This document shows positions 1-54,812 of a DNA stretch of 54,812 nucleotides, piece by piece. A model generated the notes under the pieces. The model saw nothing but the letters and a program-made list of their open reading frames with translations. It was not told the origin of the DNA and ran no database searches. The position numbers were made by a program, and so were the translations under genes. The DNA comes from Opitutia bacterium Tous-C4FEB (GTDB taxonomy: Bacteria; Verrucomicrobiota; Verrucomicrobiia; Opitutales; Opitutaceae), in the NCBI GenBank assembly GCA_002304445.1, contig NEVA01000022.1:1-54812 (forward strand), written 5' to 3'. The first letter of the stretch is position 1. Each line of letters opens with the position of its first letter.

Positions 1-165
1 GTCGCCCGCGGGCACCGAACGGTCGATGATGTGGGCGAAGATCAGCGGGCAAGGCGCGATGGCAAGGCTGCGCAGCAACGCGAGGCCGACGCCCGGCGCA
101 AGGGCGCGGCGGACCCGCCACAGATAACCGAGGAGAGTGGGCGCTTGGAGCGGCTCGTGGGACAT
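1..165 (-). CDS. ABC exporter, N-terminal part (cut by window edge)
   Basis: An open frame begins at an ATG at 165 and runs off the left edge, giving 55 residues. After a short cytoplasmic leader it shows a hydrophobic stretch (LLRSLAIAPCPLIFAHIID) followed by DRSVPAGD. This is the usual first membrane helix and loop of the type 1 exporter domain (family knowledge: ...P..L..IID..VP.GD). Such proteins carry six helices followed by an ATPase domain, but neither is visible here. The gap of 76 bases to the oxidoreductase stop at 242 on the same strand would allow co-transcription. The assignment rests on one short segment only. Confidence 0.55.
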   Translation of the reverse strand, partial: MSHEPLQAPTLLGYLWRVRRALAPGVGLALLRSLAIAPCPLIFAHIIDRSVPAGD

Positions 166-241
166 GACGGCGCGGAACGTAGCCAAGGCGCGCGGGACGC
201 CAAGGGGCTTTTGCGGCCGACCGACGGCCCGGCCGCAGACC

Positions 242-1345
242 TTATCGTGGGTGGCTTCGCGGGCTACCGTCCCCGTGGAGGGCGTGGTAGTAAGGGTCGC
301 CGGGGACGATGCTGCCGCGAACGACGGGACGGCCGGTGAACGCGCTCTTGTAGAGCGCGGTCAACAACTCGAGCGTGCGCCGGGCCTCGGGGCCGCTGAG
401 GAGGGGGCGGCGGTTTGCGTCCATGTCAGCGATGAGGGTTTCGAGCTGCGCGGCGTGGGTTGAACCCACGTCGGTGGGGAACTGTTTCCAGGCCTGGGTC
501 AACGTGTCGCCCTCGCTGACAGCGGCGGGGGTGAACCGCCAATGGTCGCGGTTGTAACTGTAGAGGTGGGTCAGTTCGACGGTGGCGCGCTGGTAATCGA
601 GGCGGAGATAAGTCTCCTGGCGCGGACTGAGGGCGCTGTTGACGACAGAGGCTTGAGCGCCGTTGGCGAATTGGACGAGGGCCATCGAGACGTCTTCGAC
701 CTCGATCGCGCGGTCGAGGGTGGCGGCCATCGCGCGGATCTCGGTCCAGTCACCGAGGAGATGGAGCAGATGATCCATGGCGTGGATACCGAGTCCCATG
801 GTGGGCCCGCCGAGTTCGGTGGCCCATTTGCCGCGCCATGGCACCGCGTAGTAGGCGGCGTCGCGGAACCAGACGGTGTTGCAGATCGCGACGAGAGGTC
901 GGCCGAGCCGGCCTTCGTCGGCGAGGCGGCGGAGATGGGCGGTCGAAGAGGCGAAGCGCATCTGGAACACACAGGAAGCAAATTTTCCCGTGCGCCGTTC
1001 GGCGGCTTCAATGAGATCGAGTTCGGCGAGCGACGCGCAAAACGGTTTTTCACACAGCACCCAGGCTCCGGCCTCCATGGCGGCGATGCTCATGGCCGCG
1101 TGGAAGGAGGGCGGCGCGGCGATGAAGACCAGATCGGGCTTTTCGGCCGCGAGCGCGGTAGCGTAGTCGGTGTAGAAATGCGCGAGCTTGTGCTTCTCGC
1201 TGAAGGTGCGCACGCGGTCGGCGTCGATGTCGACGGCGGCCGAGAGCACGACACGGCCGCCGGAACTCTCGGCGGCGCGAACGTGGGCGTCGGCGATGCC
1301 GCCGGTGCCGACAAGAATGGCGCGGTAGGTCTTGGAGGTGCTCAA
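242..1345 (-). CDS. Gfo/Idh/MocA family oxidoreductase
   Basis: A 367-residue NAD(P)-dependent dehydrogenase acting on a sugar, inositol or a derivative in the cytoplasm. The N-terminal Rossmann fold carries the nucleotide loop VGTGGIA at residues 13-19. The family signature EKP is at 99-101 (CEKPFC), and its lysine is catalytic in the family. The C-terminal half has the expected alpha/beta substrate domain (GGPTMGLGIHAMDHLLHLLG). The chosen start is a TTG at 1345 overlapping the TGA of the upstream symporter gene as TTGA. The reading frame is open further upstream, but that part lies inside the symporter. The tight coupling suggests that the enzyme oxidises what the symporter imports. The substrate cannot be read from the sequence. 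Confidence 0.93.
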   Translation of the reverse strand: MSTSKTYRAILVGTGGIADAHVRAAESSGGRVVLSAAVDIDADRVRTFSEKHKLAHFYTDYATALAAEKPDLVFIAAPPSFHAAMSIAAMEAGAWVLCEKPFCASLAELDLIEAAERRTGKFASCVFQMRFASSTAHLRRLADEGRLGRPLVAICNTVWFRDAAYYAVPWRGKWATELGGPTMGLGIHAMDHLLHLLGDWTEIRAMAATLDRAIEVEDVSMALVQFANGAQASVVNSALSPRQETYLRLDYQRATVELTHLYSYNRDHWRFTPAAVSEGDTLTQAWKQFPTDVGSTHAAQLETLIADMDANRRPLLSGPEARRTLELLTALYKSAFTGRPVVRGSIVPGDPYYHALHGDGSPRSHPR

Positions 1346-3282
1346 GCAGGGTCCTTGCGTTGGGTGAAGACAGTGAGACCGAGCAACGACTGGGTCGGTG
1401 CGGGGAAGGCGTAGCTGGCGAGGTAGCCGCATACGAGGCAGGCGAGGATGGAGAACGTCGGGTAGAGGACGGGTGTGACCATCGAGCCCTGCCAAAGGAC
1501 GAGCGTGATGAGGAGGCTGCAAATGACGCCGATGACCGAGCCCTGCCAGTTGGCGCGCTTGGTGAACATCCCGAGCCCGTAGCAGCCGGCAAAGCCGCCG
1601 CCGAGCACCGCCTGCAAGGCGAACCAAGCGTCGAAGGCGGACGCGATGTCGAAGAGCGCGAGCAACAACGCGGTGCCGACGCCGATGACGCCCGAGATCA
1701 CGGTCATCCATTCGGCAAGCCGCACGCTCTTGGCGGGGGTGGCGCTCCGGTTAAAACGCTCGTAGAAGTCCACGGAGACGAGGGTCGCCACACTGTTCAT
1801 GCAACTGGAGAGGGTGGACATGGAGGCGGCGAAGATGCCGGCGATAATCAGACCGGTGACACCGACGGGCAGCTCGGACGCGATGAAGTGAGGGAACGTC
1901 GCATCAACAGACAACAGCGGGTTGAGCTTCTCGGGATGTTGTTGGTAGAAAACGAAGAGCGCGGTGCCGATGGCGAAGAACGTGATGCTGCCCGGCACGA
2001 CCACGGCGGCGAGCGTCCACATCGACCAGCCGGCCTCTTTGGGGTTTTTGGTCGAGAGGGCGCGCTGCATCATGACCTGATCTTTCGGGTACGTAATCAG
2101 ATCGATGATGGCGAACATGACGAAGGCCCAGACCGTGGGTCGGAGCAGATCGAAGCTCCAGTCGAAGGTGTGCATCTTGGCGTTCTCATTGGCGACCCGG
2201 ACGAATTCCGGCAGGCCGCCGTCGATGCCCGTGATCACGTAGCCGATCGCGAAAAATGCGCCGCCGAGCATGACAAAGACTTGGAGCACGTCGGTCCAAA
2301 TGACCGCCTTCATGCCGCCAAGCAGCGTGTAGGCGATGGTGACGATGCCCATCAGCACGATGCTCAAAATGACATTGAGTCCGGTGACCGCGGACAGGGC
2401 GAGAGAAGGGAGAAACAGCACGGTGCTCATGCGGCCGCCGAGCTGGATCAGAATGTTGAGTGCGCTGGCGAGGACGCGGATCGACGGATGGAAGCGCATC
2501 TCAAGGTATTGGTAGACCGAGGTGACGTTCAGCCGGCGGATCATCGGCACGATGTAGATGGCCACGAGGGCGGTGCTGATTAGACCGACGGCGTCGCGGG
2601 CGAGAATCTGCCAGTTGGTGGCGAAGGATTTGGCGGGGATGCCGATGAACGAGATCGCGCTGGTGCCGGTGGCATAGAGGCTGAGACCGGCGGCCCACCA
2701 TGGGATCGATCGGCCTCCGAGGAAGAAGTCGTCGTTGCTCTGCTTTTTCTCTCTCAGATAAAAGTAGAGCCCGATGCCGGCCGAGAACGCGAGGTAGCCG
2801 ACGATAATGACCCAATCGAGAGTTCGCAGGTGACGCTGGTTGGCGGTGAGCTCGACCCGTGAGACTTCGTTAGGTGCGCCGACGGTTGCGGCGCGCGTCT
2901 CGGCGACAAAGCCGGCGGGGGCCGGGCGAAGCGTGATCAGTTCACCGGGCAACGTAACCTTGCCGAAAGGGGCCCACGTGTCGGTGATCGTGTGGTAGGC
3001 CAGCACCGTAAGTTCGCGCGGGCCGGAGAGGGTGGCGCCCAGGAGATGCGCTTGGGCGCTGCGGACCAGGACGTCGCCAAAAAGCGGACTCGGCGCGGGC
3101 TTTTTGGGCAGATCGGCGGCGGCGATGGCGGCAGGCGGCGCGAGGAGTGCGGCGGCGGCGGGCGTGAGGGACGTGAGACGGAGCTCGGTGAGCGGAGCCT
3201 CCGGTTCGGCGGCGTGCGCCGACCATGAAGCGACGACCAAGAGTAGAAACAAGAGTGGAGCGCGGCGAAAACAGTGGGGCAT
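1342..3282 (-). CDS. Sodium:solute symporter with secreted N-terminal extension
   Basis: A 646-residue inner-membrane transporter of the SSS family, probably sodium-coupled uptake of a sugar or sialic-acid-like solute. Residues 1-25 are a cleavable-looking signal peptide (LLFLLLVVASWSAHA). Residues 26-150 are extracytoplasmic. The helices start near 155 and continue to the C-terminus, with the SSS landmark GGRSIPWW after helix 1. The extension contains a kelch-like segment (YHTITDTWAPFGKVTLPG), as though a NanM-type mutarotase propeller had shrunk to one blade. The ATG at 3282 is preferred over a TTG at 3318 because it begins directly with the signal peptide. The gene overlaps the oxidoreductase downstream by four bases. 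Confidence 0.92.
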   Translation of the reverse strand: MPHCFRRAPLLFLLLVVASWSAHAAEPEAPLTELRLTSLTPAAAALLAPPAAIAAADLPKKPAPSPLFGDVLVRSAQAHLLGATLSGPRELTVLAYHTITDTWAPFGKVTLPGELITLRPAPAGFVAETRAATVGAPNEVSRVELTANQRHLRTLDWVIIVGYLAFSAGIGLYFYLREKKQSNDDFFLGGRSIPWWAAGLSLYATGTSAISFIGIPAKSFATNWQILARDAVGLISTALVAIYIVPMIRRLNVTSVYQYLEMRFHPSIRVLASALNILIQLGGRMSTVLFLPSLALSAVTGLNVILSIVLMGIVTIAYTLLGGMKAVIWTDVLQVFVMLGGAFFAIGYVITGIDGGLPEFVRVANENAKMHTFDWSFDLLRPTVWAFVMFAIIDLITYPKDQVMMQRALSTKNPKEAGWSMWTLAAVVVPGSITFFAIGTALFVFYQQHPEKLNPLLSVDATFPHFIASELPVGVTGLIIAGIFAASMSTLSSCMNSVATLVSVDFYERFNRSATPAKSVRLAEWMTVISGVIGVGTALLLALFDIASAFDAWFALQAVLGGGFAGCYGLGMFTKRANWQGSVIGVICSLLITLVLWQGSMVTPVLYPTFSILACLVCGYLASYAFPAPTQSLLGLTVFTQRKDPA

Positions 3283-3357
3283 CGCGCTGAAATTCAGAAG
3301 AGCGGCGGCTTGTTTCAAGCCGCTATTTCACGAACATTCAGCCGCACGCACCGAGCG

Positions 3358-3386
3358 AAAAAAAGCCGCGCTTCGTCAGGCGCGGC
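3358..3386 (-). terminator. Rho-independent terminator of the ferritin-like gene
   Basis: Read on the minus strand, a perfect 7-bp stem GCCGCGC/GCGCGGC with an 8-base loop is followed at once by seven T. It lies 22 bases after the stop of the ferritin-like gene at 3408 and upstream of the symporter gene, so it separates the two transcription units. Confidence 0.85.
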
Positions 3387-3407
3387 GTGATTGTTCGCCA
3401 AGCCGAG

Positions 3408-4730
3408 TCAGGAGACGCCCGCCAGGCGGAGGATCTTCTCCCCGGTGAGCCGCCGCTCGGGCGGGAGCGCATGAGGCGTGCGGTTTCCGTAGATCACGGC
3501 GAACTCTTTGAATTTTTCCTGGGTGGCTTTCACGAACTGATCGGTCGGCCGGGTCTCGCCGCAAAGGGCCATGATCTCAGGCAGCCAGCGGTGGCCGTAG
3601 CGGACATGGTTCTGTTCGTCGTTGCGGTCGAAGGCGAGGAGGGTGTCGGCCTCGAAATCGTTGAGCTCGCGCACGCGGTCCATCACGAGTGCTTTGGTGG
3701 GAAAGCTGCCGGCTTCGAACTCCATCGTCATCATCGCGTAGCGCTCGTGGGGCGGCATCTGGACGAGGATGTTGTAGAGATCGAGCGAGTGCTCGACGGT
3801 CATGAGATCGACGCCGAGCTTGGGGAGTTGGCGGAAACCGAACTGGCTGTGGCGGGACTCATCCCAAAGATGGCGGGCCAGGTCGTGGTGCAGGTCGAAG
3901 GGCGCGTTGGGCGTGTCGACAAAGACGGTCGCGAGGTAGTCCACGGCGTCCATTTCCAGCATGAGCCACACGTAAACCATGAGGCGGATGACACGGGCAT
4001 CGGTCTTGGGGTCGACGAGCCACGAGCGCACAATCGGCGTCTCGGTGGGATCTTGGCTGAATGCGCTCGAGCAGGTCGGGTACTTGCCCCGGTTGCAGGT
4101 GGCGGGATGGGAGAAAGGGGTCTGCGTGTGTTGCCACACGTAGTTAGCCGCGAGTGGGAGCCGGGTTTCTTGGCCGAGCCAGCCGCCGAGATCGTCCAGA
4201 GCCTGCGTGAGATGGAGCGACCACTCGCGGGCGTCGATGCCGGCCAGATAGGGCGCGATCTCACGGGCATGGCGGTCCTCGTCGGCGATGAATTCTTCGA
4301 CGAGTTTCTTGGACGGCCAATCGGCGAGCGGATCGGTGACCTTTAGGTAGTGGCGGTAGGCCGAAAGCAGCGCGGGTTTGAGGATCTGATAAAAACCGGC
4401 GGTGAGGACGAGCGGGTCTTGGGCGCTGGTGCCGGTGGCCTCGTTGAAGATGCGGCGGACGGAGTCGCGGACGGACTCGGTCGTGCCGAAGGACGACAGC
4501 TCGCGACCGCGCTCGCGGAGGAAGCGGGCGTGGCCGGCGGATTCCCAAGCGTGTTGGCAGAGGAGATATTTCAACTCGGGCTCGCCGACCCGATAGATGA
4601 GCGTGGTGACAGTGCGGAGGAACTCGCGCTCGACTTCGAAAAGAAGGCGGAGCAGGCGCGCCATTTCGCTGACGGCGGCCATGCGGCCGGCGGCGGGACG
4701 GGCGGGAGTGGCGGGAGCGGAGGTGCTCAT
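3408..4730 (-). CDS. Tandem ferritin-like (DUF455-type) protein
   Basis: A 440-residue soluble protein with no signal peptide. It contains two copies of a ferritin-like helical bundle. The first shows ESAGH (63-67) and EDRH (151-154). The second shows ESRH (291-294) and EQNH (372-375), the latter within HVRYGHRWLPE, which resembles the DUF455 signature. Paired E...ExxH motifs are the usual di-metal ligands of this superfamily. Segments 52-78 and 279-306 (HAWESAGH and HLWDESRH) are recognisably related, which supports internal duplication. The function is unknown; di-iron oxidation or hydroxylation is an inference. The start is an ATG at 4730. It lies between its own terminator and a repeat element, so it is probably monocistronic. 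Confidence 0.72.
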   Translation of the reverse strand: MSTSAPATPARPAAGRMAAVSEMARLLRLLFEVEREFLRTVTTLIYRVGEPELKYLLCQHAWESAGHARFLRERGRELSSFGTTESVRDSVRRIFNEATGTSAQDPLVLTAGFYQILKPALLSAYRHYLKVTDPLADWPSKKLVEEFIADEDRHAREIAPYLAGIDAREWSLHLTQALDDLGGWLGQETRLPLAANYVWQHTQTPFSHPATCNRGKYPTCSSAFSQDPTETPIVRSWLVDPKTDARVIRLMVYVWLMLEMDAVDYLATVFVDTPNAPFDLHHDLARHLWDESRHSQFGFRQLPKLGVDLMTVEHSLDLYNILVQMPPHERYAMMTMEFEAGSFPTKALVMDRVRELNDFEADTLLAFDRNDEQNHVRYGHRWLPEIMALCGETRPTDQFVKATQEKFKEFAVIYGNRTPHALPPERRLTGEKILRLAGVS

Positions 4731-4778
4731 GTGGAAGACAGAGGAGGTGGGAGGACGGAGGCGGAGATTTCCGACCTA

Positions 4779-4868
4779 CATCTTTCTTCTTTCGCTTAAT
4801 CTTTCTCCGGCTCCCGTTTCGAAATCAGGCGGAGCAAAGAGAACGACCAAGAGGAACGAGAAAGATTC
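4779..4868. repeat. Dispersed pyrimidine/purine inverted repeat element, copy 1
   Basis: The plus strand begins with a run rich in CTTTCTTC and ends with GAGAAAGATTC, so the ends are inverted copies. A related copy in opposite orientation lies at 53211-53310. Both share GAATCTTTCTC at one end, CGGGAG in the middle and AAGAAAGA at the other end. The element sits directly after the PhyH stop codon and could fold into a long hairpin in RNA. Confidence 0.6.
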
Positions 4869-4871
4869 GCA

Positions 4872-5804
4872 TCAGCAGATGCGGCCGCGTTTGCCGGCGG
4901 TGGTGTGACCGGGGGGATTGACGCCGATCCAGCGGTCGTCGATCGGTTCGCTGGCGCGTTGGTAGCGGGCGTCGCTGGAGATGCGGAGGCGGTTCTCGGT
5001 GCGGTTATCGAGGGAGGCGTGCACAAGGAACATCCCGAAGGTGATGAAGTCGCCAGGTTCAAACTCGGCGGTGAGCCAGCGACCGCCGAATTTGTTGCGG
5101 AGGACCGGCGGGTTGTGGGAAAGCGTGCCGCTAAACGTCCAGCCGAAGCCCTTGGCGCCGCTGGTGGCGTTCTTGACCTGATCGGGCTTGTTCTCGCAGT
5201 AGGAATCGACGTCGCGGTACACGTAGTTTTCCAGCAGATCCATCCGCTTGTGCGAACCCTCGAGGACCATGAGGCCGCCGAGTTCGAAGGAGATATCGCC
5301 GTAGGGCAGCCAGCACGTCATGTGACCGTGTGTGCCGCGGCCCATGTAGGGCAGGTCGCAGTGGGGGTTGGTGCCCTTGCCCGGGCCGATGGCACGGAGC
5401 CAGGTAAAGTCGTAGTGGCGGATTTCTTCGCCGTAGAATTGGCGATAGAATTCGGGCAGGCGGCCCGAGTAGAGCAGGTCCTGAATCTTCGCATTATTGT
5501 TGGTGAGCTCGGGCTTGAAAACGTAGCCGGCACCCGGTTTGCAGACCCCGTCGATCCGCGGAAAATTCTCATCGAGGACGCCGGCTTCGGCGAGACCGTC
5601 GGTGAGGCTGGCGCGGGCATCGAGCACCTGCTCGCGGTCGAGGTAGCCCTTCATGTAGAGATAGCCGTCGGTGTCGAAGCGGCGTCGGAGTTCGGCGAAA
5701 TCGGTGGCCGCGTCGGACGAGTCGCGCAGGATTCCAAATTTATCTTCGCTCGTATCGAGCGGATGACCGAACGACCAGATTTGCGGAAGGGTGGCGGTGC
5801 TCAT
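4872..5804 (-). CDS. Phytanoyl-CoA dioxygenase (PhyH) family protein
   Basis: A 310-residue cytoplasmic Fe(II)/2-oxoglutarate dioxygenase. The double-stranded beta helix has the metal facial triad H148-x-D150 (NPHCDLPYMGRG) and H262 (FLVHASLDN). Arginines at 272 and 274 are suited to binding 2-oxoglutarate. The GGLMVLEGSHK segment is typical of the family. PhyH proteins in Verrucomicrobiota and Planctomycetota are very numerous and their substrates are mostly unknown. The start is the ATG at 5804 because the open frame upstream has no signal and low similarity. The AraC gene begins 118 bases away in the opposite direction, which suggests that the regulator controls this enzyme. Confidence 0.9.
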   Translation of the reverse strand: MSTATLPQIWSFGHPLDTSEDKFGILRDSSDAATDFAELRRRFDTDGYLYMKGYLDREQVLDARASLTDGLAEAGVLDENFPRIDGVCKPGAGYVFKPELTNNNAKIQDLLYSGRLPEFYRQFYGEEIRHYDFTWLRAIGPGKGTNPHCDLPYMGRGTHGHMTCWLPYGDISFELGGLMVLEGSHKRMDLLENYVYRDVDSYCENKPDQVKNATSGAKGFGWTFSGTLSHNPPVLRNKFGGRWLTAEFEPGDFITFGMFLVHASLDNRTENRLRISSDARYQRASEPIDDRWIGVNPPGHTTAGKRGRIC

Positions 5805-5922
5805 GTGTGATATGGAATAAGACGGTTGAAGTAAGCGATAAGATCGATGGTCGAAGATACACCCGAACAAGGGCGGACAAAATGGTTGTAATGGGATTTC
5901 GCATGTAGATTTTGGTCCAACG

Positions 5923-6762
5923 ATGTCAGTCTCATTTCGGACGCAACCTTGGTTGACGAGTGCGGTGCGCACGCCGCTCGGCGAGTTGCAGCTCGCCGGG
6001 ACGCTGAAGGACGCGCGCGGGCTCGATCCGCGGGCGATGCGGGTGCTGGGGAGTTTTTCGTTGATCTACATGGTGGATATGGACGGCTACTATTGCGACG
6101 CGCACGGGGTGAAGCGCGACCTCGTCTCGGGCGACCTCGTGCTGATCTGGCCGGAGCTGGCGCATGCTTACGGCCCGAAGCAGGGCAAAGGGTGGAACCA
6201 GATTTACTTTGTATTCGACGGGCCGGAATTTGAGTTCTGGCGGGAGCGAGGGTTGCTGTCGCCCGAGCGGCCGGTGCTGCACTTGGAGCCAGTGGACTAT
6301 TGGCGACGCCGGTTTGAGGAAGTCGTCGGCGCGGAGTCGCGTCACGGCGCGGGGGCTCCGCTGCGCGCGATGGGCCGTTTTCTGCATTTGTTGAGCGACA
6401 TTCTGGCGGCGAATGCGGACGCGCGGGGCAACCGTGAGGCCTGGCTGGAGCAGGCGTTGCAACTGCTCGGCACGCCCTCGGCCGACGGTTGGCCGACGCC
6501 CCAGCATGTCGCCCGCGCCGTGGGTCTGAGTTACGATAATTTTCGCAAGCAGTTCGCGGCCCGGACCGGCGTCTCGCCGGGCCTGCACCAGAAGCGGCAG
6601 CGGATCGAGCGGGCGTGTGCGGCGCTGTATCAGGGCAACGAGAGCTTCAAGGAATTGGCGGAGCAGTTGGAGTTCTGCGACGTGTTCCACTTCTCGAAGG
6701 CGTTCAAGCAAGTCGTGGGGCTGACGCCCTCGGAGTTTCGGAAAAAAGTGCGGGGCGGGTGA
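5923..6762 (+). CDS. AraC family transcriptional regulator
   Basis: A 279-residue DNA-binding regulator. The N-terminal half is a cupin-like sensor (segments such as MDGYYCDAHG and GDLVLIWPELAHAYG, with a histidine-bearing barrel edge). The C-terminal 90 residues are the double helix-turn-helix of AraC. The first helix pair is around HVARAVGLSYDNFRKQF and the second is around FKELAEQLEFCDVFHFSKAF, followed by the family signature VGLTPSEFRK. It is divergent from the PhyH gene; the 118-base space must hold both promoters. The ligand is unknown and probably a sugar-like metabolite. Confidence 0.92.
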   Translation: MSVSFRTQPWLTSAVRTPLGELQLAGTLKDARGLDPRAMRVLGSFSLIYMVDMDGYYCDAHGVKRDLVSGDLVLIWPELAHAYGPKQGKGWNQIYFVFDGPEFEFWRERGLLSPERPVLHLEPVDYWRRRFEEVVGAESRHGAGAPLRAMGRFLHLLSDILAANADARGNREAWLEQALQLLGTPSADGWPTPQHVARAVGLSYDNFRKQFAARTGVSPGLHQKRQRIERACAALYQGNESFKELAEQLEFCDVFHFSKAFKQVVGLTPSEFRKKVRGG

Positions 6763-6773
6763 GGCCGCCGACG

Positions 6774-6906
6774 CATACCAACGTCCATTAACTTCCGGGC
6801 GTTGGTCATTGCGAGGGGCGCGAAGCGCGCCGTGACAATCCGGCTGGATTGCTTCGTCGCTACGCGTCTCGCAATGACAGTTTGGCTATCCAGGGACGTT
6901 GGTATC
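6774..6906. mobile_element. MITE-like nested palindrome, about 130 bp
   Basis: The outer ends are perfect inverted copies: ATACCAACGTCC at 6775-6786 and GGACGTTGGTAT at 6894-6905. Inside lie GTCATTGCGAG (6805-6815) and CTCGCAATGAC (6868-6878), again exact inverted copies, and CAATCC/GGATTG in the centre. It encodes no protein. This structure fits a miniature inverted-repeat element. The right end supplies the stop codon of the next gene (TGA at 6907-6905 on the minus strand). Confidence 0.8.
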
Positions 6907-7414
6907 AGTCGAATTTCGGCCACGTCGTGCCGGGGGCGGGGAGCCACATCGTGTCGGCGGGGATGTGGGGTTTGCGGTTCCGGTATTTCTGCATGAGCCG
7001 GATTTTCGTGAGTAACAGGTCGGGCAGATCTTCGCCGTAGAAGAAGGTGTTGTTGCCGACGGCCGAGACGCAGATGACCTCGGTCTTGGCGGTGGTGAGC
7101 AGCGCGTGGAGCGCCTGCGTGTTGGCGAGTTCGAGGTCGATCGTGGCTTGCAGGGATTTTTCGTGGCGCGCGCGGTCGGCGGCCTTGGTCGCGGCGAGGT
7201 AGCCGTAGACGTCCGCACACCAAGCGCAGACGCTGCGCAGCGAGCCACACCAGTAGCGGTAAGCGCGGGCGCGGTCGTGGAGATCGGTGAACACGGCGAG
7301 CGCGGCGGCATTGGCACGCAGGGCGATACGCTCGCCGAGTTGCAATCGATGGTTACGGATGCGGTGCGCGGATATTTCGACGGTGAGGCTTTGCCTAGAG
7401 CGGTGCGTCTCCAT
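6905..7414 (-). CDS. Hypothetical protein
   Basis: A 169-residue protein that I do not recognise. It has no signal peptide and no membrane helix. The N-terminal half is helical and rich in alanine and arginine, with two cysteines in CAWCADVYGY. The middle reads DLELANTQALHALLTTAKTE, followed by a hydrophobic strand (VICVSAVGNNTFFYG). The end is basic and proline-rich. The start is the ATG at 7414; a TTG nine bases earlier is also possible. The stop codon lies inside the terminal repeat of the adjacent MITE-like element, so the native C-terminus may have been altered by that insertion. Confidence 0.55.
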   Translation of the reverse strand: METHRSRQSLTVEISAHRIRNHRLQLGERIALRANAAALAVFTDLHDRARAYRYWCGSLRSVCAWCADVYGYLAATKAADRARHEKSLQATIDLELANTQALHALLTTAKTEVICVSAVGNNTFFYGEDLPDLLLTKIRLMQKYRNRKPHIPADTMWLPAPGTTWPKFD

Positions 7415-7697
7415 TTCGTGCAAGATCCGGTGCTGGCGGTGGAGTGAAGATCCCGCGGGATGTCAATGGGTCGGAGGCAGCCAAGGCAATCCCGCTGAAA
7501 TCTTCAGCGAACGTGCCTGCCCGTGGCGCGAGATGTCAAAATGGTCGAGAGGGAATTCCGGTTACCACCGAGGGAATTCGCGCCACTTCGTCCACTGGTG
7601 CGTCATTGACGTATCGGCGATCGAAATTCGCTGGCCTTGGACGCACCATCGGGTTTTCCGGCTGCCTGGCGCATGTGGTTGGTGCGCAGGTTTGTGA

Positions 7698-8213
7698 TTA
7701 ACCACCGACGATGCGCCGAGCATCCTTGAGGAGGAGCACGAGGTGCATCGGGTAACCTGGTAGCGGCGCGAAATCGTAACGCTCATAAAAGGCTTTGGCC
7801 GCTTCGTCCTTGGCATGCACGAGCAACGCGCGCACGCCGCCGCCCTCGGCTGCGGTCAACACGCGGATAATCGCGTCCTTGAGTAGTCCGGCTCCAATTC
7901 CTTGGCCTTGCCAGGAACGGTCCACTGCGAGTCTCGCCAAGAGCACGACCGGAATCGGGTGGCGCGGCGCACCCTTTTGCAGGCGGGTCGGTGCATCCGC
8001 ATAGAGGATCTGTGATGCAGCCAAACTATAATAGCCGACAACGATATGGCTGTCAGTTGTCGCGACGTAGGTCTTGGCCGTCCCGGCTTGGTGGTTGCCA
8101 AGCGCGTGGCGGGACAAAAACTCGTCAAGTGTCGAAGCACCGCAATCGAATGCGGCAACCTGATGATGCGCTCCCAGCGGGTCAGGTTGATTGAGCGTTT
8201 TGGGCGAAGACAT
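7698..8213 (-). CDS. GNAT acetyltransferase toxin, TacT-like
   Basis: A 171-residue Gcn5-related N-acetyltransferase. The acetyl-CoA loop is seen in LARLAVDRSWQGQGIGAGLL, and the C-terminal substrate/CoA part in KAFYERYDFAPLPG, where the tyrosine is the usual general acid. The size, and a DUF1778 antitoxin gene upstream that overlaps by 32 bases, match TacAT-type toxin-antitoxin systems. In characterised members the toxin acetylates the amino group of charged tRNA and stops translation. The toxin activity is inferred from context. The start is the ATG at 8213. Confidence 0.9.
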   Translation of the reverse strand: MSSPKTLNQPDPLGAHHQVAAFDCGASTLDEFLSRHALGNHQAGTAKTYVATTDSHIVVGYYSLAASQILYADAPTRLQKGAPRHPIPVVLLARLAVDRSWQGQGIGAGLLKDAIIRVLTAAEGGGVRALLVHAKDEAAKAFYERYDFAPLPGYPMHLVLLLKDARRIVGG

Positions 8214-8469
8214 CTGGAGTCGTCAGAAGTTTGCGCAAACGGGGCAAGTCACGTCCCGTCGCGTCCAACCGTTTCGCAAATTCATTCCATGGACCTTTCT
8301 TAAGCGCGAAAGTCTGCTGGCTGAGGAGGTCGGCTTGGGCCCGCTCGACGGCAGCACGCAGAATGTAGTCAGTCAGATTGGTCGCGCCTGAGAGTTCCGC
8401 TGCCAAGATCAGCAATGATTTGGTCTTGGGCGGAGTGCGCAGATGGATTTGAGCAGTAGCGGTGGCCAT
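8182..8469 (-). CDS. DUF1778 antitoxin, TacA-like
   Basis: A 95-residue ribbon-helix-helix antitoxin. The N-terminal strand (AQIHLRTPPKTKSLLILAAE) and the helix LTDYILRAAVERAQADLL are the DNA-binding part. The C-terminal region, with WNEFAKRLDA, is the segment that wraps the acetyltransferase in known TacA proteins. Antitoxin first and toxin second, with overlapping frames, is the usual order. It probably represses its own promoter just upstream, where two TTGACAA boxes are visible. Confidence 0.9.
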   Translation of the reverse strand: MATATAQIHLRTPPKTKSLLILAAELSGATNLTDYILRAAVERAQADLLSQQTFALKKGPWNEFAKRLDATGRDLPRLRKLLTTPDVFAQNAQST

Positions 8470-8856
8470 GATTGGTGAACTTTATTGTCAACACAAGTGA
8501 TACACACGAACAAGCTTGTCAATGTCAGGCGCCTCCGCACACGGCTGCAACGTATGTCCCATTTGGAAAACGCCAGAATCCTGGCTTTAATTTCTTGCGC
8601 GGTAGTTCGCGTCATCCAACCACTCGCCTGCTGAGGCAGGAGTGCAACTGGCGGATTTCCGGTTCGTTAGGAAACTGGCGGAGCGTCTGCGATTTTAACA
8701 AGAACATCCGCGGCGCTAATGACTGCAGAAGAGGTCGAGTGCTGGCGGTTCCTCGAGCGCTCTTCTTCTCCCGATCGCAGTGGGCAACTGGCAGGCGCCG
8801 CTGTCGAAATCGTGTCTGACCTTGCCAGTGGTTTCGCGTGCAGTAGTTTTCGACCC
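8470..8856. other. Intergenic region between two toxin-antitoxin pairs
   Basis: Apart from the TTGACAA boxes next to the TacA gene, this stretch holds no convincing gene. A short hairpin GCCTGC/GCAGG lies near 8627-8641. An open frame precedes the RelB-like ATG at 8857, but it has no recognisable content. Confidence 0.5.
8485..8522 (-). promoter_or_regulatory. Candidate promoter/operator of the TacAT-like pair
   Basis: Read on the minus strand, TTGACAA occurs twice (8491-8485 and 8522-8516) at a 31-base interval, which is three helical turns. Both resemble a -35 hexamer. A TATCAC box lies between them, and the antitoxin ATG is 16 bases after the nearer copy. Equal-phase repeats are what a ribbon-helix-helix autorepressor would need. 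No clear consensus -10 is present at 17-bp spacing. Confidence 0.35.
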
Positions 8857-9084
8857 ATGAGCACCCTGCAAGAGATTGAAGCTGCTATCCTCCGTCTACC
8901 GGAGAGCGATCGGCTGCACCTTGCTGACACGCTCTTGGGGAGCCTTCCCCTGCCGCCAGCCGCTCACGAACCGGACGAGATAATTGCCGAGGCACTCCGT
9001 CGAGATGCGGAGCTTGAAAGCGGCCGAGTGCAGCCGCTGAGTGAAGAGCAATTCTGGGCAGGGGTGCGGCGCCCGCGCGGATGA
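8857..9084 (+). CDS. RelB/StbD-like addiction module antitoxin
   Basis: A 75-residue protein matching the short 'putative addiction module component' family. The N-terminus MSTLQEIEAAILRLPESDRL and then LADTLLGSLP form the expected helices, and the C-terminal region ELESGRVQPLSEEQFWAGVR is the conserved end motif. The ATG at 8857 was chosen because the family begins here, although the frame is open upstream. It overlaps the toxin gene by ATGA, so the two are translationally coupled. Confidence 0.88.
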   Translation: MSTLQEIEAAILRLPESDRLHLADTLLGSLPLPPAAHEPDEIIAEALRRDAELESGRVQPLSEEQFWAGVRRPRG

Positions 9085-9380
9085 CGCTGGAGTTCCATCC
9101 GGCCGTTCAGCAGGACTTCAACGCCGCGATCGATTATTATGCCGCGGAAGGCGGCGGGCACTTGGCAGATCGGTTCGAGGCTGAAATGCGGGACTGTCTG
9201 ACGGCGATTAAGTCCGAGCCGCGGCAGTTTGCGTTTTACCAATGTACCACCGCATTCCGACGTATTCGACTCCGCCATTTTCCTTACGTTGTCGTCTATC
9301 GCGAGAAACTGGACGTCGTGAGGGTCACGATTCTCAAGCACGAGAAACTCCACCCACGTTTCGGTATGAAGCGGTGGTGA
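9081..9380 (+). CDS. RelE/ParE family toxin
   Basis: A 99-residue small basic protein with the ParE/RelE fold. Family landmarks are LEFHPAVQQDFNAAIDYY, then ADRFEAEMRDCLTAIKSEP, the strand FRRIRLRHFPYVVVYRE and VRVTILKHEKLHP. Its ATG overlaps the antitoxin stop codon. Members of the family either poison gyrase (ParE) or cut mRNA on the ribosome (RelE). The sequence alone does not decide, but the long helical hairpin and PYVVVYRE look more ParE-like. Confidence 0.9.
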   Translation: MTLEFHPAVQQDFNAAIDYYAAEGGGHLADRFEAEMRDCLTAIKSEPRQFAFYQCTTAFRRIRLRHFPYVVVYREKLDVVRVTILKHEKLHPRFGMKRW

Positions 9381-10252
9381 CACGCTTCGACGCGTCCGGC
9401 ATTTTAACGGTTGGTCGGTTTTGGCGCGAATTCGCCCCGAAGTTCTGGTTTCCATACCACTCGCTTGGTGACGGCCGCTGGGACAAGCGCACGCTGGAAA
9501 TACTCACGATGCTGCGTCGTTGCTTGGCTGCTTACGGAAAATCCTGGCCGTGAGGGAAAAGGCCGAGTGAGGCGAAAGAGAGTTTCCCCTTGCAGTGACC
9601 ATGGGCCAGCCAGTCGTAGGCTTGAAAAAACTGGCGGAGAGGGAGGGATTCGAACCCTTTTTCTATCGCGAATATAAGCTGCTAAAGAACACGGAATTAA
9701 TTGATGATTAGTATTTTAGCTCCCGGAAAAAACACCTATCCTTGTACTTCATCATATACTTGCCCGCCCGAAAAAATCGGCCCTAATGTGACGTGACGTG
9801 GTGCACGTACCGCCGCCGGAGGCCAGCCTAATTCGCGATCATTTAGCCCGGCCAAAAAACGGGGTAGGCTTTTGTAGTTTGGGGTTGATGTGCCCCACCG
9901 AAACGAGCGGATTGGTGCAGCAAGCCTTGGCTACAAGTTAAAGAGCCTTACAACGATCGCTTACCCCCGCTGCTTTTCATGTTCCTGACCCCGCATCCGA
10001 TTGAAACGCTGCGCGCACGGGTTAAATCCGTTAAAATCGCCATTCTCAGAATGCAGCGGCCCCTCGCGCGGGAGCCGACCAAAATCCGAACTCTGCCCGA
10101 GCGCCCAGTTCCTCGCTGCTAAAGCGGCGTAAGTGAAACTCGACGACAAAGGCCGCCTGTCTCGCGACTTCACCGCAAACGACCTCGTGATTAACCGCAG
10201 CGACTTGCACAATCTTTCCCCGCGTAGTTTCGCGCGCTAAAATCGGAAAACG
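9381..10252. other. Gene-poor junction region
   Basis: An 870-base stretch between the ParE-like toxin and the first sulfatase. It holds the tRNA fragment described separately and is locally AT-rich around 9660-9760, unlike its neighbours. A 35-codon frame from a GTG at 10133 to a TAA at 10240 ends 12 bases before the sulfatase ATG. Its product is not recognised. Coding-looking but unidentifiable residue stretches occur around 9410-9553. I see no intact integrase or transposase. Confidence 0.5.
9632..9657 (-). repeat. tRNA-Ser 3' end fragment, probable att site
   Basis: Read on the minus strand, the sequence gives the T-arm GGGTTCGAATCCC followed by CTCCCTCTCCGCCA. That is the 3' acceptor strand and CCA of a bacterial serine tRNA. 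The bases upstream (AT-rich) do not continue into a tRNA, so this is only the 3' end. Integrases typically leave such a copy at the far end of an island. On this orientation the intact tRNA should lie to the right of this site. Confidence 0.75.
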
Positions 10253-11539
10253 ATGCGAAGCCTCATTTACTCCCTGCTGCTGGTCGTGACCGCGCTGCCT
10301 AGCGCGGAGGCGGCCGCCGCCGGACGTGCGCCCAACCTAATCGTCATCCTCGCCGATGATCTCGGTTGCGGCGACATCAGCCTGTATGGCGGCTGGGTGC
10401 GGACGCCGCGGATCGACCGGATGGCCCGGGAGGGGATGATGTTCACGGATTTTCACGCCAACTCCTCGGTCTGCAGCCCGACGCGCGTGGCGTTCCATAC
10501 CGGTCGCTACCAGCAACGGGCCGGCATCGTGGATGTGATCGTCGGCCGCGATGCTTCGGAGAAAGGCCTGCCGCCGGAAACGCCGACCTTAGCGAAGATG
10601 CTGCGGAAGTCCGGCTACGCGACCGCCTTGTTCGGCAAGTGGCACTGCGGCCATCGGGACGAATCTAACCCCACCCGGCTCGGATTCGACGAATTCGTCG
10701 GCTTCCTGCACGGCGGGGCGGACTACCATCGGCACCAGGCGTGGCGCAACGGGGTGAAGGTGGAGAACGTAGACGGCTACTCGACCGACATCATCACCCA
10801 ACGCAGCGTGGACTTCATCAAGAGTCACCGGGACCGCCCGTTTTTCCTGCACATCGGTCACCAAGCGGTGCACAACCCCTACCAGATGCGCACCGACACA
10901 CCGGAGTTGCGTGCGGCGGACTGGAAGCAGAATCGTGTCGATGAGGTCAATCTTCCGCGCTACCAGGCCCTCGTCGAGGACCTCGACCACAGCGTAGGCC
11001 GAATCCTAGATACCCTCGATGATCTGGGCTTGGCGGAAAACACCTTGGTCTTTTTCTGGTCGGACAACGGGGATGTGGGGATGGCGCCGTCGCAGCGGCT
11101 CTACCGCGGCGGCAAGTTCAGTCATTACGAAGGAGGCCATCGCGTGCCGGCGGTCGTCTGGTGGCCCGGTCAGATCAAGGCGGGGATACGATCGGATGCT
11201 TTGATTGCAGGATTCGACCTGTTCCCGACCTTCGCTGAGATTGCGGGCGCGGTTTCGGGTATGCCGTCCAATCTCGATGGTATCAGTGTCAGACGGCATT
11301 GGCTGGCCCGGGATCCGTTGCCGGCGCGGGACTTGTTTTTCGGTTACGAGCCCAAGCTTGGCACGGCGATGCGGCGCGGGGACTGGAAGTTGATCCTGAA
11401 GAACGGCGAGGCGCAGCTCTATAATCTAAAGGACGATCTGAAAGAGACCCGTGACCTCGTCGAAGAAAAACCGGAAGTCGCGGCCTCAATGCGGAGGGCG
11501 ATCGAGGAATTCAAACGGGCAGTGGTCCCGGGCAGCTAG
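10253..11539 (+). CDS. Secreted sulfatase (S1 family)
   Basis: A 428-residue exported sulfatase. Residues 1-22 form a signal peptide. The metal-binding start VILADDLGCGD (31-41) is followed by C74 in CSPTR, the CxPxR motif in which the cysteine is converted to formylglycine. Other landmarks are GKWHCG, the late metal site FFWSDNGD and the C-terminal RRGDWKLI. QQRAGI after the active site resembles arylsulfatase A/GALNS-like members. It removes sulfate esters from an organic, probably carbohydrate, substrate in the periplasm or outside. It is the first gene after the att-like site, stands alone on the plus strand and converges with the esterase gene. Confidence 0.95.
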   Translation: MRSLIYSLLLVVTALPSAEAAAAGRAPNLIVILADDLGCGDISLYGGWVRTPRIDRMAREGMMFTDFHANSSVCSPTRVAFHTGRYQQRAGIVDVIVGRDASEKGLPPETPTLAKMLRKSGYATALFGKWHCGHRDESNPTRLGFDEFVGFLHGGADYHRHQAWRNGVKVENVDGYSTDIITQRSVDFIKSHRDRPFFLHIGHQAVHNPYQMRTDTPELRAADWKQNRVDEVNLPRYQALVEDLDHSVGRILDTLDDLGLAENTLVFFWSDNGDVGMAPSQRLYRGGKFSHYEGGHRVPAVVWWPGQIKAGIRSDALIAGFDLFPTFAEIAGAVSGMPSNLDGISVRRHWLARDPLPARDLFFGYEPKLGTAMRRGDWKLILKNGEAQLYNLKDDLKETRDLVEEKPEVAASMRRAIEEFKRAVVPGS

Positions 11540-11542
11540 ACG

Positions 11543-11562
11543 GTGCCGCCGGCTACCGGCAC
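11543..11562. terminator. Possible bidirectional hairpin between convergent genes
   Basis: GTGCCG and CGGCAC form a 6-bp stem with an 8-base loop, four bases after the sulfatase stop and 11 bases before the end of the convergent esterase gene. There is no T run, so it would be a weak or factor-dependent terminator. Confidence 0.3.
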
Positions 11563-11573
11563 GGGCGCCCGGT

Positions 11574-12593
11574 TCAGGGGTGGGAAGGAAGGCCGAGCAA
11601 CTGCTTCATCGCCTCGCCCGTCGCCGCGCCGATGAGGAAGTAAGTCTCGGCGTTGCAATTCCAGTGGTAACCTTGGTTGTTGGGTGAGTGTTCGGCGGTA
11701 CGCCAGAACTCCCGCGTGCTGACGAAGGCCACGTTGCCCTTGAATTCCGGATGCGTCGCCACCGCGGCTTGCGCCCGCATGAGGGAAAGCGCGCGCGGGT
11801 GATTTTCGGTCAGACCGGTCATGCCGGTCTCGGCGACGACGAAGGGGAGGGTAGGCGCACCGAGGGCGGTGCGCATGTCGCGGACGAAGTGGCCGAAATT
11901 GGCTTCGTATTCGGCGGTGAACTTTTCGTTGACGCGATCGTTCCAACCCTGGTGCCAGCCGAAGCCGGCGAGCTCATAACGACCGTCGCTGCCCGGCACG
12001 AGTTCAGGGACGCGGGCGAGCGCGGCCCTCACGAGCGCGAGGGTTTCGCGGAAATATCGGCCAACGATCGCAGGGTCCTGCGCGACGGCGGCGTCGGCTT
12101 TCGCGCCGAGCGAATACGGCGGGCGGCCCGCGCTGGGCGGACGAAAGTCGACCGCGAGGCTTTTGCCGCCCCACGCGCATTTGATGAGGAGCACGGGCTC
12201 GTCGAGTGCGTTGCCCATCACCCAGCCGAAACCGAGTTCGGGCCCAATCTTTGCCGGGCGGGTGGGCTCTGGGAGCGCGCCGTAGCCCACAGTGAGCGGC
12301 CCCTGGCGTTGGAGATAAGTAATCCACACGTCGTCGCGCTTGCGCCACTGGCCGTCGGGCGTGGCGAGCGGCGCGAAGCGGGGCGCGGTCGCGGGATTTT
12401 TCACGAGGAACTCGAGCGAGCCGCGGCCGCCGTTGCGCTGAGGATCGGCGGCGACGAAGCCGTGGCCCTCCATGTTCGACTGCCCGGCGAGGATGAAGAC
12501 TTTTACGGGCTTCTTGTCCGCCGCGACGGTCGGGCCGCAAGCGAGAGCGGAGAGCGCAACGACGGAGAGCAGACGTTTAATCGATCGTTTCAT
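11574..12593 (-). CDS. Secreted sialate O-acetylesterase-like (SASA) esterase
   Basis: A 339-residue exported SGNH-type carbohydrate esterase. A signal peptide covers residues 1-25. The nucleophile motif is GQSNMEG (37-43). Conserved blocks are CAWGGKSL, GFGWHQGWND and a C-terminal HWN (GYHWNCNAETYF), which supplies the catalytic histidine in related proteins. The family removes O-acetyl groups from sialic acids, xylan or other sugars. The start is the ATG at 12593; a TTG further up is less likely. It is the last gene of the long minus-strand train, 69 bases after the ThuA gene, and would remove acetyl groups from the same glycan that the sulfatases attack. Confidence 0.88.
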   Translation of the reverse strand: MKRSIKRLLSVVALSALACGPTVAADKKPVKVFILAGQSNMEGHGFVAADPQRNGGRGSLEFLVKNPATAPRFAPLATPDGQWRKRDDVWITYLQRQGPLTVGYGALPEPTRPAKIGPELGFGWVMGNALDEPVLLIKCAWGGKSLAVDFRPPSAGRPPYSLGAKADAAVAQDPAIVGRYFRETLALVRAALARVPELVPGSDGRYELAGFGWHQGWNDRVNEKFTAEYEANFGHFVRDMRTALGAPTLPFVVAETGMTGLTENHPRALSLMRAQAAVATHPEFKGNVAFVSTREFWRTAEHSPNNQGYHWNCNAETYFLIGAATGEAMKQLLGLPSHP

Positions 12594-12662
12594 GGTTGGA
12601 TGGGGTGCGGTGGTGAGATCAGGTTGCGGCAACGGGCGCGCGGGGTTGAGCCCGGCGGGTGT

Positions 12663-13685
12663 TCATTGGTAGGCGGAGACCGGTTGCGGCTTCACGCCGA
12701 GTTTGAGGTAGTTGAATCCGCTGGAAAGCGGCTGGTAGTCGCCGACGATGTCCACGCTGCGGGTGGCGGTGATGGCGGACTCCATCGCGAGACACCAGTA
12801 GGCGGCATTGATGATGAGGCGGCGCAGGCCGGCGCTCTGGAGGTCGGTGCCGCTGCCCATCGTGGAGTGAAACACGCGGGCACTCTTGCCGGTGCTCGTC
12901 TGCCAGAGTTTGACCCACGCGACGGGCAGCGGCTCCAGCTTGGGATTCGGTGCGTCATCGTGATTGCGGCCCATGAGCGGCTGGCCCCAGACGAGCGCGG
13001 TGCAGTCGGCCGGGAGGGCGGTTCCGTCTTTATAGGTTCGATACACATCGGAGTTTCCCCAGATGTCGCTGACGCCGCTGAGAACGGGATGCTGCCGTTG
13101 CTCGGCAACGAGGACGCCGCGGGTGGAGTCGGCCTGCCAGCGTCCGTGATGGCCCAAGAAGCTGCCGCCCAGCACGTCCTCGCCCCAGCGCACCTGCTTG
13201 CCGTTGAGTTTGTAGGGCAGCGGTCCGCGGAACCCGTGGTTGGCGGTGCGCAGCGCGATGAACGGCCGGCCGGAGTCCACATAGTTCACGATCTGCTGTT
13301 GCTGCGCCATCGGGAGCGTGAGCAACCGGGTGAAGAAGACCACCAAGTCCGCCGAGGCGAGATGCTCCAGGCCGGGGATGTGGTGTGGCTTGAACTCGGC
13401 TTCCTTCCCCTTCTCCGGATAAACGGGAAGGGTGGGGTCCACCTCGCCCTTCGCGTTCACGCCGAAGAGCACGGTGCAATCGAAGCCATGGTGCCGGCTC
13501 AGAATCTTCGCCAGCATCGGCATGGACTGCTCGCTGCGATACTCCTGGTCGGCGGCAATCAACACGATGTGCCTGCCCTGGCCCGGGCCATCACCGCCGG
13601 AATAGACGAGCCACTGCGGGCTTTCCGGCACGAGATGGGCGAGGACTGGCGTGCAAACCAGCAGCATCAAAAAGGCGCGAATCAT
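12663..13685 (-). CDS. Secreted ThuA-like domain protein
   Basis: A 340-residue protein with a short signal peptide (MIRAFLMLLVCTPVLA) and a ThuA/class I glutamine amidotransferase-like fold. The domain is seen as HIVLIAADQEYRSEQSMP at the start, DLVVFFTRLLTLP, GRPFIALRTANHGF and HGRWQADSTRG. The C-terminal part RVFHSTMGSGTDLQSAGLRR resembles the 'F.T.lGH' end of ThuA proteins. ThuA was named for trehalose use, and secreted members in Planctomycetota and Verrucomicrobiota often sit with heme-binding propeller proteins. The catalytic activity is unproven. The start is the ATG at 13685. Confidence 0.8.
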   Translation of the reverse strand: MIRAFLMLLVCTPVLAHLVPESPQWLVYSGGDGPGQGRHIVLIAADQEYRSEQSMPMLAKILSRHHGFDCTVLFGVNAKGEVDPTLPVYPEKGKEAEFKPHHIPGLEHLASADLVVFFTRLLTLPMAQQQQIVNYVDSGRPFIALRTANHGFRGPLPYKLNGKQVRWGEDVLGGSFLGHHGRWQADSTRGVLVAEQRQHPVLSGVSDIWGNSDVYRTYKDGTALPADCTALVWGQPLMGRNHDDAPNPKLEPLPVAWVKLWQTSTGKSARVFHSTMGSGTDLQSAGLRRLIINAAYWCLAMESAITATRSVDIVGDYQPLSSGFNYLKLGVKPQPVSAYQ

Positions 13686-13709
13686 GGGTTGGGTTGTGAC
13701 CGCCCCCGT

Positions 13710-13793
13710 TCAGGGCGCGGAGTTCATTTTGTCCGCCGCCGAGGCGTGGCCGGAGAGGAAGGCCGGCGCGACGAGTGCGCAGAGGAGTTTCAT
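13710..13793 (-). pseudogene. Orphan signal-peptide ORF (27 codons)
   Basis: Between the sulfatase and the ThuA gene an ATG at 13793 opens a 27-residue frame reading MKLLCALVAPAFLSGHASAA followed by DKMNSAP and a stop. It has the charged start, hydrophobic core and AxA cleavage site of a secretion signal but no mature protein. It sits in the train at normal gene spacing. It may be the 5' remnant of a deleted secreted protein or a tiny leader peptide. Confidence 0.4.
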
Positions 13794-13800
13794 GGTGGGA

Positions 13801-15333
13801 CTAGAACTTCGGTGCACTCCGGCCGCTGGCTTTGGATTGTTCGAGCAGGGCCTTGAGTTCCTTCACCAGTTCCGGGCGCTCGGCGTAGAGGTTCCTCGTT
13901 TCACCAGGGTCGGTGTCGAGGTTGTAGAGATGGACGGGAGCGTCCGGCGCGGTGTCGGGGAGCATGAAAGGTTTCAAGCGGGGATTGTTTTCGTAGCGGT
14001 TTCCGCCGGATCCGGGGTGATCGAGATATTTCCAAGGTCCGCGCCGGATGGAGAGCGTGCGCGCGCCGGCGAAGGCTTGGGTGAGCAGGTAGGGGCGGAT
14101 GGGCGCGGTGGCTTCGCCGCGCAATGCGGGCAGCAGGTTGAAACTGTCTTCGGCGGCGTTGTCGGGCAGCTTGGCGTCGCTGATGGCCGCAATGGTCGCC
14201 ATCACGTCGGTGAGGCTGGTGAGTTGAGCGCTGGTGGTGCCGGGTTTCACCCGGGCGGGCCAGCGGACGAGGAAGGGCACGCGATGGCCGCCCTCCCAAC
14301 TGTCGCGTTTGATGCCGCGCCACGGTCGCGCGCCGTCGTGGCCGTGATCGGCGCGCATGTGGATGACGCTGTCGACTTCCGGACCGTTGTCGCTGGTGAA
14401 AATGACGAGGGTGTTGTCGGCGATGCCGAGTTTTTCCAGCGTGCTCATCAGCTCACCCACGACCCAATCGAGCTGGTGAATGAAGTCGCCGTGCGGTCCG
14501 GCGCCTGACTTTCCCTTGAACTGCGGGGCGGCGAACGAGGGCAGATGCACGGCCTGCGCCGCGTGGTAGAGGAAGAAGGGTTTGCCCGGCGTGGCGCGGA
14601 CGTGCTGCTCCAAAAACTCACGGCTCTTTTGCAGAAAGACGAGGTCCACTTCCTCCATGGGAAAATTCGGGGCGATCAAGCCGGGGCGGCAGTCGTTCGC
14701 GTAAGGGTGTTTCGGCAGCTTCGATTTATCGAGCGGACCGGCGGGCGGCACGGGCACGCGGTCGCCGTCGATGAAGGCGTAAATCCAATCGGTCGTGGGG
14801 CAGCACGCGGTGCCGAAGAATTTCTCAAACCCGTGGTCCACCGGCCCGCCTTCGACGCGACGACTGAAGTCAATGCGCTTCACCTCGTCCAGTTTGCCCG
14901 AGTGAATCGGCGCACCCGCCTGGTCGCGAAGCGTCAGGCCCACATGCCATTTGCCGACTGCAGCGGTGGCGTAGCCTTGGTGCTTCAGCATCGCCGGCAG
15001 CGTCAGGCGACCCGGAGCGATCAAGGAAGGTCCGCCGGCGCCTTGGAACACCGTGCCGCCATTCGGCACGCGAAACGCCATTTGGCCAGTCATCAAACTG
15101 TAGCGCGTCGGCGTGCAGACCGTGGCGGGACTGTGCGCGTCGGTGAAGCGCATCCCTTCGCGCGCGAGCCGGTCGAGATGCGGCGTGGCGACCTTCGACT
15201 GGTCGTTGTAGCAGCGCACATCGCCGTAACCGAGGTCGTCAGCGAGAATGAGCAGGATGTTGGGTTTCTGAGCCGCGCTTGCGGACGCAAGTGCTGCACA
15301 GAGCGCGACAAAAAAGAGCGGCAATGTTTTCAT
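13801..15333 (-). CDS. Secreted arylsulfatase (S1 family)
   Basis: A 510-residue exported sulfatase. The signal peptide is [20 protein letters not shown]. The metal site [10 protein letters not shown] follows, then the formylglycine cysteine C73 in CTPTR. Further landmarks are GKWHVG and the late metal residues FTSDNGPE. The C-terminal subdomain is marked by RRGPWKY and [14 protein letters not shown]. The ATG at 15333 overlaps the TGA of the dehydratase gene as ATGA, so translation is coupled. Extra loops with CYNDQSK and a CCPTTD segment could shape substrate choice, which cannot be read. It belongs to the minus-strand train. Confidence 0.95.
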
Positions 15334-16433
15334 GACACGACGACAACCGTCTGCCCGAGCACATCCATCTTTGGTGTGATGCCCAGACCGGGTGACGTGG
15401 AGGCGGCCATGCGACCGTTCACGCGTTGCGGCGCGCCATCGGCGATGCTCACCGGACCGTAGCTGTTGAAGTCGGTGGTGCTGAAGAGGAACTCCGTGGG
15501 CGTGCTGTGCGCGAGGTGCGCAATGGCGGCGGTGGCGATGTCGCCGCCCCATGAATCCTCCAGCGTCATGCCGATGCCCATGCTCACGCAGAGGTCGCGG
15601 GCCTGTTTGATCTTCGTGAGGCCGCCGAGCTTGCTGATCTTGAGATTCACCACGTCCATCCCGAGATCGGCCTTGGCGCGGAGCAGAATGCCGAGGTCGT
15701 CAATATTTTCATCCAGTATGAACGGGTGCGGAATCTGGCGGCGCACGGCGAGGCATTCCTCGTAGGTGAGGCAAGGTTGCTCAATATAGATATCCACGTC
15801 GCGCACGGCCTTGGCCACGCGCACGGCCTCGTGCTGCACCCAACCGGTATTGGCGTCGGCCACAAGCCGGTCGCCGGGCTGGAGCTTAGCGGCGACGGCG
15901 AAAATGCGCGCAATGTCGGTGTCCGGATCGCCGCCGACCTTGAGCTGGAAGCGGCGGTAACCCTCCGCGCGATAGCCCGCGACCTTCGCGGCCATGTGCT
16001 CCGGCGACTCCTGCGAGATGGCGCGGTAGAGATGCACGTCTTCGCCGTAACGGCCGCCGAGCAATTCGCACACGGGCATGCCGCACGCCTGACCGAGAAT
16101 GTCCCAGCACGCGATGTCGAGGCCGCTCTTCACGTAGGGATGACCTTTGAGCGCGGCATCCATCGTGCGATTAAGTTTCGCCAGCTGGCGCGGGTCTTCG
16201 CCGATGAGGTGGGGGCCGAGTTCGCGCAAACCGGCGCGCACGCCCTCGGCATAAGCCGGGAGATAAAATGGTCCGAGCGGACAAACCTCGCCGTGGCCGA
16301 CGAGTCCCGTGTCGGTCTCGACGCGCACGATGGTGCTGTCGAACACAGTGACGGATTTGCCGCCGCTCCACTTGTAGGTGGTCTCGTGCAGCGGAAGTTC
16401 AACTCGGTAGGCGAGGATGCGTTTTATTTTCAC
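15330..16433 (-). CDS. Enolase-superfamily dehydratase/epimerase, cis-3-hydroxyproline dehydratase-like
   Basis: A 367-residue cytoplasmic mandelate racemase/muconate lactonising enzyme family member. Metal ligands are D193 (VADANTGW), E218 (IEQP) and D241 (LDENID). The catalytic lysines are K165 ([10 protein letters not shown]) and K265 (NLKISKLGG), and LEDSWGGD is seen at 291-298. The combination [20 protein letters not shown] and FQLKVGG resembles the cis-3-hydroxy-L-proline dehydratase and hydroxyproline-betaine epimerase group as I recall it. An acid-sugar dehydratase is the alternative. The start is a GTG at 16433. It is coupled by ATGA to the sulfatase downstream. A second copy's tail remains at 31274-31399. 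Confidence 0.8.
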
Positions 16434-16458
16434 GGAAAGTGTTTCGGAATGTCGTGGT

Positions 16459-17937
16459 TCAGTGCTTGGGAATTTCGTTCAACGTGTAGTAGGCGCGATC
16501 GTGCAGCAGCGGCTCGCCGTCGCGGGATTTCAGCGCTGGTAGGTGAAAGTCGTGGACGTGGCCTTGCACCAGCCCGTTCACCCGCAGACGCGCGCTCATG
16601 CCATCGGGTGCCACCTCGGCAGTGGTCACGGTCGGGCGCGTGTGATCCACCTCGGGGCTGCCGTAGCCTTGCTGGTAAATGTGCGTGTAGGTCTTGAGCA
16701 CGTAGCTGTCCGGGCGCGAGGCGAGCGCGGAATCCACGGGCTTCGTAAAACGCACAATGAATCCATCGGACTGCGCTCGAATGTCGAGAATTTCGAAAGG
16801 CATCTTGCCGGTCCAGTCGAGGCGCTGGAGCAGGTTGTCCTTCATGCCGCGCACGGGCCAGCCGCGGTTCGTGCCGCCGGCGATGAGTTGTCCGCGCGGC
16901 GTGAAATGCACCGCAAGAATGCCCGTGCCCAGTCCCTCGCGGAACGGGTAACACGCGCCCTGCCACACGCCGTTGACCAGCTCGGTCGTCACGCGCATCA
17001 CGACGCTCAACGAGTAGTCGCCGACGAACATCTGGTTCTCAAAGGGCCCAAACTTTCCGCCCGAGCGGTTCACCTCGAACGCGGAAATCGAGCGGCCCAT
17101 TTTCTTGTAAGGGAACACCACGGCGTAAGGCACGAGTTCCTTCACGCGCTTGCGCTCGACTTCCATGCGCGAGGGCGTGTTGGGCTTCACCGGCTCCGGT
17201 CCCATGTTTGGCGCGAACGGATACCAGTTGAAACTGACGGGGTGTCCCATGAAGCCGCCGGGCTTGAGATGCTTCAGCGAACACGCGCCGTTCCACGGCC
17301 CCTGGCTCTCGACGTAGAACATTTCGCCGTGCTCGTTCTCGCCCACGCCGAGGGGGCTGCGCAGGCCGCTGCACAATGGGACGGTCTTCCCGTCCGGGGT
17401 AATTTTCAACGCCCACCCGCGAAACAACGCTTTCGAGTTGTACGATTCCGACAACCCGAGCGCGACGTATAGGTTCCCCGCCGCGTCAAACTTCGAGCCG
17501 AGCGCGAACTCGTGGTAGTGCCCAAAACCCCACTTGTCGCTCACGGTGTCGAATCGGTCCGCGCGACTGTCGCCGTTTGCGTCCGTGATGCGGGTGACTT
17601 CCGTGGCGTGCGTGGCGTAGAACGCCCCGTCGCGATGCGCGAGGCCCAACACTTCATCCAGCCCGCTGGCGAAACGATGCACGGTCGGACGCGGGTGTTC
17701 GTCCATCATGCCGTTTACCAGCAGAATTTCCCCGCGCCGCGTGCCCACCGCGAGCCGACCATCCGGCAGCGAAACGAAACTCCCGGCCTCCAGGTACACG
17801 CCCTCGGGCAGCGGAACGTTGACGATGCGGTAGTAAGCCGCTTCCCGTTCCGCCGTGCCCCAGGCATCGCCGAAATTCTCCGCCGCCGCGGCGGCAAACG
17901 GGAGCATGCACATCGAGATGATGAAGCGAAATTTCAT
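16459..17937 (-). CDS. Secreted PQQ-type/sorbosone-dehydrogenase-like propeller protein
   Basis: A 492-residue exported protein (signal [19 protein letters not shown]) with a six-bladed beta-propeller. Repeats such as [38 protein letters not shown] and [11 protein letters not shown] are typical. So are [18 protein letters not shown] and [15 protein letters not shown]. The C-terminal 100 residues form a separate beta domain. In this phylum such propellers often pair with CxxCH proteins and are thought to oxidise sugars. No heme motif is present here. Its ATG overlaps the stop of the five-heme gene by four bases, so the two proteins are probably made in equal amounts and act together. Confidence 0.82.
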
Positions 17938-20168
17938 GGTTTCGCAGCGATGTGGTATTCGATGCGCAGTTCCCCGCGCACGGGCACCAGGAGTTCCTTC
18001 CCTTCACCGGCACTGCGGACGATGGGCTCGGAGGGCAGACGCACGCGAAGGTGCTTGCCGACTTCCCACTCATGGGCACCGCGTGGCTCGATGATTTTGT
18101 CTAGGGCCACCCGGAAGTGCATGGCCGCCGGAGGCGCGGCGGGGAACTTCAGGGTCCGTTCGATAAACACCCTCCCAGCTGCGTCACGGCGTTCGATGAA
18201 GAAATCCTCCACAGAAAAGCCATCCACGGAATAGCGAAGCGTGGGACGTTGCTGGGCGTCGAGCGAGTAGCCCGTGAACGAATGCGGCGATGGGCCCGGC
18301 GTGGCATCGAGCGCCGGCCATCCGGCCTCTGGAGAGGCGAGCACCGCAAACGCAGGCCCGGGCGGGAAAGTAGTGATGTCCTTGCCCAGAATGCGCGCCT
18401 GACCCGAACCCTGGCCGCGCCAGAGGCCAGAGGCCTCGATGAACCCGCCGCTCCAGATTGAGCCAAGCCGCATCTGGCCTGCGTCGAAGGAAAGGTTGAT
18501 GCCGCCGGGATAACCCACGCCGATGCCGCGCTTGCCGACGCCGGGGAACGCTCGCCGGATGATGACCGCCTCATTCGGCACCGAGATGACGAGCGGCTCC
18601 AGCACCAAGCCCTGCGGCTCACGCGCCTCGGGACCGCGCTCAAGATATTGCCAGAGCACATCGCGCTGCTTGCCGGAGTCGCCGCCGAGCACATTAGGCA
18701 AAGGCGATTTGCCGTCTGGCCAAAAGCTCGGCATGATGGTGAGCGGCGAGAATTGCTGCGGATTGGCGAGGAAATGGTGAAACCAGTTTTCCTCCAGCCG
18801 CTCGGTCATGGTCGTCAAGTCCAGCGCGCGGATGGGCGCGGCGCTCTTCCCTCGGAAGGTGTGGCAGGCGATGCAATTGAACGCCTTGCTGCCGGCGAGT
18901 TCGCGTCCGATCTCGTGCGGCTTGTCGCGCTTGGCGACGCGCGTAAACTCCGCAGAGGGTAAGGTGTCGAGCTGCTTCAGCCAATTGGCGAAGCGCTCGG
19001 CGTTGGCCGCGCCAAACTTCGGCATCCGCGTATTGAGATAGGGCCGCGCCGACGCGCCGTTCACGACCACCTCGTGGAGCCAGTCGCGCTTGAGCTTCGC
19101 GCCGATGCCGGTGAGCGATGGTGGCAGGCGGCCTTGGTCGCCGAGATTTTCGTCCTGGCTGGTGAAGTAGGCGTTGCGATTCGCGGGCACACCGCCGAGT
19201 TCGCCGCGCTCGTGGCAAGCGAGGCAGTTCAAACGGGTGAGTGAAAGCTCGACGTTTTCGGCGACACTCAACGGCTCCGCCGGCGGAGCGAGCGCGGCGC
19301 GCACCGCCGTGCGTTGCGCGTCCGATAGCGAATACTGCGGCCACGCGCCGGGCTGGGGCGACAGGCACCCGCGCTCGGCGCGGACCTGGTCCAACGCCGC
19401 GAGGGACGGCATCGCGCGCGGTCCGTCGACGGTGTGACACGCATCGCAGCGATGGTGGGTGAACAGCATCTGGCCGCGCGTGGCGAGTTGCGGATCGGGA
19501 TGGAAGGCGGGCGGAGGCTCCGCTTGGTCACGCAGGAGATAGCTCGCGATGTCCACCGCCTCGAAGTGGTCGAGCTTCGCATCCGGCATTCGACCGCCGG
19601 GCCGAACCGTCAGCGGGTCCTCGAGAAATTTTGCGAGGCTGGCGAGGGAGTACTTCTCCGCCACCGGCCCGAGCGGCACCGAGTCCGCGAGCGGTGTCTC
19701 CGGCGAGTGGCACGCGACGCAACCGACAGAGTGATACAGCTTCCGCCCGCGCTCGACGGCCGGGGGAGCGGGCCGCGTGAAGGTCTGCGCCGCGCCGCCG
19801 AGCGTGGCGAGGTAATGCGCGAGCGCGTCCGCCGTGGCGGTGCGTTCGGCCGCCGGCAAATGGCCGAGCACAGCGGGCATCGTGGTGCCGGGCTTGGTGG
19901 CGGTAGGGTTGGCGATGAATTCGCGCAGATGCGCGCCGTGCGCCCGCGCGCCGACGGCGGAGAGGTCCGGGCCGGGCTTCGCCGCCAAATCCGCGCGCGT
20001 CGTGGCGTGACACGCCGCACAACTGAGTTCGCTGATCAGCACCGCGCCGGCGATTCTGGGCGATACCTGCTCAGGCCGCGCCAACCCGCCGATGAACGGC
20101 GGCTCCGCGCTGGCACCGCTCGTGGTGAACGGAAGCGCGGCGACGATGATGGCGATGAGCGGCTGCAT
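17934..20168 (-). CDS. Five-heme c-type cytochrome, secreted
   Basis: A 744-residue exported protein. The signal peptide MQPLIAIIVAALPFTTSGAS is followed by five CxxCH heme c motifs: CAACH (50-54), CVACH (150-154), CDACH (241-245), CLACH (315-319) and CIACH (432-436). Segments PGTTMPAV, PGGRMPDAKL and NTRMPKF contain methionines able to act as axial ligands. Residues from about 480 to the end are a heme-free beta-rich domain of unknown fold. It most likely carries electrons away from the neighbouring propeller enzyme in the periplasm. The start at 20168 was chosen for its signal peptide; an ATG at 20231 lies inside the previous gene. It overlaps the propeller gene by ATGA. Confidence 0.88.
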   Translation of the reverse strand: MQPLIAIIVAALPFTTSGASAEPPFIGGLARPEQVSPRIAGAVLISELSCAACHATTRADLAAKPGPDLSAVGARAHGAHLREFIANPTATKPGTTMPAVLGHLPAAERTATADALAHYLATLGGAAQTFTRPAPPAVERGRKLYHSVGCVACHSPETPLADSVPLGPVAEKYSLASLAKFLEDPLTVRPGGRMPDAKLDHFEAVDIASYLLRDQAEPPPAFHPDPQLATRGQMLFTHHRCDACHTVDGPRAMPSLAALDQVRAERGCLSPQPGAWPQYSLSDAQRTAVRAALAPPAEPLSVAENVELSLTRLNCLACHERGELGGVPANRNAYFTSQDENLGDQGRLPPSLTGIGAKLKRDWLHEVVVNGASARPYLNTRMPKFGAANAERFANWLKQLDTLPSAEFTRVAKRDKPHEIGRELAGSKAFNCIACHTFRGKSAAPIRALDLTTMTERLEENWFHHFLANPQQFSPLTIMPSFWPDGKSPLPNVLGGDSGKQRDVLWQYLERGPEAREPQGLVLEPLVISVPNEAVIIRRAFPGVGKRGIGVGYPGGINLSFDAGQMRLGSIWSGGFIEASGLWRGQGSGQARILGKDITTFPPGPAFAVLASPEAGWPALDATPGPSPHSFTGYSLDAQQRPTLRYSVDGFSVEDFFIERRDAAGRVFIERTLKFPAAPPAAMHFRVALDKIIEPRGAHEWEVGKHLRVRLPSEPIVRSAGEGKELLVPVRGELRIEYHIAAKP

Positions 20169-20178
20169 ATTCACTTGG

Positions 20179-22011
20179 TCACTGAGCCGGCTCCCAGATT
20201 TTAATGAGCAAGTCCTGCAACGCGGGATCATGCTCCTTCAGCTCGGCGCGGACGAAGGGATAGAAATCGTTTCGATAGAAAAACGCCTCCGTGCCCTCAG
20301 CGAAGTATTCCTTGTGATTGGTCAGGCCGTAGTGCTTCACCCTTTTGCCCGTGTGGGCGAGGACGTTTTCGTAATTGCCCGCCGCCTTTGCCTTCTCGAA
20401 AGCCGCGATAATCTCCGGGTGGTCGAAACTCAGGATCTGATCGTGATACGCGTGGGCCAGCTCGTGGAGAACCACGGCGGGGTGCTTGAGCATCTGCTCG
20501 CGCGAGAGCAGGTCGCGCGCCTGCGGGATATGTACCTTGCTCGTGAGGCGCGGGTCATGGCGGTTCGCCACCAGCCAGTCGCGGCTCGGATGGTATTGTT
20601 TGGACTTCAGCGTCGGGTGGCTGTGCTCGATCCAGATTTCCAGCGTCTGCATTTTCACCAACGGCCCCGCGGGGATGAAGATTTTGATGCGCTGCAAATG
20701 GTTCGCGAGCATCGCCAGCGCCTTCGCGCCTTCCTCGCGATGCTCGCCATCAATCAGCGTCGGCTCGATGTGAACCTTCCAGCCCTCGATGTCGCGCACG
20801 ACGGGATCGAAGCGCACGGCGCCCGTTGGCTTTGATTCGGATGGCTTCTCCAAGGGCTGCGGGGTGGCGTTGGCCGCATCGCTGCGGGCCTGCGCTTGCT
20901 GTCGGATCAGGGCTTTCAACTTCGCCAGCCGCTCGGGCCAAACGAACGCCGGCGCCTTCGCCGGGTCATAGCCCACCATGTGACCCGTGAGGCGCGTGGT
21001 GGGTTTGGTGTACTTCAACTCAGTGTCACCAAAGACCTCTCTGCAGATAGCGGCGAGGCCGGGATCGTATTCGAGCAGCTCGGCGCGCGTGTTGACGTGA
21101 TTGTGGTCGTGGTCGTTCTCCCGGTTGTCATCAAACCAGCTCTGCACGCCCTCCGCGAAATACTCGTAATGATTCACGCTCGCGTATTTGCCCTTCCATA
21201 ACCCGGCCTTCATCGCGTCGTCGTAGGCGGCCTTGACGCGTGCGTCGAACGTCGGGTCCACGTTCGACAAGCCGCGCAGGTGCATGTTATGGGCGAATTC
21301 GTGGATGAGGATGTTCTCCTTCGCGTAAGGATCGCCGACGTAAGCGAGCAGGTTTTCCTCAGCGCAGGAACAGAACGGATCCCGCTCGCTGCCGCCCATG
21401 CCGCGCGCGCGCGCATCGCGGTAATCGCGGGCGGGAACGCCGGGGAAATCCGGCACAGGAGTCGCCGCCATCCATTGCCACTCCGGCTGGTCGCAGGTGA
21501 ACTCGTTCCACGCGAGGATGGAGAGGCGCGCGCCACTTTGTATCATCGCGGCGCGCACGTCAGGGCGTTTGGCCAGCATCAAGTCCACGAGATAGGCGGC
21601 TTCCTTGAGCGCGTAGGGGTTCACCGTGGCCGATGCCACGATCGGAAAACCGCCCGCGCTCACCCGTTGCGTGTAGAACGCCGGCACGCCGTCCTTGTCC
21701 GGCGGATCAAAACGAACCCCCTGCACCGGCACCTGGCTGGTGACGACGCGCTCGGCCTGGTCGTCGCGGCCAACGATGGTGAAGCGGTGGCCGAGCGTGG
21801 TTGGGATGACGGTGTTCGCACCCGGCGCGACGGAGCCGTGCGGCACGCGCTCGTTTTCGCTCTTGAGCCAGAACACGTCCGCGGCCTGCTGGCTGCCGTT
21901 GATGATCTGGAGCCGAGGGCGAGCCGTTTGGCTTGGGTTGCTCGGTGCGGCCGAGCGTGTCGTGCAAACTCCACTGAGGAGCAGGAGGAGCGCGATACCG
22001 ATGGATTTCAT
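20179..22011 (-). CDS. Secreted VHL-like domain protein with two metallopeptidase domains
   Basis: A 610-residue exported protein (signal 1-20). Residues 33 to about 95 (LQIINGSQQAADVFWLK, then HRFTIVGRDD) resemble the beta domain of the von Hippel-Lindau protein. Two zinc-peptidase-like domains follow. The first has HEFAH (237-241) and NHYEYFAEG (280-288); the second has HELAH (516-520) and NHKEYFAEG (565-573). Each also carries D-P-x-L (EYDPGLAAI and EHDPALQDL), so the two halves are tandem copies. HExxH plus a distal E is the gluzincin-type zinc site. CSC at 214-216 lies near the first site. The likely role is cleavage of an extracellular protein. It sits between a sulfatase and the five-heme gene with gaps of 24 and 10 bases. 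Confidence 0.78.
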   Translation of the reverse strand: MKSIGIALLLLLSGVCTTRSAAPSNPSQTARPRLQIINGSQQAADVFWLKSENERVPHGSVAPGANTVIPTTLGHRFTIVGRDDQAERVVTSQVPVQGVRFDPPDKDGVPAFYTQRVSAGGFPIVASATVNPYALKEAAYLVDLMLAKRPDVRAAMIQSGARLSILAWNEFTCDQPEWQWMAATPVPDFPGVPARDYRDARARGMGGSERDPFCSCAEENLLAYVGDPYAKENILIHEFAHNMHLRGLSNVDPTFDARVKAAYDDAMKAGLWKGKYASVNHYEYFAEGVQSWFDDNRENDHDHNHVNTRAELLEYDPGLAAICREVFGDTELKYTKPTTRLTGHMVGYDPAKAPAFVWPERLAKLKALIRQQAQARSDAANATPQPLEKPSESKPTGAVRFDPVVRDIEGWKVHIEPTLIDGEHREEGAKALAMLANHLQRIKIFIPAGPLVKMQTLEIWIEHSHPTLKSKQYHPSRDWLVANRHDPRLTSKVHIPQARDLLSREQMLKHPAVVLHELAHAYHDQILSFDHPEIIAAFEKAKAAGNYENVLAHTGKRVKHYGLTNHKEYFAEGTEAFFYRNDFYPFVRAELKEHDPALQDLLIKIWEPAQ

Positions 22012-22035
22012 GAATTTTGTGGAAGGGGTCGGAGA

Positions 22036-23418
22036 TTACTTCGCCGCTTTGCGAACCGGCAGCCGCGCGTCGGTTTGCCGCAGCCACGCATCAAGCTTGT
22101 CCTTGAGCCGCCGGACAATTTCCGGGTGTTGTTGAGACAGGTTCTCTTCCTCGCCGATGTCGCTGGAGAGTCGATAGAGTTCGAGCTCACCGTTGTCGTA
22201 GTAGGTGATGAGCTTGAAATCCCCTGCACGCATCGCGCTGCCGAGACGGTTTTTCTTGTGGAAGGCGTAGTTGGGGTAGTGGAAGAAGATGGCGTCGCGG
22301 TCGAAGCCTGGTTTTTGCTCGAACAAAGTGATCAGACTGCGCCCATCCAAAGTGCTGCCAGGAGCCGGCTGCAGGCCGGCGGCTTCGAGCAGCGTGGGGT
22401 GGCAGTCCGTACTGATGACTGGGGTGGCGCAAATGGACCCGGTCGGCACCCTGCCCGGCCAGCGGACGATCCACGGCACGCGAAGGCCGCCCTCATAGAG
22501 CGTTCCCTTGAAGCCGCGCAGCGGCCGGTTGTCGCCGCTGTATCCACCATTGTCGGACTTAAAGAGGATCAGCGTGTTGTCGCGCAGCCCCGCTTCATCG
22601 AGTTGCTTGAGGAAGCCCCCGATGGCGGCATCCATACCCTCGATCATTGCAGCGTAAACCGGATCTTTCACCTCTTTGCCCTGCCGGTATTTCGCGATCA
22701 GCTCGGCGGGCGCCTGCATCGGGTAATGAACGGAGTAAGGCCACCAATTCAAAAAGAACGGACGGTCACGGTTGCTGCTAACAAAGTTCATCGCCTCGTC
22801 GGCCAGCCGCGACGGCAAATATTCCCCCGCTGCGCCATCCTTGAGGGTGGAGTTTCGATACGGTGAAAAGTAGCTGGGCGGGCCTCCGCTCGAGTTGCCT
22901 CCAACATTCACGTCGAAGCCCTGCTTCTCGGGATAGAGCTCGCGCTGATCGAGCTGCTCGCTACCGCGCGGGTTGACATACGAAAGATGCCACTTGCCGA
23001 CGTGACCGGTGGCGTAGCCGGCCGCGGACAAGCGCTCGGCGATGGTCGTGTAGGAAAGCGCGAGATTCCGGACGGTTTCGGGCTCCTGCAGATCGGAGCC
23101 GGGCAGCGAGAATCCGTCCGGATTACCCGGGGCATGATTGGTGAGCCGCAATCGCGCCGGGGCCAGACCGGTCATCATCGCGGCGCGGGTAGGCGAGCAG
23201 ACGGGAGCTGCGGCATAGGCATCCGTAAACCGCATACCCTCCGCGGCCAACTGGTCGAGGAACGGTGTGTCGATCTGCTCGTTGCCGTAGCAATGAAGAT
23301 CCCGCCAGCCGAGATCATCAGCCATGATGACAACAATGTTCGGCTTGGGCGCAGCGCACAGGGTGATGCCCAGCGTGCAGAGCCACAGGCCGAAAAGTGG
23401 GTAAATGGTTTTCATCAT
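22036..23418 (-). CDS. Secreted sulfatase (S1 family)
   Basis: A 460-residue exported sulfatase with a signal peptide ending near residue 22. The metal site is VIMADDLGWRD, and the formylglycine cysteine is C74 in CSPTR. GKWHLS, the second metal site LFKSDNGG and the end MRAGDFKLI and LYRLSSDIGEEENL complete the fold. The length and the GWRDLHCYG start resemble arylsulfatases common in marine Verrucomicrobiota. It is in the train, 43 bases after TonB receptor 1 and 24 before the metallopeptidase gene. The substrate is unknown. Confidence 0.95.
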   Translation of the reverse strand: MMKTIYPLFGLWLCTLGITLCAAPKPNIVVIMADDLGWRDLHCYGNEQIDTPFLDQLAAEGMRFTDAYAAAPVCSPTRAAMMTGLAPARLRLTNHAPGNPDGFSLPGSDLQEPETVRNLALSYTTIAERLSAAGYATGHVGKWHLSYVNPRGSEQLDQRELYPEKQGFDVNVGGNSSGGPPSYFSPYRNSTLKDGAAGEYLPSRLADEAMNFVSSNRDRPFFLNWWPYSVHYPMQAPAELIAKYRQGKEVKDPVYAAMIEGMDAAIGGFLKQLDEAGLRDNTLILFKSDNGGYSGDNRPLRGFKGTLYEGGLRVPWIVRWPGRVPTGSICATPVISTDCHPTLLEAAGLQPAPGSTLDGRSLITLFEQKPGFDRDAIFFHYPNYAFHKKNRLGSAMRAGDFKLITYYDNGELELYRLSSDIGEEENLSQQHPEIVRRLKDKLDAWLRQTDARLPVRKAAK

Positions 23419-23461
23419 GCGAGGACAGATGGCGGGATAGACAGGGGGCGATTGGCGCCGA

Positions 23462-26400
23462 TCAGAAGGTGCCCTTCACCCCGGCCGTCCACGCCACGCC
23501 AAACTTATTGGTGATTCCAACCTTGGCGTAGCCGGGCGTCTGCGAACCGTAGCGGAGCTGAAGATTATTTACGTCGAGAATGTTGCGGCCATTGAGGAAC
23601 AGCGACAGCCGGCGGTTGAACTGATAGGTGGCGTTCACGTCCATCGTGGTTCGCTTCTCCTGAGCGTTGCGCGCATCCGGTCCCATGGTCGGCACGCTGC
23701 CAAATGACTGTTCTCCGCGGGCGTTCCACTTGAGCATGACGGTGACGGGATTTCGCGTGAAGGTGCCGCCCCAGTTGACGTTTTCGGGGATGAAACTCCC
23801 GAACGCCGCGGTGCGGCTGCCCATGAGCTTCAGTTTCGTGGCGTTGGCGAAGACGGAGAAATGCCGGCCCCATTTGCCCAGTGACTGGAGGGACTGGCGG
23901 ACGTTGAACTCGATCCCGTCCACGCGCGCATCGCCGCCGTTGACCGTAGTGGTGAGCATCCAGCCGACGTATTCCGGCTCGATGCCGAGTGCCTCTAGGT
24001 CCGCCGCGGTGGCTAGCGTCACGCGGTTATCAAAGAAGCCGGCGATATCCTTGCGAAATGCGCCGACACTCCATACGCCGCCGGTGTCGGTGTAGTATTC
24101 GGCGGAGAGGTCGAAGTTGTCCGCCTTCCACGGTTGGAGTGCCGGATTGCTGACGTTGAGCGAACCGCGAAGGACGGACGGATCCGCGCCCTCGGCGACG
24201 TCATTTTCAGTGACGGTCGTATTGGGAATGAGGTTGCCGTAGTCGGGCTTGCCGTAGGTCAGCGCATAGGCGGCGCGGAACAAGAGGTTGGCTGTGGCGT
24301 TGTAGGTGAGATGGACGCTGGGATAGTAGTCTTGGTAGCCGCCGTTGGTGCCCTGACCGAGTTCGGTGCGGACTAGGCGCAAATCCTCCATCGAGCCGAC
24401 GGCGCCGGCCTCGGGGCGGCGGAGGCGGACGCCCGCGGCATCGCGGGCGAAGGCCCCGGACGCGGTACGGACAAAGGCGTTGCCGGGCTCAAAGAGCGGG
24501 CCCTGCGCCTTGGTGTGGATCCGCTCGAAGCGCACACCCGCGAGCGCGTTCAGCCGGTTGTTGAGGAGCTTCGCCTCACCCTGAAGGTAAATGCCCGTGG
24601 TGATTTCCTTGAATGTCTCCGAGCCGTTGATGCGAGCCTGCTCCGAGGCCACCAGCTGCGCGGCCGTTTGCGTGAAAAGGTTCGGATTTTTCCCCCATGC
24701 CTCGACCATGCGGTTGGGCGAAGCCCAGGGAATAGGCTGCTGGGCCCAGTAGTTGGGGTGGCCGCGGTAAACTTGCATGGCGAACGGCGTGAGTGTGGGG
24801 TCGGCGGGATTGGCCGGATTGTAGGTGTAGCCGAGCGACGCCCGTCGGTGGTCGCGGTCTTGGATACCGAGGAGGCCACCGACCTGTAGGGAGACGGGCA
24901 CTTTGAACAAGCTCAGGCTGCGCTTCACGTTGAGATCTAGCCCGGCCGTGTCGTCGGTGTAATTGCGATACGTGCCGGAGTTTGCGGTGTTGAGGCGGAA
25001 GTTACGCAGGTCGAAGAGGTCGATCTCGCGGTTGTTGGCGTCGAACACGCGGGTGATGCCCGGGCCCTCGGGGCGAATGTCCTCGAAATTCACGCGTACG
25101 CCGGTAGCCGCCAGCAGGCTGCTGCCGAAGCTGTTGAAATGGCCCTTCGCGATGGTGCGACGCCAGGTAATGGACTTCGAGGCGTTAGCGCCGGCGTCGA
25201 TCAACCACTCGGCGCTTTGATAACGGTAGCGCGTGTTGGCGCTGAGAGTCTTCGCGTAGTCGTGGAGAAAATTCGAGCCGAAGCCGGCGGTACCGCGCCC
25301 TGTCGCGCTGCGCGCGAAGTTTTCGCCGAAGGTGAGCGGTACGCCGCCGGCGATCGAGGGCGCCGCAAGGGTGCCGACGCTGGTGGTGCGCTGGAGGTTG
25401 CCGTTCACGTAGCGGTAATAGTTGGCCTGCATGCCGAGTGTGAGGACGGAGTTAGGGGAGACGCGCCAGTCGAGCTTCAGACCGGCCGAGTTGCGGTCGC
25501 GCCATTTGGGCGCTTCGAGCAGCGTGTGGGTCTGGAGATACGGCCGCGACGGAGTGGCGCCGGCGGCGGTGGCGTTCCACGTCGTGTTCACCGTATCTTG
25601 GTTGGTCATCGTGAATGACTGCAGCGCTGTCAGCACGAGGCCGAAGTTCTTGGTGACCGGGAGAGTGTAATCGAAGTCAAAGCCGAGCTTCACCGGGCGC
25701 TCGCGGGTGTCGAAGGGGAACGGCTGCGGGGAGGTCTTTAGATTGTCGCCATGGCCAGAAAAGGTCAGGCGGTAGTTGAGTTGGGCGCGGCTGCGCTCGA
25801 ACGAGTTTTTGCTGACCATGTTCACGTTGCCCGAGAGGCCGCTGGCGGGATTGGCGGGCGTGGGCACCTTGGTTACCTCGATGCGCGAGACGTTGTTGAT
25901 CGAGACCTGGATGAAGTCGAATCCGCGGGAGGAACCGATGCGCGCGGAATTGGCCATGGTGGCGCCGTCAGTCGTCACGTTGGTCAGGGCGCTGCCGAAG
26001 CCGCGGATCGAGACCGCTGTGGGCATCTCGTCCTCGTAGCCGACGGTCACTCCCGGCAGGAAGCGCATAAATTCGGCGATGTTGCCCTCAGGGACGTCGC
26101 CGAAGGCGTCGGTGGAGACGACGTTCTTGATGTTCGGCGCGAAGCGCTGCTCGTTGGTCGCGAGCGCCTCGCCTTCGGTGAGTTTGGAAGCCGTGAGCAC
26201 GAACGGATCGAGTTTCATGACGCGGGATTTGTCCTCAGCAGTCGCCCGACTGGTGAGGCTGATGTCGCGCACGACGGCTTGGCCCGGCGCGAGCGACAGT
26301 GCGATCTGCTGCGGATCGAGTCCGGAATAAAACGTTTCCAGAATCACCGTGCCGCTGGGGACCCCGGCGAGCCGGAAGATTCCGTAGCTGTCGGTGAACG

Positions 26401-26572
26401 CCATGAGATCGGTGCCCTTGACGGTCACGCGGACGTTGAGGAGGTATTGGCCGGTGACTTCGCTCTGCACGCGGCCGGAGACGGCGCCGGGCGTAGTCTG
26501 CGCCTGCGCGCAAGGCACGAAGGCGAGCAACATCGCGGTACACGCTGCCAAAAGGAACGACGGGGTTTTCAT
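23462..26572 (-). CDS. TonB-dependent receptor with carboxypeptidase-regulatory-like domain
   Basis: A 1036-residue outer-membrane receptor. The signal peptide (MKTPSFLLAACTAMLLAFV) is followed by a carboxypeptidase D regulatory-like beta domain at about 30-115 (GAVSGRVQSEVTGQYL, SYGIFRLAGVPSGT). The linker (VMKLDPFVLTASK) probably contains the TonB box. The plug includes FLPGVTVGYED, AVSIRGFGSAL, IEVTKVPTPANP and GLSGNVNMVSK. A 22-strand barrel ends in a C-terminal phenylalanine (GVKGTF). It takes up a large ligand, probably an oligosaccharide or peptide from the substrate of the locus. The ATG at 26572 fits the signal peptide; a GTG at 26602 would overlap the sulfatase end. Confidence 0.92.
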   Translation of the reverse strand: MKTPSFLLAACTAMLLAFVPCAQAQTTPGAVSGRVQSEVTGQYLLNVRVTVKGTDLMAFTDSYGIFRLAGVPSGTVILETFYSGLDPQQIALSLAPGQAVVRDISLTSRATAEDKSRVMKLDPFVLTASKLTEGEALATNEQRFAPNIKNVVSTDAFGDVPEGNIAEFMRFLPGVTVGYEDEMPTAVSIRGFGSALTNVTTDGATMANSARIGSSRGFDFIQVSINNVSRIEVTKVPTPANPASGLSGNVNMVSKNSFERSRAQLNYRLTFSGHGDNLKTSPQPFPFDTRERPVKLGFDFDYTLPVTKNFGLVLTALQSFTMTNQDTVNTTWNATAAGATPSRPYLQTHTLLEAPKWRDRNSAGLKLDWRVSPNSVLTLGMQANYYRYVNGNLQRTTSVGTLAAPSIAGGVPLTFGENFARSATGRGTAGFGSNFLHDYAKTLSANTRYRYQSAEWLIDAGANASKSITWRRTIAKGHFNSFGSSLLAATGVRVNFEDIRPEGPGITRVFDANNREIDLFDLRNFRLNTANSGTYRNYTDDTAGLDLNVKRSLSLFKVPVSLQVGGLLGIQDRDHRRASLGYTYNPANPADPTLTPFAMQVYRGHPNYWAQQPIPWASPNRMVEAWGKNPNLFTQTAAQLVASEQARINGSETFKEITTGIYLQGEAKLLNNRLNALAGVRFERIHTKAQGPLFEPGNAFVRTASGAFARDAAGVRLRRPEAGAVGSMEDLRLVRTELGQGTNGGYQDYYPSVHLTYNATANLLFRAAYALTYGKPDYGNLIPNTTVTENDVAEGADPSVLRGSLNVSNPALQPWKADNFDLSAEYYTDTGGVWSVGAFRKDIAGFFDNRVTLATAADLEALGIEPEYVGWMLTTTVNGGDARVDGIEFNVRQSLQSLGKWGRHFSVFANATKLKLMGSRTAAFGSFIPENVNWGGTFTRNPVTVMLKWNARGEQSFGSVPTMGPDARNAQEKRTTMDVNATYQFNRRLSLFLNGRNILDVNNLQLRYGSQTPGYAKVGITNKFGVAWTAGVKGTF

Positions 26573-26598
26573 GATGAGTGGTAAAACACAAGAGCACT

Positions 26599-28044
26599 TC
26601 ACTGCTTTGCGGCGGCGGGCTTTTTTGCGTAGCCGTTCGCCACTTTCTTGAGTGTGGCGGCGACGAGGGCTTTGTTTTCCCGGTCAGCGTATGCTTCGCT
26701 AAACGGGTCGCCGGTGCGGCGCATGAGGGCGAGGAGGTCGGCGCGCATGGCTTCGATTTCTTCGCGTCGCGTGGCGTCGGCGATGAGATTGGTGCGCTCG
26801 TTCGGGTCGGTACGGAGGTCGTAGTATTCTTCTGGAGCGCGGCGGAGATAGAAGTCGGTGCGGGCTTTGATTTCCGGGCTCGTTGCGGCGGCGGCGAGCA
26901 TCGCCTTCCAAGTGAGGCCGGACATGTTTTCGGTGGAATACTTGCGCTGGCCATCACTCCAGACGTTCCAAATGTAGGCGCGGTCACGCGTGCGGACGCA
27001 GCGCATGGGGAGCCAATTGTTGCCGAAGGCGGCATTGTAGAAGGTGAAAACGCGGTCCCAGCCGGGCAGCGTTTCACCCTTCACCACGGGCAGGAATGAG
27101 CGCCCGTCTACGCCGGGAATCGGCGGCAACCCAGCGGCGTCGAGCAGCGTGGGTGTGAAGTCGAGCGCGGCGACGAGGTGCGCGCGATCCACGGCACCGG
27201 GCTTCGTCACGCCGGGCCAGCGCAGAATGAGAGCGCCGCGCGAGCTATTCTCGTAGCAATTCGATTTGCCGAACGGAAACGACATGCCGTGGTCGCCAGC
27301 CCAAAAGACGACGAGCGTGCTGTCGGCGAGGTCTTCCTCGGCCAGCACGGCGAGCACGGCGCCGAGCGCGTCATCGAGCCGGCGCACATTCGTGTAGTAG
27401 CCGGCGAGTTCGCGCCGGACGTCGGGCAGGTCTTCGAGAAAGCCGGGCACGCGCGTGATTTCCTCCACCGTCACGCGGCGGCTGGGCTCCTCGCCGCCCG
27501 CGAGATCGTCCGCGCCCCGCATGCCGATGAACGGGCGGTGCGGGTCGTAGCAATTCACGTTGTGGAAAAACGGGCGGCGCTGCTCGCGCGCGGTCCGGAG
27601 AAACTGGCGCGTGGCGGCCGCGAGTTTCATCGGGTGACGCGCGATCTTGTCGTCCGCTTCTTGGGCATGGAATTTCTCCGCCGGTTGGTGGTGCGGCGTC
27701 TTCCCAAACGCCGAGATGAGATACCCCGCGTCGTGCAACTGCTGCTGAAGCGTCCGCACCTCGGTTTGCAGCGGAAAGAAACCCATTGAGCCAGTGCGGT
27801 GCGGATAGCGTCCGGTGAACATGGTTTGGCGCGACGGCTGGCAGACCGCGACCGTGGTGTAGGCGCGCTCGAAGCGCAGCCCCTGCGCGGCGAGCCGGTC
27901 AATGTGCGGCGTGAGGTCTTTAATGGGGCCGCCATAAACGCCGCTGGAATCGAAGTTCATGTCGTCCGCGGTGAAGAGCAGGATGTTCAGCGGCGCGGCC
28001 ATGGCGGAAGCGCCGAGGAGGCAGAGGATGGCGAGGAGCTTCAT
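26599..28044 (-). CDS. Secreted sulfatase, heparan N-sulfatase-like
   Basis: A 481-residue exported sulfatase with a short signal peptide (MKLLAILCLLGASAMA). The metal site is LFTADDMNFD, and C68 is in CQPSR, where Q replaces the usual S/T/A of CxPxR. YPHRTGSMGF after the active site and the GKTPHHQP and CYDPHRPFIG segments resemble N-sulfoglucosamine sulfohydrolase-like (S1_8) enzymes. The second metal site is FWAGDHGMSFPFGKSNCYE. Heparan-like N-sulfate is therefore a possible substrate but unproven. It is 26 bases upstream of TonB receptor 1, in the train. Confidence 0.93.
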   Translation of the reverse strand: MKLLAILCLLGASAMAAPLNILLFTADDMNFDSSGVYGGPIKDLTPHIDRLAAQGLRFERAYTTVAVCQPSRQTMFTGRYPHRTGSMGFFPLQTEVRTLQQQLHDAGYLISAFGKTPHHQPAEKFHAQEADDKIARHPMKLAAATRQFLRTAREQRRPFFHNVNCYDPHRPFIGMRGADDLAGGEEPSRRVTVEEITRVPGFLEDLPDVRRELAGYYTNVRRLDDALGAVLAVLAEEDLADSTLVVFWAGDHGMSFPFGKSNCYENSSRGALILRWPGVTKPGAVDRAHLVAALDFTPTLLDAAGLPPIPGVDGRSFLPVVKGETLPGWDRVFTFYNAAFGNNWLPMRCVRTRDRAYIWNVWSDGQRKYSTENMSGLTWKAMLAAAATSPEIKARTDFYLRRAPEEYYDLRTDPNERTNLIADATRREEIEAMRADLLALMRRTGDPFSEAYADRENKALVAATLKKVANGYAKKPAAAKQ

Positions 28045-28305
28045 GGCGGATGCGGGATGGGTGCGATTTCCGCCCGGGTCCGGCACAGGAATTCGAGTCC
28101 TCGGCAGGGCCCAGGTGCCCGAGGGGGGACGATGCGCTTGCCGAGCGGCTCGCGCCGGACACTCCGGGGCGGGTGACTAGAGTTGGGTGAAGCGGATGAC
28201 GACATGGAGTCGCGCGATCGGCGGAGATCGGCGGGAGGAGGCGCGTTTTTTCGAGCGGAAGGAAGGTCCCGCGGCCCACGCCCCGGGCTGCAACGAGCGG
28301 CGCTC

Positions 28306-31233
28306 TCAGAACGCGACGGTCGCTGTGGTGACGTATTGGCGGGGTTCAGTGTAGCGCGTCCACGTGTAGCCGTTGCCGACGTCGACTTTCTCGTCGAAGG
28401 CATTGTTGACGTTAAGCTGGAGGGTCCAGTTGTAGCGGCCAAACTTGCGGCGGTAGCTCACGAAGGGATTGGTGAGGATATAATTTTCACTCCTGACCGG
28501 GGGTAGGACCTCCACGCCGGAGACGACTTGCGCGGCGCGCTCCCGGCCGCGGGTGTAGCGGGCAGCGACGCCGGCGGTGAAGCCCTTGAGCCGGCCCTCG
28601 TTGAAGCTGTAGCGGGTGGTGACGCTGCCGGTGGCGCGCCGCGTGAGCGAGATCACGCCCTCCTGGTCCTCGAGGAAATCGCGGGTGAGCAGGGTGGCGT
28701 CATCGGGATCGAGTCCTTGGCTTTTGGCGATGGCCCGGGCCTGGGTGATGATCTCGCCGAGCAGCGGGAAGAATCGGGTGAACTCAGTCTGGTTGCGCGA
28801 GTAGGAGCCGAGGAGCGTCCAGTTGCGGTTGAGATTAACGAGCACCTGGTATTCCCAGCCGGTCGAGGTGCGGTCGCGGTAGTCGATCGAATTGGCGAGG
28901 TCTGTCGCGAGCAGCAGATTCAGCTCGTCGCGGACTTGGGTGCTAATCCCGGCTTGGAGGTTTTCCTGCTTGGTGTCGAAGCGCGTGACGGTGGCCTCGA
29001 CTCTGCCGGCGAAGAGTTTGAAGCGCGCGCTGAAATCGACGCCTTCGCCGGTGAGCGGGACGACGGCGCGGCCGGTGAGGTCGGTGCCGATGTTGTCGGA
29101 GAACTGCGACGACTCGAAGTAGCCGCCGGTGAGCGCGAGCCAGGGGCGGATGTGCCAGACGGCGCCGAAGGTCTGGTTGGTGCTCCAGTCATCGGAGAAG
29201 GGATTCAGCGCCATGCCACTGGCCTTGCGGATGCCGTCGTTGGGAGTGCGGGAGCCGTCGGCGGCGAAGAAAGTGGCCTGGTTGAAGTTGGCGCGATCGG
29301 CGGTGGTGGCGGCGCTGACGCTCTGCAGCCAGCGCTCACGGCTGAGGCCGATGCTGGTGCGGAGGTTGCCCTTGAAGTAGGAGCCGAGGATGCTGAGGGA
29401 GCCGGAGGTGAGGCTCTGGTCCTGGTGGCGGTTGAGGCCCGCATTCGAGCGGAAAAGCTGGGTGACGCCGGGGCGGACGTTCCAGCCGAGCTTCTCGTCG
29501 CTGTTACCGTCGCGCAGGTAATGGATATTAGAGACGAGGTTGTTCGTGAACCAGGCGGCGTCACCGGTGTAGCCGCGGCGGGCGATCTCCTCACGGGTCA
29601 GCGAGTAACTGAAGAATTCAGAGTAGACTTTCTCGTGGCGGTAGTTGGCGCCAAGGACGACGCGCTGAGTGATGCCCCAGGGGAGGGCGGCGTCGTAGAC
29701 AAGCTGGCCGCGCCAGTTAAGGATGTCGTGGCCGCCGGGATTATAGATCGGCACGTGCACGACATACATCTGCTCGTAGTTGGGGTTGGGGACGGTGCCG
29801 GGGCCATTGGGATTGGGGAGCACAGGGTTGACGTCGATATGGAGGTAACGGCTGGCGGGAGCGATGACGGTGACGGTGGAGAAGGCCTGCTTCCGGATGG
29901 TGTCGTCGAGTTGGGCGTTGTGGGCGACGAGGGCCTGGAGCTGGTCGGAAAACGCGTGCTTTAGCTCGACGGTGTAGGCAAAATATTTGGAGCTCTGTTT
30001 GGTGTCGGGGCCGCCCCAGTCCTGGCTCAGCGGGATGATGCTCTCGGGGACGCGGCGAACCGCGAGGCGATTGGGATTCTGCGGGTCGGTGGCGGACGTG
30101 GCGGCGGCGCTGGTAGGTGTGAACGAAATGCGGAAGGTGTTCGCGGCGGTGGACTGCCAGTTGTTGATGACGCCGCCGACGTCGACGAGGGCGTGATTGA
30201 GCGAGGTGGCGGCACGGATCGGCTGCATGCCGACGCCGTTGATCTGGATGCCGGGGCGCACCGGGTCAGCATCGATTTCGCTGGTGCCGGAGCCGTAAAC
30301 GTAGGCGGCGCGGTAGTCGCCGGGTCCGAGATGGCCGATGTAGTAGGTGGTGTTGCCGGTCTCATAGGCGGCGTCGATCTGCGTGCGGCGGTGCGCGAAG
30401 GGTTGCCAGCGGAGCGAGCCGGCGTAGCCCTCGAGGTCGCGGCCCATGCGCTGCTTGAAATTCTCGACCTCGGACTGGATGGCGTTGACGCGGATGGCGA
30501 GGCGGCCGGGGAGGATGGGCTGGTTGAAATCGAGAGAGTAGCGCTGTGTGCCGAAATTGTCGTAGCGAACCTGGACGGAGCCGCGGCGCTGGAAGGATGC
30601 CCGCTTGCTGGCGATATTGATGGTGCCGCCGGCATCGACGTCGCCGAAGGCGAGGCCGCTGGGGCCGCGGCTGAATTCGATGCGCTCGGTGTTAAAGACG
30701 TCGGCGGCGAGATACCACGGGAAGCCGTCGCGGAGCTGGCGGATGGAGGCGAGGCCGCGGATGTTAACCTGATTGCCGCTGCGGTTGCCGACGACGGCGC
30801 CGATGGTGCCTTGGTCGTTGAATTGGTTCTCGGTGCTCATCCCGAAATCGACGGCGTCGAAGTAATTGTTGAGGGCGAGGTCCTGGAGGAGCTCCTGCGT
30901 CATGACCGAGATCGAGTTCGGGAGGTTCGCGAGCAACTCGTTGGTGCGGGTGCCGGTCATCGCGGTGGAGGCGGCGTAACCGGTGTCCTTCTCGGAGGAG
31001 ACTTCGAAGACGGAGAGCTTGATCGGGTCACCAGCGGCGGGCGCAGTCGCAGGTGGAGGCGCGACTTGCGCGCGGGCGGGCAGGCTGAGGCAAAGGCAGG
31101 ACGTGCCGAGCGCGAAGGCGCGCCCCAGCGTCCGCCGGGGGAAGGGTGGGGTGGGGTGCATCGGGGCGGCGGGCGGGGCAGCCAGCCGGCCGACCATGGC
31201 CGCGATTAGGGAAGGAACGGTCGTTCTGTTCAT
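28306..31233 (-). CDS. TonB-dependent receptor, Opitutaceae style
   Basis: A 975-residue outer-membrane receptor. An export signal is centred on residues 37-55 (GRAFALGTSCLCLSLPARAQ). An internal ATG at 31161 would give a more normal signal length, so the true start may be there. The segment IKLSVFEVSSEKDTGYAAS followed by GTRTNELLANLPNSISVMTQ is typical of Opitutaceae receptors. The plug has VNIRGLASIRQLRDG, IEFSRGPSGLAFG and GGTINIASK. The barrel ends in TTATVAF. It has no extra N-terminal domain, unlike receptor 1. It is first in the minus-strand train, 261 bases before the next sulfatase. The ligand may be a siderophore-like or glycan ligand. Confidence 0.92.
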   Translation of the reverse strand: MNRTTVPSLIAAMVGRLAAPPAAPMHPTPPFPRRTLGRAFALGTSCLCLSLPARAQVAPPPATAPAAGDPIKLSVFEVSSEKDTGYAASTAMTGTRTNELLANLPNSISVMTQELLQDLALNNYFDAVDFGMSTENQFNDQGTIGAVVGNRSGNQVNIRGLASIRQLRDGFPWYLAADVFNTERIEFSRGPSGLAFGDVDAGGTINIASKRASFQRRGSVQVRYDNFGTQRYSLDFNQPILPGRLAIRVNAIQSEVENFKQRMGRDLEGYAGSLRWQPFAHRRTQIDAAYETGNTTYYIGHLGPGDYRAAYVYGSGTSEIDADPVRPGIQINGVGMQPIRAATSLNHALVDVGGVINNWQSTAANTFRISFTPTSAAATSATDPQNPNRLAVRRVPESIIPLSQDWGGPDTKQSSKYFAYTVELKHAFSDQLQALVAHNAQLDDTIRKQAFSTVTVIAPASRYLHIDVNPVLPNPNGPGTVPNPNYEQMYVVHVPIYNPGGHDILNWRGQLVYDAALPWGITQRVVLGANYRHEKVYSEFFSYSLTREEIARRGYTGDAAWFTNNLVSNIHYLRDGNSDEKLGWNVRPGVTQLFRSNAGLNRHQDQSLTSGSLSILGSYFKGNLRTSIGLSRERWLQSVSAATTADRANFNQATFFAADGSRTPNDGIRKASGMALNPFSDDWSTNQTFGAVWHIRPWLALTGGYFESSQFSDNIGTDLTGRAVVPLTGEGVDFSARFKLFAGRVEATVTRFDTKQENLQAGISTQVRDELNLLLATDLANSIDYRDRTSTGWEYQVLVNLNRNWTLLGSYSRNQTEFTRFFPLLGEIITQARAIAKSQGLDPDDATLLTRDFLEDQEGVISLTRRATGSVTTRYSFNEGRLKGFTAGVAARYTRGRERAAQVVSGVEVLPPVRSENYILTNPFVSYRRKFGRYNWTLQLNVNNAFDEKVDVGNGYTWTRYTEPRQYVTTATVAF

Positions 31234-31273
31234 GGCGTTTTATCGGTTTTGGGGTAGGGGCCGGAAACAGGAT

Positions 31274-31399
31274 TTATTTCTGGGAGATTTCCACCGCGGG
31301 ACCACCGAGGACATCCCACTTCGGGGGGATGCCGAGGCGAGGTGCCTGGGAAGCGGCCATGCGACCGCGCCCAGACCCGGCGCGCCGCGCGCCCTGGTG
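31274..31399 (-). pseudogene. C-terminal remnant of an enolase-superfamily dehydratase
   Basis: On the minus strand, 41 codons end in TAA at 31274. They contain GRMAAS, LGIPPKWDVLGG and EISQK. The intact dehydratase at 15330 ends with [17 protein letters not shown] and VVVVS, so this is the tail of a paralogue. Nothing upstream matches the rest of that enzyme. It lies 40 bases before the TonB receptor ATG, as a last gene of a lost upstream operon member would. Confidence 0.75.
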
Positions 31400-31606
31400 C
31401 GTTGCTGCACGGAAGCTGGGCTCGGCAGTGGAGCGGCTGTCGGTTCCTTGGGTCATCGGCATCGGAAGGGGTGGAATGGGAACGGCACGAGCCTACCATG
31501 TCGGCGTCGCAGCGTCTTGACTGGGAAACGCGCGAAACTGGCGAAGTCGGCACAACCGCCGCCGAGGCGCGCCGGCTCGCGTCCAGGCCGGAGCGGGCGG
31601 CGCACG

Positions 31607-32416
31607 TCAACGCCGCCGCGCAGCCTGGCGGACTGCTCCCGATTTGCCGCGGGCTTGGGCGGTGCGGTGCATCTGGCGAAACTCGGTCGGCGTGATTCCC
31701 GTGGCCGCGCGGAATGCCCGCGTGAAGGCGCTGTGATCGGAGAAGCCGCACGCGTGCGCGATTTCGGCGACGGCGCGGGGAGTATCGCGGAGGGCCAGCG
31801 AGCCGGCGGCGATGCGCGTCTTGGTGATTAACTGGACGGGAGTGAGACCGAAGATCCGCTTGACGGCGCGTCCGAACCTCGCCGCCGGCACCCGTGCGAG
31901 GCGGGCGAGGCGAGACGGCGAGAGGGGCTCCGCGTAGTGGGTTTCCAAGTGCAAAATGGCCGCGGCGATTTCCGGCTGGATCTCCCGCGGCGAAATCGGT
32001 GCGCGCACGTCTTTGGAGAGGCCGATCAGGCCGCAGATCTTTCCCGTCGCATCGCGCAGCGGCAGTTTGGTGGTGAGACACCAGACCGGGCGATGGGGCT
32101 GCAGCCAGTGGAGTTCGAGGTGCTCGACGATGGGGTGCCCGGTGCGCAGCACGGTTGCATCCTGTTCGGTCGGGATGCGTCCGAAGCTGCCCACGCACAC
32201 GTCGGCGGGGCGTCGCCCAAGCATCTCCGCCTTGCTTTGCAGACCGTGGCGTTCCACCAACGAATGGTTCACGGTGGTGTAGCGGCCGGCGGCGTCTTTG
32301 ATGAAAAAGGCGATGTCCGGCGTGTGATCGAACAGCTCCTCCAGCAGCGCGCGGTCGATGCCGGTCGCCGCAAGCACGCCGACTTTAGATGCCGAAAAGG
32401 TGGAATCGGGAGTCAC
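31607..32416 (-). CDS. PAS domain-containing AraC family regulator
   Basis: A 269-residue regulator. Residues 20-140 form a PAS sensor (LFDHTPDIAFFIKDAAGRYT, HGLQSKAEMLGRRPADV and a C-terminal LIGLSKDVRAP). Residues 155-250 are the AraC double helix-turn-helix (SRLARLARVPAARFGRAVKR, then VAEIAHACGFSDHSAFTRAF) with the signature TGITPTEFRQ. The tail is very basic. The start is a GTG at 32416, because no ATG fits the PAS onset. It lies upstream of the TonB receptor and sulfatase train on the same strand and divergent from two sulfatases, so it is the best candidate regulator of the locus. Confidence 0.88.
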   Translation of the reverse strand: MTPDSTFSASKVGVLAATGIDRALLEELFDHTPDIAFFIKDAAGRYTTVNHSLVERHGLQSKAEMLGRRPADVCVGSFGRIPTEQDATVLRTGHPIVEHLELHWLQPHRPVWCLTTKLPLRDATGKICGLIGLSKDVRAPISPREIQPEIAAAILHLETHYAEPLSPSRLARLARVPAARFGRAVKRIFGLTPVQLITKTRIAAGSLALRDTPRAVAEIAHACGFSDHSAFTRAFRAATGITPTEFRQMHRTAQARGKSGAVRQAARRR

Positions 32417-32741
32417 GCTTTAGGGTGTTACGGCACCAAGCAGCCCGAGCTCTCTACTTTCGAGAGACAGCATTCGAAAAGTGTGCATGCATGAAGATCA
32501 GGCTTTTTGAGGAGGACGCCAACAGGGAAGTGAGGAATGCTCGGCGCGGTGTGGTTGCGGCGTTTTGCGATCAACGTGCGGTCGGGTGCTTCCAGCGCGG
32601 AGGCCACCGAGTAGCGCTTGTAATGGTTGATTGCGGTTGAAAGCCTAGCAGCGCCAAGGCTTGCCCCACCGAACTTCGGCGATGTTTCTTTCCTCAGCAG
32701 CTCGTCATGTTACCCGACCGTTTATCGTCTCCCACCAAGCT
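32417..32741. promoter_or_regulatory. Divergent control region of the regulator and the sulfatase pair
   Basis: No gene is seen in this 325-base space. A dyad TTTCGA-10-TCGAAA lies at 32458-32479, 42 bases upstream of the regulator start, and is a candidate operator. A direct TGCATGCATG run follows at 32484-32493. The sulfatase side begins after a long untranslated-looking stretch. Promoter hexamers are not clear. Confidence 0.3.
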
Positions 32742-34169
<1,428 letters not shown>

Positions 34170-34176
34170 GCTCAGC

Positions 34177-35562
34177 ATGAAATCGGTGCTCCACTTGCTT
34201 GCTTTCTTCCTCCTCAGCAGCGCCCCCCTGTCCGCAGCGGACAAGCCCAACATCGTCTTCGTTCTTTTCGACGACATGGGCTACGGCCAGCCGCAGAGTT
34301 ACAAGCCGCACTCCGCCCTGCGCACGCCGAACCTCGACAAGCTCGCCGCCCAGGGCATGCGCTTCACCGACGCCCATTCCGCCGCCGCCGTCTGCACGCC
34401 CACGCGCTACGGCGTGCTCACCGGCCGCTACCCTTCGCGCATCGGGCAGTTCGGTGTGCTGACGACATTTTCCAAGCCCATCATTCCCGCGAGCCGCATG
34501 ACCGTGGCCTCCTTGCTCAAGCAAAACGGCTACACCACCGCCAGCATCGGCAAATGGCACCTCGGCATGGACTGGGTCGATGGCAAACCCGGCGCGGAAT
34601 CCACCGTGCCCATCGGCGCGAAGATGATCGGCGGGCCGAATGCCATTGGCTTCGATTACTTCTGCGGCTTCACCCATGCGCGGAACATCGGGTCAATCAT
34701 CGAGCAGGACCGCGTCGTCGCCCACGTGACAGCCGTCGAGAACCAGCCGCTCATGATCAAGAAAGCGGTTGAGTGGATTGACCGCCGCAAACCGGGCGAA
34801 CCGTTCTTCCTCTACTTCCCCATGTGCCCGCCGCACACGCCCGTTGTGCCCGCGCCGGAATTCGTCGGCAAAAGCGGCGCGCAGGACCTGGCGAAGCAGT
34901 ATCCGAAATACGGCGACTGGGTTTTCCAAGGCGACGCCATGCTCGGCGAACTCATGGCCGCGCTGGAGCGAAACAAACTCGCCGACAACACCCTCATCAT
35001 CGCCACCAGCGACAACGGCGCCGAGCAGCGCACCTACGAACCACTGCGCGAATCCAAGCGCAGCATCTACGAGGGCGGACATCGCGTGCCGTTCATCGCG
35101 CGCTGGCCCGGCAAGGTGAAACCCGGCTCGCTCAACGACCACACCATTTGCCTCAACGACCTCATGGCCACCGCCGCCGAAATCGTCGGCGCAAAAATCC
35201 CTGCTAATGCCGGCGAGGACAGCGTCAGCCTTGTGCCGGCTCTGCTCGGCACCGCGAAGAATGGCGCGCGCGAAGCGACCGTGCATCAGTCCATGGCGGG
35301 CGATCTCGCAATTCGCCAGGGTCCGTGGAAGCTCGTCTTCCTCAAGGACGGCCGGCGGGAACTCTACAACCTCGAAACCGATCTGAGCGAAACCAAGGAC
35401 CTCTTGTCCGCCAACGCCGATACCGCCGTCCGGCTCACCTCCCTCATGCAGAACTACATTGACCGAGGCCGCAGCACACCCGGCGCACCGCAGAAGAATG
35501 AGTTTGCGCTGTCACTGACCGGCAACGCCAATAGCAAGACGAAGCAGCCCAAAGCCAAATAA
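34177..35562 (+). CDS. Secreted arylsulfatase (S1 family)
   Basis: A 461-residue exported sulfatase. The signal peptide MKSVLHLLAFFLLSSAPLSA is followed by FVLFDDMGYGQ and C73 in CTPTR. GKWHLG, the second metal site ATSDNGAEQ, and RQGPWKLVF with LYNLETDLSETKDL complete the fold. The protein ends in a lysine-rich tail. Its N-terminal region is similar to that of the 13801 sulfatase (AHSxAxVCTPTRY), so the two may share substrate class. It is co-transcribed with the preceding sulfatase (seven-base gap). No terminator hairpin is evident after it. Confidence 0.95.
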   Translation: MKSVLHLLAFFLLSSAPLSAADKPNIVFVLFDDMGYGQPQSYKPHSALRTPNLDKLAAQGMRFTDAHSAAAVCTPTRYGVLTGRYPSRIGQFGVLTTFSKPIIPASRMTVASLLKQNGYTTASIGKWHLGMDWVDGKPGAESTVPIGAKMIGGPNAIGFDYFCGFTHARNIGSIIEQDRVVAHVTAVENQPLMIKKAVEWIDRRKPGEPFFLYFPMCPPHTPVVPAPEFVGKSGAQDLAKQYPKYGDWVFQGDAMLGELMAALERNKLADNTLIIATSDNGAEQRTYEPLRESKRSIYEGGHRVPFIARWPGKVKPGSLNDHTICLNDLMATAAEIVGAKIPANAGEDSVSLVPALLGTAKNGAREATVHQSMAGDLAIRQGPWKLVFLKDGRRELYNLETDLSETKDLLSANADTAVRLTSLMQNYIDRGRSTPGAPQKNEFALSLTGNANSKTKQPKAK

Positions 35563-35690
35563 ACCGGCCCGCAGGCATTTCATGCGTTCGCGCGGGGTTT
35601 TGAACTACTGCCCTCCGCGATTAGCCATTATCAAGAACCGACCCTTTTACGGTCTTCGGGGGCGTTGCTCTCTTCGAGGAAGCGGCGAAC

Positions 35691-36041
35691 TCATCCAAAG
35701 AAACAGCCCTTCGGGTCTTCGTGGATGATGCGGAGGGCCGCAGTGAGAGATTTGGCTTCCGGGTGGGGCGGGTAGCGGTGCCATTTGCCATCGGCGCGTT
35801 TCCAGAAGAGGTGCCAGACATCCTTACTGCGGACGTACGTCACCCTGGCGATGGATTCCTCGACGTGTTCGCCGGGACGATTGAAAGCAGGGCGCACGAT
35901 GAAAAGCTCGATGGCTTGGTCGGAGAAGCGCTGGCCCTCGCGGACCTGGTCGCGTAATTGCAGGGGCGGGCGGCGGTGCGCCCAGAAGTGCTGCTCAAGG
36001 GTGAGCGTGTGCTCGGCGATTTCGAGGGCGGTGAAGGCCAT
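35691..36041 (-). CDS. DUF3024 family protein
   Basis: A 116-residue cytoplasmic protein. The end matches the DUF3024 pattern I know: IARVTYVRSKDVWHLFWKR, then WHRYPPHPEAKSLTAAL and a final DPKGCFFG. The function is unknown. It is the last gene of the restriction-linked minus-strand cluster, 20 bases after the LexA-like gene, and small proteins of this kind often travel with such loci. The start is the ATG at 36041. Confidence 0.75.
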   Translation of the reverse strand: MAFTALEIAEHTLTLEQHFWAHRRPPLQLRDQVREGQRFSDQAIELFIVRPAFNRPGEHVEESIARVTYVRSKDVWHLFWKRADGKWHRYPPHPEAKSLTAALRIIHEDPKGCFFG

Positions 36042-36061
36042 GGCGGTAAAATGATGAAGCT

Positions 36062-36331
36062 TCAGCGCGAGATACGTTTCAAGGGCGGCAGGGATTCCGG
36101 TGGAACCATCAGGGTGATGCTGCGGGCCTGACCGGGGACGCGCTGGATGAAGCCGCGCCGTTCGAGGGTGAGCACCATGGAATGCACGCTCGGCGGCGTA
36201 ATTTGGAAATAGCGTTGCATGTCCGCCTCCGCCGGGGCGCAGCCATTCACAAGGCTGTATTGAAAGATGTAGGCAAGGAACTGTCCCTGCCGCTCCGTCG
36301 GTGTCTGTGTTTTCACTTCATCCCTCTTCAT
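36062..36331 (-). CDS. LexA-type winged helix DNA-binding protein
   Basis: An 89-residue protein consisting only of a LexA-like winged helix: TERQGQFLAYIFQYS, NGCAPAEADMQRYFQITPPS, VHSMVLTLERRGFIQRVPGQ and ARSITLMV. There is no peptidase part, so it cannot self-cleave like LexA. It is probably a transcriptional regulator of the restriction locus. Its ATG directly follows the TGA of the HsdM tail remnant. An ATG four bases upstream is another possible start. The short DUF3024 gene follows 20 bases later. Confidence 0.8.
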   Translation of the reverse strand: MKRDEVKTQTPTERQGQFLAYIFQYSLVNGCAPAEADMQRYFQITPPSVHSMVLTLERRGFIQRVPGQARSITLMVPPESLPPLKRISR

Positions 36332-36442
36332 TCATTCTTCTCCCTCCGAGGCTTCGCCCCAGATGCGGGCGAGGGTGCCTTGGATCTTTTGCTCGAAGCG
36401 GGTGATCAGTTCGCGGTTGGCGGCCACCAGCGCTTCATGCCA
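36332..36442 (-). pseudogene. Tail of type I methyltransferase HsdM
   Basis: In the +1 frame relative to the restriction gene, about 36 codons read HEALVAANRELITRFEQKI, then QGTLARIWGE, and a stop TGA at 36334-36332. This matches the C-terminal helix of HsdM proteins as I recall it (AANRELIxRFExKIQxTLARxWGE). No methyltransferase motifs precede it. The sequence joins directly onto the helicase gene at about 36440, so the rest of HsdM is gone. Confidence 0.7.
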
Positions 36443-38076
36443 ACGGTGACACAGACGCGGGCTTTGCTGGTCTTGTAGGTGGGGATGAAGTTGGCGGAGC
36501 CGAGCAGGTTGTTGTTGGTGAAGTTGATCGTGTGCTGTTGCGCGCCGTCCACCTGCGAAGTGACCTGCACGGCGAAGTCGGAACTGTATTTGCCGGGGAA
36601 CATGCGGTCGGCCATCTCGTTGAGAACCTGCGCGAGCTTGGCCGCGTGATTTTGGCTAACGGCAAAGACGATGGACTTTCCGATCTCGCCGCTGATTGGA
36701 TCGCGGAGCGCGTTTTCGAGGAAGATTTTGCAAAAGAGCTGATTGGTGGCGGGCGAGAAGAAGCGTTTCTCGAACTCGCGCTGCTTGTAAGCCTCCTCCT
36801 GGTCGTCGCCGTTCTCGTCCTTGAACTGGGCGACGAAGCCGGAATCTGAAAGCAACTGGGTGGTGACCTCGCTGCGGGCGTCCACGACGGTGGGATTGAT
36901 GAGGAAGCCGTCCTTCACGCCATCGAGCAGCGAGTAGCGGTAAGTGGGTTGGCCGTCGTCGCAGCCGAAGGTGCGGTAGGTGTCGAGCAGCAGGCGGCGC
37001 TCAAACTCGCGCGGGTCTTTGGTCGTGGGTGTGTCCTTGCTGAACTTCTTGAGGTAGTCGCGCGGCGTGGCGGTGAGGCCGAGCTTGTAGCCGATGAAGT
37101 AGTCGAAGACGGCACGGGCATTGCCGCCAATCGAGCGGTGCGCTTCGTCGGAGATGACGAGGTCGAAGTCCGTGGGCGAAAAGAGCTGCTGGTATTTGTT
37201 GTTGAAGAGCAGCGACTGAACGGTGGTGACGACGATCTCGGCGTGCCGCCAGTCGTCGCGATTCTCTTTGTAGATGACGCTCTTGTAGTCGTTCGCGAGA
37301 ACCTTCTTGAACGCCTTGAGTGCTTGGTCTTCGAGTTCGAGCCGGTCCACGAGGAAGAGGACGCGGCGGGCGTTCCCGGTGCGGAGGAAGAGCTTGATGA
37401 TGGCGGCGGCGGTGAGCGTCTTGCCGGTTCCGGTGGCCATTTCGAGCAGGAAGCGGTCGCTGCCTTTCTTCACCGTCTGCTGGATGGCGACGATGGCTTT
37501 CTTTTGGTAAGGCCGCAGGAAGCGGAGGCTGTTGATTTCGATGAAGCGCGGGCGCTCAGCTTCGTTCTTCCATGCGGCTTCGGATAAGTAGCCGGGGCGC
37601 TGGGTGAGCACCACGTAGTCGTCGTCGATCACTTCCTCGATGAGCCGCTTTGGGTCGGGAACGCTTTTTTGGTAGCCCGTGACGGAGGTCGGGGTCGGGA
37701 AGGCGGTGATGACGTAGGGATTGCCGCGTTCGAGGTCCCAGAAGTAATGCAGGTTGCCGTTCGAGAGGATGACGAAGCGGCAGTTCTGCGACTTGGCGTA
37801 TTTGCGCGCCTGCTCCTTGCCGACGAGCGGGTTTTTGTCCTCGGCCTTGGCTTCGAGGACAATGAAGGGGAAAGATTTTTCGTTGAGGAGGAGGAAGTCG
37901 ATGAAACCTTTGCTGGATTTCTCGAAGTTCTCGCCGAGCGCATCGAGGTCTTGCGTCTTCACCGTGACGCTGGGTTCAAGCCGGATGTTCGCGGGGCCTT
38001 TCGCGTCCGCGAAGAAGCGCCAGCCTGCGTTTTCGAGCAGCTTGTTGATTTTGATGCGGGCGGCGGCTTCTTTCAT
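36406..38076 (-). pseudogene. hsdR: Truncated type I restriction enzyme R subunit (HsdR)
   Basis: A 556-residue frame. The nuclease is D60 (FIDFLLL) with E75-A-K77 (VLEAKAE). The helicase has Walker A GTGKT (216-220), DEAH (310-313) and TAT (335-337). Domain 2 begins with IVFAVSQNHAAKL. After TSKARVCVTVGM, where the family continues with MTTGYD (motif V), the frame turns into KRWWPPTAN and stops. Motif VI and the C-terminal domain are missing, against 750-1000 residues in complete subunits. Without motif VI, DNA translocation should fail. The start is the ATG at 38076. HsdS and most of HsdM are absent, so the locus is very likely dead. Confidence 0.88.
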
Positions 38077-38252
38077 GCGGCTAAGGCGAGTTCGAGTTCG
38101 GACACAGCGCGACATTTGCCAGTGTCCGAGTCGTTGAAGGGCGGATTGTAGCAGTCCGCATCGCCTTGGCCATCGGGGTGGATGCCGCTGGTGTTGGAAC
38201 GTGAAACGGACGCCGCCACGGAAAGGCTGGGATTGCTGGCGGTGGCGTTCAT
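38073..38252 (-). CDS. Small hypothetical ORF overlapping hsdR
   Basis: A 59-residue frame from an ATG at 38252 ends in TGA overlapping the HsdR ATG as ATGA, a typical coupled pair. The sequence (NATASNPSLSVAASVSRSN, then HPDGQGDADCYNPPFNDSD) is of low complexity and unrecognised. It may be a real small gene, a remnant of a deleted upstream restriction gene, or chance. Confidence 0.35.
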   Translation of the reverse strand: MNATASNPSLSVAASVSRSNTSGIHPDGQGDADCYNPPFNDSDTGKCRAVSELELALAA

Positions 38253-38370
38253 GTCTGGTGGTTGCTTACCTAAGAGAGTGTGGATGGTCAACAGTCACCA
38301 AATTTGGAGTGCTCGTTCGGGTGAACCTTCGACTTCCCAGCAGCCGGTCTCTTCGGTTATAATTCGGAAC

Positions 38371-39837
38371 ATGAGAATTACTTCGCTGTTCGCCGTGTTT
38401 GTGGTGTTGGGTTGCTTTATCAGTGCGCCGGTGTTCGGGGCCGCCGCCAAGCCCAACGTCCTGTTCATAATTTCGGATGACCTGACGGCTACGGCGTTGT
38501 CGTGCTACGGAAACACGATCTGTAAGACGCCGAACATTGATCGGCTCGCCGCGCAGGGGACCCGGTTCACGCGTGCGCTGTGCCAGGGGACTTATTGCGG
38601 GCCGTCGCGAGCGTCGTTTATGTCCGGCTACTATCCCCACTCGACGGGTGTGCTCGGCTACGCCAGTCCGCGCTCGGCCATCGGGGACCGCGCGACGTGG
38701 CCGCAGCATTTTAAAGAGGCCGGCTACTACTCGGCGCGGGTGAGCAAGATTTATCACATGGGCGTGCCTGGAGGCATCGAGGAGGGCAATGACGGGCGCG
38801 ACCATAATAGCGGTGATGGCGCGGATGACCCGATGTCGTGGACGGAGAGGTTCAACAGCCCCGGCCCCGAGTGGAGGGCACCGGGCAACGGCGAGACGCT
38901 GGAAGGGAATCCCGATCTCAAACGGCCGGTCGTGGGCGGGAACACCTTCGTCGTGGTGGAGGCGGACGGCGATGGCATGGTCCACTCCGACGGCAAGACG
39001 GCGGCGAAGGCGGTCGATTTGATTCAGAAGCACGCGAGCAAGCCGTTCTTCCTCGCGGTTGGCTTCGTGCGGCCGCATGTGCCGTTCGTCGCGCCGAAGA
39101 AGTATTTCGAGCCGTATCTGCCCTACGACAAGCTGCCGCTGCCACCGAAGATTGCGGGCGACTGGGAAGACATCCCTAGGCCTGGCATCAACTACAAGAC
39201 GAGCTTGAACATGAAGATGGACGAGCGCCGTCAACGCAAAGCCATCGGCGGATACTATGCGTCGGTCGCGTTCATGGACGAGCAGGTCGGCAAGGTGCTC
39301 GATGCGCTGGAGAAATCGGGGCAGGCAGAAAATACCATCGTTATCTTCACCAGCGACCACGGCTACCATTTGGGAGAGCACGATTTCTGGGCGAAGGTCA
39401 GTTTGCGCGACGAATCTTCGATGGTGCCGCTGATCATCAAGGTACCTGGTAAGAAACCAGCCGTGTGTCATTCACTGGTCGAGTTGCTCGATCTTTACCC
39501 AACTGTTGCTGCCCTGTGCGGTCTAGAGGTGCCTCCGCGACTTCAAGGTAAAAATATCTCGCGGATGTTCGACGACCCGAAGCATTCGGTGCGCTCTGCG
39601 GCGTTCAGCGTTGCGCCGTCCACCAAGGGTTACTTGTTGCGCGAAGATGAGTGGGCGTACATCCAGTATGAGGAGAATGCGTCGAAGGGTATCGAGCTAT
39701 TCGACATGGCGAAAGACCCCAAGCAATACACCAACCTCGCCATGAATCCGGAGTTCGCGTCCGTCGTGGAAAGTTTCAAGACGAAGCTCGCCGCGAAGAT
39801 GAAGGAAGTCCACGCCAACGACCTCGGCCGAAACTGA
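38371..39837 (+). CDS. Secreted sulfatase, iduronate-2-sulfatase-like
   Basis: A 488-residue exported sulfatase (signal MRITSLFAVFVVLGCFISAP). The metal site is FIISDDLTA and C76 is in CGPSR. The segments YYPHSTGV, GWRRPHV-like GFVRPHVPFVAP, GYYASVAFMDEQVGKVL and FTSDHGYHLGEHDFWAK are the landmarks of iduronate-2-sulfatase-type (S1_7) enzymes. Glycosaminoglycan or algal uronate 2-sulfate is a likely substrate class. The ATG at 38371 was chosen for the signal peptide. It is divergent from the restriction locus. A damaged copy of its active-site region lies 118 bases downstream. Confidence 0.95.
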   Translation: MRITSLFAVFVVLGCFISAPVFGAAAKPNVLFIISDDLTATALSCYGNTICKTPNIDRLAAQGTRFTRALCQGTYCGPSRASFMSGYYPHSTGVLGYASPRSAIGDRATWPQHFKEAGYYSARVSKIYHMGVPGGIEEGNDGRDHNSGDGADDPMSWTERFNSPGPEWRAPGNGETLEGNPDLKRPVVGGNTFVVVEADGDGMVHSDGKTAAKAVDLIQKHASKPFFLAVGFVRPHVPFVAPKKYFEPYLPYDKLPLPPKIAGDWEDIPRPGINYKTSLNMKMDERRQRKAIGGYYASVAFMDEQVGKVLDALEKSGQAENTIVIFTSDHGYHLGEHDFWAKVSLRDESSMVPLIIKVPGKKPAVCHSLVELLDLYPTVAALCGLEVPPRLQGKNISRMFDDPKHSVRSAAFSVAPSTKGYLLREDEWAYIQYEENASKGIELFDMAKDPKQYTNLAMNPEFASVVESFKTKLAAKMKEVHANDLGRN

Positions 39838-39954
39838 ACTAAGCGATCGTAAGCGTCGCCGCCGGAGCGCGCAGCGTTTCGTCGGGAGGAGAAACGGCGG
39901 ACGGCCCGAGACCGACCCCTTGGGCCGCGGAGACTTTTTCCTTAGAGAAGCGGG

Positions 39955-40072
39955 ACTGCAAGACGCCGAACATTGACAGCCGCGCCGCGCAGGGGACCCG
40001 GTTCACGCGACCGCTGTGCCAAGGGACTTATTGCGGGCCCTTGCGAGCGTCGTTTATGTCCAGCTTCTATTC
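39955..40072 (+). pseudogene. Duplicated fragment of the upstream sulfatase active-site region
   Basis: About 118 bases align with 38520-38637 of the sulfatase gene at roughly 87 percent identity by eye. Shared blocks include AAGACGCCGAACATTGA, CGCGCAGGGGACCCGGTT and GGGACTTATTGCGGGCC. The copy would encode CGPLR instead of CGPSR. It is bounded by unrelated sequence on both sides and cannot encode a sulfatase. Confidence 0.85.
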
Positions 40073-40132
40073 TTTCTGTGAAATACTGGCGCGAGGCTTC
40101 CTTTGCCGCCCGTATTCTGACACCGTGTCATT

Positions 40133-41419
40133 ATGCGTCATGCTCCAATTGACCCGAAGCTATTCACTGGAAGCCGCGAGCGCCTCAAAAAATCGCTGCC
40201 ACCGAAGTCCCTCGCCATCGTCAACGCCAACGACGTCTTGCCCACGAACGCCGATGGTTCGCTCCCACTCCAGCCGAACTCCGACCTCTTTTACCTCACC
40301 GGCATCGAGCAGGAGGAAAGCATCCTGCTCCTCGCGCCCGATGCTCATGAGCCGAAACACCGAGAAATCCTTTTCCTGCGCGAGCCAAGCGCGCGCTTGA
40401 AAATTTGGGAGGGCCACAAGCATTCCAAAGACGAGGCCACCCAGATCTCGGGCATCAAGCAGGTCAAATGGCTTTCTGAGTTTCCCGTCATCTTTCGCAT
40501 TCTCATGTGCGAGCAGGAGCAAGTCTGGCTCAACTCTAACGAACACACGCGCGCCCATGTGGAGGTGGAGACGCGCGACGCCCGATTCGCTCGCGAGTGC
40601 CAGCGCCAATTCCCATTGCACACCTACCATCGGCTCGCGCGACTCCTGCACCCGCTGCGCGTGGTGAAGAGCGCCGCGGAGATTGAACTGCTCAAGGAAT
40701 CTGTCCTCATCACGGAGAAGGGCTTTCGGCGAGTGCTCAAGTTCGTGAAGCCGGGTATCACGGAATATGAAGCTGAAGCAGAGCTTGCACACGAGTTTCT
40801 CCGCCGCCGCGCAAGGTTCGCCTATAATCCCATCATCGCGAGCGGTAAAAATGCCTGCGTACTGCACTACAACCAAAACGACCAAGTTTGTAAAACAGGT
40901 GATCTTTTGTTGCTAGACGTTGGTGCATGCTACGCGAACTACAACGCCGATCTCACCCGCACCATTCCTGTGAGCGGTCGCTTCACGCGTCGGCAGAAGG
41001 CGGTTTACAATGCTGTCCTCCGGGTCATGCGCGCGAGCATTGCGGGCGCGACCGTCGGCAAGCTTTCGCGTGACTGGCTCAAGGAGTCACAGGCGATGAT
41101 GAATGAGGAATTGCTCGCGCTCGGCTTGCTCAAGAAGTCGGACATCAAGAAGCGGAACGAGGACGAGCCCGCTTCCCGAAAGTATTTCATGCACGGCCTC
41201 GGCCATCCGCTAGGGCTGGATGTCCATGACGTTGGCTTCACCACAGAGCCCTTTGCGCCCAGCTGGGTACTTACCGTCGAGCCGGGAATCTATATTCCGG
41301 AGGAAGGCTTTGGCGTGCGGTTGGAAAACGACATCGTGGTCACGGCGGATGGCCCGATTGACTTGATGGAAAACACGCCGGTCGAAGTCGATGAAATTGA
41401 GGACTTAATGAACCGTTAA
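40133..41419 (+). CDS. pepP: Aminopeptidase P family Xaa-Pro peptidase
   Basis: A 428-residue cytoplasmic metallopeptidase that removes residues preceding proline. The N-terminal domain (NSDLFYLTGIEQEESILLL) and the pita-bread C-terminal domain are complete. Metal ligands are D262 (LLLLDVGACY), D273 (NADLTRT), H358 (HGLGHPLG), E383 (TVEPGIY) and E398 (RLENDIVVT), with H245 (LHYNQND) as the usual proton shuttle. The start is the ATG at 40133. The DapA-like gene follows after 39 bases on the same strand, which suggests a joint role in breaking down proline- or hydroxyproline-containing peptides. Confidence 0.93.
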   Translation: MRHAPIDPKLFTGSRERLKKSLPPKSLAIVNANDVLPTNADGSLPLQPNSDLFYLTGIEQEESILLLAPDAHEPKHREILFLREPSARLKIWEGHKHSKDEATQISGIKQVKWLSEFPVIFRILMCEQEQVWLNSNEHTRAHVEVETRDARFARECQRQFPLHTYHRLARLLHPLRVVKSAAEIELLKESVLITEKGFRRVLKFVKPGITEYEAEAELAHEFLRRRARFAYNPIIASGKNACVLHYNQNDQVCKTGDLLLLDVGACYANYNADLTRTIPVSGRFTRRQKAVYNAVLRVMRASIAGATVGKLSRDWLKESQAMMNEELLALGLLKKSDIKKRNEDEPASRKYFMHGLGHPLGLDVHDVGFTTEPFAPSWVLTVEPGIYIPEEGFGVRLENDIVVTADGPIDLMENTPVEVDEIEDLMNR

Positions 41420-41458
41420 ACTCGGCAGACCCGAATCCTAAACTCTGATTACGACTCT

Positions 41459-42367
41459 ATGAAACCCTACTGGACCGGCGTTTTCCCCGCCTGCACAACT
41501 CAACTTAAAAAAGATCAGTCCATCGACTTGCTCGCCACGGCGCGGCATTTCGAAGTGCTCATTCAAAGCGGTGTTTCGGGTCTCATCGTTTGCGGCTCGC
41601 TCGGCGAAAACCAGACGCTCGACCCCGATGAGAAACGCGCGGTGGTGAAGTGCGCCATCGAAACCGCGAAGGGCCGCGTACCGGTCTTGAGTGGCGTCGC
41701 CGAATCCTCCACGCGTGCGGCCATCTGTTACGTGCGCGATGTGGAGCAACTCGGCGCAGCGGGCGTGATGCTGATGCCGGCGATGAGTTACAAAGGCGAT
41801 CCGCGCGAGAGCATGACTTACCTCCGGGCGGTCGCGAAGGGTGGCGGCTTACCCATCATGATTTACAACAATCCACTGAGCTATGCGAACGATATCCCGC
41901 CCGCCCTGATTGTCGAACTGGCAGATGAGCCGAAGTTCGTCGCCATCAAGGAAAGCTCCGGCGATCCACGGCGTATTACCGAGCTGCGCAACGCTGTCGG
42001 CGATCGCTACGCCGTCTTCACTGGCGTGGATGACCTGCTACTTGAAGCGGCCATCCTCGGCATCGACGGCTGGGTAGCAGGCACGGGCATCGCGTTCCCC
42101 GCCGAAAATCAACGTCTGTGGGAGCTCACACGCGCGGGTAAGTGGGACGAGGCACGCGCGCTCTACCGTTGGTTCCAGCCACTCCTCAAACTCGACACCC
42201 ACGTACACTTTATTCAATACATCAAGCTCTGCGAGCAGCAGACGGGGCTTGGTTCCGAGTGGGTCCGTGCCCCGCGCCTGACCATCACCGGCGACGAGCG
42301 CAAAGCTGTGCTGAAGATTATCCGTGATGGCATCTCCAAGCGCCCAAAGGTCCCGAAACGCAAATGA
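41459..42367 (+). CDS. DapA-family lyase, hydroxyproline-pathway deaminase-like
   Basis: A 302-residue TIM-barrel aldolase-type enzyme. The Schiff-base lysine is K164 (VAIKESSGDPRR) and the partner tyrosine is Y136 (LPIMIYNNPLSY). CGSLGENQTL (45-54) replaces the substrate loop GTTGE. The start WTGVFPACTTQL, the block GVDDLLLEAAILGIDGWVAG and the end WVRAPRL look like the 1-pyrroline-4-hydroxy-2-carboxylate deaminase branch of the family rather than true dihydrodipicolinate synthase. This is recall-based. The start is the ATG at 41459. It follows the Xaa-Pro peptidase in an apparent two-gene operon. Confidence 0.85.
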   Translation: MKPYWTGVFPACTTQLKKDQSIDLLATARHFEVLIQSGVSGLIVCGSLGENQTLDPDEKRAVVKCAIETAKGRVPVLSGVAESSTRAAICYVRDVEQLGAAGVMLMPAMSYKGDPRESMTYLRAVAKGGGLPIMIYNNPLSYANDIPPALIVELADEPKFVAIKESSGDPRRITELRNAVGDRYAVFTGVDDLLLEAAILGIDGWVAGTGIAFPAENQRLWELTRAGKWDEARALYRWFQPLLKLDTHVHFIQYIKLCEQQTGLGSEWVRAPRLTITGDERKAVLKIIRDGISKRPKVPKRK

Positions 42368-42400
42368 GGCGCATCGAGGGGGATCGGATTTGGGAGGAGT

Positions 42401-42514
42401 TTGCTGATCCTCGCGTTTGCTTTTATGTCGGCGCGAGCCGCCGAAGACGCACCTACTGCGGGAGAGGTGAATCGTGGATACCGTTCACTGAAATTGGGCG
42501 CCGCTTTTCCCTGA
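42401..42514 (+). pseudogene. Signal-peptide stub of a lost secreted protein
   Basis: A TTG at 42401, close behind a GGAGGAG purine tract, opens a 37-residue frame with a signal peptide (LLILAFAFMSARAA), then EDAPTAGEVNRGYRSLKLGA and a stop. LKLGAAFP resembles the beginning of redoxin or thioredoxin-like domains. The rest (42515-42695) shows no clear continuation. It looks like a truncated gene, but chance cannot be excluded. Confidence 0.3.
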
Positions 42515-42695
42515 CTCGCTGGCCTTCCTTAAATGTTGGTCAGAGGATGAGGCGAGTGTCGTCTTTCGAAGGGATTTTCCCCGACTGCGGACGACCTCAC
42601 GACTGCCGGTAAATACCAGATTTCGATTCGTTCATTTCACGGGGCCGGCTGGAGCGCGTCAAGGCGGAGACGGTGATGCGTCGAACGTACTCGAG

Positions 42696-44039
42696 CTAAT
42701 TCTTGCCGACGGGATGCCACGCCTCAATTTTCTTTCGTAATCGATCAACGACCTCCGGATGCGAGGCTGATTGTTCGTTTTGCTCATGCGGATCTTCCTT
42801 CAGATTATATAGCCTCACCGGCTGCTGGTCCCAGATGTGGATGTTTTTATAGTCGGTTGTGTCCAAGCCGTTATTGCGGAGCAGAAGTTTCCAGTCTCCG
42901 GAAACGCCCCACCGGTAGTGAAGCGTCGCATCAGGGTTGTCGGGGGTCATATTGAAGACGGCATGGCAGACGCCGAACACTGTGTCCCGCTTGGCCCGGG
43001 CCTTCGCGTCGAGGAGATTGATGCCCGGGAGATTTTTTGGAGCTTCGATTCCGGCAGCAGCGGCGATGGTGGGGAATAGATCAATCGCGTGGGCCAAGTC
43101 CGGCGAGCGGCTGGGTTTCACGTGGCGCGGCCAGGAGATCATGATCGGGGTGCGAATGCCCATTTCGTACGGTGAACTCTTCGATCGCAGGGCATAGCCA
43201 GACCAGAGTTCTTGATTGGGGTCGGCCGTGTTCGTGCTGCGGGCGGCCCAGCCATTGTCGCTGATATAGATAACTACGGTGTTTTCCTGCAGTCCCCGGC
43301 GATCGAGATGGTCGAGCAGCTCACCGCAGGTTTCGTCGAACCACTCACACATCGCGTAGTATTTGGCGACGTCTTCGGCGCGGTTCGGGCGGATGTATTT
43401 GTCGAGCAGGCGTTGCGGCGGATTGTGCGGGGTATGGGGTAGGAACGGCGCATACCAGACCAGAAACGGTTTTTTCTCCGCAGACGCGGCGTCGATGAAC
43501 TCGGTGACGGGGCTCATGCCGGTGCGTCCGATCGTGAGGCCCGTATCCCCGTGCCGGCCTCCACGGGTCATGCCATGAGTGAAGCCTCCGTCCTCAAACG
43601 ACCCCTCCCACCACTTGCCCGATTGGTGCGCGAGGTAACCGTTTGCGGTTAGCTCGCGGACGAAACTGGGCAAGGTGTGAAATGCGGCGCGCAACGGCTG
43701 ATCCAAGGCCTCGCGATTGTTTCTTCCGTCCACATCGTTTCCAGTGATCCGATGAGTGAACGGATACAGGCCCGTGATCATGGAGGCGAGTGACGGACGA
43801 CACAGCGACGCGGCCACGTAGCCCCGCTCGAAAAGGACGCTGCGGTCCGCCAGTTGGTCGAGGTGGGGTGTTTTGATATGGGCATGGCCCATGAAACCGT
43901 AGTCCGTCCAGCCCTCGTCGTCGCTCACAATCAGGACGATGTTTGGTCTCAGTTCGGCGGCGGTGGCGCGATCGATCCAACCGAGGACAAGGCAGGCTGC
44001 GAAAAGAAGGCAGAGGAATTTCCAAGCCGGAAAAGGCAT
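42696..44039 (-). CDS. Secreted sulfatase-like protein with CRPSL active site
   Basis: A 447-residue exported protein of the S1 sulfatase fold (signal PAWKFLCLLFAACLVLG). The metal site is VLIVSDDEGWTD. The nucleophile position is C80 in CRPSL, with leucine where the formylglycine-generating enzyme signature CxPxR has arginine. Landmarks SGKWWEGSF, a second metal site YISDNGWAARS and PVRLYNLKEDPHEQNE are present. Related CRPSL proteins occur in Planctomycetota sulfatases, so it may still be active. The start is the ATG at 44039; another ATG at 44057 is possible. It is convergent with the DapA-like gene. Confidence 0.88.
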   Translation of the reverse strand: MPFPAWKFLCLLFAACLVLGWIDRATAAELRPNIVLIVSDDEGWTDYGFMGHAHIKTPHLDQLADRSVLFERGYVAASLCRPSLASMITGLYPFTHRITGNDVDGRNNREALDQPLRAAFHTLPSFVRELTANGYLAHQSGKWWEGSFEDGGFTHGMTRGGRHGDTGLTIGRTGMSPVTEFIDAASAEKKPFLVWYAPFLPHTPHNPPQRLLDKYIRPNRAEDVAKYYAMCEWFDETCGELLDHLDRRGLQENTVVIYISDNGWAARSTNTADPNQELWSGYALRSKSSPYEMGIRTPIMISWPRHVKPSRSPDLAHAIDLFPTIAAAAGIEAPKNLPGINLLDAKARAKRDTVFGVCHAVFNMTPDNPDATLHYRWGVSGDWKLLLRNNGLDTTDYKNIHIWDQQPVRLYNLKEDPHEQNEQSASHPEVVDRLRKKIEAWHPVGKN

Positions 44040-44143
44040 GTGAGGAATTCGGCCCATAGGTTTAGCCGAATGGAATTTCAGGCGCACCGGACACTTGCGA
44101 GTAGATAAGCGAAAACATCGATTTCTCCTAGGGCCGATTTTTT

Positions 44144-44320
44144 CTAATTTGGGAGCCACGCGGAAGGGGTGGTAGCGGTAACCAGCGCGAAGGCGCACGT
44201 GAAGCCGTGGGCGGTGAGATGGTCTTGAAAATCGCGCATGCTCTTGCGGCAATTTTTCTTGATCCCTTTCGCGGTGCGCAGCCACGCACAGGCGAACCCC
44301 ACGACGAGTCGCCGACACAT
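44144..44320 (-). pseudogene. Possible remnant ORF of 58 codons
   Basis: An ATG at 44320 opens a frame with GC-rich third positions, reading KNCRKSMRDFQDHLTAHGFT and CAFALVTATTP before TAG. The middle slightly resembles the end of VRR-NUC nuclease domains (Q/DFxDHL..HGF.CA.A). It has no other support. The rest of the 317-base gap between the sulfatase and FitB genes (44040-44356) holds nothing recognisable. Confidence 0.25.
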
Positions 44321-44356
44321 GCCGAGGATGTGTGTAGGAAATCAGACCGGCCTCAC

Positions 44357-44764
44357 TCACGAAAAGGGGTTGAGTGTATTGACGCCGGAGCGCTGGAAAT
44401 CGGAGACATTGCGCGTCACTACCGTAAGTTTATGTTCGAGTCCCATTGCCGCGATCAGGCCATCCGAAACAGGGAGCGGTTGGTTTAAGCAGAGGCGACC
44501 CCAGCGGTCAGTGATGGCGGCGGTGATCGGCAGGATTCGCTCCGCGTAGTGTGCCTCCAAGCCAAGCAGCCACCGTTCGAGTGCGCCGGCGGCTTTCGGA
44601 TCCTTGGCGCGATGCAGTTCTATGCCCCGTCGGATTTCTCCGAGCGTGAGCACGCTGAGGAACGCTTCGTCTGGCTGGATGCCTGCCATCCAAGTTGCCA
44701 CACCGTGATTGCAGTGTGGCTTTCGAAGTTCCGAAATGACGCAGGTGTCCAGCAGGTAGGCCAT
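44357..44764 (-). CDS. PIN-domain toxin, FitB/VapC-like
   Basis: A 135-residue PIN endoribonuclease. The first acidic residue is in YLLDTCVISELRKP, then TLGEIRRGIEL. The later acids are in LPVSDGLIAAMGLEHKLTVV and TRNVSDFQRSGV. That order of D, E, D, D marks the metal site. The tail NTLNPF is typical of FitB. Its ATG overlaps the antitoxin stop (TGATG). The toxin would cut a specific tRNA or mRNA when the antitoxin is lost. Confidence 0.92.
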   Translation of the reverse strand: MAYLLDTCVISELRKPHCNHGVATWMAGIQPDEAFLSVLTLGEIRRGIELHRAKDPKAAGALERWLLGLEAHYAERILPITAAITDRWGRLCLNQPLPVSDGLIAAMGLEHKLTVVTRNVSDFQRSGVNTLNPFS

Positions 44765-45000
44765 CAGAGTTCGACGGGACGTGGAAGATCGCTATCCCGA
44801 GGAAACTCCACGGCTTCGCTTTGAGGGATGCTGCGCAAATATTCGATGAAGTTACGTTTCGGCCCAGGGTTGTTTCCGACCAAGGCCGAACGGAGCAACC
44901 GCCGATGTGCTTCTTCGACGGAAACCCCTTGTGCAGCAGCACTACTGCGCAGCTTTCTTACGACGGCGGGTTCGATGTCACGGACAAGAAGTTGAGGCAT
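44764..45000 (-). CDS. FitA-like ribbon-helix-helix antitoxin
   Basis: A 78-residue antitoxin. The N-terminus PQLLVRDIEPAVVRKLRSSA, then AQGVSVEEAHRRLLRSAL, is the FitA-type ribbon-helix-helix that binds the promoter. The C-terminal half (FIEYLRSIPQSEAV) neutralises the PIN toxin. The antitoxin gene comes first and overlaps the toxin gene by one base. A palindrome 12 bases upstream is the probable operator. Confidence 0.9.
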   Translation of the reverse strand: MPQLLVRDIEPAVVRKLRSSAAAQGVSVEEAHRRLLRSALVGNNPGPKRNFIEYLRSIPQSEAVEFPRDSDLPRPVEL

Positions 45001-45011
45001 GATTTATAAAC

Positions 45012-45026
45012 GCTATCATTGATAGC
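45012..45026 (-). promoter_or_regulatory. Palindromic operator of the FitAB-like pair
   Basis: GCTATCATTGATAGC is a perfect dyad apart from its central base, placed 12 bases upstream of the antitoxin start codon. On the minus strand a TTGACA lies just upstream of it (45035-45030), so the palindrome would sit between the -35 and the start. This is the classic position for autorepression by a ribbon-helix-helix antitoxin. Confidence 0.6.
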
Positions 45027-45251
45027 AGTTGTCAAGAAGCAACCTCGCCAACAGGCATTGACTCCTGCTCTCAATATGACGCCCGGGAACTTATTAGATA
45101 TTAAACATAAGATTGATTGTGCGTCTAAATAGTTGATGGAAAACATGTTGCTCAATCAGTTTCGGCGTTGGCTGCTTCCTAAGCTGCCAAGATTCTCCAA
45201 ATTGGCACCCGCCGTTATGAGTTTTCCGTTCTCCCTACGCTCAGACGTATT

Positions 45252-45335
45252 GGTTTATTTTATTGTCAATTAAATCAGTAATGCTTGTTTCATATTCGCA
45301 TAAATAAACCTAAACAGCCGTTCGGTTTATTTTAT
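45252..45335 (+). promoter_or_regulatory. Repeated operator boxes upstream of abiEi
   Basis: GGTTTATTTTAT occurs at 45252-45263 and again at 45324-45335. Between them, AAATAAACC at 45302-45310 is an inverted copy. The last two form an inverted repeat with a 13-base spacer that ends eight bases before the AbiEi ATG. AbiEi is known to repress its own operon by binding inverted repeats, so this is the expected operator. The surrounding stretch 45001-45342 is AT-rich and has no gene. Confidence 0.6.
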
Positions 45336-45342
45336 AGCGTTT

Positions 45343-46134
45343 ATGACCAGCGAAACTAGACTAAAACGTCAGAAATTAAACCAACGGCTCGTCTCCGCGC
45401 CGACCGGGGCGGTGCTTACGTCCGCATGGCTCAAGCGCGAGGGTATCTCTAACCGCCTAGCCGACTACTACGCGAGTTCTGGTTGGTTGCACCGCGTCGG
45501 CAACGGAGCATTTACCACGCAGTCCGAGGCTCCCACTTGGCTGGGTGCGGTCTTCGGCCTCCAACAGAAATCGAAGTCAATCCATCCGGGCGGACGCACG
45601 GCCTTGGAACTCGCCGGCCTCGCGCATTTTCTTCCTTTAGGTGACGCCTATCCTATCCATCTCTTTAGCCACACGAGCGACCGGCTTCCCTTATGGTTCA
45701 AGCGCCTGCCTTTGGCCAGTCGCGTGCTGCACGCTAGCACAAACTTCCTTCCGCAGGATCTCGGATTGCGCGAGCACCGCGACGGGGAACTCGTCGTGAG
45801 CGTATCCGCACCGGAGCGCGCCGCGCTGGAGTTCCTCCAACACCTCACGCTCGACGAGGCCGGCTACGAGCACGCGAATCTCGTCTTCGAAGGACTCGGC
45901 ACATTGCGGCCGGACGTAGTGCGCTCGCTCTTGGAGGCGTGCACCTCCGTGAAGGTGAAACGGCTTTTCCTCCACTTGGCGGAAAAGCAGGCCCATCCGT
46001 GGTTCAAGCAGCTCGACGTGTCGAAGGTTTCGCTCGGCAGCGGCAAGCGCATGCTCGTCGCTGGCGGCCGGCTCGATCCCAAATACCTTATAACCGTTCC
46101 GGCAGCAGCGGAAATACCGCCCGACGCTCCATGA
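45343..46134 (+). CDS. AbiEi-family antitoxin
   Basis: A 263-residue type IV antitoxin. The N-terminal winged helix (GAVLTSAWLKREGISNRLAD, then SGWLHRVGNGAFTTQ) binds DNA. The C-terminal domain (GGRTALELAGLAHFLP, then SAPERAALEFLQHLTLDEAG) is the neutralising part in family members. The fold and order match abortive-infection AbiEi. The start is the ATG at 45343, preceded by the repeated operator. It overlaps the AbiEii start by ATGA, as in intact systems, but the toxin is broken. The antitoxin is therefore an orphan repressor, possibly now controlling the genes fused behind it. Confidence 0.9.
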   Translation: MTSETRLKRQKLNQRLVSAPTGAVLTSAWLKREGISNRLADYYASSGWLHRVGNGAFTTQSEAPTWLGAVFGLQQKSKSIHPGGRTALELAGLAHFLPLGDAYPIHLFSHTSDRLPLWFKRLPLASRVLHASTNFLPQDLGLREHRDGELVVSVSAPERAALEFLQHLTLDEAGYEHANLVFEGLGTLRPDVVRSLLEACTSVKVKRLFLHLAEKQAHPWFKQLDVSKVSLGSGKRMLVAGGRLDPKYLITVPAAAEIPPDAP

Positions 46135-46355
46135 AAGAAAGCCCGTTTTTCAAGTAAGCCGACCTGCTCGTGCAGGTCATGCCGTTCGTGAACGCCGAAG
46201 CGTGCTTCGCACTCAAGGGCGGCACCGCGATCAATTTCTTCGTGCGCGATTTTCCCCGCCTATCCGTGGACATCGATCTGGTTTACCTGCCGGTCGAAGA
46301 CCGGCCGACCACGTTGCAGGGAATCGGTACCGCACTTGAGCGCATCGCGGCGATT
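46131..46355 (+). pseudogene. Broken AbiEii nucleotidyltransferase toxin
   Basis: The frame starts at an ATG overlapping the AbiEi stop and reads MKESPFFK, then TAA at 46155-46157 in place of the usual glutamine codon. It continues in the same frame with ADLLVQVMPFVNAEACF, the nucleotidyltransferase motif LKGGTAINFF and the metal site RLSVDIDLVYLP. After about 70 codons the match ends near 46345-46360. The C-terminal three-quarters of the toxin is missing. A nonsense mutation plus a truncation means that no active toxin can be made. Confidence 0.85.
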
Positions 46356-46565
46356 GTCGGGGACTTTCTTGCGGGCAGCGCGCAGGGCGGGGTGGGGGGC
46401 ATCGGCTACATGACGATCTCGTATTTCTCTCAGCTCAAGACGCCCGCCCTCTTCGCGACCGGTCTGGTCGCCTGCGTGATGGGTTTCCTGTTTGTCGGCG
46501 GAGTCAATTGGCTCCACTGGCGCCTGCTGCACTCTTGGCACGACTCGATGGTCAAGAAGGAATGA
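46356..46565 (+). pseudogene. Tail of an ABC transporter permease, fused to the toxin remnant
   Basis: Continuing in the same frame as the broken toxin are IVGDFLAGSAQGGVGGIGYM, TISYFSQLKTPALFATGLV and a last helix ACVMGFLFVGGVNWLHWRLL ending SMVKKE. This is the typical last two helices of SsuC-like ABC permeases (xVGEFL...GLGY...). The front four-fifths and the partner ATPase gene are absent. Its stop overlaps the ATG of the substrate-binding protein, as in an intact operon. Confidence 0.8.
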
Positions 46566-47593
46566 ACACTCTCACTATGAAACGATTCTCCATCGGCGTA
46601 TCCTTCGCGTTTATCCTGATCGGCCTGACCGGGTGCGGCGAAAAGGCGTCGGCCCCCCCCGCGGGCGCCGCGCCGCTCCTGACGAAGATAACGGTGCAGA
46701 CGAATTGGTATGCGCAACCGGAGCACGGCGGATTTTATCAGGCGCTAGTCAAGGGCTACTATCGCGAGGTCGGCCTCGACGTGACGATCAACCAAGGCGG
46801 GCCGAATGCGATCCCGCGCCAGAAAGTCGCGACCGGTGCGGTGGAATTCGGCGTCGGGCGGACCGATGAACTTCTGGTGGCGGCCGGGCAGGGGGTTCCA
46901 CTGGTGGCGCTCGGCGCGCTGATGCAGCGCGATCCTCAGGCGATCTTATTCCACAAAGAAAGTGGCATCCGTAATTTCAAGGACCTCGACGGCCGCGGAC
47001 TCATGGCGGAGCCGGGCGCGGTGTGGCTGAAGATTTTGGAGAAGAAGATGGGCCTGAAAATGTCGACATTGCCGCTGGACTACGGCCTGAGCCGGTTCTT
47101 GGCGGACAAGAAATTCGTGCAGCAGTGCTTTATCACCAACGAGCCTTTCTACGTGCGGCAGCAGGGGGCCGATGCCGGCACGCTGTTGTTGTCAGATGCC
47201 GGCATCAGACCCTACCGGATATGGTATACGAGCCGCTCGTTTCTGACCAAGAATCCGGCGGCGGCGCGGGCGTTTACGGCCGCATCGATCCGCGGTTGGC
47301 GTGACTATATAGAGGGCGACCGGAAGGAAGCCGATGCGCTCATCGGTTCGCTGAATCCGAAAATGGTTCCCGAGTTCATCGCCTACAGCGTGGGTGTGAT
47401 GCGAGAGTTCAAGCTCGTCGAGGGTGATCCCTCGAAAGGGGAGCGGATCGGGCAGATCGATCCGGTGCGTTTCGCGAATGAAATCACCGAGCTCACCGCC
47501 ATCGGCGTGCTGGGCCGACCGGTCAAACTTGCCGACGTCTTGGACGAGACATTTTTGCCGGAGGATGTGCGGGCCGCGGCTGCGCGAAAGTGA
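46562..47593 (+). CDS. Lipoprotein ABC substrate-binding protein, NMT1/SsuA-like
   Basis: A 343-residue lipoprotein with lipobox LTGC near residues 22-25 (ILIGLTGCGEK). The type 2 periplasmic-binding fold is seen as VQTNWYAQPEHGGFYQALVK, GLDVTINQGGPNA and GVGRTDELLVAAGQGVPLVA. It continues with FHKESGIRNFKDLDGR and a hinge around YTSRSFLTKNP. Members bind thiamine-precursor, taurine or sulfonate-like ligands; which one is not visible. The ATG at 46562 overlaps the permease tail stop, and an ATG at 46577 is an alternative. With the permease reduced to a stub, it may no longer serve import. Confidence 0.87.
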   Translation: MNTLTMKRFSIGVSFAFILIGLTGCGEKASAPPAGAAPLLTKITVQTNWYAQPEHGGFYQALVKGYYREVGLDVTINQGGPNAIPRQKVATGAVEFGVGRTDELLVAAGQGVPLVALGALMQRDPQAILFHKESGIRNFKDLDGRGLMAEPGAVWLKILEKKMGLKMSTLPLDYGLSRFLADKKFVQQCFITNEPFYVRQQGADAGTLLLSDAGIRPYRIWYTSRSFLTKNPAAARAFTAASIRGWRDYIEGDRKEADALIGSLNPKMVPEFIAYSVGVMREFKLVEGDPSKGERIGQIDPVRFANEITELTAIGVLGRPVKLADVLDETFLPEDVRAAAARK

Positions 47594-47662
47594 TCGCGCT
47601 CCCGCCGCCAGCCTTCCCTCCCCCTGCGCTCCGCCCACGTCCGGTTCCGTCCCCATCTTCTG

Positions 47663-47959
47663 ATGCACCCTAACAAACGTCTGTTGCTCGGGCCAGGTCC
47701 CAGTTCCGTCCCCCAGCGCGTCCTGCGCGCCCTCGGCGCGCCCACGCTCGGGCACATGGACCCGCAGTACCTCCAGATCGTGGATCACGGCTGCGCCCGG
47801 TTGCGCGAGGTTTTCCGTACCGTGAATCCGCTGACTATCCCCGTGAGTGGAAAGTGGATGGCCGGCCACGCGCGGCGCATCGGGCTGATGGGCCACGGCG
47901 CGACCGTGCGGAGCGTCGATCTTGTCCTGACCGCGCTTGTAGCGATCCTGCGCCGGTAA
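47663..47959 (+). pseudogene. Internally deleted alanine-glyoxylate-type aminotransferase
   Basis: Ninety-eight codons. Residues 6-62 are the N-terminal part of AGXT/serine-pyruvate aminotransferases (LLLGPGPSSVPQRVL, TLGHMDPQYLQI, LTIPVSG). Residues 66-97 are the C-terminal end (RRIGLMGHGATVRSVDLVL). Complete enzymes have 360-400 residues, so about 270 are missing, including the pyridoxal-phosphate lysine. The junction is in frame around KWMAGHA. The gene cannot be active. Flanking genes are intact and in operon order, so a functional copy once stood here. Confidence 0.8.
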
Positions 47960-47979
47960 TCATCGCCGTCACTCCTAGC

Positions 47980-48411
47980 ATGCCCCGCTATCCTGTAATG
48001 AAAGAGAGTGATCTACCGCCCGGCGCGCGCAAACTCGTGCACGTGGCGGGGGTGGAAATCGGCCTTTTCAATGTGGCCGGTAAGGTCCACGCCTACCGCA
48101 ACGTCTGCCCGCATGGCGGCGCGCCCGTTTGCCTGGGCAAAATCACCGGCACGACCTTGCCCTCGCGGGTGTACGAGTACGATTACGGACTCGACGGTTG
48201 CATCCTGCGCTGCCCTTGGCACGGCTGGGAGTTTGATCTCCGCACGGGCGAGCACCTCGTGGATCCCACCACGAGGCTGAAAAAAATTCCCGTCGAGTCC
48301 GGCGGAGACGCGGCGGCCAGCCTAGAAAACCTGGAGCGTTTCCCGGTCGAGTCAGAGGGCGGGTCGCTCTGCGTCGTGCTGCCCGGCGGCAAGGCTGGCG
48401 GGCCATCCTGA
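47980..48411 (+). CDS. Rieske [2Fe-2S] ferredoxin-like protein
   Basis: A 143-residue soluble Rieske protein. The cluster ligands are C43 and H45 (CPHGGAPVC) and C78 and H81 (CPWHGWEF). A 30-residue insertion (LPSRVYEYDYGLDGC) between them is longer than usual. There is no membrane anchor or catalytic iron domain, so it is an electron-transfer partner for an oxygenase or another redox enzyme. It is 20 bases after the aminotransferase remnant and 12 before the amidohydrolase gene, in one operon. The ATG at 47980 is the nearest start to the domain. Confidence 0.88.
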   Translation: MPRYPVMKESDLPPGARKLVHVAGVEIGLFNVAGKVHAYRNVCPHGGAPVCLGKITGTTLPSRVYEYDYGLDGCILRCPWHGWEFDLRTGEHLVDPTTRLKKIPVESGGDAAASLENLERFPVESEGGSLCVVLPGGKAGGPS

Positions 48412-48423
48412 GGCTTACCCTTT

Positions 48424-49524
48424 ATGCTGGAAAACACCCCTGCGATCACTGCCCGACCCGGCCTCATCGACACCGACGTGCACAACGCGTTCGCGAACGT
48501 GCGCGAGGAACTCAGGCCCTACTTGTCACGCGCGTGGCAAGCCTACGCGGATTACCACGGCATCCTGATGCCCGGGACCGGCTACAACTCCTCGGTCGGG
48601 GTGCAGCGCGAGGATGCCCGCACCCCGTCGGGTGCGATGGCCGGCAGCGATCCTGATTTCATGATCACGGATCACCTCGATCGTTTCGGCATCGACTTCG
48701 CGATCCTGACGGGGTCGCACGTGCTGGGGATTTCCGTGCACACGGATCCCGACTGGGGGAACGCGGTTGCTACTGCCTACAATCGGAACCTCGCCGAACG
48801 CTGGCTCGGGCGATCGCACAGGTTCCGCGGCTCCATCGTCGTGAACCACTCGGATCCCGAGGCCGCCGCGCGCGAGATCCGTCGCTGCGCACCCGACAAG
48901 CGTTTCGTCCAGGTGCTGATGGCGAGCGGTTCGTCCCGGCTGTTCGGACAGCGCTTCTTCCATCCCATCTTCGAGGCCGCGGCCGAGTTCAACCTGCCGG
49001 TGGCCGTGCATCCCGGGACTGAGGGCGCCGGCACCGCCGGGGCGCCCACGCCCGCGGGTCGCCCCACCCGGTACTTCGAGTGGCACAACATCGTCCCCCT
49101 GAATTTCATGGGGCACATCAACTCCCTTGTGTGCGAAGGCGCTTTCGAGAAGTTTCCCCAACTGAGGTTCGTCGCCATAGAGGGCGGCCTTGCTTGGCTG
49201 CCCCAGCTGATGTGGCGAATGGACAAGAACTACAAGGCGCTGCGTTCAGAGGTTCCCTGGCTACGCAAGCTCCCGAGCCAGTACATTCGCGATCATGTCT
49301 TTGTCACGACGCAGCCCGTCGAGGAGCCCGAGAAGTCCCCCCACTTCTTGCAGATCCTCGAGATGATCAACGCGCCGGGCAACGTCATGTACTCGAGCGA
49401 TTACCCGCATTGGGACTTCGATAATCCCCGGATGACCCTGCAGTTTCTCCCGAAGGAGTGGAAACAACGCATATTCCACGATAACGCCGCCGCGCTCTAC
49501 GGGTTGGCCGCCCGTCCGGCGTGA
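48424..49524 (+). CDS. Amidohydrolase (metal-dependent TIM-barrel) family protein
   Basis: A 366-residue cytoplasmic hydrolase or decarboxylase of the amidohydrolase 2 family. The first metal site is D18-x-H20 (LIDTDVHNAF), then LPVAVHPGTEG, LNFMGHINSLVCEGAFEKFP, RFVAIEGGLAWLP and the final acid in MYSSDYPHWDFDNP. This order matches ACMSD-like and dihydroxybenzoate decarboxylase-like members, which act on aromatic or amide substrates. The pairing with a Rieske protein and an uptake lipoprotein points to catabolism of a small aromatic or nitrogenous compound. The substrate is unknown. Confidence 0.9.
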   Translation: MLENTPAITARPGLIDTDVHNAFANVREELRPYLSRAWQAYADYHGILMPGTGYNSSVGVQREDARTPSGAMAGSDPDFMITDHLDRFGIDFAILTGSHVLGISVHTDPDWGNAVATAYNRNLAERWLGRSHRFRGSIVVNHSDPEAAAREIRRCAPDKRFVQVLMASGSSRLFGQRFFHPIFEAAAEFNLPVAVHPGTEGAGTAGAPTPAGRPTRYFEWHNIVPLNFMGHINSLVCEGAFEKFPQLRFVAIEGGLAWLPQLMWRMDKNYKALRSEVPWLRKLPSQYIRDHVFVTTQPVEEPEKSPHFLQILEMINAPGNVMYSSDYPHWDFDNPRMTLQFLPKEWKQRIFHDNAAALYGLAARPA

Positions 49525-49565
49525 TGGCTCTCTTTTTCACCACCCTAGTCGTTGCACGAATCCCC

Positions 49566-50153
49566 ATGAAGACCCTAGGCCCTCTCCTGCCGCCCTCACT
49601 GCATACCGGCCTCGTGGCCTTGCTCCTCCTGTCCGTGTCGCCCGCGATCCCCGCGTCCAGCGGTGCAGCGCCCGCGGCGGGTACTGCGCCGGTCGCCGCC
49701 GGTGGCACGATTCGCATCATCGCCGGCCAGTCGGCGCCGTTGACGGATGAGAAGGGGGGGAAATGGCTCCCCTCTCGCGATTTCCTCGATGGGGACACGA
49801 TGGATCGCCCCGAGCTCTTGATCGCGAACACCGAAATCCCATCCGTTTACCGCTCGGAGCGGTTTGGCATGACCCGTTTTGTGCAGCGGATTCCGAACGG
49901 GAACTACCTAGTGAAGCTGCACTTCGCGGTCACCTACGAGGCGATCGACGGACCCCGCCAATGTGTATTTAGTTTTGATGTCGAGGGGCGCGCCTTCAAG
50001 GACTTCGATCTCTTCGTGCGGGCCGGCGGGGCTCTCAAAGCTTACGTTGAGTCAATTCCGGTGGCGATCAGGGATGGCGATCTCGAAATCAAGTTCACGG
50101 GTCTGGCCGGAAATCCCACCATCAGCGCCATCGAGATTATCCCCCAACCTTGA
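49566..50153 (+). CDS. Secreted malectin-domain protein
   Basis: A 195-residue exported protein. After a signal peptide (LVALLLLSVSPAIPA) and an alanine-rich linker comes one malectin-like carbohydrate-binding domain: IRIIAGQSAPLTDEKGGKW, SVYRSERFGMTRFVQRIP, NGNYLVKLHFAVTYEAI, FSFDVEGRAF and IKFTGLAGNPTISAIEII. Malectin domains bind oligosaccharides such as diglucose. The start is the ATG at 49566. The cytochrome gene begins four bases after its stop, so both are co-translated. It is an unusual partner for an aromatic-type operon and may mark a change of function. Confidence 0.85.
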   Translation: MKTLGPLLPPSLHTGLVALLLLSVSPAIPASSGAAPAAGTAPVAAGGTIRIIAGQSAPLTDEKGGKWLPSRDFLDGDTMDRPELLIANTEIPSVYRSERFGMTRFVQRIPNGNYLVKLHFAVTYEAIDGPRQCVFSFDVEGRAFKDFDLFVRAGGALKAYVESIPVAIRDGDLEIKFTGLAGNPTISAIEIIPQP

Positions 50154-50157
50154 AGCC

Positions 50158-51189
50158 ATGACCGCTTGGTTCCGAGAAGTGGGTGCAGCCGGGCGACTGG
50201 ACCGATTGATGTTCCCCGTCCGCCTGCTTTCCGGGCCCGGCGCCCTCGCGCGTCGGATCGCCTCACGCTGGTCACGGCGCCGGCGCGGCGCAGACTCGCG
50301 GGTCGCTCCGGCCGGACCCTCCGAGAATTGGCGCGTCCGGACCCTGGCGCTGGTCCTGCTGCTACCGTCCTTCGGTCTGGGAGCGAAGGCGGCGGAGCTG
50401 CCCCTCCATGCCGATCGCGCCTCGAACTTGGATCTCGCCCTCACGGGCCTGCTCGCGGGAACCGAGCCGGGAGCCAAGCGCTACGCGCGCTGGGCGGACG
50501 TCGCGCGGCTGCCGCGGACCAAACTCCGTGTGAACGGGGAATTCGTCCCCGGGGAGCAGGAGGTCACGGTCGTCTTCCTGTCCGACCTATGGGCGGCGCT
50601 GCCCGTGCGGGAGGGAGCCGACGCGCTGCTGGCGACGTCCTCCGATGGCTACGCCGCGGTCTACGGGACTTCGTTCATCCGCGACTACCGGCCGTTCCTC
50701 GTCCTGGAAATCAACGGGCAGGGTCCGGAAAAGTGGCCTCCGGCGGGACTGCGGTTCAATCCCGGACCTTACGTGATCAGTGTGGCCGCCTCGGTGGTCC
50801 CCGCGGTGGCGAAGCTGAGCGACGCGGGGCACAAGCGGCCGTGGGGCGTGACGACCATCGAGATCGCCCGCCTCGAGGGCCGTTTCGACGCCTTCTTTAG
50901 CGGCCCGTGGGCCGGGGCCGACGCGGCGGTGCGTCAGGGGCGCGAGCTCTGGATTCACTCCTGCTCCAGTTGCCACCGCGGCCCGGGCGAGGTGTTCGGC
51001 GGGACGAAGGGTAATCGCCCCTTTGCGTTGCTGGCCGCGCAGGCCCGCCACACGCCGGACTATTTCCGGCGGTACATCACAGCCCCCAAGGAACTCGTGC
51101 CGACCGCCAGGATGGAGGCGCATCCGCATTACACGGAGGCGCAGCTTGATGCCTTGACGGCGTTCGTCGCCCTTGGGGTGGCGCCGTAG
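50158..51189 (+). CDS. Mono-heme cytochrome c protein
   Basis: A 343-residue protein. A basic cytoplasmic N-terminus of about 58 residues precedes one hydrophobic stretch (RTLALVLLLPSFGLGAKA), which acts as signal or anchor. Residues 80-250 form an uncharacterised beta-rich domain (TKLRVNGEFVPG, TSFIRDYRPFLVLEI). The C-terminal domain is cytochrome c with CSSCH (C269, H273) and TARMEAHPHY, whose methionine is a possible axial ligand. It probably accepts electrons in the periplasm. The start is the ATG at 50158, four bases after the malectin stop. The long cytoplasmic leader is odd, but no later start fits. Confidence 0.85.
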   Translation: MTAWFREVGAAGRLDRLMFPVRLLSGPGALARRIASRWSRRRRGADSRVAPAGPSENWRVRTLALVLLLPSFGLGAKAAELPLHADRASNLDLALTGLLAGTEPGAKRYARWADVARLPRTKLRVNGEFVPGEQEVTVVFLSDLWAALPVREGADALLATSSDGYAAVYGTSFIRDYRPFLVLEINGQGPEKWPPAGLRFNPGPYVISVAASVVPAVAKLSDAGHKRPWGVTTIEIARLEGRFDAFFSGPWAGADAAVRQGRELWIHSCSSCHRGPGEVFGGTKGNRPFALLAAQARHTPDYFRRYITAPKELVPTARMEAHPHYTEAQLDALTAFVALGVAP

Positions 51190-51557
51190 GGATCTTTCTC
51201 GTACTGACCCGGTCCGGGTCGGCGGGCGGGGCAAAGTTTGCGAAAGTCCAGCGACAACCGCTGACCCCAAAATTCGCAGTCGAAAGTCGGGAAAAAGCGA
51301 ACGACGTCTGACTGCCCCCCTCAGCGGCTTGCCCGTATCGTGCCGCTTGTTCATCCACGATTAGCCTGAGGAAACTGAGGTCGAATTCACCGCCGAGATC
51401 GCGGCCGTTTCGTCTTTTGAACCCGACCCACGGAACGGCGCGACACAAGGTCGGGCCCTTGTTGCTACAAAGATGTCTCCAGCAGGGTGGAAAGGCCGCG
51501 GGTCGCCATCCCCGTCACCCCCTGCGACCAAAGCGGTGAACCGCTGCCCAAAAAATC
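51190..51557. other. Intergenic space with repeat debris
   Basis: No gene is seen. A hairpin GACCCG/CGGGTC lies at 51207-51221 shortly after the cytochrome stop and may end the operon. The segment around 51422-51470 shares CCCGACCCAC and GAACGGC with 52441-52464. It also shares AAGGTCGGGCCCT and CTACAAAGATG with the repeat at 54105-54233, so it is a worn piece of the same repeat family. Confidence 0.4.
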
Positions 51558-52169
51558 CTAGCGATCGGGGCGCGAGATCGTGAAACGCTCGGTGGTGCGG
51601 GTGTAGTCTTCACGGCCGAGGCGGCCGACGAGGTCGAGTTTGGCGGCGTCGGGGAGGCCGTCGGCGGCGAGCACGGAATCGGCGACGTGCATACCGAGGA
51701 TGCGGCCGAAGACGACATTGGCGGCGCCGGGACCCTCGCCGATGCGGACGATGCTGTGAAGTGCGCACTCGAAGGCGGCGGGGGCGAGGGCGACGCGCGG
51801 CGGGCGCACAAAGGTGCTCGGAGCAGCGGCAATGTTAAACGCCTCGAATTCGCTTTCGCCGTGGGGCAACAGGGCCGCGCAGGCGTTCATGGGCTCGGCG
51901 AGGGCGAAGGGCACGACGCTGACGACGAATTCACGGTTGGCCTCGATGTTGCGCAGAGTGTCCTTGGGCTCGCCGGCGCGGTTGTTGACGGGGACGAACA
52001 TGAGCGTGGGCGGATTGGCGGTGATGCCTTGAAAAAAGGAGAACGGCGCGAGGTTGGTTTTCCCCTCGGCGGAGAGCGTCGAGACCCAAGCGATGGGTCG
52101 CGGGAGAATGGTGTTTGTCATCCATTCGTAGGCGGTGCGTGGCGGTAGTTTGGAGAAATCGAGGTGCAT
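51558..52169 (-). CDS. Flavin reductase-like FMN-binding protein
   Basis: A 203-residue cytoplasmic split-barrel flavoprotein. Landmarks are RPIAWVSTLSAEGKTNLAPF, SFFQGITANPPTLMFVPV, KDTLRNIEANREFVVSVVP and VVFGRILGMHVADSVL. These make up the FMN pocket of the flavin reductase family. It probably supplies reduced flavin or reduces another substrate; no partner monooxygenase is adjacent. The start is the ATG at 52169. The gene stands alone between repeat-rich spacers and looks like core genome. Confidence 0.92.
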   Translation of the reverse strand: MHLDFSKLPPRTAYEWMTNTILPRPIAWVSTLSAEGKTNLAPFSFFQGITANPPTLMFVPVNNRAGEPKDTLRNIEANREFVVSVVPFALAEPMNACAALLPHGESEFEAFNIAAAPSTFVRPPRVALAPAAFECALHSIVRIGEGPGAANVVFGRILGMHVADSVLAADGLPDAAKLDLVGRLGREDYTRTTERFTISRPDR

Positions 52170-52341
52170 GGCGGGACGATGGACCGGGCGGCAGAAAACG
52201 CCAAGCGCCGCGAGAGAATCTGCGGTGGCTTTCGCCCTAAAAACGGCCGTTGAACCACGAATAGACCCGAATTAACCCGGATGCCGAACCGATGGGAGCA
52301 GCGAACGATTTTCATCATGAGGTTCACTCAGGTTGCCGTGC

Positions 52342-52415
52342 GTAGGAGCCCGCTTGCGGGCGATTTGAGGCTGAGATGTTCACCTCCGTCATATCGCCCG
52401 CGAGCGGGCTCCTAC
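52342..52415. repeat. REP-like inverted repeat, copy A
   Basis: Two 23-base arms (52342-52364 and 52393-52415) are inverted copies with a single mismatch. The left arm starts GTAGGAGCCCGCTTGCGGGC. The 28-base centre is unique. A related element with the same GGAGC and GCTTGC core stands at 54288-54341. Both are intergenic. Confidence 0.75.
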
Positions 52416-52509
52416 CCCGGAGGCCGATCCCTCTTTGGGGCCCGACCCACAGAACGGCCCGACCCGAGATCGAGCCTTTTGGGCCGGCGCGAGCACGCCG
52501 CGGAGCCGT

Positions 52510-53016
52510 TCAGCGAAGTTTGTCGGAGGCGAGGGCCGGGCCGGTCTTGAGCCACGCGACGTGGAAGGCGAAGGCGGTGATCGCAAAGCAGGCGATGAGG
52601 TGGCCGGTGACGAGGCGCACTTGCACGGCTTGGGCGCGGCGGAATTCGGCGGGCGTGAGCTCGCGGATAATTTTTCCCTTGGCGGCGAGGACGAGGCGGT
52701 TCTCCGGGGCGCGCTCGGGGTTGCCGCCGTCGAGGAGATTGAGGCAGATGAAAAAATTGGCGCAGGCGTAGAGAAACAGCGCCACGGTGCCGATCTTCAG
52801 GCCGGGGGGAATGTCGGCAAAGATTTCGGAGAGAAAATTTTTGCGCGGGATGCGGCGGAAGCGCCACACGGCGAGGGGTACGAGGATAAAGAGGAGCGGG
52901 ACGAAAAAGAGGATCGGGTAAAACGCGACGCCGACGAAGGTGAGGACATGCGCGGCAGCGCAGGCGGCGGTGGCGAGGAGCGAGATGAGCAGCGGGAGGC
53001 GGAGGGCGGCGGGCAT
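52510..53016 (-). CDS. Integral membrane protein of unknown function
   Basis: A 168-residue protein with about four membrane helices: LPLLISLLATAACAAAHVL, ILFFVPLLFILVPLAVW, IGTVALFLYACANFFICLNL and GHLIACFAITAFAFHVAW. The loop between helices 2 and 3 is basic (RFRRIPRKNF). I do not recognise a family. The start is the ATG at 53016. It has no operon partner. A partial copy of its start region (about 35 bases around the ATG) is repeated at 53166-53200, probably by local duplication. Confidence 0.65.
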   Translation of the reverse strand: MPAALRLPLLISLLATAACAAAHVLTFVGVAFYPILFFVPLLFILVPLAVWRFRRIPRKNFLSEIFADIPPGLKIGTVALFLYACANFFICLNLLDGGNPERAPENRLVLAAKGKIIRELTPAEFRRAQAVQVRLVTGHLIACFAITAFAFHVAWLKTGPALASDKLR

Positions 53017-53131
53017 GAGGGGAGGAGGAGCGGAGCGGAGAGTCGAGGATTCGGAGGCTTAAGAGGAGGCCCACGGAACACACGGAAGACACGGAAAATG
53101 GTCGGACCGGAAATGAAGGAGAGCCCGGAGA

Positions 53132-53156
53132 GTTTGTCATCTATTGGATGACAAAC
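53132..53156. promoter_or_regulatory. Perfect 10-bp stem-loop
   Basis: GTTTGTCATC and GATGACAAAC form a perfect 10-bp stem around the loop TATTG. There is no T run, so it is not a standard terminator. It lies about 115 bases upstream of the membrane-protein ATG, and an operator is possible. Confidence 0.45.
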
Positions 53157-53210
53157 GGGAGCGCGGGCGGAGGGCGGCAGGCATGAGAGGCAGGGAAGGG
53201 AGGAGCCGGG

Positions 53211-53310
53211 GAATCTTTCTCCTTTCTCTCACTTTTGCTCGTGCTCCCTCAGCGCAGGTTGGGGCCAGCCGGACGGGAGAAAGATCAAGAGAAAGAAGAA
53301 AGAGAAAGAG
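53211..53310. repeat. Dispersed pyrimidine/purine inverted repeat element, copy 2
   Basis: It begins GAATCTTTCTCCTTTCTCTC and ends with GAGAAAGATCAAGAGAAAGA plus further purines. The ends and the central CGGGAG match the copy at 4779-4868 in opposite orientation. It lies just downstream of the end of the VapC-like gene. Confidence 0.6.
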
Positions 53311-53353
53311 TTAGCGGGTGAGGTCGTAGAGGGCGGGGGAGAGCCGAAGGGGT

Positions 53354-53767
53354 TTAGTGGGGCGTGATGAGGGGGATCGTTTGGCGACCGTGTTGGCGAT
53401 ACACGCTGAAGTCGCGGTCGAGCGTCCAGACCACACTGGACGGATGGATTTCCGACATGCGAACGAGGCAGGCATCGGCGAAGGATATCGGAGTGTCGGC
53501 GTAGCGGCGCATGAGGGCGCGCACGGCGCGGTGCTCGGTGTGGAGATCGAAGTCGCTGCGGAGGAATCCCGATTCGATCAGCGCGAAAACCTGTTCCGGT
53601 TCCTGTCCGTCGCGTTTCAAGAGAAAGCACGCTTCGGAGATCGCGGCGTCGCAGGTGAGCACGGTGGGCGGAGCGGAGCGCGCCTGGGCTGCCGCCCACG
53701 CGTTTTGCCGCTCGCTGGGCGAAAGTAGGGCGACAATGGGCCCGGCATCCATGATCCAGATCTTCAA
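53354..53767 (-). CDS. PIN-domain toxin, VapC-like
   Basis: A 137-residue PIN ribonuclease. Acidic positions are seen in WIMDAGPIVALL, TCDAAISEACFLL, ISFADACLVRM and WTLDRDFSVYR, which is the standard quartet. It starts with TTG at 53767, overlapping the antitoxin TGA as TTGA; an internal ATG at 53752 is possible. The same TTGA coupling is seen at 1345. It would cleave tRNA or rRNA when free of the antitoxin. Confidence 0.88.
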   Translation of the reverse strand: MKIWIMDAGPIVALLSPSERQNAWAAAQARSAPPTVLTCDAAISEACFLLKRDGQEPEQVFALIESGFLRSDFDLHTEHRAVRALMRRYADTPISFADACLVRMSEIHPSSVVWTLDRDFSVYRQHGRQTIPLITPH

Positions 53768-54012
53768 CGGCCGTAGCCCTCCATGTGCTTAGGGTTGGTC
53801 GCCAGATCAGTTGAACCGCCCTTGCAGGAGCCGATCAGGTGCTTGATTACGTCGTAGCCCGTCTTGGCCGTGGCCGGCTCCGCGGTGACGCCGTAGGCGC
53901 GGAGGGCGCGGCGCACGAGATCGCCCTGCGAGAGTTTTTCCTGTTTGGCGCGTTTACGGATCGCAGTCCGCTCGGACTTGGAGATCCGGATGGCGAGGGT
54001 TTCGGTGTTCAC
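53764..54012 (-). CDS. Ribbon-helix-helix antitoxin
   Basis: An 82-residue antitoxin starting at a GTG (54012), with NTETLAIRISKSERTAIRKR and then QEKLSQGDLVRRALRAYG forming the ribbon-helix-helix. The C-terminal half (GYDVIKHLIGSCKGGSTDL) should bind the PIN toxin. An ATG at 54030 would add six residues. The family usually starts close to ETLAIRIS, so the GTG is preferred. It is coupled to the toxin gene by TTGA. Confidence 0.78.
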   Translation of the reverse strand: MNTETLAIRISKSERTAIRKRAKQEKLSQGDLVRRALRAYGVTAEPATAKTGYDVIKHLIGSCKGGSTDLATNPKHMEGYGR

Positions 54013-54104
54013 GTAAAATAAGCAAGACATGAGATCCACAAAAGCAAGACGCCAGTCGGCGTGGGCGGATGACTCCAGCGTGCCAAGTGCGGATCAGGCG
54101 GCTG

Positions 54105-54233
54105 ATACCAATCGCCCGATCCTATCGCATCTTTGTAGGGCTCAACCTCGATCGATGCTTGCGTCGCGGGCGTAGTGAGCTTGGCGCGGACCAAGGTCGG
54201 GCCCTACGGGTAAAAGCATCGGGTGATTGGTAT
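54105..54233. mobile_element. MITE-like palindrome, about 130 bp
   Basis: The ends ATACCAATCGCCCGAT (54105-54120) and ATCGGGTGATTGGTAT (54218-54233) are inverted copies with one mismatch. Inner arms GTAGGGC and GCCCTAC repeat the symmetry. The ends share ATACCAA with the element at 6774-6906 and the lengths are nearly equal, so they are probably the same class of element. Confidence 0.7.
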
Positions 54234-54287
54234 GAGACGGGAGCGGAGAGCGGAGATCTGAGCAGGAGAGATTCAGATGGAAATTGC

Positions 54288-54341
54288 GGGAGCGAGCTTG
54301 CTCGCGACGTTCGGTTCGGAGTCGCGAGCGAGGTCGCTCCC
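54288..54341. repeat. REP-like inverted repeat, copy B
   Basis: Arms of 21 bases (54288-54308 and 54321-54341) are inverted copies with two mismatches. The left arm begins GGGAGCGAGCTTGCTCGCG. The 12-base loop is unique. It is related to the element at 52342-52415. Confidence 0.7.
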
Positions 54342-54392
54342 ACCCGGAGGAACAGCGAATCGGGGCGCTGAGGGCGGGTTGGAGGCTCTGCC

Positions 54393-54812
54393 CTACTTGG
54401 TGAGGTCGTACAGGGCGTAGCCGGCGAGAAGATTGGGCAGCATCGTGCACGGGGATTTCCAGTCGCCGTCGAGGTGGACGCGGCGGGTGATCCGGATGTT
54501 TTGCGTGGCGCAAAAGTCTTCGAAGTCGGCGACGGAGACGGGATTGGCGGGACGGCTCTCGGCCCACGTGGTGGTGTAGACGGCGTTCTGCGCTTTGCGG
54601 CCGCGCGTGAGCAGATCGAGGCGGTTTTTCCAGAAGGCGTGGTTGACGAAACCGACGGTGACGGAGCGGGCGACGCGCAGGGCTTCGGCGATCACGGTGG
54701 CGGGGGCGGTGAGCTCCTGCACGGTGCGCGAACAGATGACGCGGTCGAAGTGGCGGGCGGGGAAGGCGGCCATGCAGGCGATCATGTCGCCTTGGTAAGC
54801 GGGGACGCCGCG
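54393..54812 (-). CDS. metW: MetW-like methyltransferase, C-terminal part (cut by window edge)
   Basis: The last 139 residues of a protein running off the right edge. FDRVICSRTVQELTAPATVI, EALRVARSVTVGFVNHAFWK, RLDLLTRGRKAQ, SVADFEDFCATQNIRI and the end MLPNLLAGYALYDL follow the MetW pattern. That pattern is a SAM-binding fold with the typical N/HxxxWxxR..LL.RGR. MetW helps MetX-type homoserine acyltransferases in methionine synthesis, and the partner metX gene is expected just beyond the window. The N-terminal SAM-binding part cannot be seen. Confidence 0.85.
   Translation of the reverse strand, partial: RGVPAYQGDMIACMAAFPARHFDRVICSRTVQELTAPATVIAEALRVARSVTVGFVNHAFWKNRLDLLTRGRKAQNAVYTTTWAESRPANPVSVADFEDFCATQNIRITRRVHLDGDWKSPCTMLPNLLAGYALYDLTK

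Follow-up and report, generated by a model that had tools for sequence, protein, structure and literature searches.

VHL is known from animals as the reader of hydroxylated HIF, where it acts as an intracellular regulator. A gene in the window, by which we mean the whole 54,812-nucleotide stretch analysed here, joins a VHL-like module to two metallopeptidase domains in what is probably an exported bacterial protein. This locus raises the question of what such a module would do on a secreted peptidase, and whether it would hold hydroxyproline there.

Domain architecture of the 610-residue protein

The gene (20179..22011, minus strand) has an ATG start, its ends coincide exactly with those of the open reading frame (ORF), and it is the sole match of its kind within its own genome. 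Its 610-residue product begins with what looks, by eye, like a signal peptide, and comprises a beta-sandwich (residues 31-106; 21694..21921, delimited by structure models and the pocket alignment described below), a peptidase domain A (residues 103-385; 20857..21705) and a peptidase domain B (residues 398-610; 20182..20820), all on the minus strand. The domain arrangement is not read from the full-length model (pLDDT 86.0, pTM 0.60). No NCBIfam model covers the protein (best E 0.09), and a whole-protein phmmer search against PDB sequences gives nothing meaningful (best E 0.91).

The N-terminal domain had been likened to the VHL beta domain in the sequence-only reading, and structure bears this out clearly. 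With the AlphaFold2 model of residues 22-112 (pLDDT 87.2, pTM 0.75), all 50 Foldseek matches listed are pVHL complex entries (best E 7.9e-5), as are all 50 listed for the full model. Superposition on pVHL with VIA-align gives Z 9.7 (2.7 Å over 78 residues) for the domain model and Z 10.4 (2.2 Å over 76 residues) for the full model. Among the 50 VIA-align matches listed for the domain model, 49 are pVHL entries and the last is an AlgF domain (6czt) at Z 8.5, a modest margin of about 1.2 below the best pVHL entry. In the models the domain thus has the pVHL beta-sandwich fold; the Elongin-binding alpha domain of pVHL shows no sign in the model of the window protein.

By sequence, VHL is reached only through intermediates. 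The 610-residue sequence itself has no Pfam VHL match at E ≤ 10, leaving the gathering score of PF01847 (VHL) unreached. Searched against PDB sequences, a profile built from 14 N-terminal domains misses VHL as well, its nine matches (best E 0.13) being BMP-receptor-type or receptor kinase entries over 22 positions; a VHL call from this sequence alone was therefore rejected. A PF01847 search of the organism's own genome returns one unrelated place at E 0.69, a threshold at which 4 of 14 control genomes also match. The intermediates lie at other loci. The N-terminal domain of a relative at locus L013 is 56% identical to that of the window and scores 19.8 bits with PF01847 (cut-off 21), and locus L017 has this module in four genes; scanned separately, two of the four give 19.3 and 18.8 bits. 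One bacterial VHL domain borne by an S9-type peptidase matches human VHL in the PDB at E 1.6e-9 in single-sequence phmmer. Of 288 genomes from the phylum, 18 have a bacterial VHL domain above the PF01847 cut-off, as do 63 of 384 from the class and none of the 14 controls. The bridging homologues support homology of the window's N-terminal domain to these bacterial VHL domains.

Two HExxH sites had been proposed as well, and both are intact: HEFAH at residues 237-241 of domain A (21289..21303, minus strand) and HELAH at 516-520 of domain B (20452..20466, minus strand), and after each comes a Tyr with a Glu seven residues further on (Y276/E283, 21163..21186; Y561/E568, 20308..20331, both minus strand). 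An alignment of 48 sequences chosen from 80 relative loci shows all five residues without exception, in 21 of 21 A domains and in 38 of 38 B domains. The description of the two sites as nearly identical is true of the motifs only; the domains have diverged to 33% identity over 104 residues (E 2e-9), and with no long DNA match between them a recent tandem duplication was rejected.

The pairing, which had been called rare, is not unique. A single match covers both domains at ten of the 80 loci; 11 others match only A and 55 only B, so that each domain is also found as a separate protein, and two further loci (L019, L021) carry the tandem in the order B then A, without a VHL-like domain. By record title, which can be wrong, the closest relatives are metagenome-assembled Verrucomicrobia and Planctomycetes; five contigs (L022, L026, L027, L029, L033) are titled, for example, Akkermansia muciniphila or Klebsiella pneumoniae, probably incorrectly, as they look like environmental Verrucomicrobia. 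Other fusions exist among the relatives. At L010 (7893-11876) and L011 (2888-6865) a single ORF of about 1330 residues combines the VHL-A-B peptidase with a complete S9-type peptidase, and its VHL-like domain has lost Trp88 (pVHL numbering); L039 and L049 have a SASA-like esterase domain ahead of B, and L047 has an extra enzyme-like N-terminal part.

Structurally, domain A is closest to Pro-Pro endopeptidases (PPEPs). The best 15 of 50 VIA-align matches to model residues 117-328 are PPEPs (Z 14.3 to 12.4), led by PPEP-2 (6fpc_B; Z 14.3, 3.5 Å, 181 residues). Domain A shares with PPEP-1, -2 and -3 the modelled fold, the HExxH motif and the Tyr with a Glu seven residues after it, and by analogy to the PPEP-3 active-site set (His153, Glu154, His157, Tyr190 and Glu197; PMC12828418) Y276 and E283 would be the catalytic-type Tyr and the third ligand of a predicted zinc ion. 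It differs from the PPEPs in being only about 15% identical to them and in its fusion with a VHL-like domain and another peptidase, and Pro-Pro cleavage is putative. Domain B matches catalytic domains of the ATLF type (for example Z 11.8, 4.3 Å, 181 residues in VIA-align). Around the HExxH motifs of both domains, Peptidase_M90 (PF06167; 25.0 bits, cut-off 26.2) and ATLF (PF07737; 24.7 bits, cut-off 27.4) give weak matches, all below the curated cut-offs.

The hydroxyproline pocket of bacterial VHL-like domains

The VHL module is carried by several kinds of enzyme. A purpose-built VHL profile yielded 133 match rows, overlapping fetches included, of which 78 are S9/DPPIV-type proteins, 12 sulfatases, 11 domain-A peptidases, 9 tandem A+B peptidases, 3 combined S9 and peptidase ORFs and 20 others; in the S9 protein of L017 both DPPIV_N and Peptidase_S9 score above their cut-offs. 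A 1663-residue ORF (L135:3391-8379, also in L108) has five tandem VHL-like units near its N-terminus, and two short ORFs of 127 and 132 residues (L121:7916-8296, L125:7853-8248) consist mostly of the VHL-like domain, the pVHL pair G114-H115 reading Thr-His in the rows listed.

Human pVHL holds hydroxyproline through Trp88, Tyr98, His110, Ser111, His115 and Trp117, with Ser111 and His115 bonding the hydroxyl and Tyr98 bonding the carbonyl (PMC9528729). The equivalents in the window protein are W48 (Trp88), H58 (Tyr98), T71 (Ser111), H75 (His115) and F77 (Trp117). Dropping identical domains from the 133 rows left 107 distinct bacterial domains, most of them found by PF01847 and hence biased towards VHL-like sequences, and one row of the window's type (L012) is cut by a contig end. 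With the whole pocket defined as Trp88, Tyr or Phe at 98, Ser or Thr at 111, His115 and Trp117 all kept, it is present in 58 of 61 S9-borne domains, 5 of 7 domain-A peptidases with a C-terminal VHL, 2 of 10 sulfatases and 5 of 14 other carriers. The window's type has it in none of 15, and its subfamily accordingly lacks the full set of Trp88, Tyr98, Ser111, His115 and Trp117.

The loss is uneven across positions. The sequence-only reading had asked whether the hydroxyproline contacts are conserved and had taken their loss across homologues as grounds to abandon the idea. Within the 15 domains of the window's type, Trp88 is kept in 11 (one has a gap, and 3 of the 14 with a residue there have lost it), Thr replaces Ser111 in 13 and His115 persists in 12; all 15 have lost Tyr98 and carry Phe for Trp117, so that the loss named there as a refutation is half borne out. 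By these per-residue counts the type mostly retains the fold and the two hydroxyl-bonding residues and lacks the carbonyl contact. Because Tyr98 and Trp117 are changed in every member, we file the N-terminal domain as VHL-like and not as VHL. It resembles the pVHL beta domain (PF01847, human VHL) in fold, at Z about 10, and in the equivalents of Trp88, His115 and, as Thr, Ser111; unlike human pVHL, it belongs to a bacterial enzyme that is probably secreted, and its subfamily does not keep Tyr98 and Trp117.

The idea that the module reads hydroxyproline thus stands in part: the fold and an epimerase link at other loci speak for it, and the partly kept pocket of the subfamily speaks against it. 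Direct reading of hydroxyproline by the window copy is plausible but putative. More speculatively, the altered pocket may prefer another form such as 3-hydroxyproline, a different isomer being suggested by the coincidence of that pocket with a cis-3-hydroxyproline enzyme in the window.

Gene linkage with hydroxyproline catabolism

Catabolism of trans-4-hydroxyproline proceeds through an epimerase, a dehydrogenase and a DHDPS-type deaminase. At L017 (3-9871), one strand carries in order a DHDPS gene, a VHL-A-peptidase, a sulfatase-VHL, a 4-hydroxyproline epimerase, a second sulfatase-VHL, an S9-VHL and a D-amino-acid dehydrogenase, the DHDPS gene being so named for its 63% sequence identity with the PF00701 protein of the window. 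Four different VHL-bearing hydrolases that are probably secreted are here interleaved with the trans-4-hydroxyproline pathway, which makes L017 a better test object than the window. Consecutive genes at L033 encode a B peptidase (77% identical to the window's domain B), a cis-3-hydroxyproline dehydratase (82% to its window relative), a DHDPS protein (88%), an epimerase and a dehydrogenase. At L163, an S9-VHL gene sits between relatives of the window's M24 peptidase (83%) and DHDPS-family protein (89%), with an epimerase and a dehydrogenase coming next, and L203 groups DHDPS, domain-A peptidase, epimerase, S9-VHL and dehydrogenase. For all 11 epimerases scanned the best NCBIfam model is 4-hydroxyproline epimerase, each scoring under the equivalog cut-off. 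The same epimerase, D-hydroxyproline dehydrogenase type, DHDPS-type deaminase and LhpJ-type dehydratase are described for the Lhp clusters (PMC5144071); compared with the clusters as presented there, the loci here add VHL-bearing peptidases and sulfatases that are probably exported.

Genome-wide counts agree. Among 384 genomes of the class, PF05544 (proline-racemase-family epimerase) occurs in 103, domain A in 77 and VHL in 63. PF05544 is present in 67 of the 77 genomes with domain A and in 36 of the 307 without (Fisher P 2.8e-37), and in 38 of the 63 VHL genomes against 65 of the 321 others (P 9.8e-10), both values ignoring kinship. Within a single family of 145 genomes, searched to curb relatedness, it occurs in 60 of 62 genomes with domain A and in 26 of 83 without (P 2.2e-17, finer relatedness ignored), and five more genomes of that family have domain A and epimerase starts 1-2.3 kb apart. 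Domain A lies within 10 kb of an epimerase in 10 of the 67 genomes with both (0.4 expected), and VHL does so in 9 of 38, spread over eight families (0.2 expected), the expectations assuming uniform placement in 4.9-Mb genomes and ignoring kinship. Domain A is near VHL in 11 of 34 genomes, including genes with both in one ORF.

The 85 VHL regions fetched (about 1.25 Mb; a match in genome G241 and two in G438 left out) contain an epimerase in 9, an L017-type DHDPS in 8, an L017-type dehydrogenase in 10 and all three in 7. In 54 B-peptidase loci each of these genes occurs once, at L033, which is itself a hydroxyproline locus, so that this comparison set is not neutral. The enolase-type dehydratase occurs in none of the 85 VHL regions, in 2 of the 54 B-peptidase loci and in 4 of the 80 peptidase loci, two of the four being close relatives. 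Taken together, the linkage of the VHL module and of peptidase domain A with 4-hydroxyproline epimerase genes at other loci is strong.

The window itself holds a hydroxyproline-type enzyme, as the sequence-only reading had supposed. The gene at 15330..16433 (minus strand; PF13378, PF02746) encodes an enolase-type cis-3-hydroxyproline dehydratase of the LhpJ type and scores 605.4 bits with the equivalog model NF043002, 105 bits above its cut-off of 500. LhpJ epimerises and dehydrates cis-3-hydroxyproline, for which peptide antibiotics, not collagen, have been suggested as the natural source (PMC5144071). Further along the window lie an aminopeptidase P-type (X-Pro) M24 peptidase, recognised by sequence matches (40133..41419, plus strand), which is 83% identical to the gene preceding the S9-VHL gene of L163 and 54% identical to the gene directly preceding the tandem gene of L006, and the DHDPS-family gene (41459..42367, plus strand; PF00701), which, judged by its context, is likely a pyrroline-hydroxycarboxylate deaminase. 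A search of the organism's own genome (96% complete) finds no PF05544 match and no relative of the L017 D-amino-acid dehydrogenase, and the usual trans-4-hydroxyproline route is thus not found there.

The immediate neighbours in the window annotation are a sulfatase upstream (22036..23418, minus strand) and a cytochrome c-type protein downstream (17934..20231, minus strand), whose annotated start overlaps the peptidase gene and whose true start is probably later. Two TonB-dependent receptors (23462-26602 and 28306-31233) surround another sulfatase (26599-28086), all three on the minus strand. A PhyH-family (Fe/2-oxoglutarate) oxygenase is encoded at 4872-5972 (minus strand), with nothing to mark it as a prolyl hydroxylase, and an AbiEi-type antitoxin (45343-46134, plus strand) and a type I/III restriction-helicase-like protein (36406-38115, minus strand) lie among metabolic genes.

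Substrate and competing explanations

We favour, with moderate confidence, the reading that the 610-residue protein is exported and works as a peptidase in a bacterial system digesting hydroxyproline-containing proteins. The N-terminal sandwich would be a substrate-holding module from a family that also sits on S9 prolyl peptidases, sulfatases and metallopeptidases, domain A a Pro-Pro-endopeptidase-like cutter acting near proline or hydroxyproline, and domain B an ATLF-type cutter; X-Pro-type peptidases would shorten the released peptides, and breakdown of free hydroxyproline would follow inside the cell. Use of hydroxyproline-containing protein is the likely service of the A and B peptidases. 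Counted against this reading are the missing Pfam VHL match of the protein itself, the absence of the window's dehydratase from the 85 VHL regions and the sub-cut-off scores of all 11 epimerases beside VHL genes. Owing to the altered pocket, the lack of PF05544 and of the dehydrogenase in the organism's own genome and the 25 of 63 VHL genomes in which the epimerase is missing, we keep the claim on the peptidases' role apart from the claim on hydroxyproline binding.

The resemblance to VHL might be convergence on a common small beta-sandwich, given the failure of the 14-sequence profile to find VHL and the closeness of the unrelated AlgF domain; with N78, W88, G114 and H115 matching ungapped, pVHL entries filling 49 of the 50 matches listed, a sequence bridge through L013, L017 and the S9-borne domains, and the match of one such domain to human VHL, we regard this as very improbable. 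A more serious alternative, although still somewhat unlikely in our judgement, accepts the homology and holds that the subfamily's domain has lost hydroxyproline binding and serves as a spacer or binds another residue or a glycan, the peptidases' own specificity serving hydroxyproline-rich proteins. The invariable change at Tyr98 and Trp117, the occasional loss of Trp88 and the existence of stand-alone A and B peptidases without a VHL-like domain fit it, whereas the hydroxyl-bonding residues mostly remain as Thr and His, and the Phe at Trp117 is invariant and not drifting.

The window could also be an ordinary sulfated-polysaccharide locus dedicated to glycan uptake, in which the peptidase does no more than open up a glycoprotein's protein core and the dehydratase has some other substrate. 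Its at least six sulfatases, two TonB receptors, SASA esterase and ThuA protein are what such a locus would contain, and the SASA-fused B peptidases of L039 and L049 are matched by the window's SASA protein; we nevertheless consider it unlikely, since the dehydratase clears its equivalog cut-off by so wide a margin and, inside a single family, the presence of domain A goes with that of the epimerase. Both this reading and the digestion of hydroxyproline-containing protein would be compatible with a sulfated hydroxyproline-rich glycoprotein, a natural candidate substrate given the many sulfatases and two TonB receptors of the window and the sulfatases that carry the VHL module elsewhere. Chlamydomonas and Volvox are covered by hydroxyproline-rich glycoproteins (PMC10762512), which Latescibacteria have been inferred to use (PMC4454575).

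Bacterial VHL domains are already known (Pfam; PMC9002001). The VHL-domain protein of Litorilituus sediminis is likewise an exported bacterial protein with a VHL-like module, and its description, as far as available, concerns tumour suppression and draws no tie to hydroxyproline catabolism, S9 peptidases or sulfatases (PMC9002001). The open-access literature searched, partly with other aims, yielded no report tying VHL to secreted prolyl peptidases, PPEP-like peptidases or hydroxyproline catabolism.

Beyond the digestion of hydroxyproline-containing proteins by this one peptidase, we tentatively raise the possibility that in this class VHL beta domains read hydroxyproline outside the cell, as interchangeable parts that direct S9, PPEP-like and sulfatase hydrolases of hydroxyproline-burning operons to hydroxyproline-rich glycoproteins, and that the window's subfamily has been retuned, perhaps to 3-hydroxyproline. 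If so, the reader that animals use in oxygen sensing would have its counterpart, or its source, in bacterial nutrient capture. A bacterial VHL family with the same pocket on proline-type peptidases that are probably secreted would offer an independent system for the ligand and the origin of the VHL fold. The analysis names candidate peptidase families for Pro/Hyp peptide libraries, and predicts an unrecognised route for the breakdown of hydroxyproline-rich glycoproteins, for example of the kind found in green-algal walls (PMC10762512).
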